Shown here piece after piece: positions 1 through 64,000 of a stretch of DNA of 64,000 bases. Each line of letters starts with the position of its first letter. The stretch's first letter is position 1. The notes under the pieces were generated by a model. The model had not been told where the DNA came from and ran no database searches. It saw only the letters and a list, made by a program, of their open reading frames with translations. A program made the translations under genes and the position numbers. This DNA is from Thermothielavioides terrestris NRRL 8126 (lineage: Eukaryota; Ascomycota; Sordariomycetes; Sordariales; Chaetomiaceae), in NCBI RefSeq assembly GCF_000226115.1, contig NC_016459.1, positions 2,279,501 through 2,343,500 on the forward strand, given 5' to 3'.

Positions 1-534
1 TCATGGATCCTCACGTACCTCATAATAACTATGGCTGTACGCAACGTCGGGGCCGCCTCGCTCCAGATTCAAAGCTCCGTCAAGAACCAACCATCACAAC
101 GCTGCCTTGATCGTTGAACAGCCGTCGCATTCGGTCCATAATAGTTGCTCCACGGGGGAGCCTGATTATACACTACATGTACGTAGGTGATTAACTACGC
201 CCCTGGCTCAGCCAGCCAGCCGCTCAGTCCCATCCTGAACTGGCTAAGGCAAGGGGTTGGATGAGCGTAGAAGAAACTCACAGTAAACTTGCGCTCCCCA
301 GACCAACATGACCCAGCCAGATATGCCGGCGTCAGTAAACTCTCCCCCGACCAAGCTGTCGCTGGAAAACGATGCTCACACATCCACTCGCCCTCACGAT
401 TCCCCTCCCACCCCCCTAAAAGACATGATTGGGCTAAGGTAGGTAATAAGCGGAAGCCCTTGTAGGTAAGTCCCGGCTGCCTGGAAACTAATGTCGTACT
501 CAATGGCGCCATGATTTGGTGATCGAGCAGCTGC
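1..534. other. 3' flank of the first gene, no gene seen
   Basis: This stretch lies downstream of the minus-strand gene ending at 535. It contains only low-quality open frames with no family resemblance and no splice-joined continuation. It probably holds the 3' UTR of that gene and spacer sequence. Confidence 0.5.
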
Positions 535-2551
535 TCACTGACCAACATCGCCGGGGATATCGGCTCCCCCATATCCAGCAACCCGCACACGCGGGCTCGC
601 TCTGCGCGGCTCGTCCTCCTCATCGATCGCCCGCACCGACGCCGGCGTGAAGTTCCTCGTCCGCTTGGCGACTGCGTTGCCGCTGCCGTTGCCGCCACCA
701 CTGGCACTGTTGGTCCCGCCACCACCGCTGCCTAGCGCAGCCACGCCATTGGGAGCGTTGGACGAGCCTGGCTCCGCTTGTCCTGTGCTGTTCGGCGTTG
801 CCAAAGACGAGCCGGCATTGTGGCACCCGAGGTTCGCCAAGAGAGAGCCGAATTCGCCGGCCGAGTCATTTCGCGAGCTGCCGGGGAACAGGGTCTCAAG
901 GGCGGGGGAGGTATTGTCGTCCTTCCCTGCGCGGTCGTCAGACGTGGAGACTGGGAGGGTGCCATCGAGTCCATTGATCCCAAACAACTGCTGCGAGGCC
1001 CTGCGAGGCCCGGAGGTGCCGGCCTGGGCTGTCGCTGACTGCATGGTTGCATCGACCGGGCCGCGCATCGACTGACGGTTTTCCTTGCTGGCCTTGGCCT
1101 CGGGTTGCGGGAAGAAGAGATTGGGCTGCTGGCTAGGTAGCGGGAACGGTTGGTTAAGGAGCGACTGCGTCAGCGACGACGTGAAGTCGGAAGGGAGAGA
1201 TACTCCTAGCTGCGTTGTCGGGAACGGTGGGTTTTGCCCGTCGTCTGTGGGCACCCCCGTCGGCGTGTTGGTCGGCACCTTTAGGCACATGGGGTCATCC
1301 TCCAGGCTGGATCCTGAGATGTGCATCGGCTCCGGCTGTTGCGAGGAGTCGTAGTCCGCCATGAGCGTGTCCGACGGCTGCTTGCTGGGATTCCGACCGG
1401 TCGCGGCGCAGAATGCCTTCTCATCCCAAGGATTGCCAGACGAGCCACTTGTCATGGCGCTGAACCAGTCGGCATACGCCGACTCGGCGGACAGCTCCGA
1501 GTAGGAGGGCGTGCCAACGGATCCCATGGTGCTTCGGCCAAGGTATGGCACCTGCAAGGCTTGATTGGCGAAGACGCCGGTGCCTGGTTGCGGTTGGCAC
1601 ATGCCGCTGGCCGTGGCCGGAGGCGGGAACCCCTGGTTCTTAAAGTTCTTCAGGAGCAACGACTTCTTGCCAGGGGAATGGGCGTGCGAGCTCACGCCGT
1701 CATCCATTTGATACGTCGGCACTGGCATCGCCGAGTTGAAGACCGCACAGCGCCACATGGACGGGTTCGGCCATGCGATACCATTAGTTTCGAGTATCTC
1801 TGTAGAAACCCATTAGCGGTCAGTCGACGTGTGGCATCACTACTAGACCAAGAAGACACAAAACACTCACCTAGCGGAGCGTGCTGAAAGGAGAAAACCA
1901 CGACGTTTTTGACTCTCTCGATCGGAGCCGAGAGAGAGTCTCGCGGGAATCCCTCGCTGACGATGATCTTGATGCGGCCAATGTCATCACCCGGGTTCCA
2001 GTGGCTCTGGAACAGCAGCTCGCGACGAAACTGGGGGAATCTCAAACGTTCTAACTCGCCCGTTTTCGTGAACTCTGTGCCGTCTCGCCATTAGCATTGA
2101 CCAAAGTCTTCCGGACAGCGCAGCAAACGCACCGAATGTGCTCGTAACTAGGTGCGGGCCGTTGACATCGCGGTCGAGAATGGCGGAGCTGCTCGTTCGC
2201 CCTGGTCAGCGTTGTTTTGCATGGGAGTTCGCACAGTTGGCTGACGTACGCGACCAGACGTCCATCGATCATGATCCGAGCCTCGAACTTGACAAGATCC
2301 GAGTGTTTGCTGTACGTGCGCGTGAACTGGCTGATCTCCGGGCGGCGCCAGCTGTGCAGCGAGATCTGAAACGGGACACCGGGCGGCAGGCTCGGCACGA
2401 AGCACGTCATGACGGGGACCCCCGCGGGGCCGTGGATGTGGGCCAGCTCTACGTCGGGCACGACATGGCAGGCAACCTTGAACTCTTTCAAGGGTATCTT
2501 TGAGTCACGGCCAGTAGGGAAGAGGATGACATCCCAGTCCTCGTACCGCAT
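535..2551 (-). CDS. conserved fungal protein of unknown function, 4 exons, 608 aa
   Basis: Exons on the minus strand are 2250-2551, 2133-2188, 1871-2074 and 535-1799. The three introns (61, 58 and 71 nt) have donors GTACGT, GTGCGT and GTGAGT, CTGAC/CTAAT branch points and CAG acceptors. The phases join into one 608-residue frame from the ATG at 2551. The first ~200 residues (starting MRYEDWDVILFP, later WNPGDDIGRIKIIVSEGF) look folded and resemble an N-terminal domain I associate with uncharacterised fungal proteins. The rest is Ser/Gly/Asn/Pro-rich and probably disordered, ending with a basic-acidic tail (RNFTPASVRAIDEEDEPRR). There is no signal peptide or membrane segment, so a cytosolic or nuclear protein is likely. 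No enzymatic motif was recognised, and I assign no function. Confidence 0.82.
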
Positions 2552-3603
2552 CCTTCCAAGGCACAGAGCTGGCGGCGAATGCTTCCACGGCCCAGAGGAA
2601 GCAGGCGGGGCGTGGCTGCGGGCGGGACCGGAGCGACGGCAGCTAAGAATTGCTCGATGAAAATGGAGGGAGGCGCACCAAGAGAAGAAGAGAGGCAGCA
2701 GCTAAGCCAAGGAGAGACAAGAAGAGATTGCGACACAGCAAGCTGGACGGAATGGGGGGACAAGAAGGAAAAGAAACGAAAACCCAAAATATCGTCCGAC
2801 GATGGTTGGCAAGGAATCGGGACGGCCTGTGCCCAGGACGCTTCTAGCAGATAACCTCCACTTTTGTTGGCCTCCATTCCTCAATGCTAGGTAGCGGGGT
2901 TGCTCGGTGGCAGCTGAGCAGAGCAGTGTAGGCCGCGCGAGGTCACGTTCCGGTGGCAGTCGCTCCTTCCTGTCCATGACGCTGCGACCGTGCCGAGAGG
3001 AGAAGGCGCCCCGCTTTCGGTTCTGAGCGATGTCCATCCATTGGCCATCGAGAGCCTGCTTAGGGGGAAGTTGTTTGGCGTCGAGCTGCCCGAGATGGAC
3101 CCAGATGCCGTGAGCGGCAAGCGCAGGGCAGAGCTGCGGAGTCCGAAGGGCCTTGGAGGGAGCGGCAAGGGCGGGACAGCCGCGCCGGGCGATGGCCGCC
3201 TGCCTGTCTAGAATTCCATCCCAGGTCCCAGGTTAGAGACCCGACAGCGCCAGCGCTCGCATTTGGTTGCCCGTCCGCACCTAGTTGGTGCTTCTTTCTA
3301 GGCCGGGCGTAAAAGCTCTTGGTGGGGAAAAAATGATGGCGGCGCTTGCTGCACCCAGGCCCTAAAGAACCGGGATGGGCTCCTGCCACAGACTCGTTTC
3401 CAGCAAAATTGTTCTGCTGAGTGCATTCCTTCGAATCCCCCTTCCTCCTCACCCTCCCCGGCGCACCCCAAGTAGACCTCGACTCGAGCACTCGAGCACC
3501 ATACGGTGCTTCACAAAGCCAGGTCAAGCCGACGTGACAAAGGAGCTCGATTGAACATTGTTAGCTGGCTACTCGGATATATACACACCATCTACCGTCG
3601 TGT
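2552..3603. other. intergenic: promoter of the 608-aa gene and 3' flank of NDUFB8
   Basis: About 1.05 kb between two minus-strand genes. The part near 2552 should hold the promoter and 5' UTR of the downstream gene. The open frames here (for example 3060-3527 minus) have shadow-like composition with no splice partners, and no gene can be supported. Confidence 0.5.
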
Positions 3604-4274
3604 TCACGGGTCCGGGTCACCCGGCATTCTGGCCTAGACCGCATTGTTAGCAGCTCGCGCGTCGACTAGCTGGGGGCCTGGGTGGGTGTGCGGTCGGTGA
3701 CTTGCCCTGACGCCTCCAGGTCCGCCCAGTTCCCTCTCCAAGCCACCCTCGAATTCCCGTGGGTAGCTGGCCCGGTCCGGGTACGTCAACTTGACGGCGT
3801 AGCACACGCTGAGGAAGACGGCAACGAAGACGCCGATCTGGAACAGGCCCTTGCCCGGGGTAATCCACGTGTACTCGTACGGCGAGAACATGCCCAGGAT
3901 ATCGTGGTCCTCGTGCACCGGCTCGCCAAAGTTCCTGCGCTCCTGCTTGTCCCACCAGTCGGCATGGGGATCGCGGAATTGGCGCTTGATACGCGGGGGG
4001 TTGATGTAGCCGCCGTTCTGCGCGAAAATCGTCAGCTCAGTCCCCGCTGGGCGCCAGGCCCATGTCTGCGGCAACCTCAACACACCATGTCCGGGTCCTC
4101 CTCCGGCGAGAGCGTTGGGTAGTCGGAATCGGGGTATTTCTCGTCGATTTTGGATCGTCCGGCCATGGACTCGGGAAGGAAGCCGCGCTGCTGGATGAAG
4201 GGAAGTCGTCGGGCGGCAGCCGGCAGCGCCGCCGCTCGAAACGGCGACGCCCGCATGACCCGGCGAGACAGCAT
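3604..4274 (-). CDS. NADH:ubiquinone oxidoreductase (complex I) subunit NDUFB8/ASHI family, 176 aa
   Basis: This is an accessory subunit of the membrane arm of mitochondrial complex I. Exons are 4086-4274, 3706-4017 and 3604-3633 (minus). Intron 1 (68 nt) is GT-AG. Intron 2 (72 nt) is GC-AG, with donor AGG|GCAAGT, branch point CTAAC and acceptor CTAG. Splicing it replaces an unrelated read-through tail with a short ending, ARMPGDPDP, of the type expected for the family. The N-terminus is Arg/Ala-rich and Ser-containing (MLSRRVMRASPFRAAALP), a typical mitochondrial presequence. The core reads GGYINPPRIKRQFRDPHADW, then WDKQERRNFGEPVHEDHDIL, then one membrane segment (FQIGVFVAVFLSVCYAV) and a tail YPREFEGGLERELGG, which is the fungal NDUFB8 pattern. 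It is divergent from SWR1 with a 580-bp shared upstream region. Confidence 0.93.
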
Positions 4275-4854
4275 CTGCGCTTTGGTCAGCTTCGGCGGGG
4301 TAGATGGTCAATGTCGAACGCAGATGTGTACATGCCTTGGCGTTGGTGGTGCCGCGATGCCAATGGCTCGGAGCAGGTCTGATGGTGTCGATTGTCAATT
4401 GCAGCGATGCGCTCGCTGTGCGGTGGTTGTTCCAGTTCACGCTAGCTTGCTCGGAGTTGGGGCCGTGCACGCTTGCTGCGTGTCCTGATTGGCTCCAGCT
4501 TTCCGCTTTGGTGCGATGCGGCAACCCAACTGAACGGTTACCGAGTACTGCGGTAATGATCAGTTGACACCTCAGGCATCCACCCGTCGCTGCCTGCTGC
4601 TTGGCGCGCGGGATTCGCCTTCAGGCTGGCGATGAGGGCGGAATTTTTTGTCGGTTGGCAAAGTTCTGCGGACGACGAGCATTTTCAGCAGAAAACTCGC
4701 TGCAGCCAGCCTTCCAGAGCCCTGGTCATGCCCAAACTTCGAGAGGAGATACTTTGAGACCCTGGCATTCGTCTGACCATATTTTCATTGTGCCAGATGC
4801 CAGATCCGTCGAGATCTCGGCCGTCTTTGCCTCGCGGTGTCCCTTGCTACTACT
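4275..4854. promoter_or_regulatory. shared divergent promoter region of NDUFB8 and SWR1
   Basis: 580 bp separate the two divergent start codons. An ATTGG (inverted CCAAT box) lies near 4489, but no clear TATA box was seen. Assignment rests on gene orientation only. Confidence 0.5.
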
Positions 4855-7800
4855 ATGACGACGGAGATCGCGTCGCCCAGCCCAACACAGGCAGGCCCGC
4901 CTCCAACTCCCGGCGACAATGCACCACACCACGCGCGACGGCCATCAACCACGCCCCCTAAACAAGCCGAATCCGTCAAACAAAGCGTCTCGCGTCCTTC
5001 GGAGACCGTCAACGGAGCCAGCAACGATGAGCACAATTCCGAGCATCCAGCCGGAACCCCACGTGCCAGCGGCCTGCGCAGCACGCGTGACGAGCCGGCA
5101 GCGACGGGCGTAAACGACGGCCCCCCGGCCAAACGCCGCCGAGTGCGCGACACGACCCCGAACAACGCGGTTCGCAAGCCGAAGCCCGAGTCGCCGCCGT
5201 GGAAGAAGATCGAAGCTGATGGACCGTCGACGTTCACCACCGAGGACGGCCGCCGTAAGTCGGGCCGTATCAACGCCGTGCCTCTCGAGCTGCAGCCCGG
5301 TGACAAGCGCATAACGAGGGGAGTGCTACACAGCCAGCAACAGCAGTACAGTCCGTCCAAAACCCGCTATGGCGCGACGAACGGTCACGGCGCCGGCCCT
5401 GTTTCCACTCCAGCGAGTGCAGCCGTCAAACGTTCGGTGTCATCAACCAAGCAGACTCTTGCCAAGCAGTCAACCAGCAAACCTCCACCCAAGAAGCCGC
5501 CAGCGCAAGAGCCTCGGTCAAGCACGCGAAGTCATCGGCGATCCGCATCTCCCAAACGCGTTGTCACACCCGCGAAATCGTCTCTCGGCACGCGTCGTTC
5601 GGCGCGCCATCTCCGGGAGACTGCAAATGACGACGAGACCACCCCCGCCGTGACGCGCACCACGCCGCGCATAAAACTACGGATGAGACCGCCCTTGACA
5701 ACTATCCCGCTCGTCCACCGCGACCAGGCCAACTTGCGACCTAAGCTCGGCCCGACTTTCGAGGAGTTCTTCACCCGCGCCGCAGACATACCAGCAGAGG
5801 AAGGAGGCCTCTTTGTGCCCTCCGAGGATGGCCCCCGATATACAGAGGAGGCAGCGAGGGAAGATGCGCAACTTATCCTGCGGGTCGAAAAGGAGGTAGA
5901 ACCTGGTGGTGTGCTGGCGCCGGATAGGTGCTCCGTGTTCGAGCCCGAGCCCGAGGAAGAACCGCCGAGGCAGTGGGCGCACATGGATCATCTGACCAAA
6001 GCAATGTCTAATTTTCGCAGGCTGATGCTTCTGGAACATCAGCGCCATCGAGCCACTGCCAAGCGTCTTGCCGTTGCCTGTGAGGCCGAGTGGAGACGGC
6101 GGAATCCGCAACCCAAGACAGCCGAGGAAATCGAGCTCGAAGAGATCGAACAGAGCAAGGCAAGGTGGCGCCAAGTCAACAAGGTCATTGCCGGCATGTG
6201 GGAGAACGTCAAGACAGAGGTCAATCGCCGGCGACTGGCAGAGTGGGAGGCGGAGGAGCAGCGCCGCGTGAAGGCTGCGTTGAACCAGGCCGTCAACCGT
6301 TCTGAGCAGCAGCTTCAGGCAAGACAAACGCGCTTCGATACTGAGGAGCTGTCGGAAGAGGATCTGGACGGCGATGACATCCTTTCGGAGACCAGCGACG
6401 GTGACGACTCAGACGGCGGCACCGAGGGTTCAGGAGATGTGTCGAGCGAAGAGGGGAGCGACGAAGACATGTCCTCTTCAGATGACGAGGAAGACGCAGA
6501 GTCCGAGCTCTCTGACGAGGCACTAACTCAGGAGCAGTTGCGGGAGAAATACGCCAACCTGCCAGACCTGGATGTTTCATCGGAGGCCAAGAAGGATTCG
6601 CCGGGAGCCGAGCTGGCCGATGGGATCGCTGAGGCTGCTTCCGAGGTGGACACCAGCGATGAGTCGATCGACATGGATGATGACCTTGGGTCCACCGAGG
6701 AGGAATCGGAGGCGGAAGATGGCGCAGAGGGCAGCGGTAGCGCTGACGAGTCGGAGGACGAACCCTCCGGGCTTCTCGGTCTGTTCTTCAAGAAGTCGGA
6801 GCTGAAGAAGCTGAAGGCCGAGGCTGCCGCTGAGGAGCCCGGGACGTCGCAAGACGACGTGGAGATGGCGGACGCTAACTCGGTGCCTCACCCCGAGGCT
6901 GCAACACACAACGGCGGAGACGAAATTCCCTCGGAAGACGGGCGACGAGCCACCACCCCGCGCCCGACAGCAGTGCCAACACATCAAACCACGCAGGAAC
7001 CTACCGGAAATGGAGAACCGTCCCTGGCACCCCAGGAGCCACCTCCGCAATCTGCAGTCGCCTCGGCGGGAAGTGAACGGGCAATGGACGCCAAACAGGA
7101 GCCTACGGAGGATGTCTCGATGCTCGACGCCCCCTTGGCACCCGTAACGTTTTCGCAACCTGTCGCCAACTCCACCGAAAGCATTCCGCCTTCAATCATA
7201 ACGCAGCCGTACAGCCCAGCAACAGAGCCGATCACCAATATCCTGAGTCCTTCCAGAAGCCAGTCGCCGCGAACATCTGACGACACCAAGCCCACCGATT
7301 TCGAGACGCCTCGCTCCGTCTCGCTGCTGAACGCTCCGAAGACCGACAGCAGGTCCGCGTCGCCTCAACCGGCCGCGCCGAGGACTGAGATTCCCTTCCT
7401 CCTGCGCGGAAAATTGCGTGAGTACCAGCACCATGGCCTGGATTGGCTCGCTTCTCTATACGCCAACAACACGAACGGCATTCTCGCGGATGAAATGGGC
7501 TTGGGAAAAACCATCCAGACCATTGCCCTGCTGGCGCATCTCGCCTGCTACCACGAAGTGTGGGGGCCTCACCTTGTGATCGTGCCGACGAGTGTCATGC
7601 TGAACTGGGAGATGGAGTTCAAGAAGTGGTGCCCCGGGTTCAAGATCCTCACATACTACGGCAACCAGGAAGAGCGCAAGAGGAAGCGCCAGGGTTGGAC
7701 GAACGACGACGTTTGGAACGTGTGCATCACATCATACCAGATGGTTCTCCAGGACCAGCAGGTGTTCCGGCGGCGACGGTGGCATTACATGATCCTCGAC

Positions 7801-10122
7801 GAAGCACACAACATCAAGAACTTCAAGTCGCAACGGTGGCAAACGCTGCTGGGCTTCAACACGCACTCCCGGCTTCTCCTGACCGGCACGCCGCTGCAAA
7901 ACAACCTCACGGAGCTGTGGTCGCTGCTCTACTTTTTGGCCCCGCCGGAAAACGGCGAAGGTGGCTTCGTCGACCTTCAGGAGTTCCACAACTGGTTCTC
8001 CAGGCCAGAGTCCCAGATTCTTGAGAGCGGACGGGAGCAGCTGGACGACGAAGCCCGCGCCATCATCTCGAAGCTACACAAGGTTCTCCGTCCATACTTG
8101 CTCCGCCGGCTGAAGGCCGATGTGGAGAAGCAGATGCCGGCCAAGTACGAGCACGTGGAATTTTGTCGGCTCTCCAAACGCCAACGCGAGCTGTATGACG
8201 GCTTCCTGTCTCGTGCGGACACCAGAGCGACCCTCGCTTCGGGAAACTACATGTCCATCATTAACTGCTTGATGCAGCTTCGAAAGGTGTGCAACCATCC
8301 GGACCTCTTTGTCGACCGACCGATCATGACCTCCTTCCGCATGCAACGGTCGGTGGCCTCGGATTACGAGCCGAATGAGCGGCTTGTCAGAAAGAAACTC
8401 CTGGCCGTCCCGCCGATGCAGGTGGTCAGCCTCAGCTTCCTCAACATGATCCCCACTCTGTACGAGGGCATGTCGACCAGAGACGCGGACCGGATTTCGC
8501 AGCTGAGCTCCCACCGCATCCTTGTCGACCTCAGGGAGGCGCAGAAGACGCGGGCCAACAACGCTTACCATGCGCTTGACCCCGCCTCGGTCACGTCTAA
8601 CTTGGTCTACCTGGAGAGTGCCGCTCGCTGGGGTCGGTTCGAGGAACTGCAGCACTGTGTCTACATCAACGCTCTGCGTCGCCAGCAGCGGCCCATCTAC
8701 GGGAAGCGACTCATTGAGATGCTGACGCTCGACACCCATCGCCGTCCGTACAAGCCACGGCCCAAGGTGCCTCAGAAGATCATGAGCTGGTTCGAGGAGG
8801 ATTCGTACTTACTGCACAATGCGATTCCGACGCTCCAGCAGCGGGCTGATGCGATGGAGACGACGATTTCCAAGTTTGCCTGTGTCACGCCGGCCGTGGT
8901 GACTGGCGACATGACCAGACTGCTGTTGGGTGACAAGGGAGTCGAGGCGTTCCAGGAGGCAGATCTGAAGCTGTCGGCTCCGGTCAAGTATGCGCCGTAT
9001 ATGCCGAAGGAGCGGCCGCCAGACCCGTGGCACGAGGCGCGCATGCGGTTGACGATCCAGTTCCCCGACAAGCGGCTTCTCCAGTACGACTGCGGCAAAC
9101 TGCAGGTGCTGGATAAGCTCCTCAGGCGGCTGCAGGCGGACGGCCATCGCGCGCTGATCTTCACGCAGATGACCAAGGTGCTCGACATCCTCGAGCAGTT
9201 CCTCAATATCCATGGGCACAAATACCTGCGGCTCGACGGGGCAACCAAGGTGGAGCAGCGGCAGATTCTGACGGACCGCTTCAACTACGACACGCGGATC
9301 CTGTGCTTCATCCTGTCGACGCGGTCGGGCGGGCTGGGCATCAACCTCACCGGGGCGGACACGGTCATCTTCTACGACCAGGACTGGAACCCAGCGATGG
9401 ACAAGCAGTGCCAGGACCGGTGCCACCGCATCGGGCAGACGCGCGACGTGCACATCTACCGGCTCGTGAGCGAGCACACGATCGAGGCCAACATCCTGCG
9501 CAAGGCCAGCCAGAAGCAGATGCTCGACGACGTGGTCATCCAGGAAGGCGAGTTCACGACCGACTACTTCAACAGGCTGTCGGTGCGCGACGTCATCGGC
9601 ACCAACGGCGAAGTGCGCGCCAACGAGGACGACGTGGCGGCCAACGCGGCCATGGACCGCGTGCTCGGCGGCGTCGAGAGCGGCAACCCGCGCAGCGCGG
9701 GCCGCGTGCTGGAGCAGGCCGAGGACAAGGAGGACGTGGCCGCCGCGCGCGTCGCCGAGAAGGAGATCACGCAGGACGACGCCGACTTCCTCGAGCAGCA
9801 GCCCGGGTCGGGCGGCGCGTCGGGCGTGTCGAGCGTCCGGCAGGGCACCCCGCGGGAGGGCACCTCGGAGCCGCAGGCGTCGGCGGCCGGGCGCTCCGGG
9901 CTGGGGCTGTTTGCCGAGTCGGCGGACTACGGCGAGGGGTCCGGCGCCGCGGCGGCGGCGGAGCCGGCCGAGGTCGAGTACAACGCGTTTGGCGAGCGGA
10001 TGCGTACCGTGGACGACTACATGCTGGGGTTCATGGCGAGGGCGCTCGAGGGCACGCCGCTCGAGCTGCCGCGGGACAAGAAGAAGAGCAAGAAGAAGGG
10101 CAAGGACACGAGGAAGCGGTAG
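4855..10122 (+). CDS. SWR1: Swr1/SRCAP-type Snf2 ATPase, helicase of the SWR1 chromatin-remodelling complex, 1755 aa
   Basis: This is the catalytic subunit that exchanges H2A for H2A.Z in nucleosomes. The frame is a single exon. The first ATG is at 4855; the frame is open six codons further upstream from a GTG, which is not a credible eukaryotic start. Domains in order: a long basic, Pro/Ser-rich N-terminus; an HSA domain starting about residue 370 (QWAHMDHLTKAMSNFRRLML), which binds actin-related proteins; an acidic Asp/Glu/Ser stretch about 496-636; and the ATPase N-lobe with Walker A DEMGLGKT at 879-886 and DEAH at 982-985. A roughly 260-residue insertion between lobes (about 1145-1410) is the split-ATPase hallmark of the INO80/SWR1 group. 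The C-lobe has STRSGGLGINL and CHRIGQTRDV (about 1523), and the protein ends in a Lys-rich tail. The N-terminal HSA plus insertion and the MLDDVVIQEGEFTTDYF block favour Swr1 over Ino80. It is nuclear. Confidence 0.95.
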   Translation: MTTEIASPSPTQAGPPPTPGDNAPHHARRPSTTPPKQAESVKQSVSRPSETVNGASNDEHNSEHPAGTPRASGLRSTRDEPAATGVNDGPPAKRRRVRDTTPNNAVRKPKPESPPWKKIEADGPSTFTTEDGRRKSGRINAVPLELQPGDKRITRGVLHSQQQQYSPSKTRYGATNGHGAGPVSTPASAAVKRSVSSTKQTLAKQSTSKPPPKKPPAQEPRSSTRSHRRSASPKRVVTPAKSSLGTRRSARHLRETANDDETTPAVTRTTPRIKLRMRPPLTTIPLVHRDQANLRPKLGPTFEEFFTRAADIPAEEGGLFVPSEDGPRYTEEAAREDAQLILRVEKEVEPGGVLAPDRCSVFEPEPEEEPPRQWAHMDHLTKAMSNFRRLMLLEHQRHRATAKRLAVACEAEWRRRNPQPKTAEEIELEEIEQSKARWRQVNKVIAGMWENVKTEVNRRRLAEWEAEEQRRVKAALNQAVNRSEQQLQARQTRFDTEELSEEDLDGDDILSETSDGDDSDGGTEGSGDVSSEEGSDEDMSSSDDEEDAESELSDEALTQEQLREKYANLPDLDVSSEAKKDSPGAELADGIAEAASEVDTSDESIDMDDDLGSTEEESEAEDGAEGSGSADESEDEPSGLLGLFFKKSELKKLKAEAAAEEPGTSQDDVEMADANSVPHPEAATHNGGDEIPSEDGRRATTPRPTAVPTHQTTQEPTGNGEPSLAPQEPPPQSAVASAGSERAMDAKQEPTEDVSMLDAPLAPVTFSQPVANSTESIPPSIITQPYSPATEPITNILSPSRSQSPRTSDDTKPTDFETPRSVSLLNAPKTDSRSASPQPAAPRTEIPFLLRGKLREYQHHGLDWLASLYANNTNGILADEMGLGKTIQTIALLAHLACYHEVWGPHLVIVPTSVMLNWEMEFKKWCPGFKILTYYGNQEERKRKRQGWTNDDVWNVCITSYQMVLQDQQVFRRRRWHYMILDEAHNIKNFKSQRWQTLLGFNTHSRLLLTGTPLQNNLTELWSLLYFLAPPENGEGGFVDLQEFHNWFSRPESQILESGREQLDDEARAIISKLHKVLRPYLLRRLKADVEKQMPAKYEHVEFCRLSKRQRELYDGFLSRADTRATLASGNYMSIINCLMQLRKVCNHPDLFVDRPIMTSFRMQRSVASDYEPNERLVRKKLLAVPPMQVVSLSFLNMIPTLYEGMSTRDADRISQLSSHRILVDLREAQKTRANNAYHALDPASVTSNLVYLESAARWGRFEELQHCVYINALRRQQRPIYGKRLIEMLTLDTHRRPYKPRPKVPQKIMSWFEEDSYLLHNAIPTLQQRADAMETTISKFACVTPAVVTGDMTRLLLGDKGVEAFQEADLKLSAPVKYAPYMPKERPPDPWHEARMRLTIQFPDKRLLQYDCGKLQVLDKLLRRLQADGHRALIFTQMTKVLDILEQFLNIHGHKYLRLDGATKVEQRQILTDRFNYDTRILCFILSTRSGGLGINLTGADTVIFYDQDWNPAMDKQCQDRCHRIGQTRDVHIYRLVSEHTIEANILRKASQKQMLDDVVIQEGEFTTDYFNRLSVRDVIGTNGEVRANEDDVAANAAMDRVLGGVESGNPRSAGRVLEQAEDKEDVAAARVAEKEITQDDADFLEQQPGSGGASGVSSVRQGTPREGTSEPQASAAGRSGLGLFAESADYGEGSGAAAAAEPAEVEYNAFGERMRTVDDYMLGFMARALEGTPLELPRDKKKSKKKGKDTRKR

Positions 10123-11378
10123 GGGACACAGACATCGTGGCTGGCCGGTGCTGCGTGTGCGCCGCACCCAGACGCAGGCGCAGGCGCAGATTCTCACTCA
10201 CGCAAACGGCGAGAGCCTGGGAGAGACGGAACCGTGGATGGAGCAATCAGTAATTGTATTATAACTAGCATGTTTGGAAGTTTGGTTGTTAGGCGCTTTG
10301 TTTGGTGGGCGAGGGCCGCGCAGCCGGGTAGATGGAGTCGGAGTGGCCGGTTCATTGCTTTCGAATAGGGACACAGCGGAATTCAAATCGTGTAAGACGG
10401 GGCGCTCAGAGAGAGAGAGGGCTGCCGCTTTTTGCCAACGGATGTCGGGGACCAGTGCCAGCGAATGTCGATATCGTTGCAGGTAGTTAATGGGTTGGGG
10501 CGATGCCCTCGACCGTCCGAACAGGAAGGACATGGACGGCCATCGGCCTCTCCTCTTGTTTCTAGCTAGTGGGACATTCACCAATTGCCCCGGCTGATAA
10601 TTGAGTGTAATCAACTGAGCCAAACTGCGGCAAAGGCCACGCCGGGAGTGTCCAGCTGGAAGCAGCTCGGGCTGCCGACTGAAGGTGGCCTCATGGTCAC
10701 TGTTCTCGAGAAGCTCTTGTTACCTTCAGGAATCCAGTAATGAGCAGCTCAGATCCCCAGAAAGGCCTCACACTGTAGTGAGCTCTCCCAAGTGGTGATG
10801 GCTGTGTCTCTTGTGTTCTCCTTTGCTGCATCGACTCCTTCCGGACTGGTATCCGGTCTGTGGAATTGGTCCCCTTGAACTTCTGTGTACACTAGTCAGT
10901 CCTTGCAGGGTCCTCGTGGCCCGAATCGGACATGTCGCCGCCGCCACGGTCAATGACAATTGGCTGAGCGGTGGATGGGTCACAAAACACTATTGCCGGC
11001 ATCTGCCGAGATAGGTGTTTGCCCTCTTTTGGGACGCGCGCTAGTTGGGATAGTTCTTGCTCCAAACAAACTAGATTCGCAGTTCCACAGCGGCTGAAGG
11101 TCCTGGCTGAGAGCCACCAGCGATCATTCGCCCAAACTGGTCTCTCAGCTTCTTTCAAGGCCGCGAGCGAGGTCTGGACCTGTCCAAGGCGTCCTTGGCT
11201 CTCCACAACTCTCAGCTCTGCCACGCAGCAGCGCTTGGACAGCTTGAGACCCCGGGATAGTTGAACCAAGTGCGGATTACATACAGTATAAATAAGAACA
11301 ACCTGCCCATCGGCTCGTGATGGCCTTGATCCACTCTCCGGGCGACACACTCGCATTTGTGAGGCTCGGTCGACAACC
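10123..11378. other. intergenic: SWR1 3' flank and promoter of the secreted-protein gene
   Basis: No gene is supported in these 1.26 kb. A short GA run lies near 10409-10420. The distal end holds a clear TATA element for the next gene. Confidence 0.55.
11287..11294 (+). promoter_or_regulatory. TATA box of the secreted-protein gene
   Basis: TATAAATA lies 85 bp upstream of the ATG at 11379, a normal distance for a fungal core promoter with a short 5' UTR. A strong TATA suggests regulated rather than housekeeping expression; that is inference. Confidence 0.6.
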
Positions 11379-12716
11379 ATGAAGGCCATTCCATCTCTTG
11401 TTCTCGCCGGTGCCGGGCTGGCGCTCGCAGCCACCGGCAGGTCCTCGGGCCGCCGGGATGCTTCCCTCTTCAAGCGCACCGGCTACAATCTCTGCGAGAG
11501 CGACTGCAATCTCGCCGGGATGGCCTACCCCGACAAGCACACGCTCCAGCTGATGCTCGAGAACTACTGGTCCGAGCAGTGCCCGCCCATCTACATCGGC
11601 AGCGACGCAAACGCGCCGACGGCCACGTCAAAGGTGTGCCTCGACATCATCGATGCCGACGTCTACTTCAACTTCTCGTCGTTCCCGGGCTACACGTACC
11701 AGGACGCGGTCGTCACCTGGAAGCTGATCGGCAACCTGGCAACGCCCGACCAGTGGAGCCCGCCGCCGCCGCCGGCGAGCACCGTGTCGTGCGGCCCCAA
11801 CCCCAGCGGCGACGGCCTGGCGTGCAAGCTGCCCTTCAGCGACATCCTCGGCGCGTCGGCCTCCAGCAGCATCGAGGAACTGCTCGCGGGCATGTGCCCC
11901 AACGGCGACAGCGCAGGGCTCGGTCTGTATCTCGAGTTCGCCGGTGACGTGCTGTCCGCCGCGGACGGCTCGGTCGCCCAGTTCCACCAGTCGCCGCCCT
12001 GCACCGCGCGCGACGCCACCGGCCAGTGCACCGCCCGTGACACGAGCTACTCGTACATCGAGATGGCCTACCGCTGCTCCGTCTGCGACACCGCCCCGGC
12101 CTGCCCGACGTCGACCTCGACTTCGACTTCCTCGACCTCCACCACTACCTCCTCCACTTCCTCGACCTCCTCGACCACCACCACCTCCTCCAGGACGACC
12201 ACCTCGACGCCCCCGCCCGTCGCCACCAGCTGCTCCGGCGGCACGGCCTTCGGCTACCAGCCGCCGGCGGGGACGACGCCGAAGTCGACGCAGCTCGACA
12301 CGCTCTCCGGGCAAGGGTGCAACCGGTGGGGGTGGTACATGACGCCGACGCTGGCGGAGCTGCAGGCAGGCAGCGTGTTCGGGACGCTGTACGTGGGCGC
12401 GGGCGGCAACGACATCAGCAAGGCGACGAACGTGGGCATCTGGAGCGCGGCGGCCGACGGCGCGGGCCGCGTGACGGTGGTGTACACGCTCAACCCCGGC
12501 TACGGGCTCGCCGAGGTCCACGTCGACCTCGCCTGCCTGCCGCTCGCCAAGTGCGCGCCCGGCCAGTACACGTTCGGCCAGTCCGGCCTGCGCGACCTGC
12601 CGACCTTCGTTGCTGGTGCTGGCGGCGAGCTCAAATACCCGAGCTGTCGCGCCGGGTCTAAGGCTGCGCTGATTGTGCATGCTGCTGTGGATGTTATTGG
12701 TGGTGCGTGTAAGTGA
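11379..12716 (+). CDS. secreted two-domain protein with Ser/Thr linker, function unknown, 445 aa
   Basis: Single exon. Residues 1-20 form a signal peptide (MKAIPSLVLAGAGLALAATG). A Lys-Arg at 32-33 (SLFKR|TGYN) is a likely Kex2-type cleavage site, leaving a mature protein of about 412 residues. The N-terminal domain (about 34-243) is Cys-rich, with paired motifs such as CESDC, CTARDATGQC and CSVCDTAPAC, suggesting several disulfides. A linker of mostly Ser and Thr (about 245-280) should be O-glycosylated. The C-terminal domain (about 285-445) starts CSGGTAFGYQP and contains CNRWGWYMTP and a TLYVGAGGNDISK block. This module looks like one repeated in uncharacterised fungal secreted proteins, and its role is not known to me. 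Bipartite layout with a Ser/Thr linker is common in extracellular binding or enzyme proteins, but no catalytic motif is visible. It could be an effector or adhesin-like protein; I leave the function open. Confidence 0.88.
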   Translation: MKAIPSLVLAGAGLALAATGRSSGRRDASLFKRTGYNLCESDCNLAGMAYPDKHTLQLMLENYWSEQCPPIYIGSDANAPTATSKVCLDIIDADVYFNFSSFPGYTYQDAVVTWKLIGNLATPDQWSPPPPPASTVSCGPNPSGDGLACKLPFSDILGASASSSIEELLAGMCPNGDSAGLGLYLEFAGDVLSAADGSVAQFHQSPPCTARDATGQCTARDTSYSYIEMAYRCSVCDTAPACPTSTSTSTSSTSTTTSSTSSTSSTTTTSSRTTTSTPPPVATSCSGGTAFGYQPPAGTTPKSTQLDTLSGQGCNRWGWYMTPTLAELQAGSVFGTLYVGAGGNDISKATNVGIWSAAADGAGRVTVVYTLNPGYGLAEVHVDLACLPLAKCAPGQYTFGQSGLRDLPTFVAGAGGELKYPSCRAGSKAALIVHAAVDVIGGACK

Positions 12717-13168
12717 GGCCGAGGCGGAATGAATAGGGGGACGGGAGTGTTGGGTAATGTTGTGTTGTTCGGCGCAAGTTGGGAATAGTTGGATAGAGCA
12801 GGCAGGGGATACAGAAACTGAATCGGACCATGTACAAGGTAGCCAAACGCCTTGTCGCCTGATCATCAATGAGTGCGAAAAATTGGTGAATGAGAACCCC
12901 CAAAGCCTCTATGTATCACATATTCGCAAACCAACGGGCTAGGGCATAATGTTGGCAGACCTGTTCCGGTACCTGAATGTGGGCTTTGCTTCGGCAGCTG
13001 TTGTTAGAGTGAGCTCCAACTTGGTCTCGCTCGTCTCACACTAGGGCTCCCTGCCGGGATGCGTAGGTCGTATTTTGGTCGGAAAACCGCTCTATCATTC
13101 ATGATTTCCAAAGCGAGACCCAAGGAGCACGGCGGGCGGCGCAGAGGCCTCCCAAGCAGGACCGCATT
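12717..13168. other. convergent 3' flanks of the secreted-protein and MFS genes
   Basis: These 452 bp separate two convergent stop codons. No coding frame of quality was seen. It should contain both 3' UTRs. Confidence 0.5.
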
Positions 13169-14966
13169 TTAGACCTCGATCCTCGCCACCAACACCCACG
13201 CGAACGCATAGCAGGCCGCGCTGGCCATAAACGGCAGGCCCAGGGCGGCGCCGCCGAGCCCGAGCCCGGCGACCCACAGCGAGGGCATCAGCGCGGCGCC
13301 CAGCAGCGAGGCCACCGTGCGGACCAGCATGACCAACGAGAACAGGTGCGAGCCCGGGCCGCCCGGGGCGTCCGCGACGACGCCCATGCTCGGCGACCGC
13401 AGCAGCGAGTACGTGAACATGGGCAGCGCGATGCCCAGCGCGTAGAGCAGCAGCGCGGGCAGCAGCACGGCGATCGACGGCGCCAGCGCGATGGCCAGCG
13501 CGCCGAGCACCGACACCGCCAGGCAGGCGCGCGCGAGCACCACGTTCTCCGCGTCGGCGTCGGCGTCGGTGTCCGTGTCCGTGTCCGCGTCGCCGGTGAC
13601 TGCATCTTCTGCACGATGATAACAACCCCCCCGCCACCCTTGCCGCCGCCGCCGCTGCTTTCGCCGCCAGCGCAGCGCCCACGGCACCACCAGCGACAAC
13701 CACACGAAGTTCCACCCCGCCTTGGCCGAGAGCAGGTACCCGACGTCCGCCAGGCGCCAGGCATACCGCGCCGAGACGTACAGCGGCAGCAGCCTGGTGT
13801 CGGCGCTGGCGAGCGCGGCGAGGAAGAAGACGGCCAGCAGCAGGGCGAGGTTGCGCGAGGGCGCGGCCAGGAGGCGGCGCAGGGCGCGCAGGCGGGCGGT
13901 TGTGCGTGCTGCCAGGGCCGGGCGGGTTCTGTTGCTTTCGCTGTCGCTGTCGCTGCTGCTGGTTCTTGGTGGTGAGTTCTGGGGAGGGATGAGCGGGGTG
14001 CTGGGGTCGTTGGCTTCGGGGTCGGAGTCCAGGTGCAGGTTGCGGTGTTGGGGCCGGGAAGGGAGCCGGAGGGCAGAGACGGCCGGCACGGCGAGGAGTA
14101 GGAGGAAGATGCCGATCCAGAGCGGCAGCCAGAGCAGGGCGCTCATGCTGGCGGATGCGAGGGCAGGGCCGAGCTGGAGGGAGAAGATGGAGGTGACGGC
14201 GTTGACGTAGCCGAAGAAGGTTGCGCTGCGCGAGGGCTGTCAGACAGACGGACAGAGACGTCATTGCGTAGGTGTTAACAGGCTGGTGACATACCGGAGC
14301 ACGTGGTCGTCCGTCAGCTCCGACACCAGGGCGTAGACTATCGAGTTGAAGACGCAGTCTCCTCCGAGCAGGGACAGCGCGGGCGCGGCGAGGATGGCGT
14401 GCACGGGCAGGCCCTGGTCGAAGTAGCCGACGGCGAATGTCCAGCCGAGCAGGACGGCGCGAGGGACGAGGTTGAGACACAGCACGAAGTGATGCCCCCG
14501 GTGGTCCGCCAGCGATACGAGCGGGATGGTCATGAAGAAATCTACGTGACCTTAGCGTTTACAGATCCCCCGCTGTGAAAGAGTAATAATCATCCAGACG
14601 AGGCCTCTCACCGCCGGCAACCCACAGCATCTCGCCGAGCCCCTGGATGCGGCCGAGGCGCTGCTGCACCGCCTCGACCTTGCACAGCTCCTCCGGCACG
14701 GACCCGTCCGGAAGCAGGGCCGACGGGTCGTGCGCGCGGTAATGCTCGCGGCACAGCCGGCTCTCGACGACGCGGGTAGCCGGCAGCTGGTAGAGGCTCC
14801 ACGCGAGGTTGACGAGCGCCACGAGCAGGAGGAGCGGACGGATGGCACGCCGCGGCGGTGCTGCTGGCGGAGGGCGGCCGCACACGTGCTGGGGATCCGG
14901 CAACCGGCGCCTCTCGGACGGCGCGTCAGCGGCGCGATCCGCTGAGATGGGCAGGTGGTCCGCCAT
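13169..14966 (-). CDS. major facilitator superfamily transporter, 3 exons, 552 aa
   Basis: Exons are 14612-14966, 14295-14541 and 13169-14225 (minus). Introns of 70 and 69 nt have GTGAGA and GTATGT donors, and their phases (1 and 2) join exactly. The N-terminal segment LLLLVALVNLAWSLYQLP is followed by an extracellular-type loop (CREHYRAHDP, EELCKVEAVQ). The next helix ends in PLVSLADHRGHH, a degenerate form of the MFS motif A loop. Around 12 hydrophobic helices are visible, in two halves separated by a Ser/Pro/Asp-rich central loop, and the length fits the superfamily. The ECxVxxVQ-type loop is common in fungal MFS proteins related to tetracycline-efflux or folate-carrier-like groups; substrate and direction of transport cannot be told. 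An Asp/Thr/Ala repeat lies in a later loop (see the repeat at 13553-13592). The gene is convergent with the secreted-protein gene. Confidence 0.85.
13553..13592 (-). repeat. hexamer repeat in the MFS gene encoding an Asp-Thr/Asp-Ala run
   Basis: On the plus strand the units are GTCGGC, then GTGTCC-like. On the coding strand they translate to alternating Asp-Thr and Asp-Ala in a hydrophilic loop between membrane helices. Such repeats are prone to length change, so alleles of this loop may differ. Confidence 0.7.
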
Positions 14967-15400
14967 TTGCTGGTCGCTTTGGAGTTGAGAAGCGAGCGAG
15001 GGAGAGGGATTGGCCGGCGATTGAAACGCCGGTTTTCAGAGGGCCGCGGAAAGCTTGCGGGCCAAAGCGAGGTGGTGTAACACTGTTACTTGGTAGTGCA
15101 ACAACCAGCAGTGCTCAGTGGTTAACCCCTGCCAGAGATAAGGTTAATTCAGATGCCCCGCCAATCCTCTGCGCCGGGCCGCTGATGAACCAGGAGTGAG
15201 CACCACCTCGTCTCCCAGCCAGCACCATATCGTGAACATACCAACGGGAAATCCAAAGCGAAAGAATGGGAAATTCAGATATATTACCAGGATGCCCTCT
15301 TTCAGAGTCCACGGCGTAGAAGAGACGGCCACTTCAAGACCTAGTGAACGCTTCCCCCCCCGGTGCTCCGTCCTCCCCTCCAAAGGCGGGGTCTAATCGT
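14967..15400. other. intergenic: MFS promoter and 3' flank of the membrane-protein gene
   Basis: 434 bp between two minus-strand genes. No conserved frame and no strong core-promoter motif were recognised. Confidence 0.45.
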
Positions 15401-16526
15401 TCACAGCTGGCGGGTTGGAAGGGCAGGAGTCGCTCGGAACGCCTCTCTAGTTTCGGTTGACGGCCACGGCTTGTGGCCGTCTAGCTCGGCGCTGCCGTGG
15501 CCGGCCGCGTCCATCTCGAACCCGTTGTTGTCGTTGGCCAGCTCGGCGCGGTACCAACGCCCGTCCACCTCGTACAGGGCGCTTTTCTGCTTCATGACAG
15601 GCCGGCCTGAAGATTGGGACTCTTCGTCCGCCACCGCGGTCGGTTCCGTCGAGACGGTGGCCAGCGGCAGCGACTCGGGAGGGCGCCCGTCTGGCCACCC
15701 ATCCGACCGAGCCATGTTAGGCGGGCGTCGGGCCCGGCGCGAGCGCCGCAAGAACCAAATCACCAATCCCGCGGCGACGAGAAAAAGCAGGCCGCCCACG
15801 ACCCCCACGGCGATCCCAATGACGGTGCCCCGGGACATGCCACCGCCCGACGAGTCGGCGGACGCTATGGGGCGGTCGGCATGTTAGCCCAGTCCTCTTT
15901 CCCACTAATCACCTCGCACTCGAGATGCGTGAACGCAAACGACATAACCCACCAGGCGGAGGCGGAGTGCTGTGATCACAGACGTACACCTGCGAGCAGA
16001 CGGTGTTGTCGTACGTGTACAGCCGGCTGACGTACTTCTGGTAGCAGCTGAAGTTGCCATAGCCGTTGTTGCCGGTGCCGGCGAACTGGCCGTCCTCGAC
16101 GCGCGGGCCCAGCGTGGCCGTGAAGGTGGTGCCGGTGTCGGTGAAGAGGCCGCTCGTGTTCGTGTTCACCCACAGCGCCGCCTGGCCCTTGGCCGTCGCC
16201 ACGACGGCCACGTCCTGCGGCGACGGGCCGGGATCGCCGGGGAAGTAGGCCATCTGCGACGACACGACGCCGTTCCGGTCGCGGCAGTCGGCCAGCACGA
16301 CATGCTCGCCCTGGCTGCGCCGGTGCAGGGCGTGCATCTGCCCGCTGAGGTCGTCATGGAGAGCGGCCGGCAACATCAACCGAGGGGCGATATCCACGGC
16401 GGCAGCGGCGGTCGGCGAGAACTGGCTGGGATGGAGGAAGACGGTTGCGATGAGAGCGAAATTCGGCAGGCGGAACCCGCCCCCGGGCCCGCGGCGACGG
16501 CGAGCCTGCTGGGATGCTGTGTCCAT
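15401..16526 (-). CDS. predicted single-pass type I membrane protein, function unknown, 345 aa
   Basis: Exons are 15953-16526 and 15401-15864. The 88-nt intron has donor GTGGGT, branch point GCTAAC and acceptor CATAG, and the phase-1 join yields the sequence PPPPASADSSGGG. The N-terminus has a basic region followed by a hydrophobic stretch (FALIATVFL), likely a signal peptide. The ectodomain (about 45-200) has few cysteines (VLADCRDRNG, GNFSCYQKYV, VCSQVYVCDH), suggesting two or three disulfides. After a Pro/Ser/Gly stem comes one membrane helix at about 206-228 (VIGIAVGVVGGLLFLVAAGL), then the stop-transfer RRSRRARR and a tail of about 110 residues. The layout resembles fungal cell-surface sensor or receptor-like proteins, but no WSC or Mid2 domain was recognised. 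The start could be a later Met, although the 16526 ATG gives the best leader. Confidence 0.78.
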
Positions 16527-17264
16527 CGACAGGCAGCTCGTGTCGGCTGCAGTCCAAGTCGGGGAACTCGACTGGACAATCTGGCCTCCCCGACCCGACG
16601 GTTTGGAACCGGCCTTCGTTAGTTCGCGCGGCGCTTCCGCTCGCTAGATCGAACTGCCAGAACTTGTGGAATGCAAGGAGCTCCGAGCAGCAGCCGGCAA
16701 ACTCGCAAGCGGGGTGGCCGGCTCCTCTAAAACGGCGAAACTTGCCCAAAGAGTCGCCGTCGCAATTTCACCCCAATGAAGAACCCAGGGCGGCAAGCAT
16801 TTTTTTTAGTCAAGAAGTTTGTACGAACGCGAGCCAATGAGCACAGCCAGAGAAAATAGAGGCGGTACTAGTGCTGACGCTAGGCTGCCTCGGCTGCGGG
16901 TGAGCATTGCTTCGGGCGGTTTTCTGAGGATATCATCCATTGGATGGATAGGTAGGATATCGCTGAGCAGAGCATCACTATTCTGCGTGAAGTGCACTTT
17001 CCTCAAAGGAGGTAGGTAGGTACGGTTGGCGTCTTCTCAAAAGTTGAAGGTTCGGAGTCTTGGAGTAAACTTGTCCCGAGCTGAATGCAGCAATGCCGCC
17101 CCCTTCCCAGGCAGCCACCACACTCCTTCAATTTGCGCCAATTGAATGGATCGCCCCAGAGCCAAGAAACGTCCACAGTCGGCAACTCCCTGGTCGGCAG
17201 TTTCAAAACAAGCCACCTTGACCGCGAATCGTGAACCTGCCGACAACCACGCCCGACGCCCCAA
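16527..17264. promoter_or_regulatory. divergent promoter region between the membrane-protein and CHORD-like genes
   Basis: 738 bp between divergent starts. It contains repeated GGTAGGTA units (17009-17020, and a weaker one near 16951) of a kind I associate with Sordariomycete promoters, plus ATTGG boxes. No TATA box was assigned. Confidence 0.45.
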
Positions 17265-17953
17265 ATGGCCGACATCTTCGCGCGCATTCAAAGCGCCACA
17301 GACCACGAGGTGCGCACCGTCCTCGCTGGCCTGTGCGCAGACCGCCGCGTGAGGGAGAGCGCAGGTGAGCTGTTCGACCGGCTCGAGCGCGCGTCGAAGC
17401 ACTACGCCGCGGACGCGTTATACATCTGCATCAACTGCCGCCAGGCGTACGTAGAAGCCCTCAACGCCGCCGGTGGCTGCCGCTACCATCCCGGTAAAGC
17501 AACCCCCCATTCCCGAGTTCCTCCTACTATCTGGAATCGCATTTGTGAATTGTGCACACAGTCTCCTCCTGCTGACGCCGAATCTCCCCGAGGCAAGGCC
17601 ATCTGGTGCTGGACCCCGACTCCGACGCCTGGGTGGATTGCTACGGCGACGAGATCCGCGACGACGAGGACATGCGCCGTGACAATCCCGACGGGTTCGA
17701 GTGGAGCTGCTGCGGGAAGAGCGGCTCCGAGCCCGGCTGCACACGCGCCTCGCACAAGCAGGGCGGCGCCAAGAGGGCAAGGACGGGCGGTGCCCACCCG
17801 CAGCCAGTCCCCCGGGGGCAGAGCGACGGCGGAAGTGCTAAGAGGGCGAGGTGTGTTGTCCAATCTACCTTTTTTTTTTTTTTTTTTTCTACAGCTTTTG
17901 ACTTTCCATCTACTGCCATCCACATGTCGCTAACTGAGGGAAGGGTGGAGTAA
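17265..17953 (+). CDS. small CHORD-like Cys/His zinc-binding protein, about 194 aa
   Basis: Exon 1 is 17265-17493. A 104-nt intron (donor GTAAAG, branch CTGAC, acceptor CAAG) joins in phase 1 to an exon starting at 17598. Residues C55-x2-C58, C72-x2-H75 (CRYHPG), C114-C115 (WSCC), C124 and H129 follow the order and local motifs of CHORD zinc domains (CxxHPG, WSCC, GC-x4-H). The spacing is not canonical and no CS domain follows. The C-terminus is basic and Gly-rich. The end is uncertain. Reading through gives a Phe run and a stop at 17953. A second intron (donor GTGTGT, an 18-T tract, then CTACAG, acceptor after 17894) would end the protein at 17901. The stop lies about 36 bp from the first retrotransposon LTR. 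Function unknown; possible co-chaperone-like or protein-binding role by family analogy. Confidence 0.7.
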
Positions 17954-17988
17954 TTATTGACGAGCTGGGTTGATGAGCGGTGTTGATG

Positions 17989-18206
17989 TGATGCGGTGGC
18001 ACGCAATATTAGTATGCAGGAAGATTGATGGTATGAGTGATGATGGATTGAAAGTGGGGAGGCTCCCTCCACTGCCAAGATATTCTTAGCAGTGTATAGG
18101 GCGCATAGGCTATGCAGGGCTAACCCTGTATAGCGTAACCCTAACCCAGAGCCTTTCCTAGATGGGGTCATCATCTATTTATATATATGATACGGTTCCG
18201 GTATCA
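17989..18206 (-). repeat. left (3') LTR of retrotransposon A1, diverged
   Basis: The segment begins TGATGCGG and ends GGTATCA, giving TG...CA ends. Its first 70 bp align with the start of the A2 LTR (TGATGCGGAGAAG...), including a shared GATTGATGGT and GATGGATTGAAAG-like part. Immediately after it comes sequence homologous to what follows the A2 LTR (AGTGCTAGGCC versus AGTCCGGGCC). It is 218 bp against 250 bp in A2. It contains a TAACCCTAACCC motif at 18136-18147 and a TGATAC...GTATCA inverted repeat at 18188-18206. Confidence 0.6.
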
Positions 18207-20996
18207 AGTGCTAGGCCGTAAGAAAAACATAGCAGTGCCCTCACTGCGTTGATCCTCGAATTGATCCTCCTTCCCAATTTGGTAATTCACTCCCTTTGAA
18301 CATCCTCCTTGTAGGTACACGTATTGCGCCGTATATTCGAGGCTGGACTAGCCACTACAATGGTCGAACGTACTAGCGAAGGCGGCTCCGGGACACGCTC
18401 AATCGGCATAAGTGTCTTCTCGAGCGCTGCCGGCTATATCGTCGCCGGCTATAGCGCCGTTATATACTCAACTGGGGCCTTTAGCGTAGGTTCCTCCTCG
18501 AGCGTGCTGGGCCACGGTACTACGGTCTACGGCGCTGAAGGTAGCTTAGTCTAGGCTACTGGAGTAGGTACCTCCTATAAGGAGGTCTTTGTCGATAGGC
18601 CAGCTACTACTAGGTCCTTTCGAAGGGCTGGTACTAGGTCCTTCTAAAGGCAACTATATAGGCGTTTAGTAGGTGCTATAGCGCTTACGGCCTTCTTTGT
18701 AGCCTTGTTGGCGGCCTTGTCTATAGCCTCTACGTTCTTCCGAGGTCGACCTCGAGGGCGCTTAGTAGGTACCTCAGCTTCCTTCTTCTATACCACTCCT
18801 ATAGGTAAATCGATACTTAGGCGCTTCTAGTATTCTTCTACAACCTTAGGAGTATACCGTATATCGTATAGCGATTTCTAAGCGTTATAGTAGGCGCCTA
18901 GGTTCTTCTACTAGATTAAATATTTAATTCGTATATTTGTAACTAAGTACTTGAGAATACGCTCTACTTTATAGTTTTACTAAATTCGTAATCTTCCGAC
19001 TAATTAGAGGCTCAGGAATCTTCGACTAGGCCTACCTCCAGTTCGATATAGCTATACGGATCTTCTCCTAGTAGCGTTGACGAGAGATGTTCTATAGAGA
19101 TGACTAGGTGGATTTCTATATAGTCTAGAAGATCAAGTTTATATATAAGCTAGCTAACATAGTGCTTAATAGGAAATAGCCTAGCGTACTATTATAACAA
19201 TTTCCAAAGTAGGTTGCTAGGTAGGTAGTAGCTATAATATAGGCGTAGATAAACCTTGTCTCTAACTTCGAATTCGACTTGACGGTAGCGGCTATTATAG
19301 CGACGTTTAGCTCGTATAGTTGCGAAATCTATAGCTAATTGAGCTTCGTAGCGAAGATCATCTCGTAGAGCTAGGAGATCTACTAGCGTTGTAGCGCTTA
19401 GATTAGCTATAAGTACATTAAGTAGGCCTTATAGTTTAAATCCGTATAGCTACTTATAAGGAGTTGATCGAATAGGAGCCGAATATACGTTGTTAAGGTT
19501 CTATTATAGTAGAGGAATAATGTCGACCTAGTTACTAGTCGGGAATTCGAAGGTATAAAATCGAAAGGCGATTTCTATAGACTAGTTCTTACACTTTACT
19601 AGGCTATTAGCCTACGGATAGTATATAGTCGTTATTAGTAGCTTAATGCCTTGATACTCCTATATATTAGTCTAGAGATCCGATATAAACTTACGATTAC
19701 AATTGGAAATAATAGCTAATAGTATACCCTAGTTAGATAGAAGTAATTAGCATATAAGAATATAGCTTTAATCCTTTATAGAGTATTTGCCGTTGCCTAG
19801 CAATAGGAGGGTCCGTTTACTGCTTTTGTAGGATATAGTCATTATCGTGTCGAAGGTGTCGTATCTATTTAGCTACTAAGGTAAGCCTTTTGATAGTATA
19901 CTTAGAAGGCCTACGATGAAATTAATTGCAATAACTTATATCGGCAGTATATCACTTAGTCGAATCGGTTAGTATTCGCTAATCGGCTTTTGTCGATCTA
20001 TAGCATTGAGACGGTATAATGGGCAGTGCGCTATATACTTCTTGACTTTGTAGGTTTTATTGACTATAGAAATGCTATGTAAGTCGTAGAGTATATGTTC
20101 TATACTAAAGTAGTACTTAGTATCGTAGACTAAGTTAAGGACTTCCTTAATTATATTGAATAGTACGTAAAGAAGGTATACGCTATATGGCTAGATGTTG
20201 TAGATTAGACCGTCAATTATTATAAAAGGTAGCCTAGGACGTAAGAAAGCTTCGCTGCTCTTAGCAGATAGCGAGCCGTTGGTTAGATCGTCGATGATAG
20301 CTTTGTATTTAGAGTCTTCTTTATATATAGCGATGAATTTCTACCGGAGTGACTCCTCTATATAGGCTTTGGCGAAGGCGAATATCACATTGTCGAGCAC
20401 TATAAGGCCTTCTAGGCGTTTAACGGGGTCCTATATCGCTTTTAAGCGGCTAAGGGCATCCGGTACGAAGTTGAGGCAGCTAGGCAGATGGTATAGCTGA
20501 AGGTTATACTCTGAGAGGTAAACAGAAATGGTAATAAGCCGTTGGTTAGCGTGGTTAGTGGAAGACGTATCGAGGCGAGTCTGTGCAACGATGCTATAGG
20601 TGGCTGTGAAGTCGGTAAGGACGTTGATTAGTAACCTAGCTGAATGGATTATAGTCCAGAGCTTCTTAATTACCTAGACCAAGTATACAACCTCCTATTT
20701 AGAAGGTCTATAGTATATCTTAGCCTTTGTGAGGCACTGGCTAAGAAACATTATTGGGAGTACCTAAGTCGATGGAATCGGCGTATTAGGCTCCTACTTA
20801 TAGCTATTATATAGATAAAATACCATTATACCGAATCTGTGTTCTAAGTAGCTATCAATTTGTATAAAAAGCTGCTTATTAGGATCGAAGTAGTATAGGA
20901 TAGTTGGGTCTTCTTTATAAATCGTAGCTTAGATCGCTTTAAATAAGAGCTTTTTAGCTAGTGTAGGCTCAAAGGTCGTTTTTATATAGTAAGTGG
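18207..20996 (-). pseudogene. A1 segment 1: RIP-damaged integrase/RNase H portion of a Ty3/gypsy-type pol
   Basis: This is the 3' part of the family A element in coding (minus) orientation. It is colinear with A2 positions of about 21.25-23.7 kb, which lie between the LTR and the RT region. It is full of TAG/TAA on the coding strand and has the TpA-rich, CpG-retaining look of RIP. It is cut at 20996/21001 by the insertion of A2, and A1 resumes at 29203. No intact frame remains. Confidence 0.75.
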
Positions 20997-21001
20997 TCCT
21001 C
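20997..21001. repeat. target-site duplication TCCTC, left copy (A2 insertion)
   Basis: TCCTC occurs immediately before the A2 LTR and again at 29198-29202 immediately after the other A2 LTR. A 5-bp duplication is usual for gypsy-type integrases and fixes the ends of A2. Confidence 0.9.
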
Positions 21002-21251
21002 TGATGCGGAGAAGTGCAGTAGATGCGTAGAATAACAAGATGTCGATTGATGGTGATGGTGGATCAAAGATCTAGGCGGTAGTGCGCTAAGAAATATATG
21101 TCTATAGGGCAGAACATATATATATACACCGCCTGCCCAAATGGGCCTAGCGTCGCAAAGTCTACAACGTAGGGCATAGGGCACCCTTATCTAATCTATA
21201 TACACAGATATATAGGTTATATAACCCCCCTATTCCTCCTACCCTATATCA
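21002..21251 (-). repeat. A2 LTR (3' LTR in coding sense)
   Basis: It starts TGATGCGGAG and ends CCTATATCA. It matches 28949-29197 along its full length with mostly C/T and G/A differences. Its minus strand contains an open frame starting MPYALRCRLCDARP. Confidence 0.9.
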
Positions 21252-23858
21252 AGTCCGGGCCTATAGAAAAAAACAGCAATGCCCTCATTGCCCAACCTAT
21301 CTAGATCCTCTATATCGTTAAATACCCTTTAATCGAGTGCTATGACGTAGGGCTAGAAGCGTAGTGCCAGATTGATCTGGATAGCGATCAACTGACTTCT
21401 TCTATATCTTGTTATTACTAGCGGGAACAGGGTTTTTACGAGGCCAACCACGCTTGTAGGCCAGTTAAGATGCTTGATTAGGTGTAGGAGGCTCTTCTCG
21501 AGAGACTAGGCGGTCTAGATAATCGCCTTTATAAGCCTAGTATTCGTTGATTAGGCGCTATATATAACGTAGCTTGGGTACAGTCTTCTAAACGCTCTCT
21601 TCTTAGCTATAGCCAATCTATTTAATTAAGTATTTAAGGCCTTTATATATAACCTTGTAGTTAAGGATTATATCAACCTTGTATTTATCGCTTAATTTAT
21701 TGTTATTAGAGGAGTAGCCTAATTGAGAGTCGATGATTGGGCTAGGAGGTAGTGTATTGTAGCTAAATGGATCTTCTTCCTAAGGGACTAAGCGAAGGTA
21801 AGCGATAGAAACAACTAGGTAGATACCTATATTGGCTAGGAGATCTAGTTCGTATACTAGGCGGCTAACGTAGCGTTTAATTGGAAAAGGCTTAGTATAC
21901 TATTGCAAATACTTCTAGGGCAGGTTGCCTAGGAGATAGTAACTGTGGTATAGATATAAATAAACCTTATCGCCTATATTGAACTCAATGTTATAGTATT
22001 TACTATTGTAATAGCGTTTAGTATACGCTATAGCAAAGTCTATACTCAATTGAGCATCCTAATGTAGAGCATCTTATAGAGCTAGAATAGTAGCCGGCTT
22101 AGCGGCTACCTAGTTGGTAAGAGCTTCTAAAGGTCTAGGAAGCTTAAAGCTAAAGAGCTACTTATAAAGCGAGGATTTAACGGCTTTAGTATAAACGTTG
22201 TTAAGGTGCTATTGCAGAGGTACGATGATATCTAGCTAATTGCCTTTAGGGTACTCGAATATATAGAAGCGGATCGCGATTTCTATAGTCTAGTTCTTAT
22301 ACTTCGAAAGGCTATCCACTTATAGGTAGTAGAACGTTGTTATTAGCAACTTGGTGCCTAGAGCCTTCTAGACGCCTTGCTAGAGGTCAGAAGTAAACTT
22401 ACGATTATAGTCGGAGATAATTACGGTAGATACGCCCTAGTCGCTAAGAAGCAGTTGGCGAATTAGAATATATCCCTATTCCTAGGCCAAATAGCTAGAA
22501 TTGCCTAGAATAAGGAGGGTACGCTTCAATGACTTATAAGATACTATAAGTAAGCTGTCGAAGTGGTCGTAGTTTAGGAGCTACTAGGGCGAACTAGTAG
22601 CTAGGACCTTCGGTAGACTTAGAATAAAATCAATAGCAATAATATACATTGGTAAGGTATTAGATAGTTGAATCGGTTGATAGTTACCTAGTTTAGGGCG
22701 ACGATCCGTTGCGTTAACTTAGTACTTTGGGTATAGTTTAACGTACTTCTTAACGTTGTAGGTTTTATAGGCTATCGATATACTTTGTAAGTCGTACAAT
22801 ATCCGTTCGATACTAAAGTAGTACTTCTTATTGTAGGTAGCTTCTAAAATAGTCTAAATTATATTGTAAGGTATATAGAGTGAGTACAATCTATCTAGTT
22901 GAATATTATAGAGAAGGCTATCTATAAGGATAAACGGGAGGCTAGGCTAAGAGAAAACTTTGCTATTGCCCTTAATAGCCAATTCGACAGTAAGATCTTT
23001 GATAATAGCTATCTACTTAGCGTTATAAGAATATATAGCTATAAAGCGAACTTAAAGTTCGTTATCCAACTTCGCTTTCGCGAAGGCGAACCAGATATTA
23101 TTGAGGACTACGTCGTCGTCGATAGAACTGTTTTTATAGTTTAGGTTATCCTATAGAGCCTTTAGATGGCTAAGTGTATTAGGTACTAAATTTAGGTAGC
23201 CTAGAAGGTGATAGATTTCTAAGTTGTACTACGAGAGGTAAATAGAGGCGTTGATAAGTCTATAATTAGCTTGCTCAGTAGACGACGTATCTAAAATAGT
23301 CTAGTTAACAATGCCTTTTATAGAGGTATAATCTATAAAGACAACGATAGGCTTATACGACAAATAGATTATAGTATATAGCTTCTTAACTATTTAAACA
23401 AGGTAGACGACTTCCTATTTGGAAGGTCTATACTAGAGTTCCTCCTTAGTAAGGCACTGGCTTAGGAATATAATAGGCTAAACTTAAGTCGATAGGATAA
23501 CAGTTCTAAGCTTCTATTCGTAGCTATTAGTAAGGTAGAATGCTATAACGCTAAAGCTACGCTCTAGGTATCTATCGATCTATAAAAAGAGGGTTTTGTT
23601 AGGGTTAAAGTGGACTAGAATAGTTAGGTCTAGCTTATAGATAGTATCCTAAATAGCTTTGAAGGAGGCCTTCTTAGTAGGCGTAGGCTCGAAGGAAGTC
23701 TTAACGCAATAGGCGACGTACTTACTAGGGTTGCCATTTTACACTTAGCTAGTAGCTTAGCCTTTCGTAAGCAATATAGTCTTACAGTTCTAGAAAGGCT
23801 CGATAAGCTATACGTAGTATAGGATTAGATAATATAGAAATCCTAATGCGCCGATGTA

Positions 23859-24134
23859 CTACTCTAGAGCCTTTAGGTTATTTGGAAAAGCAAGGTTCCT
23901 AAAGGCGACGATATAGTACTCTATATTAGTTAATCTAAATCTATCGATATAGAAACTAAGCAGCTCTATACTAGGATATACAATATACGACTTAGCTAGC
24001 GTAATAGAGATGTTCTTCTTCTCGAATAAGCTGAAGATAGTTTCTAGATACTTAGTATACTCGTCTATAGTGTCGCTAAAGATAATAATGTCGTCGATAA
24101 ATACGTAGGCAAAAGAGGCGTAAAGGCGAAGCAA
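23859..24134 (-). pseudogene. A2 reverse transcriptase fragment still open
   Basis: A 91-codon stretch of the RT palm without stops reads FIDDIIIFSDTIDEYTKYLE followed by LFEKKN. This is the gypsy-type (Y/F)xDD block and the following helix. The catalytic Asp pair is intact here, but the flanking frame carries many RIP stops, so the enzyme is dead. Confidence 0.85.
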
Positions 24135-25784
24135 CTGATCTATAAAACGCTAGATATATATAGGGGTATTACAGTAGCCTATTAGGTATACTTTCGGCTA
24201 TTCTAATCTACAAAGGCTAATTAGGGTAAAGCGGTCGTAATATAGAGGATATACATTAAATTGATAGAAGAAGGATATAGCATCGATCGTAGTAATGAAC
24301 TTCTTACCTTATAAATATACGATGATGTCCAATTACAAAGGTAGAGGGTAGTTGTCGAATACTATAACCTTGTTGAAAGCGTATAAATCGATAACTACGT
24401 AGCCATTGATCTTACTACGAGAAGTACGCTAAACAATAAACACTAGATATATAAAAGGAGTAGCCTTCGTAGCCTATTCAAAGCGCTTTTACCAATATAG
24501 TTCGTCAAAAGTAGTATTAAAAACTTTATAATCGTAAACGCTTAGAGGGTATTGGTAAACGTAGATCTTCTAATGCTACTAGCCTTCTACAATAGGCATT
24601 TACATTATATCCTCTTCGTCCTAGACAACTTAGCCCTTATCTTTCCACAGACGGGGATAACGCTTAACAATATTAACAAATCGCTAAGCTAGCTTACAAT
24701 CTTAGGTATATACGTATATACCCTCTAAAGTAAGTATCTCTAGTAAGTCGGTAGGTATTTTAAGGCCTAGAGTTAAGTGTTTCTCTAGCACTATCGGCTT
24801 ACGGTCGTTAAGAGGCAATTCGAGGTTAGGATTACACCTATTGGTATAACTATCAGTGCTAGGATCATAGATCGATTAGCGCAATATAGGCTAGGTAGGC
24901 TAGCCTAGTAGGTGCACTAATTGGTATAATACAGGTCTAGATTTAGATAAAGTAGTTAGCTAATATACTACGTTGCTATAAGGCGTCGATAGCTCTAGCG
25001 AGTCTTACGAAGATACTAGGGTCTAGGACGAAATATCGTTTATAAATTATATAGAGTCTCCTAGAATAGTATAAACTAGGCTATATATATCGAATACAGT
25101 TGATACGCTAGGGCTAGTGTACTGAACAGCGGTTTAAACTGAACTAGGGTTTACAATGGTAGACATTGCTATCAAGGCGGTCGCTATAGTCAATGCTATA
25201 AAGGCTGTCTCCTAGGAATAGGCGATATAACTACTATTGTCAATATCCTCGATCTAGCTAATAGGGTAGCGCTTTAGAATAGTAAAAACTCCCTTGGTCG
25301 GGTTCTTAAGAGCTACTACTTTAGGGGTTTTAGCGTTAACAACGGCGTTCAATATAGTAGGATAGCAAACGTTAAACATTATAGACCGGTCTATCGAGAG
25401 AGGCTTATATTCTATAGCGATAAACGCCTTCTGCTCGGGCTATAAGGTGACGGCGCGTATAGTCTTAACTTTACATATATAGGGGAATGTCCAAATATAT
25501 ATAGCGAATAGTATATTAAATCCTCCTAAGATACTATATAGGCTAGCGATCTTCGTACTATAATCGATAGAGGCCTAATATAGATCTAGGAAGTCGGCTC
25601 CTAATAGGAGGTTGGTAGATAGCTTATCTACTACCTAGGTGGACCGAGTAAACTTAAGGAGTACTAGGCTAGTAGTGGTAACGCCTAGCAGGTAAATAAC
25701 GAAGGTCGCCTACTAGGTAGGCGAAGTCTTTCCAATACTACGAATATAGCTATTATAGCGTTTAATCGAGTGTTCGAAAGTACT

Positions 25785-25840
25785 TAGGAAGGTCTTATCG
25801 ATAATCGAATAGCTAATACCTAGATCGAAGCAAACTTCTA
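25785..25840 (-). pseudogene. A2 aspartic protease active-site region
   Basis: On the minus strand the text reads FDLGISYSIIDKT, a retroviral-type aspartic protease flap start. A1 keeps the related LDLGASYSIIGRN at about 44.3 kb. DLG in place of DTG/DSG may be family-specific or a mutation. Confidence 0.6.
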
Positions 25841-27360
25841 GGTCTTCGTAGCTAGGCTAAGCGTAGGCCTTGATATATAAGTAGGTATAGGCGTTATATA
25901 GGCTATCGATACTTAGGTTAGCTACTTCGAGGGCCTCCTACACTTCTAGGTTAGTAGCAAAATCCCTAGTAGGGCTAGAGCCTTCGGCTAGTAGGATATT
26001 GTCCTCTAAGGCATCCTTAGCGACAGTAGTTACCTACTTTAAACACTTAATAGAGCTAGAAGTGGCTACTAAATAGGTTTTTAGGTGTTTAAAGAGCTAG
26101 TTCTACAAATCAAACAGGGTATCGCAGTATCTATAAGTTCGATAGCCTAGGTTGGCCTAATTAGCTCGATAGTAGCGAACGCTCTTAGGAACAATTATCT
26201 TACTATAGGTATAGATATATACGTTGGTAGTAGGAATTATATTAAATGTCTAATAGCACTTATAATAGATTAGCTTTGAATCGTAAACTATATAGGCGAT
26301 ATCCGACTTGTTAGTATCGTTGAAAACAGATAACTCACGGTCAGCATTAGTATCGTCGTCGACTTCTAAATCGGATAACGTCTTCGAATTAGCATCGTTG
26401 ATAAGGTGTACTTAGTCTTAGGCTCAATCGTTACGCTTAGAATCGCGGTTATCTAGGCGGTACTTACTACCTTAATCGTAATCTCGGTTATAGTGGTTAT
26501 CGTCGTAGTTGCAGTTCTAGCAATCATCGTTATAACGATCGACGTGCCTAGAGAGCTTCTTATTAAACTTGGTATTGCCAAAAGTAGTGGATTTACTAAT
26601 AAGCGAAGACTTCTTTAACTCTAGGAACTTATTGTAAGCTATAGTAACAAGTATAGATCGAACTTCTACAATCTTATATATATAGTACACTAGAGTATAC
26701 TTCGTCTTTAGCTATAGGAGAAAAGATATAATAGTCGAGTCTAGACGGTTATAAATAGTGCTTATAGCGTTGTACTAGTTTAAATTGTTATAATTGATCT
26801 AGCCTACTGTATATATAAAATATAACTTTTTCTAGAAGAAGTTTATTAGAGCGTCGAGGTTCTCTACAATATACCTAATAGTTAACTGTCCTCAGTTAAA
26901 CTTGTTAATAGCCACTTACCGATCTATTGTAAAACGCTCTACTAATTAATCGAAGACTATATTTAAGCTAGCTTAGCGCTACTATAAACGTTCCTAAATA
27001 GTGACTTCGCTGTTCTACTAGAAGAGAGCTTAGCTAGCGAGAACTATAGATAGGAGGTGTAGGATCTACTAGGCTATATCGTAGCCAATGTCGGGGTCCT
27101 CTAGAAAAGTTGATAAACGCTAGATAAAGCAATGGATATTAGTAAAAATCACGTTCTTACTATCTATAACGATACTTATATCATCAAGGTCCTTATAACT
27201 GGGGTTGAAAGTACTAATGTCATTACGCTTAATCTTAAAGGTAAAGATAGATCGGCTACCTCTAGTACTAGCAATATTGTAGAAATACTCTTAGTAACCA
27301 CGGTTCAGAGGAGGCTAGAAAAGTAGATAGTTATTTAGATAGTTGTCTAGGCGGCGCCTA

Positions 27361-27545
27361 CTATCGCTATTATCTAGGTTGTCTAGATCGTTTAGATTAT
27401 AGCCACTAGCGATAGGGGGCTGCCTAAGAAGCGACGTAGCCTAGCGTTGGCTATCCTAAGGTAGCTCGCCTTAGCGAGGGTCGCTCTAAGGCGACTTGGC
27501 CTAAGGTAGGTCGCTACAAAGCAACGTAGCCTAGCGCTAACCACC
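27361..27545. repeat. short imperfect direct/inverted repeats in A2
   Basis: The unit GCGACGTAGCCTAGCG and close variants recur, interspersed with CTAAGGTAG/CTAAGGCGAC units, some in inverted order. The stretch is GC-richer than its surroundings and lies within or near the gag 5' end. No function is assigned. Confidence 0.55.
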
Positions 27546-28605
27546 TAAACACAAATTGTTAGGGTACGTAATAGGGGCTTGACGTACCAATGGCGTACCT
27601 ATAGCTAGGTTATAGGCTATACCGATATCAACGCCCTCTAAAGGGATAGGAAAGGCAGTCTATATACGAGGTTAAACGGGTTAGACTAGGGGAGGCGTAT
27701 AGAGGCTCTTTATTAGAGAGGCTACTGTTGCTACTAAGCGACAGCTCTGAATCGAAGGGGTATATAGCTATAGCTCTATAGTCGATATAGGAGTAGCCGG
27801 CGGAGGCTCCTTAGCTAATATAGGATTAGCCGATTAGTCCTTAGTAGCTAGCTAGGCAATAGCGTTGTCGATCTTACTTAGCTAATTATCAATATATTGT
27901 ATATACTAAGCGAAAAGCTTATCCTAGTACTAAACTTATTAAGTAATTTCTCTAGTCTAGGTAACGGCTACCTAGAGTTGATTTATAAGCCTTAGCAAGT
28001 CCTTAAAGCGGTTATAAAAGCTCGTTAACCTATCGAGTATAGGTCGAATCTCAGTGACATTAGCTCGAAGTTAATTAACTATAGCAACAATATCCTCAAG
28101 TAAAGCAGTATATTCGCCTATAGTCTAGCTAAGCTATTTGACAAAAGGCCAATTAGTACCGACCTTAATATACTCTAGGAGGTTCAGAATGTCTTTAGCT
28201 TCCTCGAGGTCGCTCTAGGCGTCTTCGAAGGATAGCTTATCGCCTAGTTGTATATCGTTAGGATCCTCTTAGCCAAGGTCAATATAAGTTGGATCCTTTG
28301 GAACTAGCGGCTCTAGGGCTAGGGGAATAAATCCCTAGCACAGAGAGCGTATCGTCTCTTTGATCTTCTTAGATATAGCAGTATCGCGTTTAGAGAGCTG
28401 CTTAGCTAGCGAGGAGGCGCAAGAACGAGTATTGTAGCTGTAATCGGCTATCTTGACTATCGCCTTAGTTCAAATCGCGGAAGCTAGGTCGAATAGGCGT
28501 ATTATTGACTAGTTTAATCGGCTAATTAAGGTCGATTAAGAATAGTCAACGAGGGCCTACTAAAAGGTTCGTCGGAGGGCTGAAGAAGAAGAAGGTGTTC
28601 TAATC

Positions 28606-28905
28606 GCTATTGGCCGTCGCCGCTATATAAGAAGAACTAGATAGTTGATCGGCTACTACTGTCGACGACGCTATTGGCGATCGCCGCTACATAGACTAAT
28701 CGATCGATAACTGAAGATCGCAATCGCTATCAGTAGAACCGCTATGCGATTGAGGCTCTTCGACTAAACCGTCGTTCGAAGTAGAATTAAGTGCCTTCAA
28801 CGCTATCGACCTCGTCAAGTCGCTACGCGAAGAAAGCGATAGTTCAACTAGCTACTACTATTGGCAAAGCCGCTACGTAGACTAGTCGATTGATAATGAA
28901 AAGAA
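28606..28905. repeat. three copies of a ~45-bp unit in the A2 leader
   Basis: Copies begin at 28606, 28670 and 28857 and share GCTATTGGC...GCCGCTA followed by an ACTAGTCGATTGATAA-like part. They lie just inside the coding-sense 5' LTR, in the untranslated leader, where packaging or primer-binding signals sit. Confidence 0.6.
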
Positions 28906-28948
28906 GGAAATAAATAGGTCAATGATCCTATAAGTCGTAGCTACTACT

Positions 28949-29197
28949 TGATATAGAGAAGTGCAATAGATGCGTAGAATAATAAGATGTCGATTGATAG
29001 TGATAGTAGATCGAAGATCCGAGCGGTAGTGCACTAAGAAATATATGTCTGCAGGGCAGAACATATATACGTACACCGCCTGCCCGAATAGGCCTAGCGT
29101 CGCAAAGTCTGCAACGCGGGGCGTAGGGCACCCTTATCTAATCTACGTACATAGATATATAGGTCACATGACCCCCCTGTTCCTCCTGCCCTATATC
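28949..29197 (-). repeat. A2 LTR (5' LTR in coding sense)
   Basis: It starts TGATATAGAG and ends CCTATATCA. Differences from the left LTR are mainly transitions, for example GATGCGG versus GATATAG. It is followed by the second TCCTC. Confidence 0.9.
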
Positions 29198-29202
29198 ATC
29201 CT
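29198..29202. repeat. target-site duplication TCCTC, right copy
   Basis: It matches 20997-21001. A1 sequence continues immediately after. Confidence 0.9.
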
Positions 29203-30109
29203 CTTAGAAGCGTTACCGGTCTTAATACAGCCTTCCTTGTAGCCCTTTCTTAGCAATGTGGTCTTACGAGCCTGTAGAGGCTCTACTAGCTATATGTAGT
29301 ATAGGATTAGGTGCTGTAGAAAGCCTATAGCACCGATATACTATTTAAGCGCTTTAAGAGTATATAGAAAGGCGAGCTATTTAAACGCTTTAACGCGCTA
29401 TATAGTAGTTGTAAGGCTTAGGCTATCAACGTAGAAGCTAAGTAGTTCAACGCTTAGATATCCTATATATAACTTGGCTAGTGAGAAAGCGATATTCTTG
29501 TTGGCAAAGAGGCTGAAAATTGTATCTAGGTACTGTATATAATCCTTAGCATCGTCTAAATAGATTACGATATTGTCGATAAAAGCTTGTATATATGCCG
29601 AATACAGTTTGAGCAGTCGATCTATAATACGCTATATATATATAGGCGAATTGCAGTAGCCTATTAGGTAAACTGTAGGCTGTTCAAGGCTATGTAGGCT
29701 GATTAAAGTAAATCGATTACGATATAGTGGATATACGCCGAATTAGTAGGAAAACAAGGTGGCATCGATCGCTATAATAAAGCGTTTGCTATATAACTTA
29801 GCGATAATCTCCGACTATAAGGGCAGGGAATAGTTATTAGGCACCGTTACACGATTCAAGCTTCGTAGATCGATGACAACGTAGCCCTTAAGTTCTCTAT
29901 TGTAGCTAGGTCGCTATACTACGAACATAGGGTATACGAAAGGAGTAGCCTAGGTGGCCTAGGTTATATAGCCTTACTTATATAGGCTGTCGAAAGTCTT
30001 GTCGAGGACCTTTCGGTCCTTCTTGCTCAATGGGTAGGATTGAGCGTTGACCTTCTGATTTTACTAGCCTTCTACTAGAGGTATATATATTAGTTCGTCT
30101 AGGTCTTAC
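29203..30109 (-). pseudogene. A1 segment 2: RT portion, RIP-damaged
   Basis: It aligns with A2 positions of about 23.75-24.63 kb and so continues A1 across the A2 insertion. The RT active site at 29572-29580 reads FIDN rather than FIDD, a G-to-A change expected from RIP. It is cut at 30109 by B1 with the sequence TTAC duplicated. Confidence 0.8.
30106..30109. repeat. target-site duplication TTAC, left copy (B1 insertion)
   Basis: TTAC precedes the B1 LTR and recurs at 43239-43242 after the other LTR. Removing B1 and one TTAC restores an A1 sequence that aligns with A2. Confidence 0.8.
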
Positions 30110-30606
30110 TAAAATGGTGTAAAACCTCTATACCAACCTACCCTACTACACCTAGGATCAGGCGTACGAGATAGCTCCTAAAGGAATACAGTGTACCTCT
30201 AGACAGATGAAGATAGTACATATCGAGTAGTAGGAAGGATGTCTCCTAAGAGGAAGACATATAGCTTAGGTACGTCTAGTGGGATATAGTAGAAAGATAA
30301 AAGACAATAAGAATACGGTTAGAGCTCAATAGCTCGAATGCCCACCGTCTAAATAGAGGTAGAACAACGAAAGGAGAGGCTCAATAGCCTTCCTAGAAGA
30401 AAGAGGACCACCAACGTAGTGTCAACGAATATATATTGACAACTGCTTAATATCTTACTTAATGATAAAGAAGATAGGCTTAGCCTATTTAAATATATAT
30501 AATTAGAGGGCTAGACCCCCTAACAACGAATATAACACTCTAAGATAAATAGAAAAGTAGAAAAACTAGGTCCCCCTATATCTAACTAGTCTATTACCCT
30601 AATCTA
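30110..30606 (-). repeat. B1 LTR (3' LTR in coding sense), 497 bp
   Basis: It begins TAAAATGGTGTAAAACC (RIP form of TGAAATGG) and ends CCCTAATCTA. It is colinear with the LTRs at 42742, 46380 and, inverted, 54786, all of 497 bp. Confidence 0.9.
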
Positions 30607-30618
30607 CACTTCTCTTTC

Positions 30619-30649
30619 AAGCTTACTATATACTCCTATAGGTAAGCTT
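30619..30649. repeat. hairpin next to the B1 3' LTR
   Basis: AAGCTTAC and GTAAGCTT form 8-bp arms around a 15-nt loop. The same structure is at 46889-46919 in B2. It lies at the end of the protease frame and could be a terminator or polypurine-tract-proximal structure; that is inference. Confidence 0.5.
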
Positions 30650-33250
30650 ATACCTTAAAAGCTCTTTTAGTAGGTACTTCTTATCGTCGCTACTCTTTAA
30701 GCTACTCCTTATATATAGCTCGCTCGATTTGTAAAGGTCTAGTTGGCTATAGTAGCTGATCCTACTGTCTTTTATACTCCTCTACCTCCTTGATATATAT
30801 ATCCTAGCCCTACTACTATACTAGATACTTATACTTATAAGCGAAGGTATAGTTGTATAGGTTGTATAGTAGTAGGCGAAATAGACGTCTAAGCTTCGTA
30901 GGCTCTTTGCAAAGGCGTTTACTATAGTATTGCACTAAAGGTAACGTCTAGCTAGATAATATAGGTGATCTATATATCTAAAGATGCTTTTATACTAGTG
31001 TATAAAGCATCTTAAGGTAGTCTAGCCTCCTTATAAGTATATAGACGAGCGTCTTCTTTTCCTAGAGGTAGAGATTAAGTACTATCTTTTTAAAGGTTAC
31101 CTATACTAATGCCTTAAGATCTTTGACTAGGTCGCTACTAAGGAGGCGCTCCTAGTCCATCTTGTCTATAAGGGTATTAATAAACCTTTATATCGTAGTC
31201 GCTTATAGTATAGTAATCTCTATAATCTTAGCTTTAATATCCTATTAAATTGATATATTGTTAAGATCTTCTATAAATACTACTAGTAGACTTAAAGTAG
31301 CTTACTAGTCCTTTAGTCGAAAGGGCGGAATAGTGCTAGGTACTAGAAACGTACTCTATAGCTATTGTCTAAGGTCGTCTATAGGGTTTTATAAAGGTAG
31401 TATATCGCTTAGCTATCTATCTAGTAGGAGTCCTACAACTCTATAATAGTATACCTAGTAGGCTACGTCCTTCTTTAACTAGGGTATAAGGATAATTTAG
31501 GCGGTAGCGATTACTCCTTTCTTACTCTAGTTAAGGAGCTAAGCTTCTTTAAATACTACTAAGTATATAGCTAGGATCTTAAGTTCTATATCGCTAAAGT
31601 GATTATAGAGATATATAGGTAGGTCATCGAGTCTAGGAACATTGGATATAAATACGTCGTTGGCCTAGAGGACTGCGATTACCTTATCTTCGTTGTACTC
31701 TAAGACTATAGACTATATAGGCTCTTTAGTCGAAGATAGTAGGTCTAGAAGGAGCTTATATATTTTACTATTATCTTATAGCAGTGAAGAGACTACTTTA
31801 GTATAAAGTAGGCAATCCTTAAAGGTACTAAGAGCTAGTCTATAAGTTTCTAACTATAAGTACAATATATACTACTATACAACTATTTTACTATCTCCTT
31901 AATATAGTCAAAGCTAGGGTAGTCTAAACTACGTCTATCCGTTTAGAAGACGGGGCTAGAGTTCTTAAAGAAAGGCCTATATAAACTTAAGGGTAAACTA
32001 TCTATACTCCTATTCTAAACTTTATCAAAGGTAGTAGACGATGACCTCTTTATATAGCTATATCTAAAGGAACCTATAGATAGATTGAAAGGCGATCTAG
32101 ACCTTTAATAAGATATTAGTATATGTCTCTAAGCTCTTAAATAGGGAGTCGAAGTAGTAGAGCTAACCTCTAACTTAATCGAAGATCGCAACTACCCAAT
32201 GCCTTCTATCAATAAAGTAAAGGAAAACTTAAAAATAGCAATTGTTGGCAATGACCCTCTAGTTAAATTGGTAGAACTCCTTTAATATAAGACTATAGTC
32301 TAAGACTAGCTATAGGTAGATCTAGAGACAGTCTTTGTAAAGACGAAAGAAAAACTATATAACGTCTAAGATTGTCCTATAATCTAGCTATTCCTTACTA
32401 AGCAATATACCTTCTATATCGAAGAGCAAAATACCTATATCTATAAAATAGATATTGAAAAACCGATCTATTAGGGACCTTTCCTCTAGCTAGTCTAGGA
32501 ATAGGTACTTTATAATCTTAGGGTTTACACTAAGCTAAGGGCTTAGGATCTAATTAGGTCGTCGATTAATTATATCTTATAGGTACTTCTTTAAAGTCTA
32601 TAAAAATAGGAAAAGCTTAGGGCTAGTCTTACCTAGGTAGCCTAGTATCTTTAAGCCTAGCTCTTATTATATAAGGGAGATATAATACTATGTCTAATCG
32701 CTATCGCTAATAGGCCTTTATAAACCTTGTAGTATATAAAACTTAAGCTCTCTAAGTAGCTGCTTCTATCCTAGGTTAGCAATTATATTGGCCTAGGGCT
32801 ATATAGGCCCTATAAAATTAGGAATTCTACAATAGCCTATAGCGATATTTACGATAGTATATAAAAAATTGGTTTATAAGAAAAGTCGCTCTCTAAGTAG
32901 AAAGATCTAGACTAATTAAAACGATTACAAGAAAAAATTAGAGTATAATAGGCGAGATAAAAGAAATAATTGATCGTAAGCGAACTAGTAAGAGGATTAA
33001 GAAAAAGCGGTAGGCAAGCCTTCGAAGGTAGGAGGGCTATTTAGCTCTTTCCTAAACTAGGTAAAAGAAAACGGATAAGGCTTATAGCGTCTACTAATTA
33101 GCTAGAAATGAGCATTTGCCCCCTAAACTCTTAAGGCCTTCCTCTCCTCCTTACTATCCTAGAACTATTTTCTTTTTTTAACTTTCTCACCACTTTACTC
33201 TAGTGCCCTCCTCTCTCTAGTCGGATTAGGTTCTTAGCTAAGTCTTCTAC
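30640..33250 (-). pseudogene. B1 cargo gene: Ulp1/C48-like cysteine (SUMO-type) protease, RIP-killed
   Basis: One minus-strand frame runs about 870 codons without frameshift, broken almost only by TAG/TAA (and a TGA) of the kind RIP makes from TGG, CAG and CAA. A catalytic block reads RRHWVVAIFD (His codon 32199-32201), then YYFDSL (Asp 32148-32150), then Q-S-L-E-W-E-C-G-R-F-A-L in its unmutated form. The Gln codon is now TAA and the Cys codon 32004-32006 is now TAT. Spacing is His to Asp 17, His to Cys 65, Gln six before Cys; yeast Ulp1 has 17, 66 and 6. The family cleaves SUMO or related modifiers. About 390 residues precede the catalytic block and about 450 follow; both flanks are unrecognised. 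The start codon is not identifiable and the end is uncertain, since any stop may be RIP-made. Confidence 0.75.
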
Positions 33251-33258
33251 TTCCTTTT

Positions 33259-33291
33259 TAAATTTATATATAGCTCCTATATATAAATTTA
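33259..33291. repeat. perfect palindrome between the two divergent B1 cargo frames
   Basis: Arms TAAATTTATATATAG and CTATATATAAATTTA flank a CTC spacer. It lies 16 bp upstream of the ATG of the plus-strand frame and at the start of the minus-strand protease frame. B2 keeps a perfect palindrome at 49529-49561 with different bases in the arms. Confidence 0.85.
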
Positions 33292-33307
33292 TAACCTAGA
33301 AACTATA

Positions 33308-34666
33308 ATGCTAAGCAACTAGTATATCTACGATATATCGTAGGAAATCACTAATAAAGCGAGCGACTAGAGGCTACTACTATATAGGATTACAAACTGT
33401 TAGATCGATCTTTTACTAATATCGAAAACAACGATCTTTATAGCCTAGAAATACGTCTAGGTAGTCTAAAGTAAAATAAGGGATTCGCTAATATCGAAAG
33501 ATAAACGCTATACTAATAAGTATACTATAATCTTAGTTAAATATAAGGCTATTTATAGTATAATTAAGATCTATCGACTAAACGTTAGATTACTATATAT
33601 CCAATAGGTCCTACTAAGCAATTAGCAAGATTAGTATAGGATATAGCGATTGGTTTATATCGACGATAGGCTAATTAACGTAGTTGAATAGTACTATAAT
33701 ATCTAGGTCCTTCGTCCAATGTTTATAGAGCATTATAATAGTAGACCATTTAAGCGTTAGATATATTATCTTACTATACGCCTAAACCGAGCGTCAACGC
33801 TTTTAATCTAGGTATAGGGTCGTAAATAAACGTTGTACTTCCCTTTTATATTCGCCCTCTAAGTAGAAGAAGACTAATACTTTTATAGTAACAAGGTGCT
33901 TTGCTATAGCTATAAACTATTATACTAATGTTCAACAACTCTTTTTAGTAAAGACGGAGACGTCTATATAACTTAGCCCTTTAATAGCTACACTTCTCTT
34001 ACTTCTCTCTTTAGCAATAAGTACACTAACTATATCTAGTTAGAGAAGGAGTATACTTAGACTTACGTCTATAGGAATGATTAGAAGTACTTAGCTTAGG
34101 ACTTAATCTTATAGGACTATCTTTTATACAATTCGAAGAACGATCCTAGGCTAAAGCTATACCTAGAAGAGGTAGGCTAAAAGTGGTTTATCCTACTAGA
34201 GGTTGCTATTAGAGAACAAATAGTATAGTACTAGGCTAATCGTAAAAGCTTACGTTACTAAAGGATAGAGAAAACGGATAGGGATAAATAGAGGGTAGGA
34301 TATAGTCTAGGAGCTTAGCCTATAGATAATAGATCGAAAGACTATATATCCTAATTATAGATTTTTCTTAGCTTTAACTTTAGCTCTAAGAAACTTAGTC
34401 CTATATAATAGAAACTATCTATCTAAAGGATAAAAGTGAAAAAGAAAAGGTAAAAACGACTATAAAGCCTCTAAGAGTAGAGCCGCCCTTTAGAAAGAAA
34501 ACTTAGATACTAGTGAAAAAGAATAAGGGCTTAAAGGATAAAAATAAATAAACGATAGTAGATAGACGAAGACTAAGTGAGACGTAGCTAATAGAGATAT
34601 TATTAGTAAGTAGAAGGCTAATATAACAATAGGTATTAGGAAGAAAATATAGTAAAACGTTAATGA
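33308..34666 (+). pseudogene. B1 cargo gene 2: unrecognised 452-codon frame, antisense to gag-pol
   Basis: From the ATG at 33308 one plus-strand frame extends 452 codons to a TGA at 34664-34666, interrupted almost only by TAG/TAA that RIP can make from TGG, CAG or CAA, plus one TGA where B2 has CGA. B2 has the same frame with the same start and stop spacing (49578-50936). Recognisable text includes KNDPRLKLYLEEVG and ANRKSLRY. The centre has several Cys or Cys-derived codons (KVLCYSYKL), and the last ~100 residues are strongly basic (KVKKKR). No known domain was recognised; a nucleic-acid-binding protein is possible from the basic tail, but this is speculation. It is divergent from the protease and convergent with pol. 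Confidence 0.72.
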
Positions 34667-34739
34667 AACTATTGGAGGTAGTAGCTTCTAGGACCTCCCT
34701 CCTTCTTAAACTATATATCTTTATACGTTTAGAGGGCTA

Positions 34740-37700
34740 ATGTTAAAAACTAAGTAGTTTTCTATATAGGATTTCTATAATAAGCTTTTAACGAGGTTAC
34801 TCCTTCTTTACCCCCTTTGTAGTAGTACGAGTTTAGCCTGCCTAAGGCGCTATAGTACAACTAGGGGTTTCTTCCTTAAGGACCTCCTCCTCTACTATAG
34901 TTGCAACGTCCTTAGCAACTATTTATATAATTTCCTCCCTTAGTAGGCTATCGCTATAAATATAATAAGGATCGCTAAAGCGGTACTATCGACTAGTTAA
35001 GGCGCTATATAGTTCGTTGCTATAAGGAAGTTTAACCAGTTGACTATTGTTAGAAGTCTTAGCTAGTTAATAGGGGTGATAACCTATAGTCTAGTCGCTA
35101 ATATTCTAGTTGTCTTTGGTAGTACTCGACCCCTCTTTACTATCTTTATAGAGCTTTAAACGACTATCGAGGTAGTAGCGTTCTCCTTAGAAGTGTCTAG
35201 TATATATCTCTCTATTATAGAGCGCTAAAGTAGCTAAATCTCGGTTAGCGCTAGGGCTAGGATTAGCTCCCCCGTCGTTCTATACTTTGTTATAGCGACT
35301 ATCGAGGCGATAGCCTCTATCGAGGTAGCTATCGTTGTAGCAACCGTTATAGTAATATTCGTCGTCGCTATACCCCTCTAAGTAGAGGAACAGGTTTATA
35401 CTATCTACTTCTAGCTAGACGTTATCTAGTTTAAAGAACTTCTTTATATAATTTAGAGGATATAGCGTCTAGATAGGTATATTATCCAAAGTCTCTAGGA
35501 AGTAAGTGTCCTAGTCTTTGATTATCTAAACGTAGAATAGGCTAAACCAACGATACTCTAGCTTTTAGACTAAGCTTATATCTAGCTACTAAACGTTATT
35601 GTAGATAAGGACGAGGTCGCCAATAGATATTACCGTGTTTTCTAGGCGAAATTTACATTTATAGGCCTTATTGTAGCGTTTAGCTAGCTTTTTATAAGCT
35701 ATAGCAACCTATTTAACGACAATCTTATAGTTGTACTTAGCTTCCTAGAGGATATAAGTATAGAAGGCAATAAGCTTTATATAGAGTCTTATAGGATCCT
35801 CTCCCTCTATCTAGGTATAGATAGAGTCCTAGGTAAGAATTTACTAAATAGGAACATTAAACTTGACTAGACTAATAGGCTTATAGTTGTAGATAAGAAA
35901 GAAGGGAGATATTCTATAAGAGCCTCTAACAGTTATACGATCTATATATAAGATATATAGAAGGAGCTTCCTCTACCTCTTTCCTATACTATTAGTCATC
36001 TTTATAAACAAGATAGTAATCAGGATATAACTAGCCTTATTCACTCCGTTTATATATAAATTATATAGTAAAATAATGACTCTCCTAATCTATAGTTTAT
36101 AGAGGATCTCCTTAACTTCGTCCTTGAACTTAGAGCCTCTATCGACGACTATAACAATAGAGTAACCCTAGCGACAAAGGATATACTATATAATAAAGGA
36201 CTTAATAGCTTTAAAGGACTTATTTAGTAGGATCTTAGCTTTAATATATTCTATAAGATCGTTGTATACCTCGACGAGGAAATACTTCTTCTTTTTATAG
36301 CTAAACAGTATATATTAGATATCGAGGTGCTATTTAGTAAAAGGGAAAGGCAGAGGCATAGTCTAGTTTGCCACTTCCTCGAACCTTTAGGCATTATACA
36401 TCTAATATAGTGTACAAGCCTAAATCTACTCTACTATATCTTTGTATATACTATACTAGTAGTAGTAGTTCGTTACTCGTCGATACGTCACCTCTCTCCT
36501 ATAATAGCCAACTTCGCTATAGTACTAGTCGAAGATCAAACGCCTCTCTTTAGGGATATCAACAACGTACTTATAATACTACGAATGGTTTATACTCTAG
36601 AGGAAAAGGTAATAATCTTTAACGAAGTACTTTACTACTTCCCTTTTGAGCTAATGTCGCTTCTAGTATAGCCTATAGCCTAGTGGGGTCTCTATCGTCG
36701 ATAAGAAGTAAGCGATGTCCTAGGAACGCTAGGAATAATCGTCCTAAAGGCGGATAGGCTCTAGCTTCCCTTCTAGATACAATGCCTCTTCGCCTATACG
36801 GTTGACAAAGATCTAGGCGTTGACCTAATCGTTGATATCCTCCTCTACTTTCTTCTCTATATAGTTAGAGGGCCTAGGAGGTTTATAGGACAACGCGTTG
36901 GCTACAACATTCTTAGGACCTAGGATATACTTAACTTCGAAGTTAAATAGATAGATCTAGGCGATCCAACGTATTATTAGAGCACCTAGAACATTGTTTA
37001 TAGTACTATTAAGCTGATAGACTAGAACCAAAGTATTAGTCTCTATAATAAAACGTATACTAAAGAGGTAGCGACGAAAACGCTTTAGAAGGAAGAGTAG
37101 CCTCTTTAACTCCCTCTTCGTAGTATTATACTGCTTTTCTACCTTTGACTAAATACCGCTCTCGAACTAATATAGATGTCTTTTACTATTAGGGCTAATC
37201 TACTTAAGTACTCTACTCTATCTAAGGATATTAGCGTTGTAGACTAAAAAGATTATATTGAACTAAGGATTATTATAGATAAGTATCACTAAAACTAAAG
37301 TAGTAATGATTTTCTCCTTTAGTTTATCTATCGCCTTTTATTTAGAGGGCCCCTAGGTCTACTTAGCATCTTTCTTTATTAAGGTATATAAAGGAATCGC
37401 GATAATCGTAAAACCTTTAATCTAAATCTAGTAGTATCTAACTATTTTAACGAAAATATATACCTCTTTAATATTAGAATAGGTCTTCTACTCCCTTATC
37501 TTAATCACCTTTGCTTCTTTAGGAAGGTGCCCCTCTAGTATATAGAGATAACTAAGTAGGACTACTTTTAGTTACATCTACTTCAATTTCTTAATAGCGA
37601 TAGTCGTACTTACTAGCTCTACGTTTAGCAACATTATATCGATATTCTTAAGATGCTTAACAATAAATTCTCGACGTCCCCCTTTATCTAAATAGCTAGT

Positions 37701-40700
37701 ATAATTAGATCGAGGACCTTTTATAGTGATATCGTCTAGATAGATACGATAAATATTAGGGATAAGGTTATCGAAGATCATTGTTATAGCTTGCTAGAAC
37801 TAGGCAATGGAATTTATATCTCCTATTAGCAGTATATATATATAGAAGAGCTTAATTAGCGTTGTAAAAGTCGTTAAATCCTAGCTATACTTATAGAGGT
37901 TGACCTAGTTGTATCTAGAGAAGAGATCTAGGAGGGATATTAGTCTATAGCCCTCGAAGTCTTTACTAAATTCCTCTATAGTAGGTAGAACGAAAGTATT
38001 ATAGATCGTTATAGTATTAGCCTTTTAAATATCATTGATAAGCTATAAACTACTATCCTTTTTTAGAACTAGGAACTAGTTATTATAGTAGCTTATATAG
38101 CTATACTCAATGATTCTTTATATCTACTTCTCTCTAAGTAGATCAACGACCTTCTATATTAGCAGTTTTAGGATTAGGATCGACTTACTTTGCTAGGCCT
38201 TATATAGGATAGTCCTAATATACTAGGGCGGAACGACGTCTTTATAGATATACTTATACTTAGTAAAATCCTATATAAACGTAGCCTCCTAGTTCTATAA
38301 GATCTTAGTAAATATCTCTCTCTTTAGCTTAGTGAGAAAACTATCTATAGTAGCGAGCATTTCTTAAAGACGCTTTTCAGTAAGTCTCAAGCCTAGTTCA
38401 AGATCTAAGAAACGAAGGACTATAAGGTCTTCCTAGTCCTTCTTAAACTATATTTTAGCTTTAGCCTTCGTAAGCCGCTTTTCTTACTATAACAGGTCTC
38501 CCTTTAGCGTAGAGCTATCCAACAGTGCTAAGTCAATAGGCTAAACCTTATTCGTAATATTCTTCTAGAGTATAAACGTCCTTAGGGCCTCCTTAAACTT
38601 ATAGTAGAATACCCGCCTTAGCCTTCTATTAGAAAAGAGGTTTCTAATCGGGGTCCCCTTCTTCCCTTTTAAATAGGGCAACAATTTAATTTTACCCTTC
38701 TTCTTCCGTCTAGACAAAGAAGATAATAAATAAGAATATATAATATAAAAAAGAGTGCTAAAGAGTAGTATATAAGACTTCTATAAAATAAAATAAAAAA
38801 CTGCTTTACCTATATAATCGTCGAGGAAACTAAGAGTAGTCTCGCCCTTTTCTATCTCTACCTAGTCAAAGATTCTTTTAAGACTCTTCGTTAATCCTTG
38901 AAATTACTTCTAAATAGATAGTTATATTAGAGATAATAAGCAATTTCGTTGGACAATCTTCTTAAAGACAATATATACCTAGACTATCTTCTTCTCTATA
39001 ATTAGATTAACGGTAATTAAGTTACTATCGTAGTAATCGAAGGTTAGAGCGATATCTTTGATAAACGATATACTAAGGATTACTTTATAGCTATTAGTAA
39101 TGTCCTTAGTTATAAAGAAGTGAAGGTTGATACCGACTCCTCCTAGGTATAAAGTGACCTAAGTCTCTCTAATAAATGGTGCTAAGCTATAAAGACCCTT
39201 TAAAATAACCTTAGTAGGCTAGTATAGTATTATATACTTTTCAACAATATTTATTAAGATATAGTTATACTTTAAACCAAAGTCGATCAAAGTAAGGTGC
39301 TTATTATAATAGCCCTTTTCGAACTAGATATATAGAGTAGGAAGAGACTATACTTTTATTATTATACTAAGTTCTATATATTACAAGACTAAAAGCGTTG
39401 AGATAGACTTCTAGAGCAAAGTATAGATATAATTATCAATGTCTCTAGATAGACCTTTATAAATCCAATATTCCTAGAGGCTTCCTATATAAATACCCTA
39501 TATACTGTCTTTAATAACTTTAAAGATTACTAGAACTATCTTAGTTTAACTAAAGGAAAAGTCGTTAAATATATTTATATTAGTATATAGAGCCTATATA
39601 TAGACCCTTATATCTTTTAGTACAGTGGTTAGTCTATTAGGCTTAGGAACATTGGACCCCTTATAGTCAATGACCTCAACGTTAGTGGAAATGCCCTATA
39701 GATATACGATTAAAGCGTTCTTATACTTAGGTAAGATATAGACTAAGTTATCAAGGGTTAGACTGGTCTTCGCCTTTATCGTAATATAGATTATATCCTT
39801 TATATACAAAGGCAATATAGTAACCTTTAGCGTAGGTGGCTTAGACTATAGCTCCTCTTTCTTTATATAATTTACTATAGCTAGGTTTTTAAGGATAGTT
39901 ATATAAAGAGGCTCCGCTAAAGGTATAGGAGTGCCACCTATCTAGAAGTCATCTTCCTTTTTGTCCTCAACGAACCAACGTTTAATAGGCAATGTACTTT
40001 AAAGTATAGTCTCTACTTTCTCGTCCACTTCCTCTTTAGCTTCCCCCTCGGTCTAGTCAAAGAGAGGAAGAGGTAGTTGATAGAATTCGTTAGCCTTTAA
40101 TATAGGCTATAAGACAACCTTCTAAGTTAAGATACGACCTCCCTCTAATGGAACTATATAAAACGACAACTAATTAGACGCTATATAATAGAAGGTGGAG
40201 GTAAGCTTAGGCTCCCCTTTATATATAAGACGATTGATCGTCGTCTAGACGGTTGTAGGCTCCTAATACGGTTTAGGCTACTAGAGGTAGTGCTTATTTA
40301 GCATTAGAGATATATCTAGCTTAAATAGGCGACTATTTAAGTGTTTATACTTACAATAGTATACCTAGTATATAGGGTAGCTATTATACTATAGGCAATA
40401 GGCTATATATACGAGGACAAGCTAGCTAATCTTGCTAACCTCTTATATATTATCAACATTTGCCTTTATAAAGGTGATCGTCTTAGCTAGTATATAGCCC
40501 TTCTTACTCCTATCGCTAAGGTAGTAGTCTATACCCTTATAATATATTAGACCTATAGCTATAGCTTTTATAGCTTCTATATACTTAAAGACTATATAGT
40601 TAGAGTTACTATAATAGTAGCAATAGCTAGAGCTTATAGGTCTACTATAGCTAGAAGGACGATTATCAATATATAGGCCAGTGATAAAGCTAATACGTCT

Positions 40701-41855
40701 CTCCTATAAGTAGCTCCACTACTAGAAATATATCTAGAGAACCTTAATCTCGTTAAGAGTAGGATCGATTCTATATAAACAAAGGGCTTCGATCTTCTAC
40801 TCAAACTACTTAGCGATCTTCTACTTCTAGATACGTAGACGCTAGAGCTAATTAGCTAGATCATTGATATCGTCGAGCGTAGGTATAAGAGCTTTCTTTG
40901 GCTCCTCCTCTTCCTACTTCTATAGCTTAGGGGTCGTCTTAATAGTAGACGTAGCTAGAGGCGAGTAGTACTTCTATAAATCGATCTTACGCTCGTAGGT
41001 CTTAAGAAAGAGGTCTTCTACGTTAAGACCCTTTTAAAGAGTATCCTAAACGAACTTAAGGAAGTTTATTTACTTTATAGTATAGATAGAGTCCTTATTG
41101 TCCTTCTTTAGGGTATACTAACGATCTTTAAGAGCTATCTAGATCTATTAATTAAATATATACTATATAGTTGGAACGATTATATACTATAGCTCTTTAT
41201 AAACTTTAGTAAAGGCGATAGCGTATATACAATTAATTAACTTAAAGTAGTTATAGATAACTTTATTGACTAGTTAGCATTTCTTTTCGATTAGATTATA
41301 AAAGTAACCTCTGTCTCTATACTATTTAGGATCGTCGCCCTTCTAGCACTTTAGGAACTTAGCTTTAAAAGCTACTTAGGTCTCTTAATCCTTTTTCTCC
41401 TAATAATAGATAATAGGCTAGATCGTAGTATTGTACTAAAGTTCGAATAGATATATATAGGTCTTGTTATTAGTAACCTAATGAGCCTTATATATCTCTT
41501 TGAAGATTTCGATCTAATATATAGCATTCTGACTAGAGAAACGGCCTTAAAGGCTAGCCTTCGCTAGAGTCGGAAAGGTTGTGCTAAACGTAGTAGCAAG
41601 AATATACTTAGTCATCTTCTTTAGAGCTTTAGCTTTGGAGAGACTAGAAGGTATTACTATAGATACCTCTATATAGATAGGCGGAGTAGAGGTATCTAGC
41701 GAAGATAGAAGGGGTGTTTACACCGCTTTAGCCAAGTCTTCTTCGCTTAATATACCTTAGAAAGACTATAAGATAGATATATCTTTAGACTTTCCTTCGA
41801 AGGTTAATGTTAAGATTAATAGTATTATAGAGGTCGACGGAATTCCTAGAGCTTC
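34740..41855 (-). pseudogene. B1 gag-pol polyprotein, Ty3/gypsy order, RIP-damaged
   Basis: Colinear with the B3 polyprotein frame, which is easier to read. The RT active site YLDD lies at 37731-37742, in a stop-free stretch (37578-37781) reading IYRIYLDDITIKGPRSNY. Upstream in coding sense are gag with a zinc knuckle remnant (about 40.6 kb) and protease. Downstream are RNase H and integrase to about 35.4 kb, then a Tyr/Asp/Arg-rich C-terminal extension. Confidence 0.85.
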
Positions 41856-42741
41856 TATAGACAGTATATGTATATATCGCTAGAGTCTAGTTATTAGACG
41901 CTTAGCTATTGTCTTTAAGAAAGGCAACGACTATATCGATAGACTATAAAAAGACTAATATATATACTTCTATAGGAATATTAACTCCTTTAACGTCTAT
42001 CCAAAGGAAGAAAACCTTTTAAAAAGCTAGGTTCTTTTAGAATATATAGTCTAAACGTTCTAAAGGATGACTATAGGTTCCTTATAGATTACCTAGATAT
42101 CCTTAGCAACCAATATACTAGACCTAACTAGTGTAATAGCGGTAAGAGTATAGCTCTTAAGAAGAAAAGTAAAAGTCTATACTAAGACCTTATATCTAAT
42201 ATAAAACAATGCTAGATATACTATTAGAAGGAGCTAAGTGTCGTAAAGGTATAGTCCTAAGCTTAGAAGCTTATAAGTAGCTACTACATTTAACTACTTT
42301 TATAACTAGTTTAGCTAGACTAAGGAAGAAAATGATAATCGATAAAAATTCTACCCCTATCTTTATTTAGGAGGATAGAACTGTCGTCTTTCGATTAGAT
42401 TAGCGTTTTACAACCGCTATATCGATAATAACAAAGCTTCAATAGGTCTTTAAAGTGTTGAGGATAATGGAATATCTTTTCGATGCCCTACGCTATCTAG
42501 GCAAAGGAAGGTCTCCTAGGACAAGGTCTCAATAGACCCCTAGAACGTATATACCTCAATAGGTTTCTATACCTCCTAGAGATATCGGTATTAGTATACT
42601 AGAGCCTTAATAGGTTAGCTATATCGTTGTTATATAGCTATTAATATAGTATTGTATAGTTCTATAATCTTAGAAGACTTTGTAGTCTATACTATCCCAT
42701 TTAAATATAGAGCTAAGCTCCTTCCCGATTAAGCCTCTATT

Positions 42742-43238
42742 TGAAATAGTATAAAACCTTTATACTAACCTACCCTACTATACCTAGGATCAAGTGTATA
42801 AGATAGCTCTTAAAGGAATATAGTATACCTCTAGATAGATGAAGATAGTATATATCGAGTAGTAGGAAGGATATCTCCTAAGAGGAAGATACGTAGCTTA
42901 GATACGTTTAATAGAATATAGTAGAAAGACAAAAGACAATAAGAATATAGTCAGAGCTCAATAGCTCGAATGCCTATCGTCTAGACAGAGGTAGAACAAC
43001 GAAAGGAGAGGCTTAATAGCCTTCCTAGAAGAAGGAGGACTACCAACGTAGTGTCAATGAACATGTATTGACAACTGCTTAATATCTTGTTTAATGATAA
43101 AGAAGATAGGCTTAGCCTACTTAAATATATATGATTAGAGGGCTAGACCCCCTAACAACGAATGCAACGCTCTAAGACAAATAGAAAAGTAGAAAAACTA
43201 GGTCCCCCTATGTCTAGGTAGTCTATCACCCTAATCTA
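42742..43238 (-). repeat. B1 LTR (5' LTR in coding sense), 497 bp
   Basis: It begins TGAAATAGTATAAAACC and ends CCCTAATCTA. It is followed by TTAC at 43239-43242 and then A1 sequence. The inner side reads AATAGAGGCTTAATCGGG on the minus strand, possibly a primer-binding site with TGG turned to TAG; the tRNA was not identified. Confidence 0.9.
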
Positions 43239-46200
43239 TTACTATACAAGGCCTTTATCCTTTTAGAGGCTAGGATATCGCTTAATAACCTCGATGAATC
43301 AGTTAGTGATATTAGAATCCTTAGTATATATATATACGCTGTCCTTAGTAACGACCTTATCTAGGCTTAGATCTATACAAAGGCTGAGAGTTGACTACTT
43401 CTCCGGTACGAATGGCTTGCTAGCTGGTTTAAGGTCGTTGGCCTATACTAGTTAGAAGACGTAGTCGCTTATCGGCGTGGTGGAATTGGTATCATTGAAT
43501 TCGTTAGCGGAGACAGCCTTTGCGAGGTTGATAGCTAGGGGTATCGATGACTTGTCGTAGCTATACCGAGCTATAGCTACGATATAGTCATCGAACGCGA
43601 ATTCGCTATTGATTGGTATAACCGCGGTAGACTACGCTACTAAATAAGGGGGTTTGATATCTGTGGCTACGGCTAGGGTGGCTATCGTAGTTATCGCTGT
43701 ATTAGCTACTAAGGCCGTTAGGGTAGAAGTCTAGGAATACACTAGGAAACTACTATCTTTGTATTTGTAGATCTTGCCTACTAGGTACCACTTTAGGATC
43801 TTGATAATGCTATACAAAGTGTTCTTGATAGTAGCTACTTTGGCGGTTCTAGCTATAACTATAGCGTAGTATATAGCTAGGTGGTTGGAGTGAAATATAA
43901 AGGATCGGCCTTTCGGCAGTAGTTTATATTCGACTAGGATCTCCGCCTCCTAGTTAGGTAAAAGTATAATCGTATAGGTAGTCTTAACCTTATATATATA
44001 TAGCGTAGAGTATACATTGATAGTGAACGGGATAGTAAACTTAAGAGCCTAGAGGTCGACCTTCTTTGTACTATAGTTGATTAGGGCGTAGTAGCTATCT
44101 AGAAAATTGTTATTAAATAGGAGATTAGGTCCTAGGGAATCCACTACCTAGGTAGAGTAGATAAACTTGTATAAGGTAGGCTTGTTGTCCTTTATATTAG
44201 CTAGGAAGATAGTAAAGGTGGCCTAATACGAGAGGGCGAGCTTCTTATTACTTATATTTATTACCTTGCCTTTACAGCGTTCAATAGTGTAATTAAAGTA
44301 GTTCAATAAGTTTCGACCGATAATGGAATAGCTAGCTCCTAGATCGAGGTACACTTCTAGTTCCTCGCTATCTTCCTTTATATAGGCGGCAATACAAAGG
44401 TGGGTATAATTGCTAAGTGGGCTATCGATACTATCGTTTGATTCTAGGGCTAGAGCTTCCTTGACTTAGTACACTATAACTTCAAGGGTCTCCGGCTTAC
44501 GCTCTATAGCTAATTCGTCTATAGATTCTACTGCTATAGCTATTGTTCTAATCTTTACTAGACGGCGAAAAATGCTATTCTTTATGTCCTTACAATGCTT
44601 CAAATACTAGAACAGAGCGTTGTAAGAATCTAGGACAGTAGCATAGTAGCTATAAGTACAACGTTTAAGTATAGCCTAGTTAGCTATATAGTTCTTCTAG
44701 ACGCGCCTTGGCCCAGTGCCTTTATAGGTCTTAACGTGCTATTACACTTCTTGCTTAGCTTGAAAGGTCTTATAGCACTTATAGTATATAAGCTTTAAAT
44801 CAATAACTATATAGGCGATCTCTAATTCTAAGGATAATACGATAATAGATATAGTAGAGCATTCCGATATAGTATCTAACGTATCGGCATTGTTCCTAGA
44901 TTCGGGATTAGCAGTAAAATACGTATAGTTATAGTGCTGGTCGCGCTTATAGTCGTCATTATATTAGCCTTTTTAGTCGTTGCGCTAGTCCTTCTAATCG
45001 TCGTGTCAGTCGTCACGTCGGCGGTCGTCCTTCTTATAGTCACGATTACAACGATTATACTCTTAGAGTCGGCGTTCATCACGATCCTAGTCACAGTCGG
45101 CTAGGCGGTAGTAATCGCCGCTATAGCAATAGCGATCCTTATAATTGCTTCGAGACCTATTAGCCTAATATTAAAGCGTCTGCTTAGTCTTTTCTTCCTT
45201 CTCTTTACTACTCGGCTTCTTCTATATATTAGGATGCTTCTTTATAGCCGTTGACTTCAATATAGCTCGCGATTGCTTTTACTCGTATAGGCACTAATTA
45301 AGCAATATAAAAAACTAGAGGTAACGAATATAGCGTTGGATATTCAGATCTATATATTCCTAGATCTAATGTATAGTACCCTACTAGTTAGAGCCGTCTA
45401 CATTGTCGTTCATTGTATATACTTAGCGCAATTTGCGTTCAATGAACTTTATAAAAGCTTCTTCGTTAATAGCGATATCCTTGAGATATAGGAACATAGT
45501 ATTGAATTTCTTTATAGCCACCATTGAATCTAGCTTAAAGCGCTTACTTAGGGCCTCTAATATCGCTTTAAGGCCTTGCTCTTTAAGAAAGCGACAATAG
45601 CTATTGGAAATTCCTTCGAACTACTAGAGTTGGGCCCTACCTTTAAGGAGCGTAGGAAACATTTTAACAATCTGCCACTTAATAGATCCGTCGTTATCCT
45701 CGATAAAGGTCTCAATATAGGCTTAAAAACGATAAGCATTAGTATAAGTAATCGCCTTACCTTCGTAGATTACTCCTAGGCCATTAGGGTCTAGGTAGAA
45801 AGGATCAAAGACACTAATGTCCTTACATTTAACCTTGAATTCGGTTTAGCTTGTTATATAGCTAGAATTATAAGTGCTATCGTAGTACTAGCAGCTATTA
45901 GGCGTTAGGCTATCGCTTTAAAGGTTTAGACAATAACAATGATATAGTTCTACTTAGCGTAGGCTATTATAAACGAGGTTGTACTAGGAGCTAATAGCTA
46001 TACCTTCTTTAGAAATCGGATATACCGTCTATATAGGAATAGGCTATATAGGCTAAGCTAGTAGGTTTAGCTACGCCGGTAGGTAAGGCTATGCTAGCTA
46101 GTGAGGAGCCTAGTTAACTAGATATATAGGTGCCTACTAACGTAGATCTAGGTCGATATATAATGTAACTAGTGTGGTTATAGCTAGCTACGCTAGAGGC

Positions 46201-46379
46201 GTTTATAGAAGACGATCGACTAGCGAAGCCTAGCTCTGCCTATAGTAGTCCTCCGTTACTATACGCTGTCTTAGTATACGCTATAGGCTGTTTAACGTCA
46301 AATTATCGAGGCCTAGAATAGTGGGCTAAGGTTGACGCTAAGTCTAAGATAGTAAAATACCCGTATATAGGCGATCTAT
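43239..46379 (-). pseudogene. A1 segment 3: protease and gag portion, RIP-damaged
   Basis: It aligns with A2 from about 24.65 kb onward, continuing A1 across the B1 insertion. On the minus strand LDLGASYSIIGRN (about 44.3 kb) marks the protease. The Arg/Asp-rich gag region lies at about 44.9-45.15 kb. It is cut at 46379 by B2, and the A1 5' end is outside the window. Confidence 0.8.
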
Positions 46380-46876
46380 TGAAATGGTGCAAAACCTCTA
46401 TACTAACCTACCCTACTACACCCAGGATCAGGCGTATAAGATAGCTCCTAAAGGAATATAGTATACCTCTGGACGAATGAAGATAGTATATATCGAATAG
46501 TAGGAAGAATATCTCCTAAGAGGAAGATATATAACTTAGGTACGTCTAGTAGGATATAATAGAAAGACAAAAGACAATAAGAATATAGTCAGAGCTCAAT
46601 AGTTCGAATGCCTACCGTCTAGACAGAGGTAGGACAACGAAAGGAGAGGCTCAATAGCCTTCTTAGAAGAAGGAGGACTACCAACGTAGTGTCAATAAAC
46701 GTATATTAACAACTGCTTAATGTTTTACTTAATAATAAAGAAGATAGGTTTAGCCTACTTAAATATATATAATTAGAGGGCTAGACCCTCTAATAACGAA
46801 TATAATGCTCTAAGACAAATAGAAAAGTAGAAAAACTAGGTCCCCCTATATCTAGGTAGTCTATTACCCTAATCTA
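46380..46876 (-). repeat. B2 LTR (3' LTR in coding sense), 497 bp
   Basis: It begins TGAAATGGTGCAAAACC, the least mutated start among the four copies, and ends CCCTAATCTA. It is followed by the same internal sequence as the B1 3' LTR. Confidence 0.9.
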
Positions 46877-46909
46877 CACTTCCCTTTTAAGCTTACTATA
46901 TACTTCTAT

Positions 46910-49520
46910 AGGTAAGCTTATACTTTAAAAGCTCTCTTGGTAGGCACTTCTTATTGTCGCTACTCCTTAAGCTACTCCCTATATATAGCTCGCTCGGCTC
47001 ACAAAGGTCTAGTTGGCTATAGTAGCTAATCTCACCGTCTTTTATACTCCTCTACCTCCTTAATATATATGTCCTAGCCCTACTACTATACTAGATACTT
47101 ATACTTATAAACGAAGGTATAGTCGTATAGGTTGTATAGTAGTAGGCGAAGTAGACGTCTAGGCTTCGTAGGCTCTTTACGAAGGCGTTTATTATAGTGC
47201 TATACTAAAGGTGACGTTTAGCCAAATAACGTAGGTGATCTATATACCTAAAGATACTTCTATACTAGTATATAAGGCAATTTAAGGTAGTCTAGCCTCC
47301 TTATAAGTATATAGATAAGCGTCTCCTCTTCCTAAAGGTAGAGATCGAGTACTATCTTCTTAAGGGCTACCTATACTAGTGCCTTAAGGTTCTTAACTAG
47401 GTCGCTATTAAGGAGATGCTCCTAGTCTATCTTGTCTATAGGGGCATCAACAAACCTTTGTATTATAGTCGCTTATAATATAGTAATCTCTATAATCTTA
47501 GCTTCAATATCCCACTAGGTTGATATATTGTTAAGATCTTCTATAAATGCCGCTAGTAGACCTAAAGTAGCTTATTAGTCCTCTAGTCGAAAGGGTAGAA
47601 TAGTGTTAGGTACTAGAAATATACTCTATAGCTATTGTCCAAGGTCGTCTACAAAGTTTTACAAAGGTAGTATACTGCTTAGCTATCTATCTAGTAGGAG
47701 TCCTATAACCCTATAGTAGTATACTCGATAGGCTATATCCTTCTTTAACTAGGGTACAAGGATAATTTAAGCGATAGCGATTACTCCTTTCTCGCTCTAG
47801 TTAGAGAGCTGGGCTTCCCTAAATGCCATTGAGTATATAGCTAGGATCCTAAGTTCTATATCACTAAAGTAGTCGTAGAGATATATAGGTAGATCATCGA
47901 GTCTAGGAACATTAGATATAAATATATCGTTGGCCTAGAGGACTTTGATCACTTTATCTTCATTGTACTTTGAGACTATAGGCTATATAAGCTCTTTGGT
48001 CAAAGATAGTAGGTCTAAAGGGAGCTTATACATTTTGCTATTGTCCTATAGCAATAAAGGGACTACTTTAGCGTAAAGTAGACAATCCTTAAAGGTATTA
48101 AGAGCTAGCCTATAAGTTCCTAACTATAAATATAATATACATTACTATACAACTATCTTATTGTCTCCCTAGTATAGCTAAAGCTAGGGTAGTTTAAATT
48201 ACGTCTATCTATCTAGAAGGTAGAGCTAGAGTTCTTAAAAAAAGGCTTATATAAACTTAAAGGCGAACTATCTATACTTCTATTCTAAACTTTACTAAAG
48301 ACAATAGACAATGACCTCCTTATATAGCTACGTCTAAAGGAACCTATAGATAGACTAAAAAGCGATCTAGACCTCTAATAAGATATCGATATATATCTCT
48401 AAGCTCTTAAATAGGGAGTCGAAGTAGTAGAGCCGACCTCCAACTTAATTAAAGATCGCAATTACCTAATATCTTCTGCCAACGAAGTAAAGGAAAACCT
48501 AGAAACGGCAATTATTGGCAATAACCCTCTAGTTAGACTAGTAGAACTCCTTTGGTATAGAACTATAGTCCAAGACTAGCTATAGATAGATCTAGAGACA
48601 ATCCTTATAAAGGTAAAAGAAAAACTATATAATGTCTAAGATTGTCCTATAATCTAGCTATTCTTTACTAAGCAATATACCTTCTATATTAAAGAGCGAA
48701 ATATCTATATCTATAAAACAGATATTGAAAAACTGATTTATTAGGGGCCTTCCCTCTAGCTAGTCTAAGAATAAATACTTTATAATCTTAAGGTTCGTGT
48801 TAAGCTAAGGGCTTAGAATCTAGTTAGGTCGTTGGTTAATTATATCTTATAGATACTTCTTCGAAATCTATAAAAATAGGAAAAGCTTAGGGCTAGTCTC
48901 ACCTAGGTAGCCTAGTATCTTTAAGCTTAGCTCTTACTATACGAAGGAGGTATAATACTACGCCTAATCGCCATTGCTAGTAAACCTCTATAAACCTTGT
49001 AGTATATAAAACTTAAGCTCTCTAAGCAGCTACTTCTATCCTAGGTTAATAGTTATATTGGCCTAGGGCTATATAAGCCTTATAAAATCGAGAATTCTAC
49101 AATAGCCTATAGCGATATTTGCGATAGTATATAAAAAATTGGTTTATAAGAAAAGTCGCTCTCTAGGTAGAAAGATCTAGACTAATTAAAACGATTGTAA
49201 GAAAAAATTAAAGTGTAATAGGCGAGGTAGAAGAAATGGTTAATCGTAAACGAACTAGTAGGAGGATTAAGAAAAAGGAGTAGACAAGCCTTCGAAGGTA
49301 AGAGGGCTACTTAGCTCTTTCCTAAACTAGACGAAAGAAAACGAATAAGGCTTATAGCGCCTATTGATTAGCTAGAAATGAGTATTCGCCTTCTAAACTC
49401 TTAAGGCCTTCCTCTCCTTCTTACTATCTTAGAACTATTTTCTTCCTCCAACCTTCTTACTACTTTATTCTAATGCCCTCCTCTCTCTAGTTGGATTAGG
49501 TTCTTAGCTAGGTCTTCTAC
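46910..49520 (-). pseudogene. B2 copy of the Ulp1/C48-like protease cargo gene
   Basis: Colinear with B1 30640-33250 with no net indel. The catalytic His codon (48469-48471) is TAT and the following Trp codon is TAG. The catalytic Cys codon is TAT and the Gln codon is TAA, as in B1. RIP has thus removed all three residues. The differing hits in the two copies help recover which positions were CAT, TGT and CAA. Confidence 0.72.
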
Positions 49521-49528
49521 TTCCCTTT

Positions 49529-49561
49529 TAAATTTGTATATAGCTCCTATATACAAATTTA
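49529..49561. repeat. perfect palindrome between the divergent B2 cargo frames
   Basis: Arms TAAATTTGTATATAG and CTATATACAAATTTA around CTC. The B1 copy differs at the matching position in both arms, so pairing is kept. Confidence 0.85.
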
Positions 49562-49577
49562 TAACCTAGAAACTATA

Positions 49578-50936
49578 ATGCTAAGCAACTAATATATCTA
49601 TAATATATCGTAGGAAATCACTAATAAAGTAAGCGACTAGAGGCTATTGCTATATAGGATTATAAACCGCTAGATCGATCTTTCGCTAGTACTAAAAACA
49701 ACGATCTTTATAGCCTAGAAGTATATCTAGGTAGTCTAAAGCAAAATAAGGGATCCGCTAATACTAAAAGATAAGTGCTATACTAACGAGTATACTACGA
49801 TCTTAGTCGAATACAAGGCTATCTATAGTATAATTAAGATCTATCGACTAAACGTTAGATTACTATATATCTAATAGGTCCTACTAAGCAATTAGTAAGA
49901 TTAGTGTAGGATATAGCGATCAGTTTATATCGACGATAGGCTAGTTGATATAGTCGAGTAGTATTGTAATACCTAGGTCCTTTGTCTAGTATTTATAGAG
50001 TATTACAATAGTAGACTACTTGAACATTAGATATATTATCTTACTATATATCTAAATTGAGTATTAGCGCTTTTAATCTAGGTATAGGGTCGTAAGTAAA
50101 CGCTATACTTCTCTTTTATATTTGCCCTCTAAGTAGAGGAAGACTGATACTCCTATAGTAATAAAGTACTTTGCTATAGCTACGAACTATCGTACTACTA
50201 TTCGACAACTCTTTTTAGTAAAGATGGAGACGTCTATATAACTTAGCCCTTTAATAGCTACGCTTCTTTTATTCCTCTCTTTAGCAATAAGTATATCAAC
50301 TGTATCTAGTTAGAGAAGGAGTATACTTAGACTTATATCTATAGGAATAATTAGAAGTACCTAGCTTAGGACTTGATCTTATAGGACTATCTTCTATATA
50401 ATCTAAAGAACGATCTTAGGCTAAAGCTATATCTAGAAGAGGTAGGCTAAAAGTGGTTTGTCTTACTAGAGGTTGCTATTAAGGAATAAATGGCATAGTA
50501 CTAGGCTAACTATAAAAGCTTATATTACTAAGGGACAAAGAAAATAGATAGGGATAGGTAGAGAGTAGGATATAATCTAGGAGCTTGGCCTATAGATAGT
50601 AGATCGAGAGACTATATATCCTAATTATAGATTTTTCTTAGCTTTAACTTTAGCTCTAAGAAACTTAGTCCTATACAATAGAAACTATCTGTCTAAAGGG
50701 CAAAAGTGAAAAAGAAAAGGCAAGAACGACTATAAAGCCTCTAAGAGTAGGGCCGCTCTCTAGAAAGAAAACTTAAGTACTAGCGAAAAAAAATAAGGGC
50801 CTAAGAGATAAAAATAAGTAAACGACAATAGATAGACGAAGACTAAGTAAGATATAGCTAATAGAGATATTATTAGCGAGTAGGAGACCAATATAACAAT
50901 AGGTATTAGGAAGAAAATATAGTAAAATGCCAATGA
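49578..50936 (+). pseudogene. B2 copy of the unrecognised 452-codon cargo gene
   Basis: The ATG at 49578 and TGA at 50934-50936 are spaced exactly as in B1 (452 codons). In-frame stops are TAG/TAA at many shared and some private sites. The equal length after so many point mutations argues that the frame was functional before RIP. Confidence 0.72.
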
Positions 50937-50994
50937 AACTATTGGAGGTAGTAGCTTCTAGGACCTCCCCCCTTCTTAAACTGTATATCCTTAT

Positions 50995-53900
50995 ATATCT
51001 AGAGGGCTAATGTTAAAAACTAGGTAGTTTTCTATATAGGATTTCTACGATAAGCTCTTGACAAGGTCGCTCCTTCTTTGCCCCCTTCGTAGTAGTGTAA
51101 GTTCAACCTACCTCAGGCGCTATAGTATAACTAGGGGTTTCCTCCTTAAGGACCTCCTCCTTTACTATAGTTGCAACGTCCTTAGCGACTATTTATATGA
51201 TTTCCTCCTTCAGTAGGCTATCGCTATAAGCGCAATAAGGATCGCTAAAGCGGTATCGTCGACTAGTTAAGGCGCTATATAGTTCGCTATTATAAGGAAG
51301 CCTAACCAGTTAACTACTATTGGAAGTCTTAGCTAGTTAATAGGGGTAATAACCTATAGTCTAGTCGCTAGTATTCTAGTTGTCTTTAGCGGTATTAGAC
51401 CCCTCTTCGTGATCTTTGTAGAGCCTTAAGCGACCATCGAGGCGGTAGCGTTCTCCTTAGAAGTGTCTAGTATACATCTTCCTATCGCGAAACGCCGAGG
51501 TAGCTAAGTCTCAGCTAGCGTTGGGGCTAGGATCAGCTCTATCGGCAGTGTGTATATACGGAAGAGCCTGATTAGCGTTGTAAAAGTCGTTAAATCCTAG
51601 CTACGCTTATAGAGGTTGACCTAGTCGTATCTAGAGAAGAGATCTAGGAGAGACATTAGTCTATAGCCCCTAAAGTCTTCACTAAATTCCTCTATAGTAG
51701 GTAGAACGAAAGTATCATAGATCGTTATAGCATTATCCTTTTAAACATTATTAATAAGCTATAAACCACCGTCCTTTTTTAGAACTAAGAACTAGTTATT
51801 ACAGTAGTTCGTATAGCTATACTCAATAATTCTTTATATCTACCTCTCTCTAAATAGATCAACGACCTTCTATATTAACGGTTTTAGGATCGAGATCGAC
51901 TTACTCTACTAGGCCTTATATAGGATAGTCCTAATATACTAAGGCGGAACAACGTCTTTATAGATATACCTATATTCAGTAAAATCCTATATAAGTGTAG
52001 CCTCCTAGTTCTATAAGATCTTAGCGAACATCTCTCTCTCTAGCTCAGTAAAAAAACCGTCTATAATGGCGAGCATTTCTCTAAGGCGCTTCTCAATAAG
52101 TCTCGAGCCTAGCTTAAGATCTAAGAAACGAGGGACTATAAGGTCTTCCTAATCCTTCTCGAACTACATCTTAGCTTCGGCCTTTGTAAACCGCTTTTTT
52201 CGCTATAACAGGTCTCCCTTTAGCGTAGAGCTATCCAACAGTACTAAGTTAATAGACTAAACCTTATTCGCAATATTCTTCTAGAGTATAAACGTCTTTA
52301 GGGCCTCCCTAAACTTATAGTAGAACGCTCGCCTTAGCCTTCTATTAGAAAAGGGGTTTCCAATTAGGGTCCCCTTCTTCCCTTTTAAATAGGGTAACAA
52401 TTTGATCTTACTCTTCTTCTTCTATCTAGATAGAGAAGACAATAAATAAGAATATATAATGTAAAAAAGAGTGTTAAAAAGTAGTATATAGGACTTCTAT
52501 AAAACAAAATAAAAAACTGCTTTATCTATATAATCGTCGAAGAAACTGAGGATAGTCTTACCCTCCTTTATCTCTACCTAGTTAAAGATTCTTTTAGAAC
52601 TTTTCGTTAATCTTTAAAATTATTTCTAAGTAGATAATTATATTAAAGATAGTAGGCGATTCTACTAGGCAATCTTCTTAAAGACGATATATACCTAGAC
52701 TATTTTCCTCTTTATAATTAGATTAATAGTAATTAAATTGCTATTATAGTAATTAAAGGTTAGAGCAATATCTTTAATAAATAGTATACCGAGGATTACT
52801 TTATAGCTATTAGCAATGTCCTTAGTTATAAAGAAGTAAAGGTTAATATCGACTCCTCCTAGGTATAAAGTGACCTAAGTCTCTTTAATAAACAATACTA
52901 AGTTATAAAGACCTTTTGAGATAACCTTAGTAGGCTAGTATAGTATTGTATACTTCTTGACAATACTTATCGAGATATAGTTATACTCTAAACTAAAGTC
53001 GATTAGGGCAAAGTACTTATTATAATAGCCCTTCTTAAACTCGATATATAGAGTAGGAAGAGACTATACTCTTATTATTATACTAAGTTCTATACACTAT
53101 AAGACTAAAAACGTTGAGATAGACTTCTAAAGTAAAGTATAGATATAATCGTCAACGTCTCTAGATAGACCTTTATAAATTTAACGCTTCTAGAGGCTTC
53201 CTATATAGATGCCCTATATACTGTCCTTAGTAACTTTGAAGATTGCTAGAACCGTCTTAGTCTAACTAAAGGAAGAGTTGTCAAGTATATTTATATTAGT
53301 GTATAGAGCTTATATATAGACTCTTATATCTTTCTATATAGTAGTCGGTCCATTAAGCTTAAGAACATTGGACCCCTTATAGTCAATGACCTCGACGTTG
53401 GTAGAAATACTCTATAGATATATAATTAAAGCGTCCTTATACTTAGACGAGATATAGACTAAGTTATTAAAGGTTAGACTAGTCTTCGCCTTTATTGTAG
53501 TATAGATTATATCTTTTATATATAGAGGTAAGGTAGTAACCTTCGATATAGGTAGCTTAGACTATAGCTCCTCTTTCTTTATATAATTTGCTATAGCTAG
53601 GTTCTTAAAGATAGTTATATAAGGAGGCTCCGCTAGAGGTATAGGAGTACCGCCTATCTAGAAGTCATTTTCCTTTTCGTCTTTAGTGAACTAACACTTA
53701 GTAGGCGATATACCTTGAAGTATAGTCTCTACTTCCTTATCCGCTTCCTCCTTAGCTTCCCCCTCGGTCTAGTTAAAGAGAGGAAGAGGTAGTCGATAGA
53801 ATTCGTTAGCCTTTAGTATAGGCTATAGGACAACCTTCTAAATTAAGATACGACCTCCCTCTAATAGAACTGTATAAAACGACAACTAATTAGACGCTAT

Positions 53901-54785
53901 ATAATAGAAGGCGGAGGTAAGCTTAGGCTTCCCTTCGTATATAAGACGATTGATCGTCGTTTAGATGGTCGTAGGCTCCTAATATAGTTTAAACTACTAG
54001 AGGTAGTACTTATTTAGCACTAGGGATATATCTAGCTTAAACGAACGACTATTCAAGCGCTTATATTTGTAATAGTATACCTAATATATAGAGTAGCTAT
54101 TATACTATAGGCAATAGGCTCTATATATAAGGACAAGCTAGCTAATCTTGCCGACCTCTTATACGCTATTAACATTTACCTTTATCAAGGTGATTGTCTT
54201 AGCTAGTGTATAGCCTTTTTTGCTCTTATCGCTAAGGCAGTAGTCTATACTCTTATAATATATTAGACCTATAGCTATAGCTTTTATAGCTTCTATATAT
54301 TTAAGGACTATATAGTCAAAGTCACTGCAATAGTAGCAATAGCCAAAGTTTATAGGTCTACTATAGCTAGGAGGACGACTGTCAATACGTAGGCCAATAA
54401 TGAAGCTAACGCGTCTCTCCTATAAGCGGCTCCGCTATTAGAAATACGTCTAGAGAACCTCGATCTCGTTAGGAGTAGGATCGATTCTATATAAACGGAG
54501 AGCCTTAATCTTCTACTCGAACTATTTAGCGATCTTCTGCTTCTAGATATATAGACGCTAGAGCTAATTAGCTAAATCGTCGATGTTATTAGGCGTAGAT
54601 ATAAGAGCTTTCTTCGGCTCTTTCTCTTCCTACTTCTATAGCTTAGGGGTCGTCTTAACAGTAGGCGTAGCCAAAGGCGAGTAGTACTTCTATAGATCGA
54701 TCTTACGTTTATAGGTCTTAAGAAAGAGGTCTCCTACGTTAAGACCCTTCTAAAGAGTATTCTAAACGAACTTGAGGAAGTCTAC
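50995..54785 (-). pseudogene. B2 gag-pol remnant with 2.55-kb deletion
   Basis: In coding sense it runs from within gag (54785) through protease and the N-terminal part of RT to about 51540. It then jumps, by the deletion, to the C-terminal extension of pol. RT motif YLDD, RNase H and integrase are absent, so B2 could only have moved with help from another element, if the deletion preceded any movement. Confidence 0.8.
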
Positions 54786-55282
54786 TAGATTAGGGTAATA
54801 GACTACCTAGATATAAAGGGACCTAGTTTTTCTACTTTTCTATTTGTCTTAGAGCGTTACATTCGTTGTTAGGGGGTCTAGCCCTCTAATTATATATATT
54901 TAAGTAGGCTAAGCCTATCTTCTTTATTATTAAGTAAGACATTAAGCAGTTGTCAATATACGTTCGTTGACACTACGTTGATAGTCCTTCTTCTTCTAGG
55001 AAGGCTATTGAGCCTCTCCTTTCGTTGTCTTACCTCTGTCTAAACGATAGGTATTCGAGCTATTGAGCTCTAACTATATTCTTATTGTCTTTTATCTTTC
55101 TACTATATCCTACTAGACGTACCTAAGCTATATATCTTCCTTTTAGGAGATATCCTTCCTACTACTCGATATATACTATCTTTATCTGTCTAGAGGTACA
55201 TTGTATTCCTTTAAGAGCTATCTTATATACCTGATCCTAAGTGTAGTAGAGTAGGTTGATATTAAGGTTTTATACTATTTTA
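54786..55282 (+). repeat. B3 LTR (5' LTR in coding sense), 497 bp
   Basis: It begins TAGATTAGGGTAATAG and ends ACTATTTTA, the reverse complement of the LTRs at 30110, 42742 and 46380. It is followed by AATAGGGGCTTAATTAGAG, the probable primer-binding zone. Confidence 0.9.
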
Positions 55283-56168
55283 AATAGGGGCTTAATTAGA
55301 GAGGAGCTTAGCTCTATATCTAAATAGGATAATATAGACTACAAAGTCTTCTAAGATTATAGAACTATATAATACTATATTAATAGCTATATAACGATGA
55401 TATAGCTAACCTATTGAGGCTCTAGTACACTGATACTAGTATCTCTAGGAGGTATAGAAACCTATTGAGGCGTATACGTTCTAGGGGTCTATTGAGACCT
55501 TGTTTTAAGAGACCTTCCTTTGCCTAGATAGCGTAGAGTATCGAAAAGATATCCTATTATCTCTAACACTTCGAAGACCTATTAAGGCTTCGTCATTATC
55601 GATATAGTGGTTGTAAAATACTAATCTAATCGAAAGACGATAGTTCTATCCTTTTAAATAGAGATAGGGGTAGAACTTTCATCGATTATTATTTTCTTCT
55701 CTAGTCTAGCCGAACTAGTTATAAAAGCGGTTAAATGTAGTAGCTATTTATAAGCTTCTAAGCTTAGGACTATACCTTTACAACACTTAGCTCCTTCTAA
55801 CAATATATCTAGCACTGTTTTATATTGGATATAAGGTCTTAGTATAGACTTTTGCTTTTCTTCTTAAGAGCTATACTCTTATTGCTATTACGTTAGTTAG
55901 GTCTAGTATATTAGTTGCTAAAGGTATCTAGGTGATCTATAAGGAGCCTATAGTCATTTTTCGAGGCGTTTAAACTATATATTTCAAAGGAACCTAGCTT
56001 TTTAAAAGGTTTTCTTCCTTTAGATAGACGTTAAAAGAGTCGATATTCCTATAGAAGTGTATATATTAGTCTTTTTATAATCTATCGATATAGTTGTTGC
56101 CTTTCTCAAAGACGATAGCTAAACGTCTAATGACTAGACTTTAGCGATATATATATATACTGTCTATA
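55283..56168 (+). other. B3 leader between LTR and gag
   Basis: This is an 886-bp stretch colinear with B1 41856-42741. It shows no clear coding frame and probably corresponds to the 5' untranslated leader with primer-binding and packaging signals. Confidence 0.5.
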
Positions 56169-59100
56169 GAAGCTCTAGGAATTCTATCGACCTCTATAAT
56201 ACTATTAATCTTAACGCTAATCTCTAAGGGAGAGTTTAAGGATATATCTATCTTATAGCCTTTCTAAGGTATACTAAGCGAAGAAGACTTAGCTAAAGTG
56301 GTGTAAACACCTCTTCTATCTTTATTAGATACCTCTACTCCGCCTATCTATATAGAGGTACCTATAGTAATACCTTCTAGTCTCTTTAAAGCCGAAGCTC
56401 TAAAGAAGATAACTAAGTATATTCTTACTATTATACTTAACGCGACCCTTCCGACCTTAGCGAAGGCTAGCCTTTAAAGCTACTTCTCTAGTTAGAATGC
56501 TATACATTGGATCAAGACCTTTAAAAAGATATATAAGGCTTATTAGGTTATTAATGACAAGACTTATATATATTTGTTTAAGCTTTAGTACAATACTACG
56601 ATCTAGCCTATTATCTATTATTAGGAGAAAAAGGACTAAGAGACCTAGGTAGCTTTTAAAGCTAAGTTCTTAAAGTACTAGAAGGGCGATGATCCTAAGT
56701 AGTATAGAGACGGAGATTACCTTTATAATCTAATCGAAGGGAGATACTAGCTAGTTAGCAAGGTTATCTATAATCACTTCGAGTTGATTAACTATATATA
56801 TACTATCGCCTCTACTAAAGTTCGTAAAGAGCTATAGTATATAATTGTTCTAACTATATAGCGTATACTTAATTAGTAGATCTAAGTAGCTTTTAAGGAC
56901 TGCTAGCGTACCTTAAAGAAGGACAATAAAGACTCTATCTATACTATAAAGTAGGTAGACTTCCTTAAGTTCGTTTAGGATACTCTTTAGAAGGGTCTTA
57001 ACGTAGGAGACCTCTTTCTTAAGATCTACAAGCGTAAGATCGATCTATAGAAGTACTACTCGCCTCTAGCTATACTTGCTATCAAGATGACCCTTGAGCT
57101 ATAGGAGTAGGAAAAGGAGGAGCTAAAGAAAGCTCTTATACCTATACCCAACGATATCGACGATCTAGCTAATTAGCTCTAGCGTCTATATATCTAGAAG
57201 TAGAAGATCGCTAAGCAGTTCGAACGGAAGATCAAGGCCCTTCGTTTATATAGAATCGATCCTACTTTTAACGAGATCGAGGTTCTCTAGATATATTTCT
57301 AGTAGCGGAGCTACTTATAGGAGAGACGTATTAGCTTTATCATTGGCCTATATATTAATAGTCGTCCTCCTAGCTATAGTAGACCTATAAGCTCTAGCTA
57401 TTGCTACTATTATAGTGACTCTAACTATATAGTCCTCAAATATATAGAAGCTATAAAAGCTATAGCTATAGGTCTAATATATTATAAAGGTATAGACTAT
57501 TACCTTAGTGATAAGAGTAAGAAGGGCTATACGCTAGCTAAGATAATTACCTTTACGAAGATAGATGTTGATAGTATATAAGAGGTTAGTAAGATCAGCT
57601 AGCTTATCCTCGTATATATAGCCTATTGCCTATAATATAACAGCTACCCTACGTACTAGGTATACTATAGCGAGTATAAGCACCTAAATAGTCGCCTATT
57701 TAGGCTAGATATATCCCTAGTATTGAACAAGTACTACCTCTAGTAGCCTAAACTATATTAGGAGCCTACGACTATCTAGACGACGATCAATCGTCTTATA
57801 TACAAAGGAGAATCTAAGCTTATCTCTGCCTTCTATTATATAGCGTTTAATCAGTTGTCGTTTTATATAGTTCTATTAAAGGGAGGTCGTATCTTAATTT
57901 AGAAGGTTGTCCTATAGCCTATACTAAAGGCTAACGAATTCTACTAACTACCTCTTCCTCTCTTTGACTAGACTAAGGGGGAAGCTAAAGAGGAAGTAGA
58001 CGAGGAAGCGGAGACTATACTTCAAGGTATATCGCCTACTAAACGTCGATTCGCTAAGGACGAAAGGGAAAATAACTTCTAGATAGACGGTACTCCTATA
58101 CCTTTAGTAGAGCCTCCTTATATAACTATCCTTAAGAACCTAGCTATAGCGAATCGTATAAAGAAAGAGGAGCTATAGTCTAAGCCACCTACGTTGAAGG
58201 TTACTACGTTACCTTTGTATATAAAGGATATAATCTATACTACAATAAAGGCGAAGACTAGTCTAACCTTTAATAACTTAGTCTATATCTTGTCTAAATA
58301 TAAAGACGCTCTAATCGTATACCTATAGAGCATTTCTATCAACGTTAAAGTCATTGACTATAAAGGGTCTAGTGTTCCTAAGCTTAACGGATTAACTATT
58401 GTACTAAAAGATATAGAGGTCTATATATAGGCTCTATATACTAATATAAATATATTTAACGACTTTTCCTCTAGTTAGACTAAGACAGTTCTAACAATCT
58501 TTAGAGTTACTAAAGATAGTATATAGGGCATTTATATAGGAAGCCTCTAAGAGCGTTAGATTTGTAAAGGTCTACCTAGAGACGTTGACGATTATATCTA
58601 TACTTTACTCTAGAAGTCTATCTCGATACTTTTAGTCTTATAGTATATAGAACTTAGTATAATGATAAAAGTATAGTCTCTTCCTACTTTGTATATCTAG
58701 TTTAAGAAGAGCTATTATAATAAGTACCTTACTTTAATCGACTCTAGTTCAAAGTACAACTATATCTCAATAAATATTGTCGAGAAGTATATAATACTAT
58801 ACTAGCCTACTAAGGTTATCTCGAAGGGTCTTTATAGCTTAGTACTATTTATTAGAGAGACTTAGGTTACTCTATATCTAAAAGGAGTTAGCATCAACCT
58901 TCACTTCTTTATAACCAAGGATACTATTAGTAGCTACAAAGTAATCCTTAGTATACTATTTATTAAAGATACTACTTTAACCTTTGATTATCGTAATAGT
59001 AACCTAATTACTACTAATCTAATTATAGAGGAGAAGATAGTCTAGATATATATTGTCTCTAAGAAGATTGCCTAGTAGAATTACCTACTATCTCTAATAT

Positions 59101-62100
59101 AACTATCTACTTAGAAATAATTTTAGAGATTAATAAAGAGTCTTAAAAGAATTTTTGACTAAATAGAGATAGAGGAGAGCGAGACTACCCTCAGTTTCCT
59201 TAACGATTATATAGGTAAAGCAGTTTTTCATTTTATTTTATAGAAGTCTTATATACTACTCTTTAGTACTCTTTTTTATATTATACGTTCTTATTCGTTG
59301 TCTTTTCCATCTAGATAGAAGAAGAAGGGTAAAATTAAATTGTTACCCTATTTAAAAGGGAAGAGGGGGACCCTAATTGGAAACCCCTTTTCTAATAGAA
59401 GGCTAAGGTGGACGTTCTACTACGAGTTTAAAGAGGCCCTAAGAACATTTACGCTCTAGAAGAATATTACGAACAAGGTTTAGCCTATCGACTTAGTACT
59501 ATCGGATAGCTCTACGCTAGAGGGAGACCTATTATAGTGAGAAAAGCGGTTTATAAAGGCTAAAGCTAAGATATAGTTTAAGAAGGACTAGGAAGACCTT
59601 ATAGTCCCTTATTTCTCAGATTTTAAGCTAGGCTCAAGATTTACTAAAGAACGCCTTTAAGAAATGCTTACTACTATAGATAGTTTTCTTACTAAGTCGA
59701 AGAGAGAGATATTCATTAAGATCTTATAGAACTAGAAAGCTACATTTATATAGGATTTTACTAAGTATAGGCGTATCTATAAAGACGTTGTTCTACCCTA
59801 GTATATTAGGACTATCCTATATAAAGCCTAGTAAAGTAAATCGATTTTAATCCTAAAACCGCTAATATAGAAAGTCGTTGATCTGCTTAGAGAGAGGTAG
59901 ATATAAGGAATTATTGAGTATAGCTATATAAGCTACTGCAATAACTGGTTCTTAGTTCTAAAAAAAGATAGTGGTTTATAGTTTATTAATGATATTTAAA
60001 AGGCTAATGCTATAATGATCTATAATACTTTCGTTCTACCTACTATAGAGGAATTTAGTAAAGACTTTAGAGGCTATAAACTAATGTCTCTCCTAGATCT
60101 CTTCTCTAGATACAACTAGGTCAACCTCTATAAACGTAGCTAGGATTTAACGACTTTTACAACGTTAATTAGGCTCTTCTATATATATATACTGCCGATA
60201 GGAGATACAAATTCTATTGCCTAGTTTTAGCGAGCTATAACGACGATCTTTAGTAACTTTATCCCTAATGTCTATCGTATCTACCTAGACGATATCGCTA
60301 TAAAAGGTCTCTAATCTAATTATATTAGCTATCTAGATAGAGAAGGACGTTGAAAATTTGTTGTTAAGCATCTTAAGAATATTGATATAGTGTTACTAAA
60401 TATAGAGCTAGTAGATACGACTATCGCTATTAAGAAATCGAAGTAGATATAACTAAAAGTAGTCCTATTTAATTATCTCTATATACTAGAGGGGTACCTT
60501 CCTAAGGAAGCGAAGGTAATTAAGATAAGAGAATGGAAGACCTATTCTAATATTAAGGAAGTATATACCTTCGTTGGAATAGTCGAATACTACCGAATTT
60601 AGATTAAAGGTTTTACGATTATTATAATTCCTCTATACGCTCTAATAAAGAAAGATATCGAGTAGACCTAGGGGCCTTTTAAATAGAAGGCGATAGATAA
60701 ACTAAAGGAGAAAATCATTACTACTCTAGTTTTAGCGACACTTATCTATAGTAATCCTTAGTTCGATATAATCTTTTTAGTCTACGACACTAGTATCCTT
60801 AGATAAAGTAGGGTGCTTAAGTAGGTTGGCCCTAATAGTAAAAGACACCTATACTAGTTCAAGAGTAGTATCTAGTTAGAGGCAGAGAAGCGGTATAATA
60901 CTATAAAAAGGGAGTTAAGGGGGCTACTCTTTCTTCTAAAGCGTTTTCGTCACTACCTCTTTAGTATATATTTCATCGTAGAGACTAATACTCTAGTTCT
61001 AGTCTATTAGCTCAATAGTATTATAAACGATATCCTAGGTACTCTAATAATACGTTAGATCGTCTAGATCTATCTATTTAACTTTGAAGTTAAGTATATC
61101 CTAGGTTTTAAGAACGTTGTAGCCAACGCATTGTCCTATAAACCTCCTAGGCCCTTTGACTATATAGAGAAGGAAGTAGAGGAGGATATCGACGATTAGG
61201 TCGACGTTTAGATCTTTGTTAACTATATAGGCGAAGAGGCATTGTATCTAGAAGGGAAGCTAGAGCCTATCCGCCTTTAGGACAGTTACTCCTAGCGTTC
61301 CTAGGATATCGTTTACTTCCTATCGACGATAGAGACCCTACTAGGCTATAGGCTATATTAGAAGCGACGTTAGCTTAAAAGAGAAGCGATAAAGTACTTC
61401 GTTAAGGATTGTTGCCTTTTTCTCCAAAGTACAAACTATTCGCAATGTTATAGGCATGTTGTTGACACCTTTAAAGAGAGGCGTTTAATCTTCGACCAGT
61501 GCTATAGCGAAGTTAGTTATTATAGAAGAGAGGCGATATACCGATAAGTAACGAACTACTACTATTAGTATAGTATATACAAAGATATAGCAAAGTAGAT
61601 TTAGGCTTATACACTATATTAAGTATACAATGCCTAAAGGTTTAAAGAAGCGGTAAACTAGACTATACCTCCGCCTTTCCCTTTTACCAAATAGCACTTT
61701 AACATCTAATATATACCGTCTAGCTATAGGGAGAAGAAGTATTTCCTTGTCAAGGCGTACAACGATCTTATAGGATATATCGAGGCTAAGATCCTACTAA
61801 ACAAGTCCTCTAAAGCTATTAAATCCTTTATTATATAGTATATCCTTTGTCGCTAGGGCTACCCCATTGTTATAGTCGTCGACGAAGGCTCTAAGTTCAA
61901 AGGCGAAGTTAAAGAGATCCTCTATAAACTATAGATTAGAAGAGTTATTATCTTACTATACAATTCGTATACGAATAGAGTAAATAAGGCTAGCTATATC
62001 CCAATTACTACTTTATTTAGGAAGATAACTAATAATATAGGAAAGAGGTAGAGGGAGCTCCTTCTATATATCTTATATATAGATCGTACAACTATTAAAG

Positions 62101-63285
62101 GCTCTTATAGAATATCTCCCTTCTTTCTTACCTATAACTATAAGCCTATTAGTCTAGTTGAGTTTAATGTTCCTACCTAGCGAATTCTTACCTAAGACTC
62201 TATCTATACCTAAATAGAGGAAGAGGATTCTATAAGACTCTATATAAAGCTTATTGCCCTCTATACTTATATCCTCTAAGAAGTTGAGTATAATTGCGAG
62301 ATTACTACTAAATAGGTTGCTATAGCTTGTAAAAAGCTAGCCGAACACTATAATAAGGCCTATAAACGTAAATTTCGCTTAAAAAACATAGTAATATCTA
62401 TCGACGACCTTATCCTTGTCTATAATAACATTCGATAGCTAGATATAAGCTTAGTTTAAAAGCTAGAGTACCATTGGTTTAGCCTATTCTACGTTCAAAT
62501 AATTAAAGACTAGGACATTTACTTCCTAGAGACTTTAGACGGTATACCTATCTAGATACTATATCCTCCGAATTATATAAAGAAGTTCTTTAAGCTAGAT
62601 AACGTCTAGCTAGAAGCGAACAATGTAAATCTATTCCTTTGCTTAGAGGGGTATAGCGACAACGAGCATTACTACGATAGTTATTACAACGATAGCTACT
62701 TCGACGGAGGCTATCGCCTTGATAATCGTTATAACGAAGTGTAGAACGATAGGGGAGCTAATCCTAGCCCTAGCGCTAGCTAAGACTTAGTTGCCTTAGC
62801 GCTCTACGATAGGGAAATATATACTAGACACTTCTAAAGAGAACGCTACTACCTCGATAGTCGTTTAAAGCTCTATAAGGATAGCGAAGAAGGGTCTAGT
62901 ATTACCGAAGATAACTAGAATACTAGCGACTAAACTATAGGTTATTACCCCTATTAACCGGCTAAGACTTCTAATAGTAGTCAACTAGTTAGGCTTCCTT
63001 ATAGTAATGAACTATATAGCGCCTTAACTAGTCGATAGTACCGCTTTAACGATCTTTATCGCGCTTATAGCGATAGCCTACTAAGGAAGGAAATTATATA
63101 AACAGTTGCTAAAGACATTACGACTATAGTAGAGGAGGAGGTCCTTAAGGAGGAAACCCCTAGTTGTACTATAGCGCCTTAGGTAGGCCGAACTCGTACT
63201 ACTGTGAAGGGGGCAAAGAAGGAGTAACCTCGTTAAGAGCTTATTATAGAAATCCTATATAGAAAACCACCTAGTTTTTAATATT
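56169..63285 (+). pseudogene. B3 gag-protease-RT-RNase H-integrase polyprotein, one frame, RIP-damaged
   Basis: A single frame of about 2,370 codons, interrupted mostly by TAG/TAA. Order: gag with zinc-knuckle remnant (SSSYCYYYSDSNY, about 57.4 kb); aspartic protease LIDSSSKYNYIS (58734-58770); RT with WFLVLKKDSG (about 59.95 kb) and YLDDIAIKG (YLDD 60282-60293); RNase H (about 60.6-61.1 kb); integrase with a CxxxxYRHVV-type zinc region (about 61.45 kb) and a core with VVDEGSKFKGEV (about 61.87 kb). A C-terminal extension rich in Tyr, Asp and Arg (about 62.6-63.2 kb) follows. RT before integrase is the Ty3/gypsy order. All anchor codons checked (56169, 58731, 59931, 60282, 62640) are in the same frame, so no gag-pol frameshift is seen. 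The true start and stop cannot be fixed. Confidence 0.88.
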
Positions 63286-63357
63286 AGCCCTCTAGATATA
63301 TAAGGATATATAGTTTAAGAAGGAGAGAAGTCCTAGAAGCTATTGCCTCTAATAGTT

Positions 63358-64000
63358 TTACTAGCGTTTTACTACGTTTTCTTCCTAATACCTATTGTTA
63401 TATTAGCCTTTTATTCGCTAATAATATCTCCATTAGCTATATCTTACTTAGTCTTCGTCTATCTATTGTTATTCATTTATTTTTATCTTTTAGGCCCTTA
63501 TTCTTTTTCGCTAATATCTAAGTTTTCTTTCTAAAGGGTAGCTCTACTCTTAGGGGCTTTATAGTTGTTCTTACCTTTTCTTTTTCACTTTTATCCTCTA
63601 GATAGATAGTTTCTATTATATAGGACTAAGTTTCTTAGAGCTAAAGTTAAGGCTAAGAAAAATCTATAATTAAGATATATAGTCTTTCGATCTACTATCT
63701 ATAGGCTAAGCTTCTAGACTATATTCTACCCTCTATTCGTCCTTATCTATTTTCTCTATCCCTTAGTAATATAAACTCTTATAGTTGGCCTAGTACTATA
63801 CCATTTATTCTTTAATAGCAACCTCTAATAGGATAAACCACTTTTAGCCTATCTCTTCTAGGTATAGCTTTAGCCTAGGATCGTTCTTTAGATTATATAG
63901 AAGATAGTCCTATAAAATTAAATCCTAAGCTAGGTACTTCTAATTATTCTTATAGATATAAATCTAAGTATACTCCTTCTCTAACTAGATATAGTTGGTG
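63358..64000 (-). pseudogene. B3 copy of the unrecognised cargo frame, 3' part only
   Basis: This is the C-terminal ~214 codons of the 452-codon frame on the minus strand. The stop position (63358-63360) is now TAA where B1 and B2 have TGA. The rest, and the protease, should lie beyond the window end. Confidence 0.7.

What the first reader, a model, noticed from the sequence alone, without database searches (positions are those of the whole stretch)
30640..33250. Ulp1/C48-like SUMO-type protease carried as cargo by a Ty3/gypsy retrotransposon
Seen: a minus-strand frame with HWVVAIFD, then FDSL, then a Q-x5-C segment whose Gln and Cys codons are RIP-mutated (TAA, TAT). The His-Asp distance is 17, His-Cys 65 and Gln-Cys 6. 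Known: Ulp1-family C48 proteases use His, Asp, Gln, Cys with nearly these spacings (yeast Ulp1 17, 66, 6), and Ulp1-like domains have been captured by some DNA transposons such as plant MULEs. Inference: family B retrotransposons acquired a protease that could edit SUMO or a related modifier, perhaps countering silencing or helping integration. I know of no described fungal LTR element with this cargo, but could not search.
Basis: partly seen in the sequence, partly recalled or inferred. Interest (0 to 1): 0.88.

Follow-up and report, generated by a model that had tools for sequence, protein, structure and literature searches.

The report
SUMO-protease-like gene in a fungal retrotransposon
A dead, many-copy jumping gene in a fungal genome carries an extra gene that looks like a protease that removes SUMO tags from proteins, a cargo known in other transposons but one I did not find reported for this kind.

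Summary
On the minus strand at 30684-32918 lies a frame of about 745 codons, between pol and the 3' LTR of a 13.1-kb Ty3/gypsy-order element (30112-43239) flanked by TACTA. All 60 scored copies (of 126 candidates) match it, 58 nearly end to end, each with 53-77 in-frame stops. In 30 aligned copies it has one HW and one Q-x5-C column pair, spaced as in C48 (H-D 17, H-C 65); 0 of 200,000 column shuffles repeat this. Cys is kept in 3 of 54 pattern-matched copies, Tyr in 51. A C48 HMM run over 46 kb in six frames scores this site first, though not significantly on its own. Against: best Pfam score 14.6 bits, below the 20.7 cut-off; no solved-structure or protein-database relative; my own profile scan failed; both AlphaFold models uninterpretable. 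Host C48 domains mutated in silico also fell below the cut-off in 3 of 4 cases. Most likely a third ORF for a Ulp1-like protease. Such domains are published in DNA and non-LTR transposons; I saw none in print for an LTR element.

The parts
30112..43239 (-). LTR retrotransposon copy (element 1), sense on the minus strand, 13.1 kb
   Evidence: LTR pair 90.1% identical over 495 bp; TACTA on both sides at 30107-30111 and 43240-43244
42744..43239 (-). 5' LTR
   Evidence: the outer end is uncertain by 1-2 bases
36393..37976 (-). pol: RNase H (about 37346-36960) and integrase H2C2 zinc domain (36551-36393) detected in this copy; reverse transcriptase placed at about 37976-37722 by alignment with copy L044, where it was detected
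   Evidence: Pfam RT_RNaseH, RT_RNaseH_2, Integrase_H2C2 in this copy; RVT_1 in L044 and three other copies; stops read as X; RVT_1 and H2C2 hits are below Pfam's cut-offs
30684..32918 (-). third ORF, about 745 codons, broken by point mutations in every one of the 60 scored copies
   Evidence: 60 of 60 scored copies (126 candidates; the query copy is one of them) align with it, 58 over 734 or more of 744 residues; frameshifting indels crowd just outside it or are compensated, with rare single-copy exceptions
32388..32390 (-). position 63 residues before the His, where C48 has Trp of the WL[ND] motif; a stop in all 30 copies, followed by Leu and Asp/Glu
32199..32201 (-). candidate catalytic His (HW)
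   Evidence: His in 20 of 30 copies, Tyr in 10
32148..32150 (-). candidate catalytic Asp (DS[LI])
   Evidence: Asp in 25 of 30 copies, Asn in 5
32022..32024 (-). candidate oxyanion Gln
   Evidence: Gln in 19 of 30 copies, stop in 11, including this copy
32004..32006 (-). candidate nucleophile Cys
   Evidence: Cys in 1 of 30 aligned copies, Tyr in 29 including this copy; genome-wide patterns 3 Cys, 51 Tyr
30609..30618 (-). polypurine-tract-like run next to the 3' LTR
   Evidence: read from the sequence printed
30112..30607 (-). 3' LTR
46375..54784 (-). second, internally deleted copy in the window; it keeps the third ORF (matching stretch 46910-49520, locus L015)
54783..64000 (+). third copy, running off the window; its third ORF lies beyond the window end (locus L022)

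Best explanation
The region is the third gene of a high-copy Ty3/gypsy-order LTR retrotransposon, downstream of pol in the same sense, encoding a protein of about 745 residues with a Ulp1-like (MEROPS C48, clan CE) cysteine-protease domain at about residues 170-330 and a further 400 residues of unknown fold. Shown: an integral ORF of the element, with C48 catalytic columns and spacing. Inferred: before RIP the protein was an active isopeptidase that removed SUMO (or a related modifier) from host proteins or from the element's own Gag or integrase, raising element transcription or integration, as reduced SUMOylation does for Ty1 RNA in yeast.
For: Integral ORF: 60 of 60 scored copies match it, 58 nearly end to end. 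All 30 loci fetched run on into a 3' LTR. Frameshifting indels crowd just outside the frame (window about 32931-32942 and 30668-30681), while inside nearly all are multiples of three or compensated. Polymorphic transversions over the 2.6-kb region fall 46/36/25 on codon positions 3/1/2 of this frame. C48 identity: permutation test, 0 of 200,000. H-D 17 equals that of all 124 reference C48 proteins passing my motif filter (125 given; the filter itself demanded HW, D[ST] within 14-20 and Q-x4-[DE]CG), and H-C 65 lies in their range 59-70 and equals the host's own Ulp1. C48 HMM: best hit of 46 kb x six frames is at 32225-32115, 3.6 bits, next site -0.3, maximum 2.4 in 40 random blocks. Profile-profile E 0.007 (0.003 for the domain alone) in this frame, against 0.07-0.87 in five other frames and 0.23 reversed. 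With each stop codon read as one residue, the only Pfam family hit by any of 27 copies is Peptidase_C48 (1 copy, E 0.03, at HW..DSL). Mechanism: in yeast, ulp1 mutants and mutants with reduced SUMO conjugation raise Ty1 RNA (PMC8585004, abstract and passages seen).
Against: No copy passes Pfam's cut-off: best 14.6 bits against 20.7, and no family at all with X at stops, 0 of 29 and 0 of 12 copies. No solved-structure profile hit. No homologue among 65 and 8000 protein candidates. The C48 HMM hit has E 2.3 in its own setting and the profile-profile hits have HH-suite probabilities of only 2-11%. My own 21-letter profile scans never put this site first: site 12.5-15.2, null medians 22.0-23.2. 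AlphaFold2 mean pLDDT 36.4 and 38.5. The residue after the Cys is Arg or Lys in all 30 copies where C48 has Gly, and the WL[ND] Trp is a stop in all 30. All-copy stops are no rarer in this frame than in the other two sense frames: 27, against 33 and 19. Within the domain third positions are not enriched (13/13/7), and transversions fixed between the subfamilies fall 14/18/9 on positions 3/1/2. A decoy frame gave six unrelated Pfam families at best E 0.04-0.8, so E 0.03 alone means little. Nothing here tests SUMO.
Confidence: 0.6

Rival explanations
1. A C48-fold protease that processes the element's own Gag-Pol or Gag (as adenovirus-type clan CE proteases do for their own precursors, recalled), not a deSUMOylase.
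For: Same motif evidence. No aspartic protease domain was detected in the stretches searched, and Ulp1-like domains sit in the element's own RT protein in NeSL/Utopia (PMC4640811, passages).
Against: The heavy mutation hides domains, so a missing aspartic protease is uninformative. The ORF follows pol and no fusion to gag was seen. HW and DS with H-D 17 is the pattern of the 124 filtered reference proteins, mostly named as SUMO or Nedd8 proteases.
Confidence: 0.15
2. An env-like or other additional ORF of unrelated fold in which the HW..DSL..Q..C pattern is coincidence.
For: Additional ORFs between pol and the 3' LTR are described in several LTR elements (PMC7264820; PMC5408684; passages). No significant family or fold match was found, and my own profile scans failed.
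Against: Permutation 0 of 200,000; the HMM and profile-profile best hits fall on HW..DSL without using Q or C.
Confidence: 0.17
3. The stretch is a DNA transposon carrying Ulp1 (Mutator-, Crypton- or Ginger-like) that landed in an ancestral LTR element and was amplified as a passenger, without a role in it.
For: Ulp1 domains are known in such DNA transposons (PMC2836005, PMC3212892; passages). About 2.5 kb of unassigned sequence separates pol from the ORF.
Against: No transposase family hit in the stretch between pol and the ORF, minus frames and six frames of pieces, though such negatives are weak here; no convincing terminal inverted repeats around it. All 30 loci are joined to the LTR. Frame kept across two diverged subfamilies suggests selection (inference).
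Confidence: 0.08

Closest known systems
Ulp1/SENP SUMO proteases (MEROPS C48, PF02902)
   Same: Order and spacing of His, Asp, Gln, Cys; HW, DS[LI], acidic residue before the Cys in 26 of 30 copies, Leu-Asp/Glu 62-61 residues before His
   Different: Element-borne, mutated in all scored copies; Gly after Cys not seen; below Pfam's cut-off
Ginger1 DNA transposons (Gypsy-type integrase plus Ulp1 or OTU domain; PMC2836005, passages seen)
   Same: Gypsy-type integrase and a Ulp1 domain in one mobile element
   Different: Ginger1 has terminal inverted repeats and fuses Ulp1 to the transposase; here there are LTRs, RT and RNase H, and a separate ORF
NeSL and Utopia-1_TSP non-LTR retrotransposons (PMC4640811, passages seen)
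   Same: A retrotransposon with a Ulp1-like cysteine protease
   Different: Non-LTR, from nematodes, protease at the N-terminus of the RT protein
Oomycete CryptonF and CryptonS transposons with C48 peptidase (PMC3212892, passages seen)
   Same: C48 peptidase as an accessory domain or protein of a mobile element
   Different: Tyrosine-recombinase DNA transposons
LTR retrotransposons with additional ORFs (plant aORFs, PMC7264820; bdelloid ORF3, PMC5408684; passages seen)
   Same: Sense ORF between pol and 3' LTR
   Different: Products named in the passages are env-like, GDSL esterase/lipase, DEDDy-like and others; the terms SUMO and peptidase do not occur in either main text

Membership tests
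MEROPS C48 / PF02902 | Catalytic order His, Asp, Gln, Cys with H-D 17 and Q-C 6 | tested here: met
   Columns in 30 copies; 124 of 125 reference proteins pass my motif filter, which fixes Q-C 6, and all 124 have H-D 17; permutation 0 of 200,000
MEROPS C48 / PF02902 | Nucleophile Cys present | tested here: met
   3 of 54 pattern-matched copies have Cys, 51 have Tyr; that Cys is ancestral is inferred from RIP's direction and from its presence in both subfamilies
MEROPS C48 / PF02902 | [DE]CG around the Cys | tested here: inconclusive
   Glu before the Cys position in 26 of 30 (Lys in 4); Arg or Lys after it in 30 of 30, in a RIP-prone context
MEROPS C48 / PF02902 | WL[ND]-type motif, 63-97 residues before His in the reference set | tested here: inconclusive
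   Leu then Asp/Glu at -62/-61; position -63 is a stop in all 30 copies; reference range
MEROPS C48 / PF02902 | Score above Pfam's curated cut-off (20.7 bits) | tested here: not met
   Best 14.6 bits. Control: host C48 domains mutated in silico pass in 1 of 4 at a level slightly milder than the region and 0 of 4 at a heavier level, so the test has little power here
MEROPS C48 / PF02902 | Papain-like Ulp1 fold | tested here: inconclusive
   AlphaFold2 mean pLDDT 36.4 and 38.5
MEROPS C48 / PF02902 | Cleaves SUMO or a related modifier | not testable with these tools
   needs biochemistry
Ty3/gypsy LTR retrotransposon | Direct LTRs with target-site duplication | tested here: met
   element 1 only
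Ty3/gypsy LTR retrotransposon | RT - RNase H - integrase order | tested here: met
   RVT_1, RT_RNaseH, Integrase_H2C2 in this order in 4 of the 5 copies plus L044 pieces tested; RVT_1 and H2C2 hits are below Pfam's cut-offs and the catalytic integrase core was not detected
Ty3/gypsy LTR retrotransposon | gag and aspartic protease | tested here: inconclusive
   Not detected in the mutated sequence
Ginger1 DNA transposon | Terminal inverted repeats, no RT | tested here: not met
   LTRs and RT/RNase H present
NeSL/Utopia non-LTR retrotransposon | No LTRs; restriction-like endonuclease | tested here: not met
   LTRs and integrase zinc domain present

The most novel reading that the evidence does not exclude
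A lineage of fungal Ty3/gypsy elements carried its own SUMO protease as a third gene and used it to strip SUMO from host silencing or transcription factors, an LTR-retrotransposon counter-defence not described before.
Probability: 0.3. Interest if true: 0.8.

Novelty: new variant of a known kind. Interest (0 to 1): 0.56.

Why it matters
Ulp1-like proteases would then have been acquired by a further class of mobile element, the LTR retrotransposons, besides DNA transposons and non-LTR elements. That would strengthen the idea that the SUMO pathway is a recurrent target of transposons, and give a natural, testable link between SUMO and LTR-element control in filamentous fungi.

Tried and rejected
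Pfam on the region read with X at stops: 0 of 29 (domain) and 0 of 12 (whole ORF) copies with any family. Solved-structure profile searches: none. Protein database: none of 65 candidates at E<=1e-3 and none of the 8000 scored at E<=10; the database does hold fungal proteins, as the listing shows. Viral contigs: 376 pattern matches, none confirmed. Plasmids: none. Bacterial/archaeal genome contigs and metagenome contigs were not scanned. My own 21-letter profile scans, two profiles and three gap settings: failed. Counting all-copy stops per frame: does not discriminate. AlphaFold2, two jobs: uninterpretable; no fold search was run on them. Nested DNA transposon: no transposase family hit, no convincing terminal repeats. 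Rfam: no match in the window. A first profile script stopped on an error and a second gave only format errors; redone.

Full report
What is there. The window lies in a 36.9-Mb, six-contig genome; from size and contig number I take it to be Thermothielavioides terrestris, by recall and not from any call. The window right of about 18 kb is AT-rich. Element 1 there has TpA/ApT 1.72 and (CpA+TpG)/(ApC+GpT) 0.34, against 0.55 and 1.18 in bases 1-17000, the signature of repeat-induced point mutation (RIP). Element 1 runs from 30112 to 43239, with an LTR pair 90.1% identical over 495 bp and TACTA on both sides. RNase H and the integrase zinc domain were detected in it on the minus strand, and reverse transcriptase ahead of them in L044 and three of five further copies tested (a fourth of the five gave RNase H only, and L042, L043, L040, L047 gave all). 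This is the Ty3/gypsy order, so the element's sense is minus. Note on that count: of the five copies, four (L040, L042, L043, L047) show RT, RNase H and zinc domain, and one (L045) RNase H only.

The ORF. In the frame of the HWV motif about 745 codons (30684-32918) behave as one gene. Searching the whole genome with one copy's read-through gave 60 matches, all 60 scored of 126 candidates, the query copy among them; 58 of the 60 reach from residue 11 or before to residue 743 or 744, and the two others cover 92-743 and 3-698. Each has 53-77 in-frame stops. Single-base indels crowd just upstream and downstream of the frame; inside it nearly all are multiples of three or compensated, with rare single-copy shifts. 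Polymorphic transversions, which RIP does not make, fall 46/36/25 on codon positions 3/1/2 over the 2.6-kb region; the same measure on pol gives 46/19/11. Against this, within the protease-like stretch it is 13/13/7, and transversions fixed between the subfamilies fall 14/18/9. A family search of the genome for PF02902 found five matches, at the host's own genes, and none in this element.

The C48 pattern. In 30 aligned copies the four catalytic columns vary only by RIP-type changes: His/Tyr 20/10, Asp/Asn 25/5, Gln/stop 19/11, Cys/Tyr 1/29. Two genome-wide patterns match 54 copies, 3 with Cys and 51 with Tyr; by position and identity the three lie in both subfamilies. The frame holds 9 His-type, 4 Trp-type, 23 Gln-type and 8 Cys-type columns, but one HW pair and one Q-x5-C pair, at C48 spacing. 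Shuffling columns gives HW+DS in 0.0135% and the full pattern in 0 of 200,000; the frame was chosen because of the motif, so some correction for frames looked at applies. Of 125 reference C48 proteins, 124 passed my motif filter (which itself fixes Q-C 6) and all 124 have H-D 17; their H-C range is 59-70 and the host Ulp1 has 65.

Searches that did not use the motif. A C48 HMM made from five proteins, run on six frames of 46 kb, scored this site first: 3.6 bits, next site -0.3; 40 random blocks reached 2.4 at most; its E-value there, 2.3, is not significant. Profile-profile alignment against 120 C48 proteins gave E 0.007 in this frame (0.003 for the domain) against 0.07-0.87 in the five other frames and 0.23 reversed, with HH-suite probabilities of 5% and 11%. 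With TAG, TAA and TGA each read as one residue, 1 of 27 copies hit Pfam at E<=10 and the only family was Peptidase_C48, E 0.03, 14.6 bits, over HW..DSL (one search held 10 of the 27). The same reading of a decoy frame hit six unrelated families at best E 0.04-0.8, so the value lies in which family was hit, not in the E-value. With X at stops nothing was hit.

Why the standard tests fail. Host Ulp1 and the host SENP8-type protease, at 69.6 and 48.6 bits intact, lost every Pfam match in 4 of 4 heavy simulations (six had been made, the two of L001 were not searched). At a level near that of the region, slightly milder (GC 0.35-0.38 against 0.34), they kept 27.9 and 15.4 bits (Ulp1) and nothing (SENP8-type, 2 of 2), so 1 of 4 stayed above the cut-off. 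A negative Pfam result is therefore weak evidence. The two AlphaFold2 models (mean pLDDT 36.4 and 38.5) say nothing either way. My own profile scan, plain or RIP-degraded, did not pick out the site; that result stands against the reading.

How it may work. If the ancestor was an active C48 protease, removal of SUMO is the function of the family's best-known members. In yeast, ulp1 mutants and mutants with reduced SUMO conjugation raise Ty1 RNA, and higher Ty1 RNA raises retrotransposition (PMC8585004, abstract and passages). A self-encoded deSUMOylase could act the same way on host factors, or act on Gag or integrase. This step is inference.

Compared with what is known. Ulp1 domains are reported in Ginger1 DNA transposons, which have a Gypsy-type integrase, and in Mutator elements (PMC2836005, passages), in oomycete Cryptons (PMC3212892, passages) and in the non-LTR retrotransposons NeSL and Utopia-1_TSP (PMC4640811, passages). 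Additional ORFs after pol are known in LTR elements (PMC7264820 and PMC5408684, passages). A survey of fungal LTR elements mentions complex elements with additional domains, but its main text holds no 'C48' (PMC3248453, passages; its supplements were not seen). PMC10799480 and PMC6264045 were checked by word only. In the listings and passages of ten paper searches I saw no Ulp1 in an LTR element; most listed papers were not opened, and subscription journals and Repbase were not searched. I therefore call it a new variant of a known kind.

Confidence by step, as judgement: integral ORF of the element 0.97; C48 domain 0.8-0.85; active before RIP 0.7; SUMO as substrate 0.5.

Noticed in passing
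L002/L003 (G000:C1:6053870-6057418 and C6:2166009-2169557): The host's own Ulp1 gene lies in a perfect duplication on contigs C1 and C6: 400-bp samples at -10, -5, +8 and +15 kb are identical, those at -20, +25 kb and further out are unrelated, so it is about 25-45 kb long; the gene's frame is open in both, odd in a genome with RIP. Recent event or assembly error, not decided.
   Followed up: partly
window 33000-34450, minus strand: Between pol and the third ORF another stretch is poor in frameshifting indels and holds a coding-like segment (KEVEDLAKNLIRLERGG...RIVRRRGRP); no Pfam match. It may be a further ORF.
   Followed up: partly
window 46375-54784: The second copy lacks about 2.55 kb including the integrase region, and its 5' end stops where the next element begins, but it keeps the third ORF.
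   Followed up: partly
element positions about 7854-8340 from the 5' end (window about 35388-34902): In three copies of the more distant subfamily (L045-L047) this stretch does not align with element 1 though both flanks do: a replaced linker after pol.
   Followed up: no
window 21002-21251 / 28949-29198 and 24130-24353 / 29612-29835: Direct repeats left of element 1, apparently another repeat family.
   Followed up: no
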